From IMG/VR virus record IMGVR_UViG_3300042695_002147, positions 1 through 40,734 of that record: a stretch of DNA of 40,734 nt. One strand, 5' to 3'. Of the stretch, positions 1-40,734 are shown one piece after another. The notes below the pieces were generated by a model, which did no database searches, had not been told where the DNA came from, and was given only the letters and a program-made list of their open reading frames with translations. The number at the start of each line of letters is the position of its first letter. The stretch's first letter is position 1. The DNA comes from a virus. A program made the translations under genes and the position numbers.

Positions 1-11
1 CCCTGCCCGTC

Positions 12-42
12 ATCCAAATCTTGGCGACAGCCAAGTTTGGAT
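12..42. repeat. Hairpin left of the tRNA-like segment
   Basis: A near-perfect inverted repeat: arms ATCCAAATCTTGGC and GCCAAGTTTGGAT around a GACA loop, with one bulged T. No T-run follows on either strand, so a classical terminator is not clear. It abuts the tRNA-Gly 3' fragment and may belong to the attachment region or end an operon lying left of the window. Confidence 0.5.
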
Positions 43-155
43 AGGTAAAAGATGGAGCGGGTGAAGAGATTCGAACTCTCGACCTCTTCCTTGGCAAGGA
101 AGACAGTCGAGAGTTAGATTCGAGGTGAGACTACCTTAACCTGCTGATTTACCTA
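42..155. repeat. 8-bp inverted repeat flanking the attP candidate
   Basis: TAGGTAAA at 42-49 is mirrored by TTTACCTA at 148-155, bracketing the tRNA-like segment. Inside it, a 9-bp pair (GTCGAGAGT on the minus strand in the T-arm region, and ACTCTCGAC on its other side, about 106-114) flanks the anticodon arm. Either pair could be protein-binding arms or allow cruciform extrusion. Confidence 0.45.
53..102 (-). other. attP: 3' half of tRNA-Gly(GCC): candidate attP core
   Basis: Read on the minus strand, this is a canonical tRNA 3' half: anticodon stem CTTCC/GGAAG with loop TTGCCAA (anticodon GCC), a variable loop, a T-arm with loop TTCGAAT, the 3' acceptor strand CACCCGC, discriminator T and encoded CCA. 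The expected 5' half (acceptor GCGGGTG and a D-arm) is absent upstream; the sequence there does not fold as a D-arm. A 3' tRNA fragment beside a tyrosine integrase is the usual form of a phage attachment site that rebuilds the host tRNA on integration. A divergent but functional tRNA is less likely. Confidence 0.65.
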
Positions 156-185
156 CCCTTATCACCTTCTCATTTTTCAAACATA

Positions 186-228
186 GGTCAAAAAAGGTCC
201 GTGGTCCAAAATGGTCCAAATTTTGACC
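186..228. repeat. Arm-type repeat cluster upstream of int
   Basis: Two tandem 10-bp copies, TGGTCCAAAA (202-211) and TGGTCCAAAT (212-221), with a further GGTCC at 196-200. The cluster is bracketed by the inverted pair GGTCAAAA (186-193) and TTTTGACC (221-228). Lying between the candidate attP core and int, they resemble integrase or excisionase arm-binding sites. The function is inferred. Confidence 0.5.
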
Positions 229-244
229 CGCAAAAATGCCCTAG

Positions 245-279
245 GGGAATGTTTGAGCGTTCGTCATAGCTCTTAAGTT
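245..279 (+). promoter_or_regulatory. Box promoter of int (variant GGGAATGTTTGAG, -10 TAAGTT)
   Basis: Box 245-257, 16-bp spacer, -10 hexamer TAAGTT at 274-279. The predicted start of transcription, about 7 bp further on, falls at the int ATG (287). The box contains the octamer ATGTTTGA (249-256), which is mirrored as TCAAACAT at 177-184. Confidence 0.6.
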
Positions 280-286
280 AGGAGGC

Positions 287-1405
287 ATGATGAAGCAAAA
301 AAACATCGTCGAGCGCACCACTGCTAATGGCGAAAAGCGGTATCGAGTGAGGGTAAGGCTTAAGGGGGTCTACGTGAGCAAGACATTTCGCTCTAAGGCC
401 CATGCCCAACAATGGCTCCAGAATCAGTCGAGGACCATCGGAGCATCGGCTGAACTTGGAATCCTGGATGACTCAGACTACAGCACAAAGACCGTCAAGG
501 ATGCTGTGGAGTCCTTCCGGACATTCAAGCTCCCTACCCTGACATCGGGGGAGAATAACCGGAGTCTGCTGGATGAGATTGTCAGGACCCTAGGAACCAA
601 GAAGCTTAACGACGTGGACCACGACGACGTGTTCCTGGCGGTAAGGGAATATCGTAGTGGGGGGAAAAGGGGTCGGTCTGAATCGTCGGCCAATAAGTTT
701 ATCAACCTCATCTCGTCGGTGTTCACCGAGGCAAGGCGAAAGAAGTGGACCAAGAACAAGCCCACCGAGTTTGTTAAGCGATACGATGAAGAGAGGTTTC
801 AGCGAACCAGGTCTCTCAGCAAGGAGGAGGAGGAAAGGCTTATTAAGGAGGCAGAGAAGAACATTTACCCAAACTCCGTAGTTTCAATCTGGTTGGCCCT
901 CCTCACCGGATACCGGAAGGACTGGATCCGCCATATGAAGTGGGACTACATCAACTTTGACAGGAGAATGATCCAGCTACCCTTGGGGAAGATTAACCCT
1001 CATGGAAAGACTGGTAAGAATACAGCTAAGGGTTTACCCATCGTTGAGAAGCTCTATCAAGAGTTGAAAAAGCATAGAGCCCTCTTGCGTGCAGCTGGCG
1101 TCAATAGTCCCTACCTGTTTCCTCAGGAGAGTAACGCTAATAAGGCTTGGGACATCATAGCTGCGTATAAGAGCGCAGTAAAAAGAGCTGGTATTGAGAA
1201 CTTAACGTTCCACGACCTTCGACATAGCGCGGCGACTAACCTGGTAATGAAGGGGATTCATCAGCGGATTATCGGAGAGATGCTTGGGCACAAGGACGCT
1301 AGGAGTACTCAGCGATATACCCATGTGCCAACTGAGCATATGAGAAATGAACTTGAGAAAGCCTTTTCCTATTCAAATGATGGAGGTGAAGATGAGACCG
1401 TGTAA
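287..1405 (+). CDS. int: Tyrosine recombinase / phage integrase
   Basis: A 372-residue site-specific recombinase, expected to integrate phage DNA into a host tRNA gene by strand exchange through a phosphotyrosine intermediate. It has an N-terminal arm-binding-like region (about 1-70, with YRVRVRLKGVYVSKTF), a core-binding region (about 70-170) and a catalytic domain. Catalytic residues are visible: R210 in TGYRKDW, H309/R312 in HDLRH, GH near 334, and the nucleophile Y344 in QRYTH. ATG 287 or 290 could start it; GGAGG at 281-285 is very close. The candidate attP lies just upstream and two excisionase-like genes follow. An integrase is unusual beside T4-type genes. Confidence 0.93.
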   Translation: MMKQKNIVERTTANGEKRYRVRVRLKGVYVSKTFRSKAHAQQWLQNQSRTIGASAELGILDDSDYSTKTVKDAVESFRTFKLPTLTSGENNRSLLDEIVRTLGTKKLNDVDHDDVFLAVREYRSGGKRGRSESSANKFINLISSVFTEARRKKWTKNKPTEFVKRYDEERFQRTRSLSKEEEERLIKEAEKNIYPNSVVSIWLALLTGYRKDWIRHMKWDYINFDRRMIQLPLGKINPHGKTGKNTAKGLPIVEKLYQELKKHRALLRAAGVNSPYLFPQESNANKAWDIIAAYKSAVKRAGIENLTFHDLRHSAATNLVMKGIHQRIIGEMLGHKDARSTQRYTHVPTEHMRNELEKAFSYSNDGGEDETV

Positions 1406-1616
1406 GTACCCAGACTACGTAAAAGCCCAAGACCTAGCAGATGAATTTGGAATAGAGCCATTGCTAGCCAAGGCAATGATTTACTTCCGGCAGATCAACG
1501 GCCTATGCGATGCGGGAGCTATTATGATTTTGCATGGCTCAAGGGTCATGATCCACAAGGAGAAGTTCCAGAACTGGATGGAACGAAAAAAGCTTCCAAA
1601 GAGCGTCATCTGGTAA
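1392..1616 (+). CDS. Small HTH protein, excisionase-like
   Basis: A 74-residue protein overlapping the end of int by 14 bp. The start at 1392 is chosen for the strong GGAGGTG ribosome-binding site at 1382-1388. The layout (KAQDLADEFGIEPLLAKAMIYFR, then a basic strand and HKEKFQNWMERKK) resembles the small winged-helix fold of Xis/AlpA-type DNA-binding proteins, which turn on excision or direct integrase. No family signature is decisive. Position within the int transcription unit is the best support for a recombination directionality role. Confidence 0.55.
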   Translation: MRPCKYPDYVKAQDLADEFGIEPLLAKAMIYFRQINGLCDAGAIMILHGSRVMIHKEKFQNWMERKKLPKSVIW

Positions 1617-1646
1617 TGTTGGAGCGATGATCGTAGTTGATAAATT
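1612..1646 (+). promoter_or_regulatory. Box promoter (GGTAATGTTGGAG, -10 TAAATT)
   Basis: Box 1612-1624 overlaps the stop codon of the upstream gene; 16-bp spacer; TAAATT at 1641-1646. It would drive the second excisionase-like gene (ATG 1679). Confidence 0.6.
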
Positions 1647-1678
1647 GAAACTCGACAGGATGAAACACCTGGAGGGTT

Positions 1679-1900
1679 ATGACAAACGACACCGCTACAA
1701 TATCCAATCTTCTAACACCAAAGCAGCTTGTGGAGCGTCATCGGTGGCTGACAATGGGTACTCTCAGGAAATACCTTTTTCACCGAATGTACAACGGTCT
1801 GGCTGAACAGAAAGTTGTCATTGCTCTATCTCAAAAGAAGCTTTTGATAGACGAAGCGCGGTTCATAAATTGGGTCAGATCTCATGGTCCCACCTGCTAA
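1679..1900 (+). CDS. Small HTH protein, excisionase-like
   Basis: A 73-residue protein with a clear GGAGG site five bases before the ATG. LTPKQLVERHRWLTMGTLRKYLFHR looks like the helix-turn-helix of an excisionase or helix-17-type domain, and DEARFINWVRSHG is a typical closing helix. The layout matches the preceding gene (HTH, then lysine-rich strand, then FxNW), so the two may be distant paralogues. It has its own box promoter and is closed by a terminator at 1912. A role in excision or in control of the integration module is inferred. Confidence 0.6.
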   Translation: MTNDTATISNLLTPKQLVERHRWLTMGTLRKYLFHRMYNGLAEQKVVIALSQKKLLIDEARFINWVRSHGPTC

Positions 1901-1911
1901 GACATTTAACT

Positions 1912-1940
1912 AGGCCCTCCTCGCGAGGGCCTTTTCATTT
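1912..1940 (+). terminator. Rho-independent terminator of the integration module
   Basis: Stem AGGCCCTC / GAGGGCCT around the loop CTCGC, followed by TTTTCATTT. Confidence 0.85.
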
Positions 1941-1964
1941 CTCCCGTTCTGACATTCTCCAAAA

Positions 1965-1999
1965 GGTAATGCTCGGCGATTAGTCCACTTCCCTACCCT
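1965..1999 (+). promoter_or_regulatory. Box promoter (GGTAATGCTCGGC, -10 TACCCT)
   Basis: Full consensus box 1965-1977, 16-bp spacer, TACCCT at 1994-1999. The ATG of the HNH gene (2006) lies 6 bp after the -10, so the transcript should be leaderless. Confidence 0.7.
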
Positions 2000-2005
2000 G
2001 GGAAA

Positions 2006-2599
2006 ATGGAACAGCGCACATTACAAATTCCTCAGGAGTTCATTTTAGAAGGTGAAGAGTGGAAGCCAATGCCAAAATATCCCGACCTCTTCGGCATTTC
2101 CAACCTAGGGAGGTCATGGAGCATTACGAAGCAAAAAATCATCAAGCCCTGGAAAGATAAAGACGGGTATCTCCAATATCGCAATTACGTAGCAGGCCTG
2201 GACTGTATGATTTCCTTTAGACCTCACCGCGAAGTGGCTGCTGCCTTTATACCCAACCCACACAATTACCCTCAGGTTCACCATATTGACGACGACAAGC
2301 TTAACAACTCAGCTTCTAACTTGAAGTATGGCACAGCCAAAATGAACCAACTGGATGCTGAGAGAAATAAGGTAGAGGGCTACGCTCATCGCAGGGCAGT
2401 CGTTGGGATTCATATCGAGACCGGAGAAAAGAAAAGATACCCAAGCGTACGTGACGTTGAGAAGGACGGCTTTAACTTCAGTAACGTCCGCCAGTGCTGT
2501 AAGGGCAAACGGCACAAAGCTCATGGGTACAGGTGGAAATACGCCGACGAGGCGAATGTTTCAAACATGTTCTTGGTAGATAAAATCCCTGCCGAATAG
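2006..2599 (+). CDS. HNH endonuclease with NUMOD4-like domain
   Basis: A 197-residue HNH-family endonuclease of the homing type common in phages. Residues about 15-60 (EEWKPMPKYPDLFGISNLGRSW) match a NUMOD4 domain. The HNH core is around 90-115, with QVHHIDDDKLNNSASNLKYG giving the HH...N...N pattern. Residues about 130-180 (GIHIETGEKKRYPSVRDVEK, then GYRWKYA) look like a DNA-binding repeat. It is free-standing, with no intron or split gene visible around it. The gene has a consensus promoter but no leader or Shine-Dalgarno sequence. It may be a mobile element that entered next to the integration module. Confidence 0.88.
   Translation: MEQRTLQIPQEFILEGEEWKPMPKYPDLFGISNLGRSWSITKQKIIKPWKDKDGYLQYRNYVAGLDCMISFRPHREVAAAFIPNPHNYPQVHHIDDDKLNNSASNLKYGTAKMNQLDAERNKVEGYAHRRAVVGIHIETGEKKRYPSVRDVEKDGFNFSNVRQCCKGKRHKAHGYRWKYADEANVSNMFLVDKIPAE
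2556..2568. repeat. Palindrome ATGTTTCAAACAT, operator-like
   Basis: A perfect 13-bp palindrome near the 3' end of the HNH gene. The identical 13 bp recurs at 11628-11640, and half-sites occur in the int and 34216 promoters. A dimeric regulator could bind it. Confidence 0.4.
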
Positions 2600-2622
2600 C
2601 TCTCTACCCGAGCTGCCGAATC

Positions 2623-2630
2623 GCTAAATA
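2623..2630 (+). promoter_or_regulatory. Late promoter GCTAAATA
   Basis: T4-type late -10 element in a gap of about 60 bp before the gene at 2660. It lies between near-complementary arms, CTACCCGAGCTGCCG and CGGCAGGGTAG, that can pair with a bulge. Confidence 0.45.
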
Positions 2631-2659
2631 GCTATCGAGACGTAAACGGCAGGGTAGCT

Positions 2660-2932
2660 ATGAGCGAAAAGCAGTGTTCGATGTGCAAAGAGACAAAGCC
2701 CATAGAGGCTTTCGGGCGCAATAAGAAGGGCGACAAGGTCATCGTGCGCTCTGCTTGTAAAGCCTGCACAAATGCCAAGAAGAAGGCTCAGCGGGACGCC
2801 AATCCGGCTAAGGTAAAAGAGATCCTTCGCCGCTCCTACCAAAAGCACCGCGAAAAGCGTTTGGCCTATGCTAAAAGGAAAAGAGAAGAGTCTCTAACAA
2901 AGGTAAAGACTGAGACTGATACTGAGAAGTAG
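2660..2932 (+). CDS. Small Cys4 zinc-ribbon protein, basic tail
   Basis: A 90-residue protein with CSMCKETKPIEAFGRN followed by CKACTNAKKK, a CxxC...CxxC zinc-knuckle pair, then a long Lys/Arg-rich helix. The arrangement resembles the zinc-binding part of phage recombination endonuclease VII (gp49) proteins, but it is too short to show a catalytic domain. The protein at 3665 has the same layout. Nucleic-acid binding is likely; a nuclease activity is not demonstrated. It ends two bases from a convergent gene, in a small palindrome (GAAGTAG/CTACTTC). Confidence 0.7.
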   Translation: MSEKQCSMCKETKPIEAFGRNKKGDKVIVRSACKACTNAKKKAQRDANPAKVKEILRRSYQKHREKRLAYAKRKREESLTKVKTETDTEK

Positions 2933-2934
2933 CC

Positions 2935-3198
2935 CTACTTCCCCTTGGTCGCTTTGTCTAACATCCGGGCTAGGTCATATTGGTCGAGTCCTAGCTTTTC
3001 AAACCACTCGGTAATGAGAGAGACCTTTAACTGATAAATGCCGCTGGTATACTGACGGTAGTACTGCCGAAGGATTCCTAGCTCCTTGGCGATTGCATAG
3101 TCAGTCATCCCCGTACGATCATTAAGCAGGTCGAAAAAGAGCACCTGATTGAATGAACCTTTGGGCTTAGTTTGACGTTTGCTCTTTTTCTTAATCAT
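2935..3198 (-). CDS. Small HTH regulator-like protein
   Basis: An 87-residue basic protein. DYAIAKELGILRQYYRQYTSG reads as a helix-turn-helix of the Cro/CI type (A-xx-LG-I.....YxSG), followed by a C-terminal helical part. It is the only plausible phage repressor or Cro-like gene in the window and sits near the integration module on the opposite strand, so a lysogeny role is possible but unproven. It is divergent from the gene at 3280. No Shine-Dalgarno sequence is seen before ATG 3198. Confidence 0.6.
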   Translation of the reverse strand: MIKKKSKRQTKPKGSFNQVLFFDLLNDRTGMTDYAIAKELGILRQYYRQYTSGIYQLKVSLITEWFEKLGLDQYDLARMLDKATKGK

Positions 3199-3265
3199 AT
3201 CGTTAGGGTTAAAAATGTGTCAGACTTCAACTATGGCACCCCGTTCTACTGAGACAAACGGCAGT

Positions 3266-3273
3266 ATTAAATA
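3266..3273 (+). promoter_or_regulatory. Late promoter ATTAAATA, leaderless
   Basis: The late-type element ends 6 bp before ATG 3280, placing +1 at or next to the start codon. No Shine-Dalgarno sequence is present. Confidence 0.5.
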
Positions 3274-3279
3274 AGTCAC

Positions 3280-3588
3280 ATGAGCGACCTTGAAGCCGAA
3301 AAACTCATCGAAACTGCCTGGAACAATGGCTACACCGGACCTTTAGGCCCTCGTCCTCTATGTTATCAACTCATTGTCGAGGGTAACAATGTAATTTTCT
3401 CCCTGGAGACTGATGCAGATCAGGAATTGCGCCATCTGTGTCTAAATTGTTTACTGATGGACAAACACTTCGTCAGGGCGCTCCTAAAGGGCGCAGAACC
3501 ACGAGAGGTTCTGTGCGCGATGGTTTGCATGTCTGAACGGGAAAAGGTCAAGTTTCTCACCGAAACTATTTTGGCCCAAAGCGTTTAG
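3280..3588 (+). CDS. Unknown protein, 102 residues
   Basis: Not recognised. A compact acidic protein with an amphipathic N-terminus (DLEAEKLIETAWNNG), a strand pair (YQLIVEGNNVIFSLE), and a helical second half that includes HLCLNCLLMDKHF. It has no signal peptide or membrane segment. It follows a late-type promoter with 6 bp spacing. Within the gene a GC-rich inverted repeat (about 3490-3521, GCGCAGAACC / GGTTCTGTGC) could form an mRNA hairpin. Confidence 0.65.
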   Translation: MSDLEAEKLIETAWNNGYTGPLGPRPLCYQLIVEGNNVIFSLETDADQELRHLCLNCLLMDKHFVRALLKGAEPREVLCAMVCMSEREKVKFLTETILAQSV

Positions 3589-3664
3589 TGAAGCCTGTTT
3601 GAAGTCGAACTACCTCTTAACGGGGTAGTGTATGCTGCTATTAGAAACGAATCTCTCAGGCAAT

Positions 3665-3988
3665 ATGTCCGGCACCAAGCACTGCGCCAAATGTGACCGC
3701 AACCGGTCCACTAACCTCTTCTATAAGAGGGCTCAATCTAAGGATGGTCTTTCCTCTTACTGTATCGATTGTTGGAAGGCACTCAATGAGAAGAGGAAAG
3801 AAGAGATGTACGCTCAGCAGGCTGAGTATAGAGATGAGCATCGAGACGAGCGAAGAAAGACCTACAGAAAGTACTGGAAAGAGAACGCAGAAGAGATTAA
3901 GGCCAGGCGCCGCGCTCGCTATGCAGAGCTAAAAAAAGAGGCCGCAAAAGCGGCCCAAAACAAAAAGAAAACCTCGAAAAAACCTTAA
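3665..3988 (+). CDS. Small Cys4 zinc protein, endonuclease VII-like knuckle
   Basis: A 107-residue protein when started at 3665, which has AGG five bases upstream; an upstream ATG at 3632 is in frame but less likely. CAKCDRNRSTNLFYKR...SKDGLSSYCIDC is the zinc-binding motif typical of recombination endonuclease VII-like phage proteins, followed by a highly charged helix (KRKEEMYAQQ to RRRARYAELKK). It shares this plan with the gene at 2660. Catalytic nuclease residues cannot be assigned. Its 3' end encodes, on the other strand, the terminator of the prohead protease gene. Confidence 0.7.
   Translation: MSGTKHCAKCDRNRSTNLFYKRAQSKDGLSSYCIDCWKALNEKRKEEMYAQQAEYRDEHRDERRKTYRKYWKENAEEIKARRRARYAELKKEAAKAAQNKKKTSKKP
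3931..3955 (-). terminator. Rho-independent terminator after gp21
   Basis: On the minus strand GGCCGC TTTT GCGGCC is followed by TCTTTTTTT. It lies inside the 3' end of the convergent zinc-protein gene, so the terminator is also coding DNA. Confidence 0.8.
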
Positions 3989-3989
3989 A

Positions 3990-4637
3990 TCATTTCTGAC
4001 CAATCGATTTGATGAACTTCTGGTAAGCGTCAAAGCTAACCCGCTGTATTTGAGCGGCGGGCGCGGCTTCAATAGCTTTTTTGGTTTCTTCGACCACACG
4101 TGAGACCCAAGTTCCCTCAGCAGAAAGCACCCACTCCTTGTTCTCCATGACCGCTTGAACGAAAGCATCAGGCGCAGATGGGTTCATCACAACATCACCC
4201 GCCGTCACGAGAACGAAAGGAGTGCCGACTTCCTCATGTCCTTCAGTTGTTAAAGAGACGGATCCTACGGCCCGGGTAGAAACACCGAACTGAACTCCGC
4301 CTTTTAGTAATCCTCGCAAAACATTTCCCATCGGGGTGTCGAGCACGAGTGCTCTACCCACGTAGTTGTTTCCTTCGCGAGCCAAGGTAACAATTCGATG
4401 TGAGATGCGATCAATGTTGAGGTTTGGATTTGTTGGGTGGTCAGCTTCGCCTACCGCCTTACCCGTGTTCACTTGATTTTGGATATAATCCTCGATGATC
4501 GGAGCGATCTTTTGTGATGGGTAGAACCGGTTGTTCCGGTTAATGGTATCGAGCTGAATGAAGACTCCCTCAAAGTAGAGTTTGTTATCCTCTTCTTGTC
4601 TCTTCAATTCAAAATTGGCTTCTTGTAGTAGCTTCAT
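3990..4637 (-). CDS. 21: Prohead protease (T4 gp21-like)
   Basis: A 215-residue serine protease of the herpesvirus-assemblin-like fold that matures the prohead by cleaving scaffold, capsid protein and internal proteins after glutamate. LYFEGVFIQLDTINRNNRFYP matches the gp21 core. Candidate catalytic residues are H67 in GEADHP and S120 in GVSTRAVGS, matching T4 GELNHP and SSRGLGS. The start at 4637 is chosen by alignment to the family and by the late promoter upstream; an in-frame upstream extension would run through that promoter. It lies downstream of the portal gene with an opposite-strand gene between. Confidence 0.92.
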   Translation of the reverse strand: MKLLQEANFELKRQEEDNKLYFEGVFIQLDTINRNNRFYPSQKIAPIIEDYIQNQVNTGKAVGEADHPTNPNLNIDRISHRIVTLAREGNNYVGRALVLDTPMGNVLRGLLKGGVQFGVSTRAVGSVSLTTEGHEEVGTPFVLVTAGDVVMNPSAPDAFVQAVMENKEWVLSAEGTWVSRVVEETKKAIEAAPAAQIQRVSFDAYQKFIKSIGQK

Positions 4638-4666
4638 AGCGATATAGAGGTCAGTCTGTTTCCCTC

Positions 4667-4674
4667 TATTTATA
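4667..4674 (-). promoter_or_regulatory. Late promoter TATAAATA of gp21
   Basis: Exact T4 late consensus on the minus strand, giving a leader of about 24 nt before ATG 4637. It is back-to-back with the plus-strand late promoter at 4697. Confidence 0.8.
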
Positions 4675-4696
4675 GCCCTGGGATTTGGGGTGGTCC

Positions 4697-4704
4697 GATA
4701 AATA
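4697..4704 (+). promoter_or_regulatory. Late promoter GATAAATA, leaderless
   Basis: It ends 5 bp before ATG 4710, and no Shine-Dalgarno sequence fits in the gap. It is divergent from the gp21 late promoter 23 bp away. Confidence 0.7.
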
Positions 4705-4709
4705 GCTTG

Positions 4710-5519
4710 ATGGCAAAGCGTCAATACCCCATCGAGATACGGGACGTAGCTCCTGGGCCTGGAGCCGTCAGAATGACCGGAAAAACGGTTATTGGAGGCT
4801 TAGACGGTCTGCATACAGGTGGCGCATGGCTCTACCAGAACAAGGTCTGGAAGCCCTTAGACGGCAGGCCTTATCAAAATGCTCAGTTTCATATCGAGAC
4901 GGATGAGGAAGCCTGCCTTAAAGCTCTTCAAGGAAAACCCCTATTCCCAAAGAACTGGGAAATTGCAGAAGCCAACGGGCGACGATTTACCGTAAGAGAC
5001 AAGGTGCAGACCTTTCCTGGAGGAGGATTAACCCTCAACGCTTCTCAAGTGCAGGAAATCGAAAAGGGCATTAGGGAGATGAACAGATCTGGATGGGCAG
5101 TAAATGACAACCTTGTCATCGGACGCGATGGCTCAGGGCGGCTCTTCATCGTTGACCTTTCAAACGCGTCGCACTCGACCCAGACGGGAATCCATAAACC
5201 GGACGACGGGTTCTTCTTAGATGAGCTAATGAAACAGGCTGGCTTTGGTGAGATAGTCAAATTAAAGAAGCTCGCTCAAGAGATGCGAGGTTTAATGATT
5301 TTCAATAAAGCTTTTAGTAAGTACTCAAGCTACCGCTGGATCTACTCATCGAAACAGAAGAGTGAGATTACGGGAACTGTTGATGTCACGGCGATGGCAA
5401 GTGAACTTAACGCCGTTGATAGTGGGGTTGCTCGCCAATTTTCTTGGTATGCAAGCAAGTCCGAGCTTCAGCAATCTGTAGTTCGGTCAAAGGGACTAAC
5501 GCTGAGAGTAGCGGGATAG
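4710..5519 (+). CDS. Late protein, possible kinase-like fold
   Basis: A 269-residue protein inserted on the opposite strand between the portal and protease genes and read from a late promoter. It is not firmly recognised. AWLYQNKVWKPLDGRPYQNAQ and GWAVNDNLVIGRDGSGRLFIVDLSNAS are laid out like a protein-kinase catalytic loop and metal-binding segment (NxxNLVI...LFIVDLS), with a preceding helix. The canonical HRD and DFG motifs are not intact, so it may be a degenerate or divergent kinase-like virion protein. The C-terminal about 80 residues are helical and basic. It converges on gp20, four bases apart, with a GATAGCG/CGCTATC hairpin at the junction. Confidence 0.75.
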   Translation: MAKRQYPIEIRDVAPGPGAVRMTGKTVIGGLDGLHTGGAWLYQNKVWKPLDGRPYQNAQFHIETDEEACLKALQGKPLFPKNWEIAEANGRRFTVRDKVQTFPGGGLTLNASQVQEIEKGIREMNRSGWAVNDNLVIGRDGSGRLFIVDLSNASHSTQTGIHKPDDGFFLDELMKQAGFGEIVKLKKLAQEMRGLMIFNKAFSKYSSYRWIYSSKQKSEITGTVDVTAMASELNAVDSGVARQFSWYASKSELQQSVVRSKGLTLRVAG

Positions 5520-5523
5520 CGAC

Positions 5524-7200
5524 CTACTCTCCGCTATCGACTGGAAATGTCTCAGAGCCTGGAACAGGTTCCTGGGGATCAACTGGCTCACTTTGAGGAG
5601 CCCCACCGAGAGGTTGTCCTGTCATTGGATCTATTTGCATCCCGGTAGCTGGGTCCACAATAGGAGGCGGTATAATCTCACCTCGGGCCATCTCCTCCTG
5701 AATCTCAGATTGCATCTTTAGCTGCTCATCATCGGTCATCTTAAAGATGTGCTGTTTGATCCACTTGTTTGACAAATATTTTCCAACAAACCCCTGAGCC
5801 TCGGCCGCGAGAGCCATTCGACTTGTATAGACCGTTGCCTCGGACATCTCTGAATAGTAGTTGTCAGATGCAAACTTGTACTTCCAGTTACTGAGAAGAT
5901 ATTCCATATCAGCTTCGTCCTGAACTATACCTTTCAGTCGAAGTTGAGTGGCTAAAAGAGTGTCGAACAAGCTTGAGAACTGCTTTCTCAACCGATGAAT
6001 CATCTTTGCAAACTGACGCTCATCGCGAGACACCATTCCCGTATTTCCAAACAACGCCACTGCATCTTGCTCCAGGCGGGATGGAGGAACATTCAATGCT
6101 CGAAGGAGCTGTTTGTTGAAGTAGTCAATTGTGCTCGTGTCGTCAAAGCCTGCCCCGCCGGGGATAGCATCAACTTGAACGGACTCTCCTGAGCTAGGTA
6201 CCGGAATGAAGATGTCGTCGATGATGGACATTACCTTGCGCTCATCGACCACGTCGCCGGTGATTGCATCGAAGGCTGTCTTTGTGCGGTATTGAGCCAC
6301 AATTTGATCAAGATAGTGACTGACTTGCTTTTCCGGCATCTGCCCGGTTGGTATTCTCCACACTCTTCGCTCTGGCGCTCGGGCAACCTTATAGATGAGG
6401 GTGGCGTTCTCCATGCTCTTCAACTGAGACATGGGCCGAATAGCTTTATGTAGGTACGAGAGGATAACTGAGCTGGTAGAATCGAAGATGCCCGAGTGAA
6501 CAAAGGCAATCGAATCCCTTGTGAGCTTTACTCCATTTATGATTGGATTCTTCCCAAATGGGACGACCGCCGTGCCGTTGTAATCAATTCCAAACGGAGC
6601 ATAGACAAAGTACTCATTTACAATGTCCGTGTACTCAATCTGAGTGGCTGGGTCTATCCGTTTGTCGACCTCAATGAACTTCCTTATTTGACGAGGGTCA
6701 ATGTAGCGAAGCTCCTTTATACCCATGCGAGGGTCTTGATGGGGAAGGATCTGATAGAACAACCTTCCATCAGTGTAATAATTTCGGAAGAGCTGATAAG
6801 ACTCATTGGTCCAGTTAAGGAGTTTGAGTACATTTTCAAACTCATCCGTGAGGATTTTCTTAACTTCATCTGGAATCTGCTCGCAATCCGTAAGGTCAAG
6901 CTCAACAGCCGAGTGTTCGCCGTCTTGTACAATACACTCATTGGTAATCTCATTGATTGCCCAGTCCACTAAAGGATGTAACGACAGATCGCGATATCGG
7001 GTAATGAGTTGGTACTCTGTCAGCTGTCCGTCAATCTTGGTCTGAGAGTTCCCGAGGTACCCGAATTGGTTGGGTGCGCCAATTACCACACTCCCATCGT
7101 TTGGATTTGGGGGCACAGGAGACGACAGCTTTGCCTCCGAATCGCGCCGGAACGCAAAGCCGAACAGCCGAGAGATTAAGAAAGATCGTGTTTGTGCCAT
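5524..7200 (-). CDS. 20: Portal vertex protein (T4 gp20-like)
   Basis: A 558-residue portal protein forming the dodecameric head vertex for DNA packaging and tail joining. Family landmarks include YRDLSLHPLVDWAINEITNECIV near the N-terminus, FRNYYTDGRLFYQ, ELRYIDPRQIRK, a central YLHKAIRPMSQLKSMENATLIY helix, and LNVPPSRLEQDA with FGNTGMVSRDERQFAKMIHRLRKQFS. The C-terminus is a Pro/Gly/Glu-rich tail. Length is close to T4 gp20 (524). A late promoter lies about 29 bp upstream and no strong Shine-Dalgarno sequence precedes ATG 7200. Confidence 0.95.
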   Translation of the reverse strand: MAQTRSFLISRLFGFAFRRDSEAKLSSPVPPNPNDGSVVIGAPNQFGYLGNSQTKIDGQLTEYQLITRYRDLSLHPLVDWAINEITNECIVQDGEHSAVELDLTDCEQIPDEVKKILTDEFENVLKLLNWTNESYQLFRNYYTDGRLFYQILPHQDPRMGIKELRYIDPRQIRKFIEVDKRIDPATQIEYTDIVNEYFVYAPFGIDYNGTAVVPFGKNPIINGVKLTRDSIAFVHSGIFDSTSSVILSYLHKAIRPMSQLKSMENATLIYKVARAPERRVWRIPTGQMPEKQVSHYLDQIVAQYRTKTAFDAITGDVVDERKVMSIIDDIFIPVPSSGESVQVDAIPGGAGFDDTSTIDYFNKQLLRALNVPPSRLEQDAVALFGNTGMVSRDERQFAKMIHRLRKQFSSLFDTLLATQLRLKGIVQDEADMEYLLSNWKYKFASDNYYSEMSEATVYTSRMALAAEAQGFVGKYLSNKWIKQHIFKMTDDEQLKMQSEIQEEMARGEIIPPPIVDPATGMQIDPMTGQPLGGAPQSEPVDPQEPVPGSETFPVDSGE

Positions 7201-7228
7201 GGTATGAGCTTTGTCTAAATCTGCCCTG

Positions 7229-7236
7229 TATTTATA
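7229..7236 (-). promoter_or_regulatory. Late promoter TATAAATA of gp20
   Basis: Exact T4 late consensus on the minus strand, 28 bp upstream of the portal gene ATG. Confidence 0.8.
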
Positions 7237-7333
7237 TCTCCGAAACCGATGTTATCTGGGGAAAGCCCTCCCCCAACATTCACCAACCAGCATAAAACGT
7301 CTCAAAAACACCTCAAGCTAGAGTTGAAGGCTG

Positions 7334-7346
7334 ACGATAGTATCGT
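7334..7346. repeat. Palindrome ACGATA-G-TATCGT
   Basis: A perfect 6-bp-arm palindrome in the 170-bp gap between the divergent portal gene and the small gene at 7373. It may be an operator for the plus-strand gene. Confidence 0.35.
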
Positions 7347-7372
7347 AATGGGCAGAAATTAGAGGTGGCTGT

Positions 7373-7624
7373 ATGAGTAAAATTCTTAGTGGGGTCGAGC
7401 TGGGTAATGCAATTCGGGAGACTAACGCTCAAAAAGGCTATCCCATCCATCCCTTATGTGACCTTTCCGGGTCATATGTATCATTCAGGGTTCTCAAACC
7501 GGTCGGCTCTTTCCGCCAGAAGGGCCCTTACCTCGAAAATCCCCATAAGCTCCTTAAGGAGCTTAGGACCCTTCCCGACAGGCCAACGAAAGGGCTCCTG
7601 GGGCTCTTAGTGCGATTCTTTTAA
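7373..7624 (+). CDS. Unknown small protein, 83 residues
   Basis: Not recognised. ATG 7373 has GAGGTGG at 7362-7368. The product is basic, Pro/Leu/Gly-rich (KPVGSFRQKGPYLENPHKLLKELRTLPDRP) and has no membrane segment. It overlaps the stop of the convergent metzincin gene by four bases and contains a perfect 20-bp palindrome. No promoter of either phage class was found, so expression is less certain than for its neighbours. Confidence 0.5.
   Translation: MSKILSGVELGNAIRETNAQKGYPIHPLCDLSGSYVSFRVLKPVGSFRQKGPYLENPHKLLKELRTLPDRPTKGLLGLLVRFF
7546..7565. repeat. Perfect 20-bp palindrome
   Basis: TAAGCTCCTTAAGGAGCTTA, two perfect 10-bp arms, inside the small gene at 7373. No T-run follows, so it is not a standard terminator. 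It could be a recognition site for a dimeric protein or endonuclease. Confidence 0.5.
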
Positions 7625-8430
7625 ATGCACATCAAGGCGCTACTTTCAAAAACAGCGGCTTCCTTGTTCATTACGAGCGCCTGTGTGGAGACCTTTGGAC
7701 GACTTGCCCGGTATTTACGAACAAGGTCGAGGTGAGCCTTTATTTGGGCAAGGCTGTAGTGGCTATACTCATCAGAATACTGATTAACGCAAGCACACGG
7801 ATGCATAATGCCCTCGTCTACGTGCTCGGCTCCCAGGACGTGCCCAATCTCATGAATAAGGACTCTGGTCATAAACTTCTCACCTCCCATCACCTTTGCT
7901 AGTAAAGCCGACGGGCGAGCTCCTAAGACTCCAATGCCAGAGGCAAGGCCAATCATGCCTTCTTGCTCAAAGTTAAAGGTGTCGATGTTGTCGGGATGGT
8001 CTTCAAGCAGAACCACTGTAAGGTCATTCTGAGCTGCGCCCAAATTAGAGGCGATTTCAAACCACTGCATCCAGCGCTCTTCAATTGTCCCTACCGGCTG
8101 TTTATCGGTAACGTACACCTTTGCGATTCGAAATTTCACATCTAGTCGCTTTTCCAAGTAGCTAATAGCCAGTTTAAGGGGACGGATTCCCCTGTCGCAC
8201 TGTACGTGCCCACCGCAGACCACAGAAACTGTAAAGATGACTTTTTCGGCTGGTGATGACGAGTCCTTAACCTCAGCGGGCGTCTGATTGAGTGGCGTCA
8301 TTCGGAAATTGGACGCTTGCGGCAGCTGAGTGACAGCACCTACAACCAGCAACAGGACAGACAGGATAATCCCAACAACTCTAAGTTTAGTCAGGAGCGA
8401 ATACTTCTCGGCTTTCCTTTTGGACTTCAT
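7621..8430 (-). CDS. Membrane-anchored metzincin-type zinc protease
   Basis: A 269-residue protein with a basic N-terminus and a hydrophobic segment at about 17-35 (VVGIILSVLLLVVGAV), a signal anchor or signal peptide. The catalytic motif HEIGHVLGAEH at 193-203 (H193, E194, H197, H203) is the extended HExxHxxGxxH zinc site of metzincins, and GIMHP just after gives a Met-turn. This predicts a secreted or envelope-facing endopeptidase. It sits between the portal and capsid genes with its own late-type promoter 5 bp from the ATG, so it is expected late. Possible roles are lysis, envelope remodelling, or a factor made in lysogens. Confidence 0.88.
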   Translation of the reverse strand: MKSKRKAEKYSLLTKLRVVGIILSVLLLVVGAVTQLPQASNFRMTPLNQTPAEVKDSSSPAEKVIFTVSVVCGGHVQCDRGIRPLKLAISYLEKRLDVKFRIAKVYVTDKQPVGTIEERWMQWFEIASNLGAAQNDLTVVLLEDHPDNIDTFNFEQEGMIGLASGIGVLGARPSALLAKVMGGEKFMTRVLIHEIGHVLGAEHVDEGIMHPCACVNQYSDEYSHYSLAQIKAHLDLVRKYRASRPKVSTQALVMNKEAAVFESSALMCI

Positions 8431-8435
8431 CTACA

Positions 8436-8443
8436 TATTTAGC
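8436..8443 (-). promoter_or_regulatory. Late promoter GCTAAATA, leaderless
   Basis: Minus-strand element ending 5 bp before the metzincin ATG 8430 (gap TGTAG). No room for a Shine-Dalgarno sequence. Confidence 0.55.
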
Positions 8444-8479
8444 TGCGTCGATTCGGAGAAGGAGTCAGAACATGGCAAT

Positions 8480-8503
8480 AAAAAAGGGGAGCCGAAGCTC
8501 CCC
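8480..8503 (-). terminator. Strong terminator after the capsid gene
   Basis: On the minus strand GGGGAGC TTCG GCTCCCC is followed by TTTTTT: a UUCG tetraloop and a perfect 7-bp GC-rich stem, right after the gp23 gene. Confidence 0.92.
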
Positions 8504-8531
8504 TTTTCCGTTTGTTATCGATAATTCTCGA

Positions 8532-9842
8532 TTAGAGAAGATTCTTGATCTTGAACTTTCTATACCAAACGTTGCTGTTTGCAGTGAACGCGCCAGTGCT
8601 GTTTCCTGCAAGGTTTCCGAAAGGCGACTCAACGCAACCATACCTAGTCTTGAAAGCAAGACTTGGCTGGTAACTCTTCGGATCAGTAGCTTGGAACATC
8701 TGAAGCGGAGTATATGGAGCGTAGAAGAATCCAGCATCCATTGGGCTTGGCCCCTTGTACCCTACTACAGCGAAGTTCACGTTTGCTGGAATATATGGAT
8801 CAGCGTAAACCTTCCATCGTCCCATCAATGTACCAACATAGGTACGTCCGCTCTCCTCAACACCGATGTCAACCTTAAGAGCGTCTGTGCAATCAAGGAG
8901 CTTAGCCATCGAAAGAGCGGCAGCAGTGTTGCTGTCGCAGATAACGATGTTACCAATTCCACGACGAGTCTCGCGAGCAATTGCGTTAGACTCACGAGCA
9001 AGTTGGATGATAAGTCCAACGTACTTCTCAGCATGGAATCGTCCGTCAGCATCTTGATTAAGGTCGAACTCACCTGGAGTTGCGAGGCCCTCATCCTGAC
9101 ATCCTACCTTAGCGATGTGGTAGATGGTACGGATGACTTCACGGTTAATCTCACTGAGAAGCTCAGTTGCAACGATCTCAGCAAGCTCTTTCTGAGCATC
9201 AAGGCCGTGTACAGCCATGAGGTCTTGCATAAGCTCATGTGTGTACGATGCACGCAACGCACGAGTCTTAGCCTCAACTGGGATACGGTCGATGCTAAGA
9301 GACATCTCAGGCATATCTGGGGACGATCCGCCAGTTCCAAGAGCCTCACCAGCAGCGGTCGTAAGACCGGTTCCGCGAGAGAAACCTACATCGAATGGAT
9401 CAACTGTCGTCGAGTGGGTTCCGGCTCCTGTGAAGTCGGTGTCTGCCTCATTGTGAAGAGCCTCAGTTCCACCCTGGCTCGTGTACTTCGCCTTAAGAGC
9501 AAAGATGAACGAGTTTGGCGCCGACATTGGCTGAACGCCTGCTACGTCAAATGCCATCATGTACGGCAAAGAACGTCGAAGCATGGTCATAAGAGGAACA
9601 GTGAATCCCTTAAGATTTGGATTCTCTGGGAAAGCCCCTGCACTGTTAGCAGCAGCATCCTCGGTAATGAACTTGCTGTTAAAGTCGCGATAAACAGCGT
9701 TGGTCTTGATATCCTGTAATTGGTTCTCCAGGAGGCAAGCGATTACTCTCTCTTTATACTCGTTGAGTTTAGGGAAAGCCTGGTGGCGCAATACGCCCTT
9801 CCAGCTCTCTACGAGTACCCTAGAAGTGTCATTCTTAATCAT
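8532..9842 (-). CDS. 23: Major capsid protein (T4 gp23-like)
   Basis: A 436-residue capsid protein that assembles around the gp22 scaffold and is cleaved by gp21. ATG 9842 is chosen because AGGAG lies eight bases upstream; an in-frame TTG six bases earlier is not needed. Family landmarks: SAGAFPENPNLKGFTVPLMTMLRRSLPYMMAFDVAGVQPM, KTRALRASYTHELMQDL, IVICDSNTAAALSMA, YKGPSPMDAGFFYAPYTPLQM. The segment SKFITEDAAA offers a gp21-type cleavage site (after E61), matching the position of the T4 cut near residue 65. A late promoter overlaps the end of gp22, and a strong terminator follows. Confidence 0.96.
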   Translation of the reverse strand: MIKNDTSRVLVESWKGVLRHQAFPKLNEYKERVIACLLENQLQDIKTNAVYRDFNSKFITEDAAANSAGAFPENPNLKGFTVPLMTMLRRSLPYMMAFDVAGVQPMSAPNSFIFALKAKYTSQGGTEALHNEADTDFTGAGTHSTTVDPFDVGFSRGTGLTTAAGEALGTGGSSPDMPEMSLSIDRIPVEAKTRALRASYTHELMQDLMAVHGLDAQKELAEIVATELLSEINREVIRTIYHIAKVGCQDEGLATPGEFDLNQDADGRFHAEKYVGLIIQLARESNAIARETRRGIGNIVICDSNTAAALSMAKLLDCTDALKVDIGVEESGRTYVGTLMGRWKVYADPYIPANVNFAVVGYKGPSPMDAGFFYAPYTPLQMFQATDPKSYQPSLAFKTRYGCVESPFGNLAGNSTGAFTANSNVWYRKFKIKNLL

Positions 9843-9877
9843 TTTCAAAACTCCTATCCTTTGGTGGAAGTTAAAAT

Positions 9878-11182
9878 CTATTTATTATTCTCGGAGGCCG
9901 CCGGGATTAAATTCGCAATTAAATCTGCTTCAGAACGAACTGTAACAGCGGCGTTGCGAATACCTCCCTGAAGAGCCAGGTTTTCATTGGTAGCTCGAAT
10001 ACCCTCAGTTTTCTTCGCTTTTGGCATGAAGGACGCCCTCATAACCTGAACGTTTTCTCTGAACGTATCCAAATCCTCGGCCTTAATCTTGGCGACCACG
10101 GCCTTGAAATTCTCAATTTCGGTCAGTGGGAGCCCCTTTGCGGCTTCTTCGATTACGAGAGCGCGGTCACGAAGAGAAACCTCTCTAACCAACGCTGCGT
10201 TCTCGGAAACCATCTTGTTTGACTGGTCCTCCAACTTTGCGATCTTTTGCTCGTACATCTTTACGAGAGATGCAGTCGCATCTACTGTCTCGATATCGAA
10301 CGTTTCAACAAGAGTTCGAACACTCTCGAAAATCTTTTGCGCCACCTTTACCTGGGTAGCAGTGAAAAGCTTTGGCTCATTCTCTTTACGCCATGTCTCC
10401 ACGACGTACTCAAGATAATGGCTTACTTGCTCGTTGAGTTTTGCCTCACGTGCTGATGTGATAGCTTGGAACTTATCGCTGAGTTTTTCCTCTGCAAGCT
10501 TAACCGCAGTGGCAACACGGGCTTTTACTGCGCTCTCAACCGACTCATCAAAGAGTCTCTTAACAACGCACTTTTGCTCATCGGAAAGATCCTCTGAACC
10601 AGGAAGCTCCGGCTCTGCCTCAACATTCTCATCTTCACCGTCAGCTTTGAGGGCGGCATTTGCTTTTGCAACGATATCCGAAATCTCTTCTTCAGTAAGA
10701 GATGCGGTGTCCACATCGTTATAGCCCGCTTCCTTTTCATCCTCTTCGGCGTCGACCTCGGCTTTATCCTCCTCATCGGAGTCTTCAGCTTCGGGCTCTT
10801 CCTCGGATTCGCCCATCAGGCGGATGATTTCAGCAATCTCTGGATCGAGGTCGTCCGCCACTTCGTCACCGGAAACCTCAGCATCTGCGGGAAGATCTCC
10901 CCTCCCGGATCCTGCTGTCGGAGCAGATGTGGGGGCTGCTGGATCTGCGATTGGAGCGCCAGAAGCGGCCATAAGGTCAGCCTCTGGAAGGAGTGTTTTG
11001 CCCATCGGCTCATCAAGTTCCTCAACCTCATCGTCAAGAACAGATTTAACTTCCTCCGGATCGACGGCTCGGTTAGCCTCGGCACCTGGCTGCTTAGCTG
11101 GTTCACTGCTTGCGACTGCCGCCGATGGGTCAATGTCGGATTCACGAAGCAAATCTAACAGCTCGCTTACCTTTGTACTCAT
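9878..11182 (-). CDS. 22: Prohead core scaffold protein (T4 gp22-like)
   Basis: A 434-residue highly acidic scaffold that shapes the prohead and is degraded by gp21. The N-terminal part (about 20-185) is a low-complexity Asp/Glu/Ala/Pro region. The C-terminal part is helical and coiled-coil-like (VKARVATAVKLAEEKLSDKFQ, HYLEYVVETWRKENEPKL, SLVKMYEQKIAKLEDQSNKM), matching the gp22 core with its LDHLAKEWLAENK-type segment. It is much longer than T4 gp22 (269), mainly through the acidic N-terminal extension. The ribosome-binding region ATAGGAGTTTT is almost identical to that of gp23, suggesting matched translation of scaffold and capsid. Confidence 0.9.
   Translation of the reverse strand: MSTKVSELLDLLRESDIDPSAAVASSEPAKQPGAEANRAVDPEEVKSVLDDEVEELDEPMGKTLLPEADLMAASGAPIADPAAPTSAPTAGSGRGDLPADAEVSGDEVADDLDPEIAEIIRLMGESEEEPEAEDSDEEDKAEVDAEEDEKEAGYNDVDTASLTEEEISDIVAKANAALKADGEDENVEAEPELPGSEDLSDEQKCVVKRLFDESVESAVKARVATAVKLAEEKLSDKFQAITSAREAKLNEQVSHYLEYVVETWRKENEPKLFTATQVKVAQKIFESVRTLVETFDIETVDATASLVKMYEQKIAKLEDQSNKMVSENAALVREVSLRDRALVIEEAAKGLPLTEIENFKAVVAKIKAEDLDTFRENVQVMRASFMPKAKKTEGIRATNENLALQGGIRNAAVTVRSEADLIANLIPAASENNK
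9879..9886 (-). promoter_or_regulatory. Late promoter AATAAATA of gp23
   Basis: Minus-strand element adjoining the gp22 stop codon, with a leader of about 30 nt that carries AGGAG before ATG 9842. Confidence 0.7.
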
Positions 11183-11193
11183 CTTAAAAACTC

Positions 11194-11544
11194 CTATAGT
11201 TCTTTTACTCTGACAAAAAACTCTTGCTCAAATCTTTGACCGTCTTCGGTCACAGCAGTACACGTTACTTGGTAGTCGTATTCAGCCTGCCCACCCGCAA
11301 CGATTATTCGTGCGTGGGTGAGATAAGGAGCAACAATCTGAACGCTGGACTCTCGAAGAATTTCCGTTCCGTCAGTCCTATTATTAGGATTAGAAAGCGG
11401 CCATTTTCTCGCAGAGAATGTAGCTGAGGTCAGCTTGCCAAAATACGGAACAACCTTGTCTGAAAAGTCACATGCGATGCGCACTTCTTCGGATGGCTGC
11501 TTTGTAATTGAGCGTTGAAACTCAGGAACAATCCAGTTCTTCAT
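11194..11544 (-). CDS. Ig-like phage structural protein
   Basis: A 116-residue all-beta protein. IACDFSDKVVPYFGKLTSATFSA, then QIVAPYLTHARIIVAGGQAEYDYQVTCTAVTEDGQRFEQEFFVRVKE follows the pattern of the Ig-like domain used in phage head fibre or fibre-adaptor proteins (a GG turn, then Y.VTCTA.T.DG...E..F.VRV). It precedes the scaffold gene by 11 bp in the same transcription unit. A perfect late promoter ends 6 bp before its ATG and the sequence has no Shine-Dalgarno site, so it should be translated from a leaderless late mRNA. A head decoration or adaptor role is inferred. Confidence 0.75.
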   Translation of the reverse strand: MKNWIVPEFQRSITKQPSEEVRIACDFSDKVVPYFGKLTSATFSARKWPLSNPNNRTDGTEILRESSVQIVAPYLTHARIIVAGGQAEYDYQVTCTAVTEDGQRFEQEFFVRVKEL

Positions 11545-11550
11545 TAGGTC

Positions 11551-11558
11551 TATTTATA
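11551..11558 (-). promoter_or_regulatory. Late promoter TATAAATA, leaderless
   Basis: Exact late consensus, 6 bp from ATG 11544; +1 should fall at or one base before the A of the start codon. Confidence 0.8.
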
Positions 11559-11624
11559 GCGCTCGGTGGGGAGATGAATTGGGGCCACGAAAAAACGGGC
11601 AAACTTGCAGGCTGACTGTCACAA

Positions 11625-11643
11625 GAAATGTTTCAAACATTTC
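11625..11643. repeat. 19-bp palindrome GAAATGTTT-C-AAACATTTC
   Basis: A perfect palindrome with 9-bp arms around one C, in the 163-bp gap upstream of the Ig-like gene. Its inner 13 bp equal the palindrome at 2556. Too tight a loop for a terminator; operator-like. Confidence 0.5.
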
Positions 11644-11663
11644 ATCGGAACTGGCCTTAAGGG

Positions 11664-11671
11664 TATTTATG
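11664..11671 (-). promoter_or_regulatory. Possible second late promoter CATAAATA
   Basis: Minus-strand late-type element in the gap between 11544 and 11708. It would read through the palindrome at 11625 into the Ig-like/scaffold/capsid unit. Confidence 0.45.
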
Positions 11672-11707
11672 TCACCACGCCCACCCTGCGGCTAATAACT
11701 TTCCCCC

Positions 11708-12019
11708 CTAGGTCAATTGCGAATGTTGGCGCTTTCCAAATATGATTGTCGTACAGTCCCCGGCAACTGGGTTCACACTTGTAATCTGGGTAACAAAGAT
11801 AGCAGGCTCAAAAGCTCTTTCTTTGATTTTCTCGACTGAGTCTTCGTCGTTAATTGAGCATTTCAGGACCAATCCGCTGTTTATCTCAATAGTGAAGTTC
11901 TCCATGCTGGGATTAAGAATTTGAGTAATCATCCCGTACAGGGGATAGATTTTACCGATTTCCACCTCGCTAGCTTCCACGGTCAGTCCAAATTTGTTGA
12001 AGAAATCGTCGTCACTCAT
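11708..12019 (-). CDS. Unknown protein, 103 residues
   Basis: No function recognised. A predicted mostly-beta small protein: IGKIYPLYGMITQILNPSMENFTIEINSGLVLKCSI, then AFEPAIFVTQITSVNPVAGDCTTIIFGKRQ. It has the feel of the conserved small proteins of marine T4-like phages, but this cannot be verified here. It has its own consensus box promoter about 40 bp upstream and so is probably expressed before the late head genes next to it. No signal peptide or membrane segment. Confidence 0.75.
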   Translation of the reverse strand: MSDDDFFNKFGLTVEASEVEIGKIYPLYGMITQILNPSMENFTIEINSGLVLKCSINDEDSVEKIKERAFEPAIFVTQITSVNPVAGDCTTIIFGKRQHSQLT

Positions 12020-12057
12020 AAGGAAACCTCACCTGACTGTTCGTCATCGTAAGGAGC

Positions 12058-12092
12058 AGCATAACGAGGTCATTTGTGTGCCGAGCATTACC
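12058..12092 (-). promoter_or_regulatory. Box promoter (GGTAATGCTCGGC, -10 TATGCT)
   Basis: Minus strand: box 12092-12080, 16-bp spacer, TATGCT at 12063-12058. Drives the gene starting at 12019 with a leader of about 32 nt. Confidence 0.7.
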
Positions 12093-12108
12093 CGGGGGAG
12101 GCATGAGC

Positions 12109-12116
12109 AATAAATA
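12109..12116 (+). promoter_or_regulatory. Late promoter AATAAATA
   Basis: Lies 39 bp before ATG 12156; back-to-back with the box promoter at 12092. Confidence 0.65.
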
Positions 12117-12155
12117 GATGGGAATTACCCACCCTTCTGCGAGAAACTCGGAGAT

Positions 12156-12518
12156 ATGAAATCATTTGAACGCTTTATTGAGGAAGATGCGCGAGAAGTA
12201 ACCTTTGACTACTCAAAGGAGCCTCGCTCCGCTATCGGTGCAGTAGACGTCGACAGGCTCGTTAAAACGGCCTCAATACTGCTTGACGGACCGATTACCG
12301 GGAAGAAGTTTCGGTTAGCTATTGTATACGTAAATCCCCGACGAGACACCGGCAGCGTATTTGATGTTTTCCCGGCATATGGCTCTCCGGCGTGTTCTAG
12401 TGTTGAGGAGCTCCGGGCTCTCAATCCAGATGTCAGCGATACTCATGATGTAATTACTCAGACTATTAACGATTTTGAGAAGTCGCCTGCGTACCAAAAT
12501 GTAACAAGGCAGGGCTAA
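12156..12518 (+). CDS. Late protein with capsid-targeting-like N-terminus
   Basis: A 120-residue protein beginning MKSFERFIEEDA. This matches the capsid-targeting peptide of T4 internal and core proteins (MKTYQEFI.E), which is removed by gp21 after a glutamate in an I/L-x-E context; FIEE supplies such a site. The rest (VDVDRLVKTASILLDGPITGKKFRLAIVYVNPRRDTGSVFDVFP) is a small alpha/beta domain of unknown function. A late promoter lies upstream and a strong terminator just downstream. An internal head protein or a prohead-delivered protein is inferred. Confidence 0.75.
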   Translation: MKSFERFIEEDAREVTFDYSKEPRSAIGAVDVDRLVKTASILLDGPITGKKFRLAIVYVNPRRDTGSVFDVFPAYGSPACSSVEELRALNPDVSDTHDVITQTINDFEKSPAYQNVTRQG

Positions 12519-12544
12519 GAACTAGCTTCGAGCTAAACCCGACG

Positions 12545-12573
12545 AAGGCTTGGGCAACCAAGCCTTTATTTTT
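12545..12573 (+). terminator. Rho-independent terminator
   Basis: AAGGCTTGG, GCAA tetraloop, CCAAGCCTT, then TATTTTTA: a perfect 9-bp stem. Confidence 0.92.
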
Positions 12574-12579
12574 ACCCCC

Positions 12580-12587
12580 TCTAAATA
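12580..12587 (+). promoter_or_regulatory. Late promoter TCTAAATA
   Basis: Directly follows the terminator; 12 bp before ATG 12600. Confidence 0.5.
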
Positions 12588-12599
12588 TCCGCTAACCGT

Positions 12600-12776
12600 A
12601 TGAAGACTTTTCTTCAATGGCTAAAAGAGGAAGCTCCCGTCAACAATGTTGGCGATGGCAGAATTGCCGACCTTCCTCGACCGATGGGTATATTACGAAG
12701 GCAGGTAAAAGATGGCGACAAAGGGACCAACCGAACTCGAAATAAGCGTTCTCGCAGGATACAAACATCCAGCTAA
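12600..12776 (+). CDS. Small protein with capsid-targeting-like N-terminus
   Basis: A 58-residue protein, MKTFLQWLKEEAPVNNVGDG followed by RIADLPRPMG and a basic tail. The start resembles the MKTYQEFI-type capsid-targeting peptide, and NNVGDGRIA resembles a motif common just after it in small T4-like virion proteins. A late-type promoter lies 12 bp upstream, and there is no clear Shine-Dalgarno sequence. It overlaps the next gene by 65 bp in another frame, which is unusual here; a frameshifted remnant of a longer virion protein is an alternative. Confidence 0.55.
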   Translation: MKTFLQWLKEEAPVNNVGDGRIADLPRPMGILRRQVKDGDKGTNRTRNKRSRRIQTSS

Positions 12777-13071
12777 GTCACTCCAGTCCCTTAGAAAAGA
12801 CATTCTTGTTATCTCTCAACTGACAAATGCCCTGAAAAGCTATAAAGCCAAGCAGGACCCGCAGCATCTTAAGCGGGCAGTCAACCTGATAATTATTCTC
12901 TCTAACGTCTTTGAGGCTTCAACGTTAGAGTATGCCTTGTACGCCATTATGCCTAATGAGTTTTGGCCTGAGGCTGCTACGTTGCTATTCGTGCTGAAAC
13001 TTTCCAAAGAGCGAAAGCATGTGGATGAAAATCTCCTGCGGCTTTTAGGAGACCTCCGAGCTGAGCGTTAA
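12712..13071 (+). CDS. Unknown helical protein, 119 residues
   Basis: No function recognised. Predicted almost entirely alpha-helical: LEISVLAGYKHPAKSLQSLRKDILVISQLTNALKSYKA, PQHLKRAVNLIIILSNVFEASTLEYALYAIMP. Hydrophobic stretches look like buried helices rather than membrane spans. It starts inside the preceding small gene and is probably co-transcribed from the late promoter at 12580. It ends four bases into a convergent gene. Confidence 0.7.
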   Translation: MATKGPTELEISVLAGYKHPAKSLQSLRKDILVISQLTNALKSYKAKQDPQHLKRAVNLIIILSNVFEASTLEYALYAIMPNEFWPEAATLLFVLKLSKERKHVDENLLRLLGDLRAER

Positions 13072-13346
13072 TCGTCGATGGGCATCCCATTCTTTTCAAG
13101 CCAAAGCTCAAGGTAGTGAATGTACTCGGCCACAATCTGAAAGTCCTCAATGATGTCTTCTTCTACGCCCTCTTTTTGATCCCTTGTGTCGTATTTGACT
13201 TGGTCATTTAGGTGGAGGGAGTCTCTGAATAGCTTAATTAGACTCCTTCGGGCAGTCTCGTGAAGTTCCCTTGGAATTGTCGCAAACGGAGCATGGTCCG
13301 GCTCCTGCTTTTGCCATATTAAAGCTTTTGCTCTCCGTAACTTCAT
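13068..13346 (-). CDS. Unknown helical protein, 92 residues
   Basis: Not recognised. Basic N-terminus (MKLRRAKALIWQKQ) followed by an acidic helical C-terminus (EGVEEDIIEDFQIVAEYIHYLELWLEKNG). A late-type promoter CATAAATA ends 7 bp before the ATG, so the mRNA would be leaderless. It converges with the gene ending at 13071. Confidence 0.7.
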   Translation of the reverse strand: MKLRRAKALIWQKQEPDHAPFATIPRELHETARRSLIKLFRDSLHLNDQVKYDTRDQKEGVEEDIIEDFQIVAEYIHYLELWLEKNGMPIDD

Positions 13347-13353
13347 ATAACAC

Positions 13354-13361
13354 TATTTATG
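13354..13361 (-). promoter_or_regulatory. Late promoter CATAAATA, leaderless
   Basis: Minus strand; 7 bp before ATG 13346. Confidence 0.6.
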
Positions 13362-13441
13362 AGATTACGGAGACGCAAAAGCCTCTCCCTATTAGAGATT
13401 TGCCCCTAGGCTCCGTTGCCTAATTAGCTTTATGTCGAGCG

Positions 13442-15349
13442 CTAAACCCCGACATCCACAATCTCGCAGGAGCCTCCAACACAGGCAAAGTCTCTATCCC
13501 CGCCAGTTGTAGTCTCTGCAGTCTCGTAGCTACGGAGCCCTGACCAATCAATCTCTGTTGGGACCTTGGCCAGGAAGTCTGCATACTGCTCCTGATTTAT
13601 TGGCTGATATGGAGCTTGCTCATACACATGGTCATCAAACGGCAAGAAGCTTACTCCTGATATCTCGTCAAAGTTATTCCACACCCATGCCTGAACCTCC
13701 GGCCATTCGTACTCTTTCACCTGAATAGTGACGCTTGGCTTATGTTCGCACCAATAAATTTGATACGTCTTCCAGATCTCTAATTGCTGAATGGCATTAA
13801 GACTATCGGAGACAATAGCATCCTTTGGGGATTCCATCGGAAATGAGAACACAAATACGCTATCTGGCCTCATCTTATCGTCCTCGACCGGAAATCCAGA
13901 ATCTTTCATGAACTGAGCCAATGGATCCTTCTTGTCGGCTCTGACCGTCCGAATGTAATAGTGTGAGAATCGAGTGTGGATGCCCGAAGACGCATTAACT
14001 AATTGAGAGACGGTACCCGACGGCTTTACGCATGTTACTGCCGTGGCCTGATTGATGCCTAGCTTACTCGACCACTCCTTATTAACTGCTACGGCATGGT
14101 CTTTAAGCTCTGCGAGGAGGCTAGGTAGCTTATCAGCATCCACTTGTCCGGACATCATAAGATTATCCATGATTCCGGTGAGGGACACACCAAGAAGGCG
14201 CTCCTCTTCGCAGTTCTGGGTCCATACCTTCCTGAGAAATTTGAAGTCGGTAAGGGTCGCTTGAAGGGTGCCAAGTATCGAGGCAATCCTAACCTTTCTG
14301 AGTAAAGACTGTTTAGTGTCATTTGCCCTTACTACAACCTCAGAGAGGTTACAAAATTGCCCGGGGCGCAATATGATCTCTGAGCAGGGGTTACATCCCC
14401 AGTCGTTCCGGGGCTCTCGTCTTCCACTTCTGGCTACCTGCTTTGCAGATGCAATCCGATTAAAGATCCCACGCTCGCCCGACTTTGAGTCATAGAGCGC
14501 GAGCCACTCCCTCATGAATTGTCCAACATCAGGCTTTTCGTTGTATACTGCTGAATTATTGGCAAGGGAGCGGTATCCATGTGTCATCCAGAATTGCCCG
14601 CTCTTAGCATGTCTCATCAGATCATCCGATGGACTCGAAAGCGATATGAGTGCTGAGCGCCTAACTCCTCCAACAACCACAACATCCCCAATCTTACAGA
14701 CGATGTCATGGACTTCGAGAGAGTTCAATTTCCGCCCTGCCGCTCCCTTAAATTTCGCGATTGCAAACTCACAAAGTGACTTGAGAGGCTCTGGTCCCGA
14801 TGCCCTTCCACCGAATGTCTTGAGGCGAGCTCCGGCTGGTCGAATCTTGGAGTAGTCAATCTTTGGCTCCAGTCCTAAGTACAATAGTGAGATGAGCTCT
14901 TTAAACCCCTTTGCCCACCCAATCTTCGAATCTGCAAACACGATCGTAGTGTCCGTTGGAAAGATATGTTCAGGAACTACAGGAAGCTTAGATACTGCTC
15001 CATGCTCTACGGAAAACCCAACTCCAGTTCCGCACAGAAGGATGTAAAGGACCTCAGACAATGCGACAGGATCATCGATGGAAACGTACGCACAGTTATA
15101 GGCACAGACGTTACACCGCTTTGCTGCCGGTCCGGCCGTCATAAGCAACCGCATAGATGGCATAACCTCAAGGGTCTTTATGGCATTGGCAATCTCTACA
15201 GTTGTCTCATCGTCGCAATTCGGCCTAACTAGAAAATCAACGTAACGGTCAACCGTTTCTTCCCACGTTTCTCGTCTACCAAGGTCATCTCGAAAGCGAG
15301 CATATCTGGAGAGTGCAATGAATGTCTGATAATTTGTTGGGAGGGCCAT
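13442..15349 (-). CDS. nrdJ: Class II (B12-dependent) ribonucleotide reductase
   Basis: A 635-residue adenosylcobalamin-dependent ribonucleotide reductase that makes deoxyribonucleotides for phage replication. Landmarks: RCNVCAYNCAYV (about 80-90) with an active-site cysteine, LCGTGVGFSVEH, ERGIFNRIASAKQVARSGRR, CNPCSEIILRPGQFCNLSE (about 320-340, the catalytic C...E...C region), VTCVKPSGTVSQLVNASSGIHTRFS, and a C-terminal ACVGGSC redox pair. There is no partner radical subunit nearby, as expected for class II. T4 itself uses class I NrdAB. No cobalamin riboswitch fits in the short leader; a TCTAAATA element lies about 30 bp upstream. Confidence 0.94.
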   Translation of the reverse strand: MALPTNYQTFIALSRYARFRDDLGRRETWEETVDRYVDFLVRPNCDDETTVEIANAIKTLEVMPSMRLLMTAGPAAKRCNVCAYNCAYVSIDDPVALSEVLYILLCGTGVGFSVEHGAVSKLPVVPEHIFPTDTTIVFADSKIGWAKGFKELISLLYLGLEPKIDYSKIRPAGARLKTFGGRASGPEPLKSLCEFAIAKFKGAAGRKLNSLEVHDIVCKIGDVVVVGGVRRSALISLSSPSDDLMRHAKSGQFWMTHGYRSLANNSAVYNEKPDVGQFMREWLALYDSKSGERGIFNRIASAKQVARSGRREPRNDWGCNPCSEIILRPGQFCNLSEVVVRANDTKQSLLRKVRIASILGTLQATLTDFKFLRKVWTQNCEEERLLGVSLTGIMDNLMMSGQVDADKLPSLLAELKDHAVAVNKEWSSKLGINQATAVTCVKPSGTVSQLVNASSGIHTRFSHYYIRTVRADKKDPLAQFMKDSGFPVEDDKMRPDSVFVFSFPMESPKDAIVSDSLNAIQQLEIWKTYQIYWCEHKPSVTIQVKEYEWPEVQAWVWNNFDEISGVSFLPFDDHVYEQAPYQPINQEQYADFLAKVPTEIDWSGLRSYETAETTTGGDRDFACVGGSCEIVDVGV

Positions 15350-15379
15350 ATAGGAAATAGATACTCTTCAAACGGATTG

Positions 15380-15387
15380 TATTTAGA
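15380..15387 (-). promoter_or_regulatory. Possible late-type element TCTAAATA before nrdJ
   Basis: Minus strand, 30 bp upstream of ATG 15349. A reductase is usually expressed early, so this match may be fortuitous. Confidence 0.3.
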
Positions 15388-15421
15388 CTAGTTGCGGAGG
15401 ATCGTTCCGCACTACGAGAAT

Positions 15422-15457
15422 AAAAAAGCAAACACACAACTATTGATTGTGTGTCTG
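15422..15457 (-). terminator. Rho-independent terminator after the antitoxin-like gene
   Basis: On the minus strand GCAGACACACAA pairs with TTGTGTGTTTGC (one mismatch) around a 6-7 base loop, then TTTTTT. Confidence 0.85.
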
Positions 15458-15489
15458 CCTTTCCTGGAACTATTAGAGCAGAGGAAGCG

Positions 15490-15705
15490 CTATGCTGCGC
15501 TTGCTTCTCCGGACGAAGTTGCTTCGTCCTCATCCTCGGCACTTGTGGGTGTACCACGAGTGTTAGACGGGGCCACTGAATCACCAGTACCGACCAGACG
15601 AGCCACTTCTCGCCCGTACTTTGTAATAATTACGTCACCCGATTGGGCTTGTGAGAGATAAGACTCAAGATTGCGTCGAAGCTCAGTGAGTGTCACTGTA
15701 TTCAT
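15490..15705 (-). CDS. Phd/YefM-type antitoxin-like protein, no toxin
   Basis: A 71-residue protein. MNTVTLTELRRNLESYLSQAQ followed by SGDVIITKYGREVARLV is a typical Phd/YefM antitoxin N-terminal domain that binds DNA as a dimer. The C-terminal 30 residues are Ser/Thr/Glu/Asp-rich and disordered-looking, where a toxin-binding helix would normally lie. The start at 15705 is supported by GAGGA upstream. It is a single-gene unit with its own box promoter and terminator and no adjacent toxin. It may neutralise a host toxin-antitoxin system or act as a repressor. Confidence 0.85.
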   Translation of the reverse strand: MNTVTLTELRRNLESYLSQAQSGDVIITKYGREVARLVGTGDSVAPSNTRGTPTSAEDEDEATSSGEASAA

Positions 15706-15746
15706 AAGATCCTCTACAAAACGTTTATAACGGTTTCGATGCTGCA

Positions 15747-15781
15747 ATGTTCACATAGTAATGGGTGAGCCGAGCATTACC
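15747..15781 (-). promoter_or_regulatory. Box promoter (GGTAATGCTCGGC, weak -10 GAACAT)
   Basis: Minus strand: consensus box 15781-15769; the hexamer at the standard 16-bp spacing is GAACAT. A better-looking TACTAT lies 8 bp from the box but breaks the family spacing. Confidence 0.6.
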
Positions 15782-15801
15782 TTTTGTTATTTCGTAGACT
15801 G

Positions 15802-16317
15802 TTAGAGGGTAGATTTATTCTCGGTAAGTCCCTTAGAGCCTTGATAGTGGCTCTTGCGTCTCTCATCGCCGTATGGAATCTCAGCCGGGGCGTTCATGCC
15901 CTGAAATATAAACTGCGCCACCCTTCTACCTAATCGCAACTCGTACGGGTCCACTCCCATGTTAATCAGGCAGAATGTAATCCGACCCTCAAAGCCTGGA
16001 TCGATAAACAGTCCCATCGGTGATACAATCATTTGCCGAGCTAGAGAACTTTTGAGACGGACGGAAATTGCAACGTCCGATGGAGTCTTAATGGTTTCCG
16101 CCGTGACGACCAAGGCCCTTTCATTTGGCTGAAGAAATACTGACCCCAAGGAGGAGAGATCCCATTCCTGCCTCTTTCCCCGGTCAGTAGTCGGGTATAT
16201 TACGACCTGCTCACCAAGGGAAATATCGTAGCTTGCCGGGTTTACTGCGTCGGGATTAAATGGCTCAATTCCCCCCTCAGAGCCGAACTTGGTAATCCAT
16301 GCATCATTTTTTAACAT
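15802..16317 (-). CDS. dUTPase / dCTP deaminase family protein
   Basis: A 171-residue member of the trimeric dUTPase/Dcd superfamily, which controls dUTP and dCTP pools. VNPASYDISLG is the Dcd-type motif 1, LKSSLARQ is motif 2, LFIDPGFEGRITFCLINMG is motif 3. Dcd enzymes carry a catalytic Glu in IxLEFxN (E. coli E138); here the position is Cys (ITFCLIN), and the segment reads more like dUTPase (VILINLG). A dUTPase role, paralleling T4 gp56, is therefore more likely than deamination. It is the last gene of the polymerase operon, overlapping its neighbour by 7 bp. Confidence 0.85.
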   Translation of the reverse strand: MLKNDAWITKFGSEGGIEPFNPDAVNPASYDISLGEQVVIYPTTDRGKRQEWDLSSLGSVFLQPNERALVVTAETIKTPSDVAISVRLKSSLARQMIVSPMGLFIDPGFEGRITFCLINMGVDPYELRLGRRVAQFIFQGMNAPAEIPYGDERRKSHYQGSKGLTENKSTL

Positions 16318-16694
16318 GCTGACCTCAACAAGTAGACCACCGCACCCCTGTCTAAAAGATCGATAATGGAAGTATCTGGGAGAGCAAACGCGTCATCGGA
16401 AAGCTTCCACTTTGCCTGATTCAAGGTTGGAAATATGTATGCCCCAATCGTCTCTGAATCGTACAAGTGCAGTCGATTCTTTTCCCAAGCCAGGAGCCTG
16501 TCATCTCGTTTCAGTTGCAGGTTATCTAATCCGGTCCGTGAAAGGAGAAAGAGGTTGGTACTATTAAGAATGTTATCACTCTCGCTCTCAACGCAGGCCA
16601 ATACCTCCTTGCAAGTCTTCTCTAAGCCAATCCCTCGTGCTTGATAGTACCCATGGATGATGGTCGCGATTTTTTGCAATAAGTTGTCTGTCAT
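16311..16694 (-). CDS. Unknown protein, 127 residues
   Basis: Not recognised. Mixed alpha/beta, no motifs: LLQKIATIIHGYYQARGIGLEKTCKEVLACVESE, then RLLAWEKNRLHLYDSETIGAYIFPTL and a Leu-rich C-terminus. It starts two bases after the helicase stop codon and overlaps the dUTPase-like gene, so it is translationally coupled in the replication operon. In T4 the primase gene 61 neighbours gene 41, but nothing here suggests a primase. Confidence 0.7.
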   Translation of the reverse strand: MTDNLLQKIATIIHGYYQARGIGLEKTCKEVLACVESESDNILNSTNLFLLSRTGLDNLQLKRDDRLLAWEKNRLHLYDSETIGAYIFPTLNQAKWKLSDDAFALPDTSIIDLLDRGAVVYLLRSAC

Positions 16695-16696
16695 GG

Positions 16697-18097
16697 CTAA
16701 AAATCAAAATCAGAAAATGTTTTAGGAGTCTTTTCCCCTCGCATACCCTGTCCAAATCGTGACTTATCAAAGGTTGATGCATCTTCATTGACCTTTCTAG
16801 GCGACTCCAAATCGTTTGCCTCGGATTGAACCACGTCGTATACGCGCATTTTCTGTTTATCAATTCCGACTATGAACTTATTGTAGAAGTTAATGTCCCC
16901 ATATCGACTCTTAAGCTGCTTCACACGCACATGTTGAGCACGTTGGAGGTTTTCGTCTGCACTGAGCCCCAGGAAAATGTCTGCTGTAAATGGCAATCCC
17001 ATGGACTCTGAGGTATTTTCAAGTCCTATATCATCACCCTTGTACCCTTCTCGATTCACCTGCGTACCGGTCCACACGCACGCGTTATACTCAACAGCTA
17101 ATCCTCTACATTCTTCAGCAACAGCCTTTACGACCTCGTAACTTTTTCCCTGGCGCACCCGGGATGAGTTCATTAGGTTAAGATAGTCGATACAGATGAT
17201 GTCAGGCTTGAAATTGTCCTTAAGAGCCAGGTCTTCAATAATCCGACGAAAGTGGTTGACGGAGACTGTAGCTGGAGGGAACTCGTGAATTTTCAGCCGT
17301 CCCTTTATCTTGTCTTGGAGAAAGCGAATCTTTGCAAAGTACATGCTCTCATCAAGATTAACGAAGTTCTGAATTGGAATATCCAAAAGGTTTGAGTCAA
17401 TTCTCTGTCGAATCTTGTGTTCGGAAAGCTCAAGAGTAAGGTAGAGCACATTATACCCATACTGAAGGTACTTCGCGGCAAAGTGACACATGAAAAGGCT
17501 CTTTCCGACACCAGTACCCGCAAGCATCACATTAAGGGTTTTTCGCTCTACTCCCCCCGATGTGATCTTATTGAACATCTCCAAATCAAAGGGGAGCTTA
17601 TCCACTTTTTCTTTGTACCAGCTGAACTGCTTCTGCGCGTCTCTAAAAAAGTCGTGAGAGCTGGACGGCTCAAATGAAATAGCTAGCGAATCCTGTATCA
17701 GCCGTGGAATGTCATACATGGAGACCTTGGCGTCCCCTTCAAGAACATCCAATGCCTTGGACACTGAAATTTCGAAATCTGAGGTACGACAGAACTCCTC
17801 GGTTTGATTGATAAGCCACTCACTCTCAATCTCCATCTCCCGGAGAGATGCCATGTACTCATTAAGCTCATCTATATTCTCCTGAGATGGAAGGTTCTTG
17901 GAAACGCTAATGACAAGCGCAGCCTCAGACGGTAGAGCTTTGTATTCGGAGAAGAATCTCAAAGCCTCTTTTACAAGCTCCTTTTCCAAAAGGCTCTTGA
18001 AGTACTCCGGCTTTAGGTACGGAACAACCTTCACTACAAAGGCCTCATCCGTGATAAAGCCTTTTATTATTGCCTTTTGGATCGTCGGGTAAGTCAT
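16697..18097 (-). CDS. 41: Replicative DNA helicase (T4 gp41, DnaB-like)
   Basis: A 466-residue hexameric 5'-3' helicase of the RecA-like F4 family, length close to T4 gp41 (475). The N-terminal helical domain (about 1-140) precedes a P-loop ATPase with Walker A GTGVGKS (about 193-199), Walker B DIICIDYLNL (about 298), WTGTQVNREGY and a C-terminal LGLSADENLQ..RVKQLKSRYGD segment with the arginine-finger region. It is expected to unwind DNA ahead of gp43 at the fork. The C-terminal tail ends TFSDFDF. It lies downstream of uvsX in the operon from the 22478 promoter. Confidence 0.95.
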   Translation of the reverse strand: MTYPTIQKAIIKGFITDEAFVVKVVPYLKPEYFKSLLEKELVKEALRFFSEYKALPSEAALVISVSKNLPSQENIDELNEYMASLREMEIESEWLINQTEEFCRTSDFEISVSKALDVLEGDAKVSMYDIPRLIQDSLAISFEPSSSHDFFRDAQKQFSWYKEKVDKLPFDLEMFNKITSGGVERKTLNVMLAGTGVGKSLFMCHFAAKYLQYGYNVLYLTLELSEHKIRQRIDSNLLDIPIQNFVNLDESMYFAKIRFLQDKIKGRLKIHEFPPATVSVNHFRRIIEDLALKDNFKPDIICIDYLNLMNSSRVRQGKSYEVVKAVAEECRGLAVEYNACVWTGTQVNREGYKGDDIGLENTSESMGLPFTADIFLGLSADENLQRAQHVRVKQLKSRYGDINFYNKFIVGIDKQKMRVYDVVQSEANDLESPRKVNEDASTFDKSRFGQGMRGEKTPKTFSDFDF

Positions 18098-18098
18098 T

Positions 18099-18389
18099 TT
18101 AGTACCAATGTACGATTATTCGAGGTTTCTTACTGTCGGTTCTAAAATCGGTCACCAAGAAGCCCCGAGACTGCAAGAACATGGCTAATGGACACGCCTC
18201 TTCCCTGGATATGGTTTGCCCAATATCAATGATCGCAGAGGTTTCTCCTTTGCGAGCAGCTTCCATAATAAGACTATCCAGATTCAATTTGCCGAATAGT
18301 TTTGAGCCCAGTTCAATTACTACAGCTCGTACGCTATCGACTTCAATCTCGGGGGAATCCGTCCTATTCCTCTTCGCTTTCATGTCCAA
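18099..18389 (-). CDS. Unknown protein, about 94-96 residues
   Basis: Not recognised. EIEVDSVRAVVIELGSKLFGKLNLDSLIMEAARK, then ACPLAMFLQSRGFLVTDFRTDSKKPRIIVHWY suggests a small alpha/beta fold with a final buried strand. TTG 18389 has AGGAG at good spacing; ATG 18383 is the alternative start. It overlaps the uvsX 3' end by 26 bp and ends one base before gp41, so it is coupled to both. A helicase or recombinase accessory role is a guess from position only. Confidence 0.65.
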   Translation of the reverse strand: MDMKAKRNRTDSPEIEVDSVRAVVIELGSKLFGKLNLDSLIMEAARKGETSAIIDIGQTISREEACPLAMFLQSRGFLVTDFRTDSKKPRIIVHWY

Positions 18390-19431
18390 TGATCTCCTCT
18401 AACGTTTCGTTATCGTTATCAGCAAAGCAAAACCTTTGCTTTGCGAACTCCTCGATCTTATTGAGCACGTCCTCCGTGTAGTACTTGTCGGGATGTGCCA
18501 ATAGTTCTTTTTCGAAGATCTTCGAGCCATCTGGCATCACTAGCCGAGTGCCATCTTTTTTGATTACGCCTGACTCAACCGCAAGGTCTTGAAGCCCAAA
18601 ATACCGGTCCAGTCCCCTGGTGTATGATAGGTACGCCCGAAGCTCGCTGTACTGCTTCACGTTCCACCCCTTAGCCACTTTGATGTGAAGGATGTTTCCC
18701 TGCACTACCTTGTCCGAGTCTGCATCCTTTCTCTTGGCGAGTAGAAGAATGATGTCAGCTGCGTATTTGAACCCTCCTCCGCCAGCTACCTCAGTGGTAG
18801 GAAACATTCCAGTTGTCTGGTACGTGTGATTAGTACAGAACATGGGAACTTTGGCTTTAGATAATGGCTGCCGTAATACTCGGAACGCCGACCGCCAGGC
18901 CTTTGCTCTTAGTCCCTGGTCACCTACCTCCTTATCGGCAGCGGCATCGGCTGTCTCCTTAACCGAAGGCAGCTGAGTGAGGGAATCAGCAACCATCAAA
19001 AGAGGAAACCTATCCTTCTCCTCTCTCTCCCGATAATTTACCAGAATCTGATGATTGACGTTTCGAAACTGCTCAATTGACTCCGGATAGAGCATGAGCA
19101 CACGAGATACATCTACCCCGCGCTTTTCGAGCATGTCTTTATCAATGCGCCCTTCGGTGTCATTGTAGATAACTCTTCCCTTGGGATTCTCAGCGAGGAA
19201 ATTGCGCACGATTTGAATAATTAGATAGCTTTTACCAACTGCCTCCAAAGCTGCGAATCCAACTACCTTGTTGGTTGGTGCTCCTCCAAACAAGGAGCCG
19301 GAAAGAGCAAGGTTCAAAGTGTAGCAACCGGTATCGATGAACGTGGTGTTGTCAGCAATCGTTCCATCCTCGGCAACCTTTACAATGTCATCTCCGACAA
19401 GCTTTGCGATATCTTTAAAAAAGTCAGCCAT
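18364..19431 (-). CDS. uvsX: UvsX, RecA-like recombinase
   Basis: A 355-residue strand-exchange protein (T4 UvsX 391). The core shows VVGFAALEAVGKSYLIIQIVRN as the P-loop (about 60-67), VIYNDTEGRIDKDMLEKRGVDVSRV, LLMVADSLTQLPS as Walker B (about 140), and FCTNHTYQTTGMF...VAGGGGFKYAADIILLL, matching UvsX loops. The P-loop reads ALEAVGKS, with Ala in place of the first Gly. The C-terminus is acidic (NDNETLEEIIGHESEEE), as in RecA family proteins that regulate DNA access. UvsY, its loader, is at 31337. Confidence 0.94.
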   Translation of the reverse strand: MADFFKDIAKLVGDDIVKVAEDGTIADNTTFIDTGCYTLNLALSGSLFGGAPTNKVVGFAALEAVGKSYLIIQIVRNFLAENPKGRVIYNDTEGRIDKDMLEKRGVDVSRVLMLYPESIEQFRNVNHQILVNYREREEKDRFPLLMVADSLTQLPSVKETADAAADKEVGDQGLRAKAWRSAFRVLRQPLSKAKVPMFCTNHTYQTTGMFPTTEVAGGGGFKYAADIILLLAKRKDADSDKVVQGNILHIKVAKGWNVKQYSELRAYLSYTRGLDRYFGLQDLAVESGVIKKDGTRLVMPDGSKIFEKELLAHPDKYYTEDVLNKIEEFAKQRFCFADNDNETLEEIIGHESEEE

Positions 19432-19443
19432 TTGTCGAACTCC

Positions 19444-19842
19444 TTAGTTTTTTCTTTCCTTCCAAAATCTCTGAAGGTGCATGAACACCCATTGGTCGAA
19501 GTGACTCATTTCTCCGCTCACTTGAAGCTCAATATAATTACTTCCAACCTCAACGATGGGCTTGCCTTCAATCATGAACTTTATTGGGCTCTTTCCTCTT
19601 TCAAACTGCGCACCATGAACAAACGATGAGATTGATTCATAAATCATCTCGGCAAACTCTTTGCTGGTTTTCTCAGGAAACCGGTCCCTTTCAGTGTGTA
19701 AACCGGTGGCAGTCACTGTGGCTATCTTACCGTGAGTGCCATGCTCAAAATTGATTGTATGATCAACAACCGACTTCATATCAGACGTGGAATCCAACGA
19801 TTTATCTTGGCTGTTTACTGGTGGGATGTAGCTGTGAAACAT
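19444..19842 (-). CDS. Unknown protein, 132 residues
   Basis: Not recognised. Start at 19842 chosen because AAGGA lies just upstream and the extension to 19860 starts with TTG. HTINFEHGTHGKIATVTATGLHTERDRF and IKFMIEGKPIVEVGSNYIELQVSGEM suggest a beta-rich fold; a C-terminal helix HFDQWVFMHLQRFWKER closes it. It lies between DNA polymerase and uvsX in the same operon, so it is expected with the replication genes. Confidence 0.7.
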   Translation of the reverse strand: MFHSYIPPVNSQDKSLDSTSDMKSVVDHTINFEHGTHGKIATVTATGLHTERDRFPEKTSKEFAEMIYESISSFVHGAQFERGKSPIKFMIEGKPIVEVGSNYIELQVSGEMSHFDQWVFMHLQRFWKERKN

Positions 19843-19849
19843 GCGTTCC

Positions 19850-22417
19850 TTAGTCGTCAAAAATGCCCATAACGCTCTTGGGTGCCCCTACTTCGCTCCA
19901 TCCGGTTGCACGAAGAAGGATATTTAGCGGTCCAACAAAAACCTTATTGAACTGCCCCTCATAGTCGATCCACTCTCTCAACTGTAGCTCCTTTGGAACT
20001 TTGTCCAACATTCCCATTACATGGCTGCGAAATGGATTTTGCTCCTTTAAATAAAAGAATCTCATACGGTCTCCGGACTTTATCGTGTCGTACTTTCGGT
20101 TGAGCTTCTTTTCGGATAGGAATCGGTTGTATGTAAATGCCGCCGCAACCTGGATGGGCGCTCCGCGCTCTAGGCCCTTTCTGCCCCCGACTTCGACGGT
20201 ATCTTCAAAGGTGATGCAGTTTTTACTGCTCAGGAGAGCCGTATACTTGTCTATGTCGCTTACGTTTATCGGGTAGCTGATGGTTTCTAGGGGAAGGGTT
20301 TCAAACTTTTTGCGATAGTCCGAAACGAGCCCCTGCAGATCGCTACTTTTCCCCTTGAGAATCACTTCAGTTGCATTATTAAGCCACTCTTTAAAGACCT
20401 TGGATGTCGTACTCTTGATCATCTCAAGCCCCGTTGCCTTTCGCTTAGGCTTTGGATACCTAGTCCCCTCCTTGTCCCAAACCTCCATGAGGTACTTTTT
20501 CTTGGATACAAAGATTGTATCTTCCGCTATCACGTCCCGAACCATATCAAGCTGCTCAGTAAACGTGTTGTATCGATCTCTATGAATAGATAGCCCCTCA
20601 CGGATCCAGACGTATATCTCTTGGCAAAATTCCTTGTCGATTCGCTCGACTATTTCAGCTGATGTTAATCCTTTGGGTAAGGAGTCTACGTACGACTTGG
20701 CTGATATGTAGAGGGAGTCGGTGTCCCCGTAGAGAATCGGATCCCCGGCACTTTGATACTTTTCCTGGATGCGCTTTGTTATTGTGTCCTTGACGGTAAG
20801 AAGAACAGCTCGACCTGACAGTGTGACGCTTCGAGCTAACTCAGTATCATAGAATCGAAAATACTTACTGCCTAGCGAACCGTACGCCGCATTAAGCTGA
20901 ATCTTTTTGGCACTTTGAAAGTTATTATACTTCGTTGCCTCGGCGTCGTACTTTATTCGCTCTTCTGGGGTAGTTGCTTCAATTGCCTTCCTCTGCGCTT
21001 CTTTCATTTTGGCTTTATAAGCCATGCGATCGTCGAACAGCCGTTTCATAATGTCCCCGAGGAACCCGGCTTTGTCCCTTCTAAAAAGCCATCCAGCCCC
21101 AGAGCACGTTGCGTCGAGTTCCTTTAACATGGACAGGTCTTGGGCACGCGAGACCATTCCCTCTTCGTCGAATTTTACCTTTCCCTCCAGAACGGTATCA
21201 ATATGACGGGAAATGGTATCCGGAGATATGTTGTGTTCCCGTATTAGGGATGGATACAGAGAGGCAAAGTCAAAGTTTACTACCCACTTGTGCTTACCAA
21301 CTTGAGCCGGGAGAACGAAGGCTCCCTCATACTTGTCGTTTTTGTCATGCTCAATGAGTGGAGGGACCGCTACCTTTCGCTTCTTAAGCTCATTAAAGGC
21401 TATGGTATCCCACATTCTGACTTGCTGTTGGACGTCAGCAAAATTACACAAGGAATCATATGCGGTAGTAATGACCACATCCGCAAGTTTTAGCTTAGCG
21501 TCGAGTTTTTCAACGAGAGCAACGTCCTGGACGTTATACTCAATAAACTTGTCATAATCTTTTGTATAGAGGTCATGAAGAGTTCCGTCATAATCGACCT
21601 TAGTCTCTCCTAGCTCAAGCTCAGCAACAAACTTAAGAGCATCGCTTTCCGCCTTTGGCATGTAGCGACGGTATAGGTCGATGTAGTCTAACGAAACAAT
21701 CCCTACGATGTCATAGGTAGCGATTTGTCTGCCTCTGAAGTTTGCCCGTGTATCCCGAATAATCCCCCAAGGAGACAATGCCTTGGCCGCTCCCTTGCCA
21801 ACAACGCGATTGATTCGATTGATGATGTAGGGAATATCGTACTGATCCGTATTCCAACCAAACAGAATGTCGAAGTCTATGTCATCCCACCATTTCATGA
21901 ACGCAACAAGCATCTCTCGCTCGTCTCGGAACTGCTTATACCTCACATCTGGTCGAGTTGGCCTATAGGGCTTCAGGCCAAATACATAGAACTTGTCGCG
22001 ATATTTGACAGTTATGCTGATGATTGGTGCATAGGGATCTGAAGGAGGCGAAAACCCATTGGAGCTGTCAACCTCGATATCTAAGGTTACCTTGCGGATA
22101 AGGTTCATATCGAAGTCGATTCCGTCCCCGAACTTGTCGGATAGGTAGGTAAAGTGCCACCGGGTATTTCCAAAAAGATACTGATGCTGCACTGCCTCAT
22201 TAGAAGACATGAATTTTCGCGCCTCTTCTATTGAATCAAATGTGAGCTTCTTTACCGGCCGATTTCTGATGGTTCTGTAGGGCGTCTCTTCATTAGTAGG
22301 GACAAATAGACTGGGGCTATAGTCCGTAATTTGCTTCGATACGCGCTTATTATTTTCGTATCCCCTGTAGTAGATACCCTTTATGTTCCCGTAAACGTGC
22401 GTGTAGAAGCTGGCCAT
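19850..22417 (-). CDS. 43: Family B DNA polymerase (T4 gp43-like)
   Basis: An 855-residue replicative polymerase (T4 gp43 898) with 3'-5' proofreading. Exonuclease motif I is VTLDIEVDSS (about 113); further exo motifs include FDILFGWNTDQYDIPY. Polymerase motif A is DFASLYPSLIREHNI (about 383), motif B KKIQLNAAYGSLGS, motif C YGDTDSLYI (about 562). The C-terminus (LLRATGWSEVGAPKSVMGIFDD) should bind the gp45 clamp. Promoter at 22478 gives a leader of about 20 nt with AAGGAAAA. It heads an operon: 43, unknown, uvsX, unknown, 41, unknown, dUTPase-like. Confidence 0.97.
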   Translation of the reverse strand: MASFYTHVYGNIKGIYYRGYENNKRVSKQITDYSPSLFVPTNEETPYRTIRNRPVKKLTFDSIEEARKFMSSNEAVQHQYLFGNTRWHFTYLSDKFGDGIDFDMNLIRKVTLDIEVDSSNGFSPPSDPYAPIISITVKYRDKFYVFGLKPYRPTRPDVRYKQFRDEREMLVAFMKWWDDIDFDILFGWNTDQYDIPYIINRINRVVGKGAAKALSPWGIIRDTRANFRGRQIATYDIVGIVSLDYIDLYRRYMPKAESDALKFVAELELGETKVDYDGTLHDLYTKDYDKFIEYNVQDVALVEKLDAKLKLADVVITTAYDSLCNFADVQQQVRMWDTIAFNELKKRKVAVPPLIEHDKNDKYEGAFVLPAQVGKHKWVVNFDFASLYPSLIREHNISPDTISRHIDTVLEGKVKFDEEGMVSRAQDLSMLKELDATCSGAGWLFRRDKAGFLGDIMKRLFDDRMAYKAKMKEAQRKAIEATTPEERIKYDAEATKYNNFQSAKKIQLNAAYGSLGSKYFRFYDTELARSVTLSGRAVLLTVKDTITKRIQEKYQSAGDPILYGDTDSLYISAKSYVDSLPKGLTSAEIVERIDKEFCQEIYVWIREGLSIHRDRYNTFTEQLDMVRDVIAEDTIFVSKKKYLMEVWDKEGTRYPKPKRKATGLEMIKSTTSKVFKEWLNNATEVILKGKSSDLQGLVSDYRKKFETLPLETISYPINVSDIDKYTALLSSKNCITFEDTVEVGGRKGLERGAPIQVAAAFTYNRFLSEKKLNRKYDTIKSGDRMRFFYLKEQNPFRSHVMGMLDKVPKELQLREWIDYEGQFNKVFVGPLNILLRATGWSEVGAPKSVMGIFDD

Positions 22418-22443
22418 AGGTTTTCCTTGAAGTGAATGAACCT

Positions 22444-22478
22444 AGGGTAGAGAACTTGAGGGTTTGCCGAGCATTACC
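22444..22478 (-). promoter_or_regulatory. Box promoter of gp43 operon (GGTAATGCTCGGC, -10 TACCCT)
   Basis: Minus strand: box 22478-22466, 16-bp spacer, TACCCT at 22449-22444. The -10 region is CTACCCT, identical in sequence and spacing to the promoter at 1965. Confidence 0.75.
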
Positions 22479-22491
22479 CTTGGGGATATTT

Positions 22492-22965
22492 CTATGATTT
22501 AGGAAGTTCTCTGATGCCTTGACGAAAAAGCTTTTCTTCGGCGGCTCTTCGCTTAGTCAATCCTGGCTGTTCTTTCCCATTGTCGAACCTCCAGCGGGAG
22601 AACTGCTCGGCGGCTGCATTGAAATTCGACATGTTAATCAGTTTCAGGAGGGTCGATTTGGAGAAGTTTCCCGCCCCCAGATTGTAAACAAAGCTGACGA
22701 GGGCATCGAACATGGATTGAGAAATCTTGACCTTTACGAGGCGCTTAATTGCCTGAACGCTGGACTCTACGTCATGGGCAAGCCATACGTTGGCCTCTTC
22801 CTCAGTGCAGATGTCACCCATTTGCACTTTTTTACCGTTTGGATATGCCGTTGTTCCCCACCCAATAGTCGGAACTCCCCCGGTATCCAGATACGCTTTC
22901 AACCGACACTTGTTGCTGGCCTCAAAAAGGCGAATGATATCAAATGCTTTAGTTGATGGTTCCAT
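22492..22965 (-). CDS. Endolysin, GH24 (T4-type) lysozyme
   Basis: A 157-residue muramidase that cleaves peptidoglycan at lysis. FEASNKCRLKAYLDTGGVPTIGWGTT carries the GH24 Glu-Asp-Thr catalytic set (E15, D27, T33), with three more residues between Glu and Asp than in T4 lysozyme. Further family motifs: MFDALVSFVYNLGAGNF, STLLKLIN, RWRFDNGKEQPGLTKRRAAEEKLF. No signal peptide is visible, so it would need a holin, which is not seen here. It is the last gene in the gp45-44-62-regA unit, overlapping regA by 17 bp, an unusual place for lysis. Confidence 0.94.
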   Translation of the reverse strand: MEPSTKAFDIIRLFEASNKCRLKAYLDTGGVPTIGWGTTAYPNGKKVQMGDICTEEEANVWLAHDVESSVQAIKRLVKVKISQSMFDALVSFVYNLGAGNFSKSTLLKLINMSNFNAAAEQFSRWRFDNGKEQPGLTKRRAAEEKLFRQGIRELPKS

Positions 22966-23386
22966 TGACGGGCTTAATCCTAACAGTCTTCTTGAACCTG
23001 TATTTAGGGCGCAAGGACCATTGGCTAAGCTCAGGGTACGGCACTATGAAAACGGTCTTGGATGCTCGATTGCTGTAGGGAAGTATCGACAGGTCAACTT
23101 CAATAAGACCCTTTTCGGCAAGGATGGAAATGATTTTGTTTCGGCGCTCTCTGTCGAGCTTAGTCATGCAATCCGGTCGGCCGTCTATCCAAAAGAGCTC
23201 TTTGAAATGGCAGATGTAGAACTCGTTACCATGGCGGAAGATATGGCATGTCTGAAACAGGTTTTTGGTGCCCGATGGATTTATCCCAACCCTACGAAGG
23301 AAGTTCTTAATAGTGGTAAAGCTCTCACGCTCTTTAAGCTTTACCCTTACTAGCTGATTTATCCTCTCTTCCTTTAGTGCCACCAT
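22949..23386 (-). CDS. regA: RegA translational repressor
   Basis: A 145-residue RNA-binding protein homologous to T4 RegA (122), which silences early mRNAs by binding near their start codons. RVKLKERESFTTIKNFLRRVGI, LFQTCHIFRHGNEFYICHFKELFWIDGR (T4: SCHILQKKGLYYIVHFKEMLRMDGR) and RRNKIISILAEKGLIEV are diagnostic. ATG 23386 is chosen; an in-frame TTG at 23407 and GTG just after are alternatives. It overlaps the gp62 gene by about 50 bp. The T4 order 45-44-62-regA is kept, though gp43 comes from a separate promoter and lysozyme lies between. Confidence 0.9.
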   Translation of the reverse strand: MVALKEERINQLVRVKLKERESFTTIKNFLRRVGINPSGTKNLFQTCHIFRHGNEFYICHFKELFWIDGRPDCMTKLDRERRNKIISILAEKGLIEVDLSILPYSNRASKTVFIVPYPELSQWSLRPKYRFKKTVRIKPVNGTIN

Positions 23387-23771
23387 AAGCCAACCTGAGT
23401 TCTTCAAGGTCCTCAGCAGTACACAGAGCTAGGTACTCCCTCGCAACTTCGATAGAGCACTGATAGTATTTAGCAATAAGGTCGATGTCCTCGAATGACT
23501 CACTCGCATTTTTAGAGGAAACCCACCGCTCAAATGGTCTCCGATACTTCGAGACTTGATTGAAAAGGAACGCGTAATGTTGGTCGGGCGAGACCTGATA
23601 CTCATTCAGCATCTGGCAAATAAAGATATTATCTCGGTGGTGGGCGACCGCCCGGTTAACGATGTAGTTGATATACCCATCCGACATCTCCAAAGGCTTG
23701 TTGGAGCTAAGAATGGACTTCGAGTAATCGAAAGGTGACGGCCCCTTAGGTTTGTCCTCCCGCTCTATCAT
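23334..23771 (-). CDS. 62: Clamp loader small subunit (T4 gp62-like)
   Basis: A 145-residue protein in the position of T4 gp62 (187). It begins with a short polar tail (PKGPSPFDYSKSILSSNKPLEMSDGY), then is helical: NYIVNRAVAHHRDNIFICQMLNEY, HYAFLFNQVSKYRRPFERW, LIAKYYQCSIEVAREYLALCTAEDLEEL. It should form the gp44/gp62 loader that opens the gp45 ring. ATGA overlap with gp44 indicates translational coupling, as in T4. Sequence similarity is modest; gene order is the main support. Confidence 0.85.
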   Translation of the reverse strand: MIEREDKPKGPSPFDYSKSILSSNKPLEMSDGYINYIVNRAVAHHRDNIFICQMLNEYQVSPDQHYAFLFNQVSKYRRPFERWVSSKNASESFEDIDLIAKYYQCSIEVAREYLALCTAEDLEELRLAYGGTKGREDKSASKGKA

Positions 23772-24724
23772 GCAAACTCACAGTTGCTCATGACTTCAGT
23801 AAGGGCCGAAAGAAGGCATATCCCCTTATCTACCACCCTTATTGCCTTATCTTGATGGTCATTGAGGATTATAACCAACGCCGGTTTACTCTTGTTATCC
23901 ACCAGCGGCTCCAGGGCTTTGTACAATTTGCCGTATACCTCTGGCTTGATGTTTGTCTGGGAGAACACCCAATTACGCAGAGAGGTCCAGCTCTTGCTTT
24001 TAAGAAAGCCTGCCACCTCATCGAAATTGTTGTCTCTATAAACGGCAAGCACCCCCGGATTTATCTCCCCATAGGCTTTGGCATAACCCTGAAGCAAATT
24101 AAGGATATGCCTAATGTCCGGGAAGAACTCCTTTACGATACCAACCAGCACCTCTTTGTCGAATTTTACGCCTTCAGACTGGAGAACGGTCTGGAGCCTT
24201 ACGAAGGTTGCCTTCATAAGGTCCTTCCTCTCCTCCTGCAATAGGGCATTAAAGTCAATCTTGGTGCATCGTGAGTGGATTGCATCAATAATTTTGCTTG
24301 GATGGTTGCACGTTAATACGAATCCACACAGATTGGAGTACTCCTCCATAAATGTCCGAAGGGCTGGCTGAACGTGCATCGAGAGGTTATCTGCCTCATC
24401 GAAAATTATCACCTTTCGCTTGTTAGACAGAATTGACTGAGTAGACGCAAACTTTTGAATATTGTTCCTTAGCGCGTCTATTCCCGACTCCGTGCCCCCA
24501 ATAGATGCATTGAGGATCATAAAATCGAGATCAAGCTCCGAACATATGCACTTGGCTAATGTAGTCTTTCCGAGTCCTGAGGTTCCAATCAGAAGCAAAT
24601 TGGGCACTTCACCGGTCTCAAGGATTGTACCTACCAGCTTCTTTACGTAGCTTGGCAAAATACAATCCTCTACCCGAGACGGGCGATATTTCTCCGCCCA
24701 AATGACATGCTCTAATGAAGCCAT
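23768..24724 (-). CDS. 44: Clamp loader ATPase (T4 gp44-like)
   Basis: A 318-residue AAA+ ATPase (T4 gp44 319). WAEKYRPSRVEDCILP is the standard loader start; Walker A GTSGLGKTT at 47-55, Walker B VIIFDEADNL (about 107-113), sensor 1 VLTCNHPSKI, SRC motif HSRCTKIDF (about 150-155) with the arginine finger. The C-terminal collar domain is helical. It follows gp45 by 17 bp and overlaps gp62. Confidence 0.96.
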   Translation of the reverse strand: MASLEHVIWAEKYRPSRVEDCILPSYVKKLVGTILETGEVPNLLLIGTSGLGKTTLAKCICSELDLDFMILNASIGGTESGIDALRNNIQKFASTQSILSNKRKVIIFDEADNLSMHVQPALRTFMEEYSNLCGFVLTCNHPSKIIDAIHSRCTKIDFNALLQEERKDLMKATFVRLQTVLQSEGVKFDKEVLVGIVKEFFPDIRHILNLLQGYAKAYGEINPGVLAVYRDNNFDEVAGFLKSKSWTSLRNWVFSQTNIKPEVYGKLYKALEPLVDNKSKPALVIILNDHQDKAIRVVDKGICLLSALTEVMSNCEFA

Positions 24725-24741
24725 AGCTCAGACCCCAAAAC

Positions 24742-25386
24742 CTATTGGCAACTAACGTGGTAGTTCACTGGAAACTCAATACCAGAGAACCTGACCATGT
24801 TCTTACTTGGGAAATACGAAAGCTTATAGCCAATGTCCAACATTGAAAGCACGCTCACGTTGAATGAAACCGGAGGGGAGTCGATTGAGACGTCCAAGTT
24901 AATTGTGTAACTGTGATTATGGGACGCTTTCTTATCGTGCAACACCAGGGTTCCGCTATCTCCAGAGACAACGTTGACATCGTGGATGCCGAGATACCCG
25001 GCCATCTTAAACATGTTCTTAATCTCTGCCACTGGCAAAGCCACTTCAAAGGAAGGCTCGCCTAGGTTAATCTTCTTCGCGTACACATCATCGACGATTG
25101 CCTGATTCGCATACCTAAATACAACGGAATTATGCCCGTTTGAGATGTACATGTGGTCATCCCGAAAATCGATATCCGCGTCCTTTACTACCGTTAGCAC
25201 CTGGAGAAACTCCCGAACGCTGAAGATTGCGAACCGCTGAGGAAGCTCATCTTCAATGGTGGCGGTCATATAGACAGACTTGTCGCTCGACAATGCTTTT
25301 ATTTCGCTCCCAGGAACGAAGAGCATGGAATCGTTCAGGTTCTTGAAATTGTTAAGGACTGACAACGTACTTTCCGAAAGCTTCAT
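24742..25386 (-). CDS. 45: Sliding clamp (T4 gp45-like)
   Basis: A 214-residue processivity factor (T4 228) that forms a trimeric ring holding gp43 on DNA and, in T4, activates late transcription with gp55. MKLSESTLSVLNNFKNLNDSMLFVPG matches the T4 N-terminus (MKLSKDTTALLKNFATINSG), and ISNGHNSVVFRYANQ, FEVALPVAEIKNMFKMAGYLG and GTLVLHDKKASHNHSYTINLD continue the clamp fold. It is first in a unit with a promoter inside the gp46 3' end. Confidence 0.94.
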   Translation of the reverse strand: MKLSESTLSVLNNFKNLNDSMLFVPGSEIKALSSDKSVYMTATIEDELPQRFAIFSVREFLQVLTVVKDADIDFRDDHMYISNGHNSVVFRYANQAIVDDVYAKKINLGEPSFEVALPVAEIKNMFKMAGYLGIHDVNVVSGDSGTLVLHDKKASHNHSYTINLDVSIDSPPVSFNVSVLSMLDIGYKLSYFPSKNMVRFSGIEFPVNYHVSCQ

Positions 25387-25426
25387 ACTTCACCATTTAA
25401 AATGAGTGGTTGGTTCTATCGGGCTC

Positions 25427-25461
25427 AGTTTTTCACACTTGTCCTAGTGCCGAGCATTACC
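25427..25461 (-). promoter_or_regulatory. Box promoter of gp45 operon (GGTAATGCTCGGC, -10 AAAACT)
   Basis: Minus strand: box 25461-25449 lies within the last codons of gp46 (coding Gly-Asn-Ala-Arg); -10 AAAACT at 25432-25427 is weak. Leader of about 34 nt to ATG 25386. Confidence 0.6.
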
Positions 25462-27468
25462 CAGCGAAGCCGAGGTGAAATTATTTCGCTTCTGAAAGTG
25501 AAGGGTTTGGTCAAAGTTCTCACTGAGGCCGTCTTTGTGGGAAATGATAAAGATATTAAAGGATTGGAAGTCATCACCTTTCAACAGACTTAAAATGGTC
25601 TCTGTCGTCCCTTGGTCGAGATAAGAATCAAGGACTTCGTCCAGAATGAGAAGGTTTGTGTTAACTGCAGATTGAGCCTGTGCTAAATGCCTCCAGGCAA
25701 GCAAAACTGCCAAGTCTAGGCGCTGTCGCTCTCCCTCTGAGTAGTTAGCATAAGAAAGGACGTCCCGATGGCGAGACCTTATTGTATCGTTGAACTCCTC
25801 ATCTAGTTCAAATGATACAAACATTCCCATTTTTGTAAGATACTGATTGATGTATCTGTTGAGTGTTGGAACGTAGCGCTTGAGGATCTCAGACTTAACT
25901 CCATCGTCCTTGATGATGACTTGGGCTTCTCGAAGTAACTTGACCTTCTTTGCTGTATAGTCAATGTCAGATTCCAAAGAACTGACTTCTTCTCCTAGGC
26001 GCAAGATTTCCCCGCTATTGTCCAAGAGCGGCTTACTCTTCTTCTCCTCGATTGCTTCCTTCAAAAGCTTTGCCTCGGTTAAAAGAGCTGTCACCTCCAA
26101 TTTCTTATCTTCAAGGGCCTTTCGCTTGGTAACAAGGCCAGCTTCGAAATCCTTTTTCTTTCTTTCGACAAGCTCTTGCGCTGAGCGTACTTTCTCTTCG
26201 TGCGCCCTGAGACGGGCCTCAAATGCACGTCTCTTATCTTCAAACGCACGGCGCCGCTCTTCATATGCGCTTTTGCGGCTATTGAAATCCGCCTTTCGAG
26301 CCATAAACAGCTCGCGAGCTTCCGTGTATTCTTTCTTTCGCCTCTGGACCTCTTCAGCCTTGACCTTAATACTATCTATAACCTTGGTAGCGGCAGCAAC
26401 AAGCGACTCTAGTTGCACCTTTTCCTGCTCCAGTTCATCGGTGGATTTCCTCTTGAACTCATCGTCTATCGGTTGAGAACAGGTCGGGCACTCGTGGTGC
26501 TCAGCATAGAAGTTCAGGTGCTTGGAGTTGTGTTCGAGCTTCTCTTTGGATGACTTAATTTCGGCAAGCTTGGTCGCCCTCTCGCTGACAAGCTCTGAAA
26601 CATCAAAAGCAGCCGGATCCTGCTCTTCAAATGTCTCATTGAACTCTTCGGAAAACTCTTCAGTAAATGTAAGATTAAATATCTCGGTGAAGTCTGGGAC
26701 CTCTACGTTTGCATCGAATGATTCGACCAACATCTCCAGTTCTTGCTCTTTGCAAAGAATCTCTTGGTCCAGGTCCTTTTTCCTGTCGCGCAAACCTACG
26801 AGCTTTTTAGTAAGAGTGGCGACCTCTTCCTTTGTCTTTTCTTCAAATGATTTCTGCTGTTGTTCCAGGTACTGAACCTGTTGCGCAAGGGTGTTGCGCC
26901 TGTCTGTCATTCCCTTATATTTCAGCGTCTCATCGGAAATCTTGGTTTTGACGACTGCGTTCATCGTCGAGAACACATCAATCCCGAGGATGTTTTCCAC
27001 CATTTTCTTCCGCTCGCCTGGCTTTAGCCTCATGAACGGGGTGTAATTTGCGGCACCAAGCATCACAACATGGGTGAATATCTTCCAGTTCATTTTGAGA
27101 ATCTGGTCTTCGAGGCACTTTTGCTGGTCCTTTGTATGTGAGTCTTGATTCAGGGCCGTCCCATTCAGAAGGATTTCAAAGACGTTAGGCTTAAGACCTC
27201 GTCGAATTTGATATCGGTCGCTCCCTATCGAAAAGGTCAGCTCAACTAAGAGGTCTTTCCCATTGATTGAATTGATAAGTTCCGTCTTATTGATATCGCG
27301 AAAGGCGCGACCAAACAACGCAAAGGACAACGCGTCCAGGAATAGGCTCTTCCCAGAGCCTGACGGACCACTTAAGGCAGTGAGACGATGAGTGGACAAA
27401 TCCATAACTAATGGAGCCTGACCGACCGAAAGAATGTTCCTATATGTGATGCTCTCGAATTTGATCAT
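25444..27468 (-). CDS. 46: Recombination endonuclease subunit (T4 gp46, Rad50/SbcC-like)
   Basis: A 674-residue SMC-like ATPase that with gp47 resects DNA ends for recombination-dependent replication. Walker A GPSGSGKSLF (about 34-42); long coiled coils with a zinc hook CPTC (about 326-329, HHECPTCSQPI); signature YSEGERQRLDLAVLLAW (about 574) and Walker B NLLILDEVLDSYLD (about 606). It is longer than T4 gp46 (560), mainly in the coiled coils, where Glu/Lys/Arg-rich repeats such as KSAYEERRRAFEDKRRAFEA stand out. ATGA overlap with gp47. Confidence 0.95.
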   Translation of the reverse strand: MIKFESITYRNILSVGQAPLVMDLSTHRLTALSGPSGSGKSLFLDALSFALFGRAFRDINKTELINSINGKDLLVELTFSIGSDRYQIRRGLKPNVFEILLNGTALNQDSHTKDQQKCLEDQILKMNWKIFTHVVMLGAANYTPFMRLKPGERKKMVENILGIDVFSTMNAVVKTKISDETLKYKGMTDRRNTLAQQVQYLEQQQKSFEEKTKEEVATLTKKLVGLRDRKKDLDQEILCKEQELEMLVESFDANVEVPDFTEIFNLTFTEEFSEEFNETFEEQDPAAFDVSELVSERATKLAEIKSSKEKLEHNSKHLNFYAEHHECPTCSQPIDDEFKRKSTDELEQEKVQLESLVAAATKVIDSIKVKAEEVQRRKKEYTEARELFMARKADFNSRKSAYEERRRAFEDKRRAFEARLRAHEEKVRSAQELVERKKKDFEAGLVTKRKALEDKKLEVTALLTEAKLLKEAIEEKKSKPLLDNSGEILRLGEEVSSLESDIDYTAKKVKLLREAQVIIKDDGVKSEILKRYVPTLNRYINQYLTKMGMFVSFELDEEFNDTIRSRHRDVLSYANYSEGERQRLDLAVLLAWRHLAQAQSAVNTNLLILDEVLDSYLDQGTTETILSLLKGDDFQSFNIFIISHKDGLSENFDQTLHFQKRNNFTSASLGNARH

Positions 27469-28511
27469 TCGCTGATATCGTGCAAGTTCAACGCCTCATG
27501 ATACAGTTCGCGAAGAATCCCCTTTAACTCTGCTTTGGGACTCTCGAAGTCAAGCGAATCAACATACAGATCCATTAGAGAAAACAGATCCATACCTTCG
27601 TCAGCTTTGGTCTCCAGTCTACTAATTGATGCCTGCTCACTAACATTTACCTCAGAAGGATTCTTAGATTCGATTGCCTCAAGGAACTGTAGGAAGCCAC
27701 TTTCGCTGCTCTTTTGCTTAATCAGAACTCTGACAATCTTGTCTTTACACTCAGGGATGGAACTTATGTCGGAGTCTGCATAATCGATATGAACAAAGGG
27801 ATTGCTAGGGTTCTCGATGAAATTGAGCCTTAGATTGGTCATGTCGATCACATGAAACCCCCGACTATCAAATGCCTCGGCCCACATTGTTGCGACCGGA
27901 GATCCAAGATAATCGATGTTCTTCTGATGACTTTTCAGGTGGAAATGCCCGGATAGAACCCTTTTGAATTTAGAAAGGATGCCGGGGTCAATACCCTTAT
28001 CTGGATTCTCTATACCTCTAAACATCGGACAACCGATGATTTCTAGGTGGCCCAGAACCAAATCCGCCTGCGACTCCTCAAGAGCTTCATTTGCCTGAAT
28101 TTTATTCTCCTCACATATCCAGGGAAGCATGAGCGTTTGAACGCCATATAGATTTAGCTCTTGTGGCTGAGCATAGAACCTAAAGCTGTCGTAACGGCCG
28201 AGGAACTTCTCAGGCGTGTTGACCGAGTTTGTGTTCTTGAAATAGGTATCGTGATTACCAATAATGATATGCGTCTGTTCAAAGACTTCATCCCATTTTG
28301 CAAAGACTCGACGATCCCACTCGTAGATGACAAAGTTGTTGGTATCTTTGCGACGATCAAAGATATCACCTAGATGAATCATGTGCTTAATATTGTGTTC
28401 TTTGACGTAAGGAAAGAACACTTCCTCAAAGAAGCGGATCTGATGATTCATGAACACCGGAGAGTTGTTGCGAACTCCAGCATGTGTGTCCGCCAGGATT
28501 GCAACCTTCAC
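27465..28511 (-). CDS. 47: Recombination nuclease subunit (T4 gp47, Mre11/SbcD-like)
   Basis: A 348-residue metallophosphoesterase nuclease (T4 gp47 339). Metal-binding motifs in order: ADTHAG (D8, H10), HLGDIFDRRKDTN (about 47), IIGNHDTYFK (about 91), VLGHLEI and GHFHLKSH (about 192). It pairs with gp46. It starts four bases after the gp55 gene and overlaps gp46 by four. Confidence 0.95.
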   Translation of the reverse strand: MKVAILADTHAGVRNNSPVFMNHQIRFFEEVFFPYVKEHNIKHMIHLGDIFDRRKDTNNFVIYEWDRRVFAKWDEVFEQTHIIIGNHDTYFKNTNSVNTPEKFLGRYDSFRFYAQPQELNLYGVQTLMLPWICEENKIQANEALEESQADLVLGHLEIIGCPMFRGIENPDKGIDPGILSKFKRVLSGHFHLKSHQKNIDYLGSPVATMWAEAFDSRGFHVIDMTNLRLNFIENPSNPFVHIDYADSDISSIPECKDKIVRVLIKQKSSESGFLQFLEAIESKNPSEVNVSEQASISRLETKADEGMDLFSLMDLYVDSLDFESPKAELKGILRELYHEALNLHDISE

Positions 28512-28514
28512 GAC

Positions 28515-29144
28515 CTACTCCAGATCGGCTTCACCTAGGCCCGGAGGAAGCCCTTCCGAGTCGAACTCTATCTTAGAAGCATTTGCCTTCTTTCGTTGCT
28601 TGCTTTTAAGCCTCTTCTCTTCAAGTCGCTTCTCAAATTTCTCACAGAACTCCCTCATCTGAAGATCACTATATCGAGATCCGTAGACCTGAACGCTCTC
28701 CGCCTCAGTGTCTCCGCACATCTCTTTCTGGCGCTCCATGATGGCCTTGAACTTTCGATAAAGAGCGGTATGCTCTCGGAGAATCCTCTGAATGAACGAG
28801 TAGTGAACAATTTGCGTGAAGTACGGAAACGCTGTCGGATGCTTTGGGTTGAAGTTGTGTATGTTCTTGAAACAACAGAGGATAGCGTCTCCTATCATAT
28901 CCTCGATAAACGGGTATCGAGAAAATCCAGGCTTACGGGCAATCTTTCGCGCTAGCATCATTAGGCTCTGCGCTATGTAATCGGACACCATTGGCTTGGG
29001 CAGATCGTTTGCTTTAGCCTCATCAACGGCAGCCCTGTGCTCAGAAAGCGCTTGATGAAACTGCTTGTCGTCAATGTAGTGACGATCTACTCCCGACTTC
29101 CGTTTAGCTTTAACCTTCTGTTTGGTTACCGTTTTAGTTCCCAT
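28515..29144 (-). CDS. 55: Late sigma factor (T4 gp55-like)
   Basis: A 209-residue sigma-family protein that directs host RNA polymerase to TATAAATA late promoters together with the gp45 clamp. ATG 29144 has AAAAGG seven bases upstream. HYIDDKQFHQALSEHRAAV, SDYIAQSLMMLARKIARKPGF, PFIEDMIGDAILCCFKNIHNF and AFPYFTQIVHYSFIQRILREHTAL match the sigma region 2-like core of gp55. The C-terminus has a basic segment (EEKRLKSKQRKKANAS) then an acidic end. The many NNTAAATA elements in this window fit its presence. Confidence 0.92.
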   Translation of the reverse strand: MGTKTVTKQKVKAKRKSGVDRHYIDDKQFHQALSEHRAAVDEAKANDLPKPMVSDYIAQSLMMLARKIARKPGFSRYPFIEDMIGDAILCCFKNIHNFNPKHPTAFPYFTQIVHYSFIQRILREHTALYRKFKAIMERQKEMCGDTEAESVQVYGSRYSDLQMREFCEKFEKRLEEKRLKSKQRKKANASKIEFDSEGLPPGLGEADLE

Positions 29145-29170
29145 ACCTAAACCTTTTACTTGCACCCCTG

Positions 29171-30637
29171 CTACAGCTTGACCTTAACAATGCTGTAGTT
29201 AAACCGTTCTTCCTGGTAAATTTTCATTCGCTCCATTGCGTGCCGTAACGAATAGTTATTCCAGGACTTCCACGAGAGATCGTCGCAGATATCAAATACG
29301 GTGACCTTATTCGACCTGCCTATTCGCAGCCCCCGTCCAATACCCTGCAAAGTCGTAATTTTAGCTTTTAATCCAAAAGCAAAAATTAGGTTCTCCAAGT
29401 TGCGAATGTTGATGCCTCGGGAGAAGGTACCTAAAGACGCTACTATGATGACACCATCCTCCTGCTCTGCCACATTCACTATTTCGAGGCGCTTATCTTT
29501 ACTGATGCCGCCGTGTACTAAAAATATTTTCCGGCCGAGTCCCAGTCGCTCATTTTCATGTTTCAACTGTTCAAATATCTTCTTTCCGTGTTCCTCTACT
29601 CGCTGGAACAGTACCAGGCTATTTCCAGGACATTTAAGCGTCAGTTTGGTTAGGAAGTTCATTCGAGGCTCGGACGAAAGGAGAAACTCCACCTCTTCCT
29701 GATAGACTTTTCTGGCGTTATCTTTCCTTGTCTCGGGTGGGTACTGCAGAATCACCTGCTTTAGCCTCATGTCAGCCAGCAAACCTTTATCCATTAGTTC
29801 TGAAGTTCGACTTACCTGGTGAACGTCCCCAAAAAGTCCACGAAGAATCATTTCATTGGTCAAAGTGCCATCGAGGGTCCCGGTAAAGCCGTAGCGGTAC
29901 TTTGAGTTTTTACACTTCTCAATGAGTTGCCTGAGCTTGTCGCTTTTATCCTCGTGCGCCTCGTCGGCGATTACCAACTCAAACCTTTCAAAGTACTCTA
30001 CGGGAAGTTTGTAGATTGATTGCCAGGTGGAGATAACTATCTGCTTTGAAACCTCTTTTGTCTGCCCTCCGTGGATCTGCTGAACCATTTCATCAACGTC
30101 AAAGTCGGGTTCAACAGATGCGTAATCCTTAAAGTCCCCATACATCTGCCCGACAAGCTGGATAGACGGCACAATAAGTAACGTAGGCCGATTGATAAGC
30201 CTAATGAGCGCGTAAATGGACAATGACTTTCCTGACCCGGTAGCTGATAGGAAGAGTCCCTTACTATTAGACGAGGCGATCCTTAGTACTTCCTTCTGAT
30301 ATTCACGGAGCTCGTGCTTTGCCCTGAATGTCTCAGTAAAGCTGTCCAGGTTCAGTGAGTCATGATGGCTAAATTCACTTTGGTCAATTTCGACGGAGAG
30401 TCCCCTGTTGTCTGCAAATTGAAGAACCTTGGTAAGTAGCCCCATATAGGTGCTGGATGTCCTTAGGTCAAACAGAGAGATCCTCCCGTCCCAGAATCCC
30501 ATTTTATACTTCGGCATGTGACGAAAGTTAGGGACAAAATAGGAGAACGCCTCCTTTAGCTCGTGGCGAATTGTTCCGGAGGTTGACATTACCCGGACCC
30601 TAACTTCGTCAATTTTCTGCACGGTCAAATCGGCCAT
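29171..30637 (-). CDS. uvsW: UvsW-type DNA/RNA helicase
   Basis: A 488-residue superfamily 2 helicase (T4 UvsW 503) that remodels forks and R-loops and favours recombination-dependent over origin replication. MADLTVQKIDEVRVRV aligns with the T4 start, followed by YKMGFWDGRISLFD. LREYQKEVLR, Walker A ATGSGKS (about 131), DEAHED (about 222), GFTGTLDGT, LVLFQRVEEHGKKI, GIGRGLRIGRS cover motifs Q to VI. ATG 30637 lies about 5 bp after the predicted -10, so the mRNA may be leaderless. It heads the minus-strand unit uvsW-55-47-46. Confidence 0.94.
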   Translation of the reverse strand: MADLTVQKIDEVRVRVMSTSGTIRHELKEAFSYFVPNFRHMPKYKMGFWDGRISLFDLRTSSTYMGLLTKVLQFADNRGLSVEIDQSEFSHHDSLNLDSFTETFRAKHELREYQKEVLRIASSNSKGLFLSATGSGKSLSIYALIRLINRPTLLIVPSIQLVGQMYGDFKDYASVEPDFDVDEMVQQIHGGQTKEVSKQIVISTWQSIYKLPVEYFERFELVIADEAHEDKSDKLRQLIEKCKNSKYRYGFTGTLDGTLTNEMILRGLFGDVHQVSRTSELMDKGLLADMRLKQVILQYPPETRKDNARKVYQEEVEFLLSSEPRMNFLTKLTLKCPGNSLVLFQRVEEHGKKIFEQLKHENERLGLGRKIFLVHGGISKDKRLEIVNVAEQEDGVIIVASLGTFSRGINIRNLENLIFAFGLKAKITTLQGIGRGLRIGRSNKVTVFDICDDLSWKSWNNYSLRHAMERMKIYQEERFNYSIVKVKL

Positions 30638-30642
30638 GATTG

Positions 30643-30677
30643 ACGATAACCGTTTGGTAATGCGCCGGTGCATTACC
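30643..30677 (-). promoter_or_regulatory. Box promoter of uvsW (GGTAATGCACCGG, -10 TATCGT)
   Basis: Minus strand: box 30677-30665, 16-bp spacer, TATCGT at 30648-30643. It shares a palindrome with the plus-strand promoter. Confidence 0.7.
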
Positions 30678-30690
30678 TGGATGCTAAATA
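30656..30690 (+). promoter_or_regulatory. Box promoter / late promoter hybrid (GGTAATGCGCCGG, TAAATA)
   Basis: Plus strand: box 30656-30668, 16-bp spacer, TAAATA at 30685-30690. GCTAAATA (30683-30690) is at the same time a late-type element, 7 bp before ATG 30698. The two boxes overlap as GGTAATGC...GCATTACC over 30656-30677. Confidence 0.65.
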
Positions 30691-30697
30691 TGGGGAT

Positions 30698-31258
30698 ATG
30701 AAACAGCTCAACTTGCAAAGTGAACTGCACTTTGATTTTCAAATAATGAAGCTTCCCACCCTACCTCTTTTGGTTCAGTCGGTTGCGCTACCTGGGATCT
30801 TCACTGAGGCCCCTCAAACAAGCACCCAATTCTCTCCTATCAAACATCCAGGGGATACCGTGTTCTTTCAGGACCTTATAGTGACGCTTAAGGTGGACGA
30901 GGGAATGGAAGCTTGGTTTGAGATGTACAAATGGATAACAGGGCTGACCCGATCTGAGAGCTACGCGCAGTTTATTGAGCTTCTTGCTGACAAGACTCGA
31001 TCGCTCGATGGCTCCAAGAAGCTCTTTAAGAATAAAGAACTGACTCCAGGTAGTAGAGGCTATAAGAACCTGAAGTCCACAGCATCATTAACGATAAGCG
31101 ACTCCAATCACATCAAATACATAGAGGTGGTATTTGTGAACATACACCCAGTCAACATGAGTGGGCTTCAATTCCGTACTGACGAGTCCCAGACCGGGTA
31201 CATGACCTACGATGTGGCTTTCTCGTACGACTATTACTTTCCAAGACCTGTTTCATAA
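30698..31258 (+). CDS. Tail tube-family protein (T4 gp19/gp54-like)
   Basis: A 186-residue protein with the T4 tail-tube pattern: FQIMKLPTLPLLVQSVALPGI, SPIKHPGDTVFFQDLIVTLKVDEGMEAWFEMYKWI, TASLTISDSNHIKYIEVVFVNIHPVNMSGLQFRTDESQ, and a final strand MTYDVAFSYDYYFP. T4 gp19 (163) shows the same order of segments, ending in TFEVTLALDYW. It could be the tube subunit or a tube-initiator paralogue (gp54-like); one copy in isolation from the sheath gene leaves this open. ATG 30698 is chosen because upstream codons lie inside the promoter. Confidence 0.75.
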   Translation: MKQLNLQSELHFDFQIMKLPTLPLLVQSVALPGIFTEAPQTSTQFSPIKHPGDTVFFQDLIVTLKVDEGMEAWFEMYKWITGLTRSESYAQFIELLADKTRSLDGSKKLFKNKELTPGSRGYKNLKSTASLTISDSNHIKYIEVVFVNIHPVNMSGLQFRTDESQTGYMTYDVAFSYDYYFPRPVS

Positions 31259-31266
31259 TTCAAAAA

Positions 31267-31301
31267 GGTAATGCTCAGGCTGTATCCCACTCTGCTTCAC
31301 T
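31267..31301 (+). promoter_or_regulatory. Box promoter of uvsY (GGTAATGCTCAGG, -10 TTCACT)
   Basis: Box 31267-31279, 16-bp spacer, TTCACT at 31296-31301, a weak -10. Leader of about 30 nt to ATG 31337. Confidence 0.55.
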
Positions 31302-31336
31302 AAGCATACGGATAGTTTTATCTGGAAAATGAAAAG

Positions 31337-31774
31337 ATGAAGTACGACGAACTGATCGACATGTGGGAACGCGACGCGAAAATTGAGCCAGATAATCTGG
31401 ACAGCGAGTCGCTCAAAATCCCACTCATTCAGGGAAAGTATTTCAATCTATTTTGTCGAGAAAAAGCCATCCTTGCAAAACTAAACTTGGACCTCAGTCA
31501 GTTGAGGCGTTGGAAGCGTGATTACTTCCTGGGAGAAATCCCAGTTGAGGAACTGGTAGAGAAAGGGATTCCGGTCTTTGCCAGAAGGCTCGTTAAATCG
31601 GAAGTCGATGCCTACATCGATACCGATTCGGATGTAATTACCATGTTGGAGAAAATTGCGGTTGTTCAGACAAAGGTTGACTTACTCAATCTTCTTGTGA
31701 AGAGCATCAATGATCGCCAATGGAACATCCGCAACGCGATTGAGTTCCTCAAATGGAAGAGTGGTGTATCATGA
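31337..31774 (+). CDS. uvsY: UvsY recombination mediator
   Basis: A 145-residue protein matching T4 UvsY (137), which loads UvsX on gp32-coated single strands. DELIDMWERDAKIEPDNLDSESLKIP, KYFNLFCREKAILAKLNLDLSQLRRWKRDYFLG, RRLVKSEVDAYIDTDSDVI and LLVKSINDRQWNIRNAIEFLKWKSG follow T4 LQEELKKDVFIDSTKLQYEA, YSKWLNKHSSIKKEMLRIEAQ, MKTVLSADKDVL and AIKSRGFAIKHIQDMRAFEAG. ATGA overlap with the next gene. Confidence 0.88.
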   Translation: MKYDELIDMWERDAKIEPDNLDSESLKIPLIQGKYFNLFCREKAILAKLNLDLSQLRRWKRDYFLGEIPVEELVEKGIPVFARRLVKSEVDAYIDTDSDVITMLEKIAVVQTKVDLLNLLVKSINDRQWNIRNAIEFLKWKSGVS

Positions 31775-32295
31775 GTGAGAACCTAAAAAACAAAGAAGAT
31801 TGGTTCGTTTACTATGTTGCTAGTCCGTATTCGCATCCAGAACCATCAGTAAGAAAAGAGCGCTATGAGTTGGCAGTGAAAGCGGCCAAAACATTAACCC
31901 GGTTGGGATACTCAGCATTTGTTCCAATTGCTTATGACGGCCTTTGGGACCTCGATCCGAGCTACACTGTAGACCACTCGTGGAGCTTCTGGGAGAAAAT
32001 TGACTTACCGATCCTTGACCGCTGTTCGGCGTTAGTTCTCTTTGAGATTCCCGGATGGGAAAAGAGTCAAGGAGTTGCAGGAGAGCTTGAGCATTGTGAA
32101 AAAATGGGAATACCCGTCATGTGCATTTCTCTTGAGGACCTTGCAAATGACCAGGTCATTCATCGCAAGATGAGTCTTCTTAAGGGGATGATTCGTCGAA
32201 ATAAACGAGAGGCTCCACCAAAATTCAATACGAGTTCGGATACAACATCGGAACGAGTCGTATCATTTTGCAATCCGTCGCGGGAGATACTCTAA
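31771..32295 (+). CDS. DUF1937 protein (deoxyribosyltransferase-like fold)
   Basis: A 174-residue protein. YYVASPYSHPEPSVRKERYELA, LGYSAFVPIAYDGLWDL, SWSFWEKIDLPILDRCSALVLFEIPGWEKSQGVAGELEHCEKMGIPV is characteristic of the DUF1937 family, which has the nucleoside 2-deoxyribosyltransferase/Rossmann-like fold. The conserved SPY, D and GVxxE positions suggest nucleotide or nucleoside binding. The start at 31771 overlaps the uvsY stop codon (ATGA). A role in nucleotide salvage or signalling is inferred; no enzyme activity is known to me for this family. Confidence 0.8.
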   Translation: MSENLKNKEDWFVYYVASPYSHPEPSVRKERYELAVKAAKTLTRLGYSAFVPIAYDGLWDLDPSYTVDHSWSFWEKIDLPILDRCSALVLFEIPGWEKSQGVAGELEHCEKMGIPVMCISLEDLANDQVIHRKMSLLKGMIRRNKREAPPKFNTSSDTTSERVVSFCNPSREIL

Positions 32296-32298
32296 ATA
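32291..32298 (+). promoter_or_regulatory. Late promoter TCTAAATA
   Basis: Overlaps the end of the DUF1937 gene, 11 bp before ATG 32310 and 23 bp before ATG 32322. Confidence 0.4.
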
Positions 32299-32309
32299 TC
32301 ACCCACGCA

Positions 32310-33596
32310 ATGTCAGGAAACATGGAAATAGCACAAGCAGAGCGGGAGTACTTAAACGATCTACCGGACTTTACCGAGTTCGATCCTTCCGCTCTGCGTA
32401 GCTATGACCCTAACCTTGATTACACCGAGTACGCCTTCATTCAACCTGATGGTACTGCACTTGGCGTGAGTTATCCTGGCAAAAACCGAAAGCAGCTATA
32501 CTACAGAGCAAGTAAGCAGTACCACTCATTTCGGACCTTCATTAACCGCCACCGACCAAACACTAAATGTCACACGAAGTTCCACCTTTGGAAGGGACGT
32601 CCGAGGAAGCAATTCGTAATCTGCATTGATATTGACGCCCTAACCAGGCGGGATTATCGAATGGCTAACTTTTGGGGGGCAATTGCCTTTGAGGAGAACC
32701 CGTACGAGTTTAGAGTGAAGCTCGGGTTCGTTGAATTGGCCAAGGAGATCCAGAAGCGCATCGGTAACAAGGGTTACGTGTTCAACTCTGTTAAGTCCGG
32801 GCGGCCCAAGATTTTAATGGTCGTTGAATACGAGGAGGCTCGGAAATGGCCATGCGTAAACGACCTCAAGGAACTCTGTTTTCAATTCTTCCCTGAATAT
32901 GCCGAATCTGGCTGCATTGAGTTCACGCGAAACGCCTTTTCTTCTACGTTCTTCCCATGGGAAAAGCGCTTTGAAATTCGGGATGTGCTCCCAAGGCTTG
33001 AGCCAATTAAGATATCCAAATCAGCCGAACACATAATCTTTAAGACTGCCGAAGAAGAACGTGTTGCATCTTCAACCTTCAAGTACCTTATCGCCCACCA
33101 GCTTCCGGCTGAGCTTGACACCAATGGTCACACAAGGAGCTTCAAAACCTTTTTAAAGATGCTGTGCACGATGTCAGGCCTCGCAAAGAAGGGGTTTGGT
33201 ATATCGCAGAAGGTGGTGGCTCGAACACTCAATATAGAGCAAACCACGGCCTCTACATACATTCGCAAAGCCATCCAGCTCGGATACCTCACAGTGGAGA
33301 ACGATTGGTATGAGCCGGGGAAGAGAGCAAAGATCTACAAAGCTCGCGGTGCCCTACGAAGATTCATTAAAGAGAAGATATCAGCTGTACTTGCCACTGC
33401 ACTCCCTAGACGAATAAGAAAGAAAGAGTGGCACAAGACAATAGTGTACTATGGCCTTAAATGCTTCAGGACCAACCCTGACGGCTTTTTGAAATGGGTG
33501 AAGACCATTCGGGACCATGACGTTGGAGACCGCTGGCAGCAGGCTGTGAACTTCCATAAGTGGCTTGTCGAGAACCCTCTACCCAAAGCGACTTAG
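32310..33596 (+). CDS. Possible primase-like replication protein with winged helix
   Basis: A 428-residue basic protein; ATG 32310 or 32322 (the latter has AGGA five bases upstream). Not firmly recognised. RKQFVICIDIDALTRRD gives a beta-strand with an acidic pair, YVFNSVKSGRPKILMVVEYE follows, then GCIEFTRNAFSSTFFPW. This order resembles archaeo-eukaryotic primase motifs I-III, but the usual SxH is not seen. The region about 300-345 (GFGISQKVVARTLNIEQTTASTYIRKAIQLGYL) is a clear winged helix. The C-terminus is Lys/Arg-rich. It lies behind uvsY, and no T4 gp61 primase is in the window, so a replication role is plausible. Confidence 0.7.
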   Translation: MSGNMEIAQAEREYLNDLPDFTEFDPSALRSYDPNLDYTEYAFIQPDGTALGVSYPGKNRKQLYYRASKQYHSFRTFINRHRPNTKCHTKFHLWKGRPRKQFVICIDIDALTRRDYRMANFWGAIAFEENPYEFRVKLGFVELAKEIQKRIGNKGYVFNSVKSGRPKILMVVEYEEARKWPCVNDLKELCFQFFPEYAESGCIEFTRNAFSSTFFPWEKRFEIRDVLPRLEPIKISKSAEHIIFKTAEEERVASSTFKYLIAHQLPAELDTNGHTRSFKTFLKMLCTMSGLAKKGFGISQKVVARTLNIEQTTASTYIRKAIQLGYLTVENDWYEPGKRAKIYKARGALRRFIKEKISAVLATALPRRIRKKEWHKTIVYYGLKCFRTNPDGFLKWVKTIRDHDVGDRWQQAVNFHKWLVENPLPKAT

Positions 33597-34215
33597 GCCC
33601 AACAATCTCCACCCAGCGCATTAGGTCTTCACGGGTGAAGTGTATCTTCGGCTACCCCAAATCCGGGATTATTTCACATTTTAGGTTGGATTGGTGACTG
33701 TAGACCTTTCCATCCTACCCTTTCTTCCTCTTAAACTTGGTTATTTCAGATTTGGATTGATGATTGGTCGGTCTGGCATCCCTTTACCCTGGTTTTGTTG
33801 ACATGAAATGTTTGAATCTTTGGTACTATAAAAGCAGGAGATAAGATGATGTGCATATGATCACTATACACATGCAGTGTCTGATTAGTGATTGTGTGAT
33901 TCACATGTCACATGGAACCCTATACAGACCTCCCTACTCTCTATTCAAATAGACCTAAAGACAGTTAAAGGATCGAAAGGTGTCCAGGTCTCATCACACT
34001 GTTCACTCCACAATAAGGATCGGTCTAATAGGGATCCCTCATATTGATGTGTGTAAAACTCGTAGAAGAAGGTTGGCGTAGACAACCTAGAAGAGCCAAC
34101 ACTCAATATTCGGTTGAATGAAATAGAGATAACCCACTAATACCCTTCTGTGTTGAGAGTGGGTAGTTCCCACTTCCTCCTTAATAGTTCATACGGACCT
34201 TGGTCTGTCGTCCTG

Positions 34216-34250
34216 GGTAATGTTTGAGCTATGTCTGAATCAAGTAACCT
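34216..34250 (+). promoter_or_regulatory. Box promoter (GGTAATGTTTGAG, -10 TAACCT)
   Basis: Box 34216-34228, 16-bp spacer, TAACCT at 34245-34250. Same box variant as the int promoter, including ATGTTTGA (34220-34227). Confidence 0.65.
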
Positions 34251-34278
34251 CACAATACGCTCGCTTCTTTGTGTGAAG

Positions 34279-34286
34279 TGTAAATA
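34279..34286 (+). promoter_or_regulatory. Late promoter TGTAAATA
   Basis: 28 bp before ATG 34315, downstream of the box promoter, so the gene may have tandem promoters. Confidence 0.4.
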
Positions 34287-34314
34287 GGAGCAGCGCACTC
34301 GTTAGAGGTACTGA

Positions 34315-35844
34315 ATGAAGAAACGACTAACACGACCCTACGTTGTTATCGGCACTGCCCACCTGGGGTTGAGCACTCCAATCCTCAAAGTCATAAGCTC
34401 ATTTGCAAAGCACTTCAATGCAAAGGTCCTCCACGTTGGTCCCCTCTGTACTGTTGAAGAACGCAAGATGTACGAAAATCGAATCCAAAGGGTTAAGACC
34501 TGGGAGAAGATCACCGAGCGGAATATCCAGATAGAGGAGCTTTACCAGCGTTATAAGAAAGAAGCTGAGAAGTTACTTGGATTACAGAAAAAGAGAGTCC
34601 TGGCTCTTCAAGAGGCATTTGGTGAAATTGACTTTGTAGCTAACGACGAGCAGATGATCCCCGATTCCTCCATTCCGGTGATAGGATCTGAGTATTCCCT
34701 GTCTAGGCACCTGATCCTTACTTCCATACCAGCTAATGGGGATAAGATTACAGGGGACCCTATTACATCAAAGTGTATGCTTGCCATGCGGGAATATAAT
34801 TGTTCCGTACTGATGGCCCACCCTATTCCTTCTACTCGCATGTACAAGAAGGAAGGCGTCAACTGCGCATATCAATTTGCTACTACCGGAAGTCTCATTC
34901 CGCCTGAGCGTTGCAAGCGGGTGAGCGATATCTGGAAGCAAATCCTTAAGCCGTCATTTATCTTTGTTGGGATTGATGCAAAGAGCGAAGAGTTCCACTG
35001 TCAGCGCGTAAGGGTAAAATCTCACCGAGATGAGTCCTTACATAGACAGGTACCTCACATAGCCTTTGACGGCCTGGTGTTTAAGGGTGACTTGAAAAAG
35101 CCAATTGAAGCTCAATCTGGCGACAAGGCCTGCTACATTACCGATATCCACGCTCCGCACCATGCAGAGAACGTTCTTCTTTGCTTTAAGGAGCTCATTA
35201 AGCTCCATAGTCCAGAGGTCGTCTTAGACGGAGGAGATACCGCTGACTTTGCTTCCGTGTCCCGTCATACGGAAGCCTTACCTGGGGCGAGGGAGAATCT
35301 TCGTCTTACCGATGATCTTCAAGCGATGTGGAATGTCCTTGATGGTTTTAAGAAAGCTGCTCCGTCCGTTAAGACAGTAAAGGTCCTTGATTCAAACCAT
35401 GCAGAGTGGCTTACACTTTTCGTTCAGAAGAACCCAGCTCTTAAAGGACTTCTGGATTGGGAGACCTTAGCCAAGGGGTTCTTTAAGGAATTTGACTTAG
35501 TAGTCAGAAAAGGAAACGTAGGGGCAATCTGGTTTGGTGACCTTGCCATCCGACATGGGGACCAAGAGAACTCCTTAATGGACGCTCACCTCTCCTACCG
35601 TAACTACGTGGCTGGACACTTCCATGCATATCAAGAGCTAGGCGATGCGGTAAGAGTCGGGTGTGCAGCAAAGCTCGATCCTGGCTACTTACGCGGCAAC
35701 AACACGGCGTGGCAGTGGCACATCACCACCTTTACAAAGTTTAAGGGCATCACCGACAAACACCCCCGAATCGTCCTGTCTAACAAGACAGGCAACCGCT
35801 CTACATTCATGTATCGCGGACACATTTACGAAATTACACATTAA
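34315..35844 (+). CDS. Metallophosphoesterase with N-terminal extra domain
   Basis: A 509-residue protein with GAGGT six bases before the ATG. The C-terminal half (about 275-480) is a calcineurin-like phosphoesterase: YITDIHAPHH (D, H), VVLDGGDTADF (GD), KVLDSNHAEWL (GNH-type NH), IRHGDQ, VAGHFHAYQE (GHxH). The N-terminal about 270 residues (PYVVIGTAHLGLSTPILKVIS, then a long charged helix VKTWEKITERNIQIEELYQRYKKEAE) are not recognised. It is the second such metal-dependent phosphoesterase here besides gp47, and its substrate is unknown. Expressed from box and possibly late promoters. Confidence 0.85.
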   Translation: MKKRLTRPYVVIGTAHLGLSTPILKVISSFAKHFNAKVLHVGPLCTVEERKMYENRIQRVKTWEKITERNIQIEELYQRYKKEAEKLLGLQKKRVLALQEAFGEIDFVANDEQMIPDSSIPVIGSEYSLSRHLILTSIPANGDKITGDPITSKCMLAMREYNCSVLMAHPIPSTRMYKKEGVNCAYQFATTGSLIPPERCKRVSDIWKQILKPSFIFVGIDAKSEEFHCQRVRVKSHRDESLHRQVPHIAFDGLVFKGDLKKPIEAQSGDKACYITDIHAPHHAENVLLCFKELIKLHSPEVVLDGGDTADFASVSRHTEALPGARENLRLTDDLQAMWNVLDGFKKAAPSVKTVKVLDSNHAEWLTLFVQKNPALKGLLDWETLAKGFFKEFDLVVRKGNVGAIWFGDLAIRHGDQENSLMDAHLSYRNYVAGHFHAYQELGDAVRVGCAAKLDPGYLRGNNTAWQWHITTFTKFKGITDKHPRIVLSNKTGNRSTFMYRGHIYEITH

Positions 35845-35858
35845 GAGCGGAGATATAC

Positions 35859-36212
35859 ATGGTTGAATTACTTCTTGATGACGTTCGAGTGATAAAGCTC
35901 ACTACAGGAGAGGTCGTAGTTGGCTTTCAGGGGACGATGGGTGACGACCTGGATGAGAACCCTGAACTCGACAACTACATAGTTTTACAGCACCCGTACG
36001 TGGTTGATTGCGGTGTAATCAATAAAGATGATCCACAAACCTCATTTGCCATCAATTGCTACCGTTACATGCCCTATCTTCAAGACGAGGCCCTCCTCAT
36101 TCAAAAGCACAATATCATAGCCATCGGTACACCAGATGACTCACTGATCCACTGCTACAGCACGTTAATAGAGATGGCTTTTGGGATGGTGGAAGATGGG
36201 GACGAAAACTGA
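35859..36212 (+). CDS. Unknown acidic beta protein, Sm-like pattern
   Basis: A 117-residue protein with GCGGAG seven bases before ATG. VRVIKLTTGEVVVGFQGTM, then NYIVLQHPYVVD and EALLIQKHNIIAIGTP has the order of an Sm/Lsm-like small barrel (strand, TTGE, strand, then a last pair of strands), a pattern seen in small proteins of T4-like phages. RNA binding has not been shown. It follows the phosphoesterase by 14 bp and overlaps the next gene. Confidence 0.7.
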   Translation: MVELLLDDVRVIKLTTGEVVVGFQGTMGDDLDENPELDNYIVLQHPYVVDCGVINKDDPQTSFAINCYRYMPYLQDEALLIQKHNIIAIGTPDDSLIHCYSTLIEMAFGMVEDGDEN

Positions 36213-36453
36213 TTCAAAGATCTTAGTAACATCAAGCCAGAGTGAGGGTGAGATTGTTGACGCTCTTATCGAAGAGGCTGACGAGATCATGAAGCTAGCA
36301 AAGCTTAGGGATACCATGTCTCTGGGTTGTAAAAGCGCCCTTAGAACAAAATCAGAAAACTATCTGACCGAAGAGATTAGGAGGCGAGTAGATACCTTAT
36401 CGGCGAACATCATTCAGCGGTTCAGGCCTTTGCCTGGTGATGACAGTGAGTAA
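36196..36453 (+). CDS. Unknown helical protein, 85 residues
   Basis: Not recognised. The start at 36196 is chosen because GGTGGAAG lies just upstream and it overlaps the end of the preceding gene by 17 bp. Predicted helical and acidic: EIVDALIEEADEIMKLAKLRDTMSLG, YLTEEIRRRVDTLSANIIQRFRPL. Probably co-transcribed with the two upstream genes. Confidence 0.65.
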   Translation: MGTKTDSKILVTSSQSEGEIVDALIEEADEIMKLAKLRDTMSLGCKSALRTKSENYLTEEIRRRVDTLSANIIQRFRPLPGDDSE

Positions 36454-36476
36454 GGGTTAGCCAACTTTTTCATAAG

Positions 36477-36511
36477 GGTAATGCTCGGACTTCTCTGAGG
36501 TTTCGTAAGAT
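36477..36511 (+). promoter_or_regulatory. Box promoter (GGTAATGCTCGGA, -10 TAAGAT)
   Basis: Box 36477-36489, 16-bp spacer, TAAGAT at 36506-36511, the best -10 of the family. Leader of about 36 nt to ATG 36554. Confidence 0.75.
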
Positions 36512-36553
36512 AAATGAACCTCACGATGAAACCGAATCTGTCTTTAAGGTTCT

Positions 36554-36868
36554 ATGCGACGACAACAAGATATCCTCAGATCGATTTTCCTAGATGGACT
36601 GGCCCTTCTTTCAATTTGCATGGCGATTCTTATGATGAGCCTGCAGGTGAAGGCCTCTAAAAGCACACACACCGGCCTTGCGTACGTTGGTGAAGGCATG
36701 GCTCTTTGTCACTCCGACTACACTCCGGGGCAGGATGGATGGATCACTCTTGAGTTTACTGGGTTTAAAGTTTCAACAAAAAATCAAATAGTCTTCAATC
36801 TTCATGATGGCACCACGGTGGAAGGAAATTTTCCATGCGTCATCAATTTAGACCGTCAACCTGATTGA
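36554..36868 (+). CDS. Small exported or membrane protein, 104 residues
   Basis: Not recognised. The N-terminus MRRQQDILRSIFLDGLALLSICMAILMMSLQVKA is a basic start plus hydrophobic stretch (about 11-30) followed by a possible signal-peptidase site (VKA). The mature part (about 70 residues) is beta-rich with two cysteines (ALCHSDY, FPCVIN) that could form a disulphide in the periplasm. Its own box promoter suggests early or middle expression, for example in exclusion or envelope modification. Confidence 0.7.
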   Translation: MRRQQDILRSIFLDGLALLSICMAILMMSLQVKASKSTHTGLAYVGEGMALCHSDYTPGQDGWITLEFTGFKVSTKNQIVFNLHDGTTVEGNFPCVINLDRQPD

Positions 36869-36895
36869 TATCTCCGCAGTTGCATGTGGATGACT

Positions 36896-36903
36896 GATAA
36901 ATA
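36896..36903 (+). promoter_or_regulatory. Late promoter GATAAATA
   Basis: 25 bp before ATG 36929 with a strong AGGAGG between. It probably drives the two tail genes that follow. Confidence 0.65.
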
Positions 36904-36928
36904 GACAGATCACAGGAGGAATACCGCC

Positions 36929-37186
36929 ATGGGCACTTGGAAATACACTCAACCACCAACTTGGAGAAAAGACGCCGTAGCAACTTCTAGGGGATGGTGT
37001 CACCCAAAGACCGGAGAGGTGTTAGTTTGCTGCCGAGGACTTTTGAAACTCCGCCGCAAGAAGCTTGATGAAGAGGACTCTAACTTAATTACAGAGGATG
37101 ACAGTCTGTTCGTTTTAGAGAATCAAAATTCAGATCGGACTGAGAATTTCTTTGACCTTGAAGACGAGTCCGAATCAGAAAGTTAA
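36929..37186 (+). CDS. Unknown late protein, 85 residues
   Basis: Not recognised. The N-terminus WKYTQPPTWRKDAVATSRGWCHPKTGEVLVCCRGLLKLRR reads as a small compact domain with a GW.xPKTGE turn; the C-terminal 40 residues are very acidic. AGGAGG lies nine bases upstream and a late promoter before it. It ends six bases before the tail-fibre gene, so a virion or fibre-related function is likely. Confidence 0.7.
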   Translation: MGTWKYTQPPTWRKDAVATSRGWCHPKTGEVLVCCRGLLKLRRKKLDEEDSNLITEDDSLFVLENQNSDRTENFFDLEDESESES

Positions 37187-37192
37187 AAGTAC

Positions 37193-38665
37193 ATGGCTAC
37201 AAACAATAACGACAGAAAAATCAGTCAGTTACCGTTAGCGGACCCGCTAACAGGTGATGAACTGTTACCGCTTGTTCAAAATGGCCGCAACAAGCGCGTG
37301 TCTGTTTCTACCCTCGCCTCCCTTGCTGGCGGAGGCTCCCTTGGCGGAGGAATTTCCAGCGTAAACGGAATCATCGGACCTGACGTCGTATTGACTGCCA
37401 GTGACGTCGGTGCTGCCACTACTGAACAGGGTGCTAAAGCCGATACGTCTGAGCAGGTATCGCGCAAAAATCAAGCCCTTGGTTATGCTGGATTAGACGG
37501 GGCAGGGAAAATTCCTTTATCTCTCTTACCGAATACGGTCCTGGAACTTAAAGGCTCATGGGACGCCAACACTAACACCCCGCGCCTGGCGAATGGAACT
37601 GGGCAACCTGGGGATATGTACATCGTAAGTACCCCAGGTACGGTTGATTTTGGAAATGGACCTATCACCTTTGCGTTGAATGACTCAGTGTACTACGGGT
37701 CAAATGGACGATACTTCAAATCGATAAATTCGTCTGGGGTCACAAGCGTCAATTCCAAGCGAGGCATCGTAGTCCTGGACAAAGCCGACATTGGGCTTTC
37801 GCGTGTAGATAATACCAGCGACCTTCAAAAACCTGTCTCGATAGCAACTATTCAACAGCTTAACTTGAAGGTGAATGTAAGTGACGTTTCTGAGGTTGCG
37901 TTCTCGGGTGACTACACTGATCTTATCAACAAACCAACCATTCCTAACGTCTCAGCAATTAACGCTGATATCTCTACCCTTAAAGACGATGTGGAAGTTC
38001 TCACTGGCGCTATCAATAATGTAGAGAATTACATATCGAGCCTAGAAAATGGGCAAATAATATATAGGGAGAAGCCAACCGGCACTTTCAACGGCATAAA
38101 TACTGTCTTTACTCTTGCAAATGCCCCTACTCTCGGCACCGAACAGGTTTTTGTAAACGGATTACTGCAAGAATACGGTGAGACCGGCGACTATATTATA
38201 TCCGGGAACACCATTGAATTTAACAACGCTCCCAAATCTTACTGGAGCGTTTTTGTAACATATGCAACTGGCAATGTGATTGTACCACCTGTGGACTCGG
38301 GTGGAGGGTCATCTCTCCCTCCCCGATCGTTGGCCGCTTTTCAATGGAGTAGTGAAGAGAAGGTCTATCCACTTGAGCGAGCATCGGATGGGTCCGTGCT
38401 CTATTGCAAAGAGATAGAGATGGGATTTCTCGCCTGCAAGGGCGGTAAGAGCGTCCCTCACGGAATACAAAATTACGATGCAAAAAAGCTACATACCATC
38501 AGTGGTACTATCTACAACACCGTCGGGAGCGATGCAGTTGCAATAAATAGCATGGCTTACGGAGGGAACTTCTGCATTTTGGATTCGGTAAACGTCAGCG
38601 TTTTTACCCCCACTACGGACTGGACAACATACAAGTGCAATGTCCGGTTAGTTTACTCCAAGTAA
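37193..38665 (+). CDS. Tail fibre protein
   Basis: A 490-residue fibre. The start DRKISQLPLADPLTGDELLPLVQNGRNKRVSVSTLA is a common virion-attachment segment. Next come fibre modules (SVNGIIGPDVVLTASDVGA, LGYAGLDGAGKIPLSLLPN, GDMYIVSTPGTVDFG, SVNSKRGIVVLDKADIGLSRVDNTSDLQKPVS), a short coiled coil, then PTGTFNGINTVFTLANAPTLGTEQVFVNGLLQ and a distinct C-terminal domain (about 375-490) that probably contacts the receptor. It follows the 36929 gene closely with no promoter or clear ribosome-binding site of its own. Confidence 0.88.
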   Translation: MATNNNDRKISQLPLADPLTGDELLPLVQNGRNKRVSVSTLASLAGGGSLGGGISSVNGIIGPDVVLTASDVGAATTEQGAKADTSEQVSRKNQALGYAGLDGAGKIPLSLLPNTVLELKGSWDANTNTPRLANGTGQPGDMYIVSTPGTVDFGNGPITFALNDSVYYGSNGRYFKSINSSGVTSVNSKRGIVVLDKADIGLSRVDNTSDLQKPVSIATIQQLNLKVNVSDVSEVAFSGDYTDLINKPTIPNVSAINADISTLKDDVEVLTGAINNVENYISSLENGQIIYREKPTGTFNGINTVFTLANAPTLGTEQVFVNGLLQEYGETGDYIISGNTIEFNNAPKSYWSVFVTYATGNVIVPPVDSGGGSSLPPRSLAAFQWSSEEKVYPLERASDGSVLYCKEIEMGFLACKGGKSVPHGIQNYDAKKLHTISGTIYNTVGSDAVAINSMAYGGNFCILDSVNVSVFTPTTDWTTYKCNVRLVYSK

Positions 38666-38719
38666 ACAAGAACGATTTTTCACATTTTTTCGGTTAATGA
38701 CAATTAAAGGTTAAACTCT

Positions 38720-40734
38720 ATGTCCAATAACATTAAGACAAAGATTTCAGGTGAGCAGATTATTGACGGAAGTATTACCCGTCAGAATCTGGATACCTCG
38801 ATCGTCTCTGATATCGATACCCTGATTCAGAGCGACCAGGCCCAAGCATCTGATATCTCCCAGATTCAATCTGACATCACCGCAGAGGAATCAGCTCGTA
38901 TTGCAGCTGACTCGGCGCTTGGTGTTCGAGTTGATGACGTTGAAGCTGATCTCGCTGCTGAGGTCGCTCGTGCGCAAGCTGCTGAATCCACACTATCAGG
39001 TCGTGTTGGCACTCTTGAAGCTGATGCAACCACCAAAACTTACGTAGACCAAAAAGTAGCTGATCTTGTAAATTCCGCCCCTGCGGTTCTTGATACACTT
39101 AAAGAGCTTAGCGATGCAATCGGAGAAGACCCAAACTTCTCAGTAACTGTGTCCGGCATGGTTGGCGAAGTTGCTGCGGACCTCTCAGATGAGGTTTCTC
39201 GTGCAATGGCCGCCGAGTCGTCACTCTCGGGAGACATCACAACTGAGCAAACCCGTGCGATGGCCGCTGAGGCAGATCTCGCTTCGGATATCAGCGCTGA
39301 AGAATCTCGCGCAATGGCCGCTGAGGCTGCTCTTGGTTCCGACATCGCTGCTGAAGAATCTCGCGCAATGGCTGCTGAGGCTGTACTCGCTTCGGATATC
39401 GCTGCCGAGGAAACTCGTGCCATGGCTGCTGAGGCCGGACTCGCTTCCGACATCTCCGCAGAGGAAACTCGTGCAATGGCTGCTGAGGCTGGATTGGCTT
39501 CAGACATCAGCGCCGAAGTTGTTCGCGCTACTGGCGTAGAAGCCGGACTCGCTTCCGACATCGCTGCTGAAGAGACCCGTGCTCTCGCTGCTGAGGCTGA
39601 TCTCGCTTCAGACATCGCTGCTGAAGAGACCCGTGCCCTTGCGGCTGAGGGAGTTATCGCTTCCAATCTTGCCGCTGAGGTAACTCGTGCTCAAGGTGCT
39701 GAAAGCGACCTCTCTGGTCGTATCTCTGTCCTCGAACAAGACCCAACTACAAAGACCTATGTAGACCAACAGGTTGCAGGTCTGGTTGACTCTGCTCCAG
39801 AGGTATTAAACACCCTGAAAGAGCTTGCTGATGCAATCGGCGAGGATCCTAACTTCTCGACAACAATCTCTGGCATGGTTGGTGCAGTTTCCGCCGATCT
39901 GGCTTCCGAGGTAACTCGCGCTACTGGCGTAGAAGCCGGACTTGCTTCAGACATCGCTGATGAAGAGACCCGTGCTCTTGCTGCCGAGGCCGGACTTGCT
40001 TCCGATATCAGTGCTGAAGTAGTTCGCGCTACTGGCGTAGAGGCCGGACTTGCTTCAGACATCGCTGCTGAAGAGACTCGCGCTCTTGCCGCCGAGGCTG
40101 GACTTGCTTCAGACATCTCCGCAGAGGAGACCCGCGCCATGGCCGCTGAGGCCGATCTCGCATCCGACCTTGCCGCTGAGGTAACTCGTGCTCAAGGTGC
40201 TGAGGCTTCAATCTCAGCCGATCTCGCTGCTGAGGTAACTCGTGCTCAAGGTGCTGAGGCTGATCTCGCTTCAGACATCGCCGCTGAGGTAACTCGTGCT
40301 CAAGGTGCTGAGGCTGATCTCGCTTCCGATCTCGCTGCTGAGGTGACTCGTGCTCAAGGCGTAGAAGCTGGACTCGCTTCAGATATCGCTGCTGAAGAGA
40401 CTCGTGCTCTTGCTGCCGAAGGCGCTCTTGGAGTTCGAATTGACGGTGTAGAGGCTGATATCGCTGCTGAAGAGACTCGCGCTCTCGCTGCTGAAGGTGC
40501 ATTAGACATCCGAGTATCAGTTCTTGAGCAGGACCCAACTACAAAGACTTATGTAGACCAACAGGTTGCGGGTCTTGTCAATTCTGCTCCTGCTGTGCTC
40601 GACACTCTGAAAGAGCTTGCTGACGCTATTGGAGAGGATCCAAACTTCTCGGCAACTATCTCTGGAATGGTTGGGACGGTATCTGCTGACCTCGCTGCTG
40701 AGGTAACTCGTGCTCAAGGTGCTGAGGCTGGACT
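38720..40734 (+). CDS. Repeat-rich tail fibre protein, partial
   Basis: Open from ATG 38720 (AAGG ten bases upstream) to the window end without a stop: at least 671 residues. The start MSNNIKTKISGEQIIDGSIT and QNLDTSIVSDIDTL is a fibre N-terminus. Then tandem 18-residue units (type AAEETRALAAEAGLASDI) alternate with three copies of a 50-residue module (KTYVDQQVAGLVNSAPAVLD followed by TLKELADAIGEDPNFS). Such modules are frequent in phage fibres; the 18-residue period (11 + 7) fits a trimeric coiled coil. The receptor-binding end lies outside the window. Confidence 0.9.
   Translation, partial: MSNNIKTKISGEQIIDGSITRQNLDTSIVSDIDTLIQSDQAQASDISQIQSDITAEESARIAADSALGVRVDDVEADLAAEVARAQAAESTLSGRVGTLEADATTKTYVDQKVADLVNSAPAVLDTLKELSDAIGEDPNFSVTVSGMVGEVAADLSDEVSRAMAAESSLSGDITTEQTRAMAAEADLASDISAEESRAMAAEAALGSDIAAEESRAMAAEAVLASDIAAEETRAMAAEAGLASDISAEETRAMAAEAGLASDISAEVVRATGVEAGLASDIAAEETRALAAEADLASDIAAEETRALAAEGVIASNLAAEVTRAQGAESDLSGRISVLEQDPTTKTYVDQQVAGLVDSAPEVLNTLKELADAIGEDPNFSTTISGMVGAVSADLASEVTRATGVEAGLASDIADEETRALAAEAGLASDISAEVVRATGVEAGLASDIAAEETRALAAEAGLASDISAEETRAMAAEADLASDLAAEVTRAQGAEASISADLAAEVTRAQGAEADLASDIAAEVTRAQGAEADLASDLAAEVTRAQGVEAGLASDIAAEETRALAAEGALGVRIDGVEADIAAEETRALAAEGALDIRVSVLEQDPTTKTYVDQQVAGLVNSAPAVLDTLKELADAIGEDPNFSATISGMVGTVSADLAAEVTRAQGAEAG
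39035..40693 (+). repeat. Three 150-bp fibre modules with 54-bp tandem repeats between
   Basis: The 50-codon module recurs at 39035-39184, 39752-39901 and 40544-40693. The gaps are filled by about ten tandem 54-bp units each, many nearly identical at DNA level, so the array should recombine and vary in length. Spacing is 239 codons, then 264 codons. Confidence 0.9.

Follow-up and report, generated by a model that had tools for sequence, protein, structure and literature searches.

The window, the whole stretch of 40,734 bases analyzed here (IMG/VR record IMGVR_UViG_3300042695_002147, linear and probably a fragment), probably carries the site-specific integration module of a deep-branching T4-type phage lineage. 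In this reading, held with moderate confidence, the window is the integrated state and the larger IMG/VR contig G001 (IMGVR_UViG_3300042555_002918, 145,388 bases) the free attP state. That the lineage is competent to integrate is likely. T4-type phages rank with the most abundant viruses, and ecological work, life-style predictors and therapy all take them to be obligately lytic; such a module matters because they are regarded as strictly lytic. A lineage combining the complete T4 core with an inherited integration module and an apparent junction would demonstrate that integration is compatible with the T4 programme; the integrase, the att core and the regulators are offered as loci for testing how such a phage restrains host-DNA breakdown and late-sigma control.

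The carrier of the integrase is a genuine T4-type phage. Positions 52–40734 of the window were 100% identical to G001 103827–144509 across 40,683 bases, and a third contig (3300042695_002253, L027) belongs to the same phage. Both termini of G001 matched a single tail-fiber gene of a relative represented by contigs G003 and G004, which were identical where they overlapped and encoded a gp23 89% identical to that of the window, suggesting that G001 is a nearly complete, circularly permuted genome. The region containing both ends of G001 corresponds in the window to a tail-fiber-like ORF with many coiled-coil repeats (38720–40734, +). Comparison of the G001 ORFs with HTVC008M recovered the T4-type virion core (gp17, 18, 19, 20, 21, 22, 23, 13–15 and baseplate genes), with matches to terminase, sheath, tube, portal, protease, scaffold, capsid, neck and baseplate proteins. 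The replication and recombination core was also present (gp41, 43, 44, 45, 46, 47, 32, 59 and 61), including DNA polymerase, clamp and clamp loader, helicase, primase, gp32, gp59 and gp46/47, together with uvsX, uvsY, uvsW, RNaseH and the late sigma factor gp55. The context given in the preliminary description, an integration module near gp20–gp23, a T4 replisome and gp55, is confirmed.

Capsid, tail, baseplate, replication and late-sigma genes were homologous to those of the group formed by HTVC008M, Melnitz and the cyanomyoviruses (Kyanoviridae and kin), from which the phage differed in its own gp23 branch, its permuted head-gene order and its integrase module. Its gp23 was 44–48% identical to those of isolates of this group, and in the gp23 tree the lineage occupied a long branch of its own (1.65 changes per column) within a group that excludes T4 itself. 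On the minus strand of the window the head genes were ordered gp22-gp23-protease-gp20-gp21, whereas T4 and HTVC008M have the order 20-21-22-23, which is typical of T4-type phages and not defining. This permuted block spans 3990–11182 (−), with the integration module immediately past gp21. Between gp20 and gp23 it holds a secreted, HExxH-type metalloprotease-like ORF (7621–8430, −) that was 47% conserved in the relative; other proteases in G001 were a subtilase with a TP-rich tail (26248–27960, −) and a reprolysin-like protein (56964–58253, +).

The integrase ORF was intact, and its product had the features of a tyrosine-recombinase integrase, i.e., catalytic R, H-x-x-R, H and Y within PF00589 and an N-terminal arm- and core-binding part. 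Residues R210, H309, R312, H335 and Y344 aligned with the catalytic positions of XerC-like and XerD chains in the PDB alignments, and all five were invariant in the integrase of the relative. Pfam, PHROG, the PDB alignments and the relative bear out the full-length tyrosine integrase with R210, H309, R312 and Y344 proposed earlier, and its residues suggest that it would be catalytically active. A second tyrosine recombinase, with 192 aa and a catalytic domain only (PF00589 3e-21), was encoded at G001 24103–24681 (+; L012 4103–4678).

Table 1. Features at the left end of the window, with coordinates in the window.
Feature	Position	Strand	Basis
Phage-foreign sequence, candidate host DNA lying 3' of the target tRNA gene	1–51		No alignment to G001
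Attachment core, 3' half of tRNA-Gly(GCC), anticodon stem to encoded CCA	52–102	−	tRNA 3' end at 53
Dyad left arm (T-arm of the tRNA), candidate core-type integrase site	68–83		14/16 inverted match to 106–121
Anticodon loop TTGGCAA, probable 7-bp crossover (overlap) region	91–97		Dyad center and inner end of tRNA identity
Dyad right arm, phage side, not tRNA-derived	106–121		Inverted match to 68–83
Two tandem arm-type repeats, TGGTCCAAAA / TGGTCCAAAT	202–221 (202–211, 212–221)	+	Third copy left of the core in G001
Tyrosine integrase, 372 aa	287–1405	+	PF00589 3e-27; PHROG integrase 1.5e-53; PDB Xer alignments; alignment with the relative
Small DNA-binding-like protein	1392–1616	+	Weak similarity (26%) to the counterpart, in the relative, of the next gene (1679–1900)
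Predicted winged-helix protein, candidate excisionase, 73 aa	1679–1900	+	63–64% conserved in the relative, there next to a different integrase
Terminator-like hairpin with T run, ends the module	1912–1932	+	L016 5687–5707
Short Cro/CI-type HTH protein, possible regulator, 87 aa	2935–3198	−	PF01381 4.7e-5, just above cut-off

As in tRNA-targeting modules, the attP core consisted of the 3' part of a tRNA gene beside the integrase gene, and its sequence was the same in the window, G001 and L027. A partial tRNA match was obtained over the core with cmscan, at a score under the Rfam cut-off, and according to ARAGORN neither the window nor the 145-kb G001 contains a complete tRNA. The T-arm of the tRNA half forms a dyad with the phage side of the core, for which the runner-up inverted match of the 16-mer in 40.5 kb reached 12/16; because the right arm lies outside the tRNA, the symmetry belongs to the phage site. 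It would fit core-type integrase binding with a crossover in the anticodon loop. In G001 the arm-type repeat occurred at 103693, 103977 and 103987, the first of these copies lying beyond the core and being visible in G001 only, so that arm-type sites flank the core on both sides. Three copies of such a 10-mer appeared in 2 of 40 dinucleotide shuffles, which makes the repeats weak evidence alone; what stands of the arm-type sites first described is the two-sided geometry, which recurs in the relative with another repeat. The att regions of G001 and G004 shared one plan, with one or two repeat copies left of the core and, about 275–285 bases rightward, a tandem pair, at spacings of 284/10 in G001 (TGGTCCAAAA) and 274/11 in G004 (TGTGCCATTTTT). 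No tRNA was found in the att region of the relative.

The window and G001 part company at 51/52, one base past the CCA end of the tRNA, with nothing in common to the left and 40 kb of identity to the right. In the window the order is 51 unrelated bases, core and phage; in G001 phage DNA lies on either side of the core. The left part of L027 was identical to G001, with phage DNA left of the core, and this contig stopped 14 bases past the core. Precisely at the 3' terminus of the tRNA half, the same phage DNA thus meets two partners, phage DNA (attP) in one case and 51 foreign bases, which hold a 13-bp hairpin (z −3.1), in the other. The left end of the window has the form expected of an integration junction next to attP, which supports the earlier proposal of the tRNA-Gly(GCC) 3' half as attP; a break is unlikely to have fallen by chance so close, at one or two bases, to where the tRNA ends. 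The foreign bases would then be host chromosome, and this flank suggests that a matching attB exists.

In the proposed mechanism, the integrase would bind the arm-type repeats on either side of the core and carry out strand exchange within a tRNA-Gly(GCC) gene, at its anticodon loop. With the 3' half supplied by the phage core, the target tRNA would be rebuilt at one end of the insert, and the 3' half originally belonging to the target would be displaced to the other. With a crossover in the anticodon loop, integration would form the junction seen in the window, in which 53 to about 91 would be the target's tRNA, identical to the phage copy. The window most likely captures the integrated state at its left end (foreign DNA, core, integrase side), and G001 would be the free attP state. 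The winged-helix protein probably directs excision.

The integration module is an established trait of the lineage. A whole-record search detected PF00589 in three of three lineage records but in 0 of 19 T4-type contigs or isolates from outside the lineage, the compared records of the HTVC008M, Melnitz and cyanomyovirus group included. At this position the relative had another tyrosine integrase, sharing 32% identity. Upstream of the module, the two phages shared a PHROG-644 gene (74% identical) and a small gene (32%); downstream, the winged-helix gene was followed by an endonuclease-like gene (81%), then by small genes and gp21. Core genes were 60–89% identical, compared with the 32% of the integrase, and by these identities the module has evidently been swapped or is fast-diverging. 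It has persisted or been renewed while the two phages diverged to about 70% DNA identity. No lineage members with gp23 identity between 50% and 89% were found in IMG/VR. Between the integration module and the next conserved gene, the window carried an HNH endonuclease (2006–2599, +; PHROG 6.9e-34) absent from that place in the relative.

Two excisionase-like genes had been proposed downstream of the integrase. Neither matched a Pfam family, and the second (1679–1900) also matched none in PHROG or NCBIfam. Its product was nonetheless predicted, with moderate confidence (pLDDT 77), to be a helix-turn-helix with a wing; its PDB matches were all non-significant winged helices, and among those listed Tn916 Xis had the best probability (0.54) and TM (0.51/0.60). 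A role as excisionase is plausible, not proven. Candidate regulators were found further away. An HTH-DUF5753 regulator (G001 34142–34972) lies beside a DUF6879 protein, the pair spanning G001 34145–35654 (−; L012 14145–15654), and G001 also encoded an ECF sigma factor; with the second recombinase, these are candidates for lysogeny control and not evidence for lysogeny. The HTH-DUF5753 gene and the HTH_3 gene at 2935–3198, which had no counterpart at that place in the relative, are candidate repressors only. The HTH-DUF5753/DUF6879 pair, here in a T4-type phage, is otherwise seen in Streptomyces, its plasmids and phages.

Whether integration leads to lysogeny is a separate matter. That the lineage is truly temperate, with a 145-kb prophage in a tRNA-Gly gene, regulators silencing the T4 programme and integrases swapped among members, as other temperate phages likewise swap theirs, is a tentative proposal that falls short of even chances. 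Somewhat less probable is a lytic phage that integrates occasionally without lysogeny and retains the module for another benefit. This has a direct precedent in the T7-like cyanophages with an integrase and a tRNA-Leu attP, in which experiments demonstrated integration and yielded no stable lysogens (PMC8776855), and it agrees with the presence of all the T4-type genes for replication and late transcription and with the lack of a proven immunity repressor. The candidate repressors and the persistence or renewal of the module across the divergence of the two phages speak against it.

Like the phage of the window, the T7-like cyanophages P-SSP7 and S-TIP37 are of a classically lytic type and have a tyrosine integrase and an attP formed by part of a tRNA gene (PMC8776855); they differ in being T7-like podoviruses with a host tRNA-Leu, whereas the window phage is T4-type with tRNA-Gly. 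The module also resembles the tRNA-targeting phage integrase systems that have a lambda-type integrase, arm sites and a core in the anticodon loop, and shares with them an Int bearing an arm-binding N terminus, bilateral arm sites, a core with a tRNA 3' half and a small winged-helix gene downstream. Unlike these systems, it lies within a 145-kb T4-type genome and has an excisionase candidate only. A literature phrase search for temperate T4-like phages returned no match, and the text of a comparison of 26 T4-like phage genomes does not discuss integrases (PMC3037559). Kyanoviridae are given as 24.3% of family-assigned marine proviruses in one survey (PMC10533544), a figure not counted as evidence here because the passage reporting it gives no integration junctions.

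The left end of the window could also be an assembly chimera at a tRNA-Gly segment shared with a host or another phage, the phage never having been integrated in the sample. This is a serious alternative, if an unlikely one. A metagenomic contig can carry an assembly error in its outermost 51 bases, the join falls at a 51-bp shared sequence of the short kind that gives false joins, L027 likewise ends near the core, and other T4-type phages have near-identical tRNA-Gly genes. Against this, a short-read assembler whose word length exceeds 51 bases would end its contig at such a repeat instead of joining across it, and a chimera would still require a second replicon with a tRNA-Gly exactly matching the core to its 3' end, which is itself a valid target. 

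Searches for the partner of the presumed integration junction covered bacterial and viral sequences. As an exact pattern, the 51-base flank was absent from the contigs of GTDB 220 and from viral contigs. When as many as three mismatches were allowed, the tRNA half had 0 matches in about 780 sampled genomes of four phyla (398 Pseudomonadota, 145 Verrucomicrobiota, 121 Chloroflexota and 119 Actinomycetota, the phyla of the Robiginitomaculum, Verrucomicrobia, Chloroflexi and Actinomycetes records, respectively) and was absent from 18 single genomes; the intact copy of 53–102 that the preliminary description proposed seeking in host tRNA genes was not among them. The target may be an atypical tRNA gene, or a tRNA gene on another phage or a plasmid. 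The search for prophages with gp23 homologues, also proposed there, revealed none of this lineage: a gp23 scan of bacterial genome contigs gave 49 distant T4-type loci, mostly in MAGs, none above 49% identity and none with the window integrase. The other junction, attL, was not found. The HTH-DUF5753/DUF6879 pair hinted at Actinomycetota as host, and no claim is made because its identity was 24–29% only and the tRNA test failed in that phylum.

The closest matches to window 53–102 were the tRNA-Gly(GCC) 3' halves of the T4-type phages DLP_6 (98%) and DSS3_MAL1 (94%), closer than any sampled host. They would agree with a mere remnant of a phage-encoded tRNA-Gly gene, the integrase targeting something else or nothing, a reading that is quite improbable. 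In DLP_6 and DSS3_MAL1 the genes are complete and lie inside tRNA clusters, unlike the half in the window phage, with no integrase beside them in the stretches read. Decay would not end exactly at the anticodon stem with a perfect 3' end kept, and the half sits centrally among arm-type repeats, beside an integrase and in a dyad with a non-tRNA side; two assemblies change partner precisely at its end, and G001 has no other tRNA. The preliminary description had counted against its own reading the lack of any host match combined with a complete tRNA here in related phages. No sampled host matched and near-identical complete genes exist in other T4-type phages, but these are not at this place and not in this lineage. 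Insertion of an element into a tRNA-Gly gene of this phage genome itself was rejected: G001 has no intact tRNA and no second copy of the core.

The last alternative, an ordinary lytic T4-type phage with a recent, single integrase capture, is the least probable and already disfavored: the integrase has a high third-position G+C (60.9% vs. 50.3 ± 5.0%) and the other T4-type records lack one, but a second member has its module at the same syntenic place with the partner gene 63% conserved, and both integrases have about the G+C of their own genomes (49.7 vs. 47.7% in the window phage, 39.2 vs. 38.6% in the relative). Between the two origins first put forward, a temperate lineage is better supported than recent acquisition, because both known members hold the module between the same flanking genes and because of this match in G+C, although no prophage, host, attL or proven repressor was found. 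Two further elements were noted in the phage. A Phd/YefM-type antitoxin-like ORF (window 15490–15747, −) had no obvious toxin alongside, and a CyVA-1 RNA motif was present at G001 45791–45868 (−; L013 5791–5868), scoring 42.3 bits against an Rfam cut-off of 41.4.
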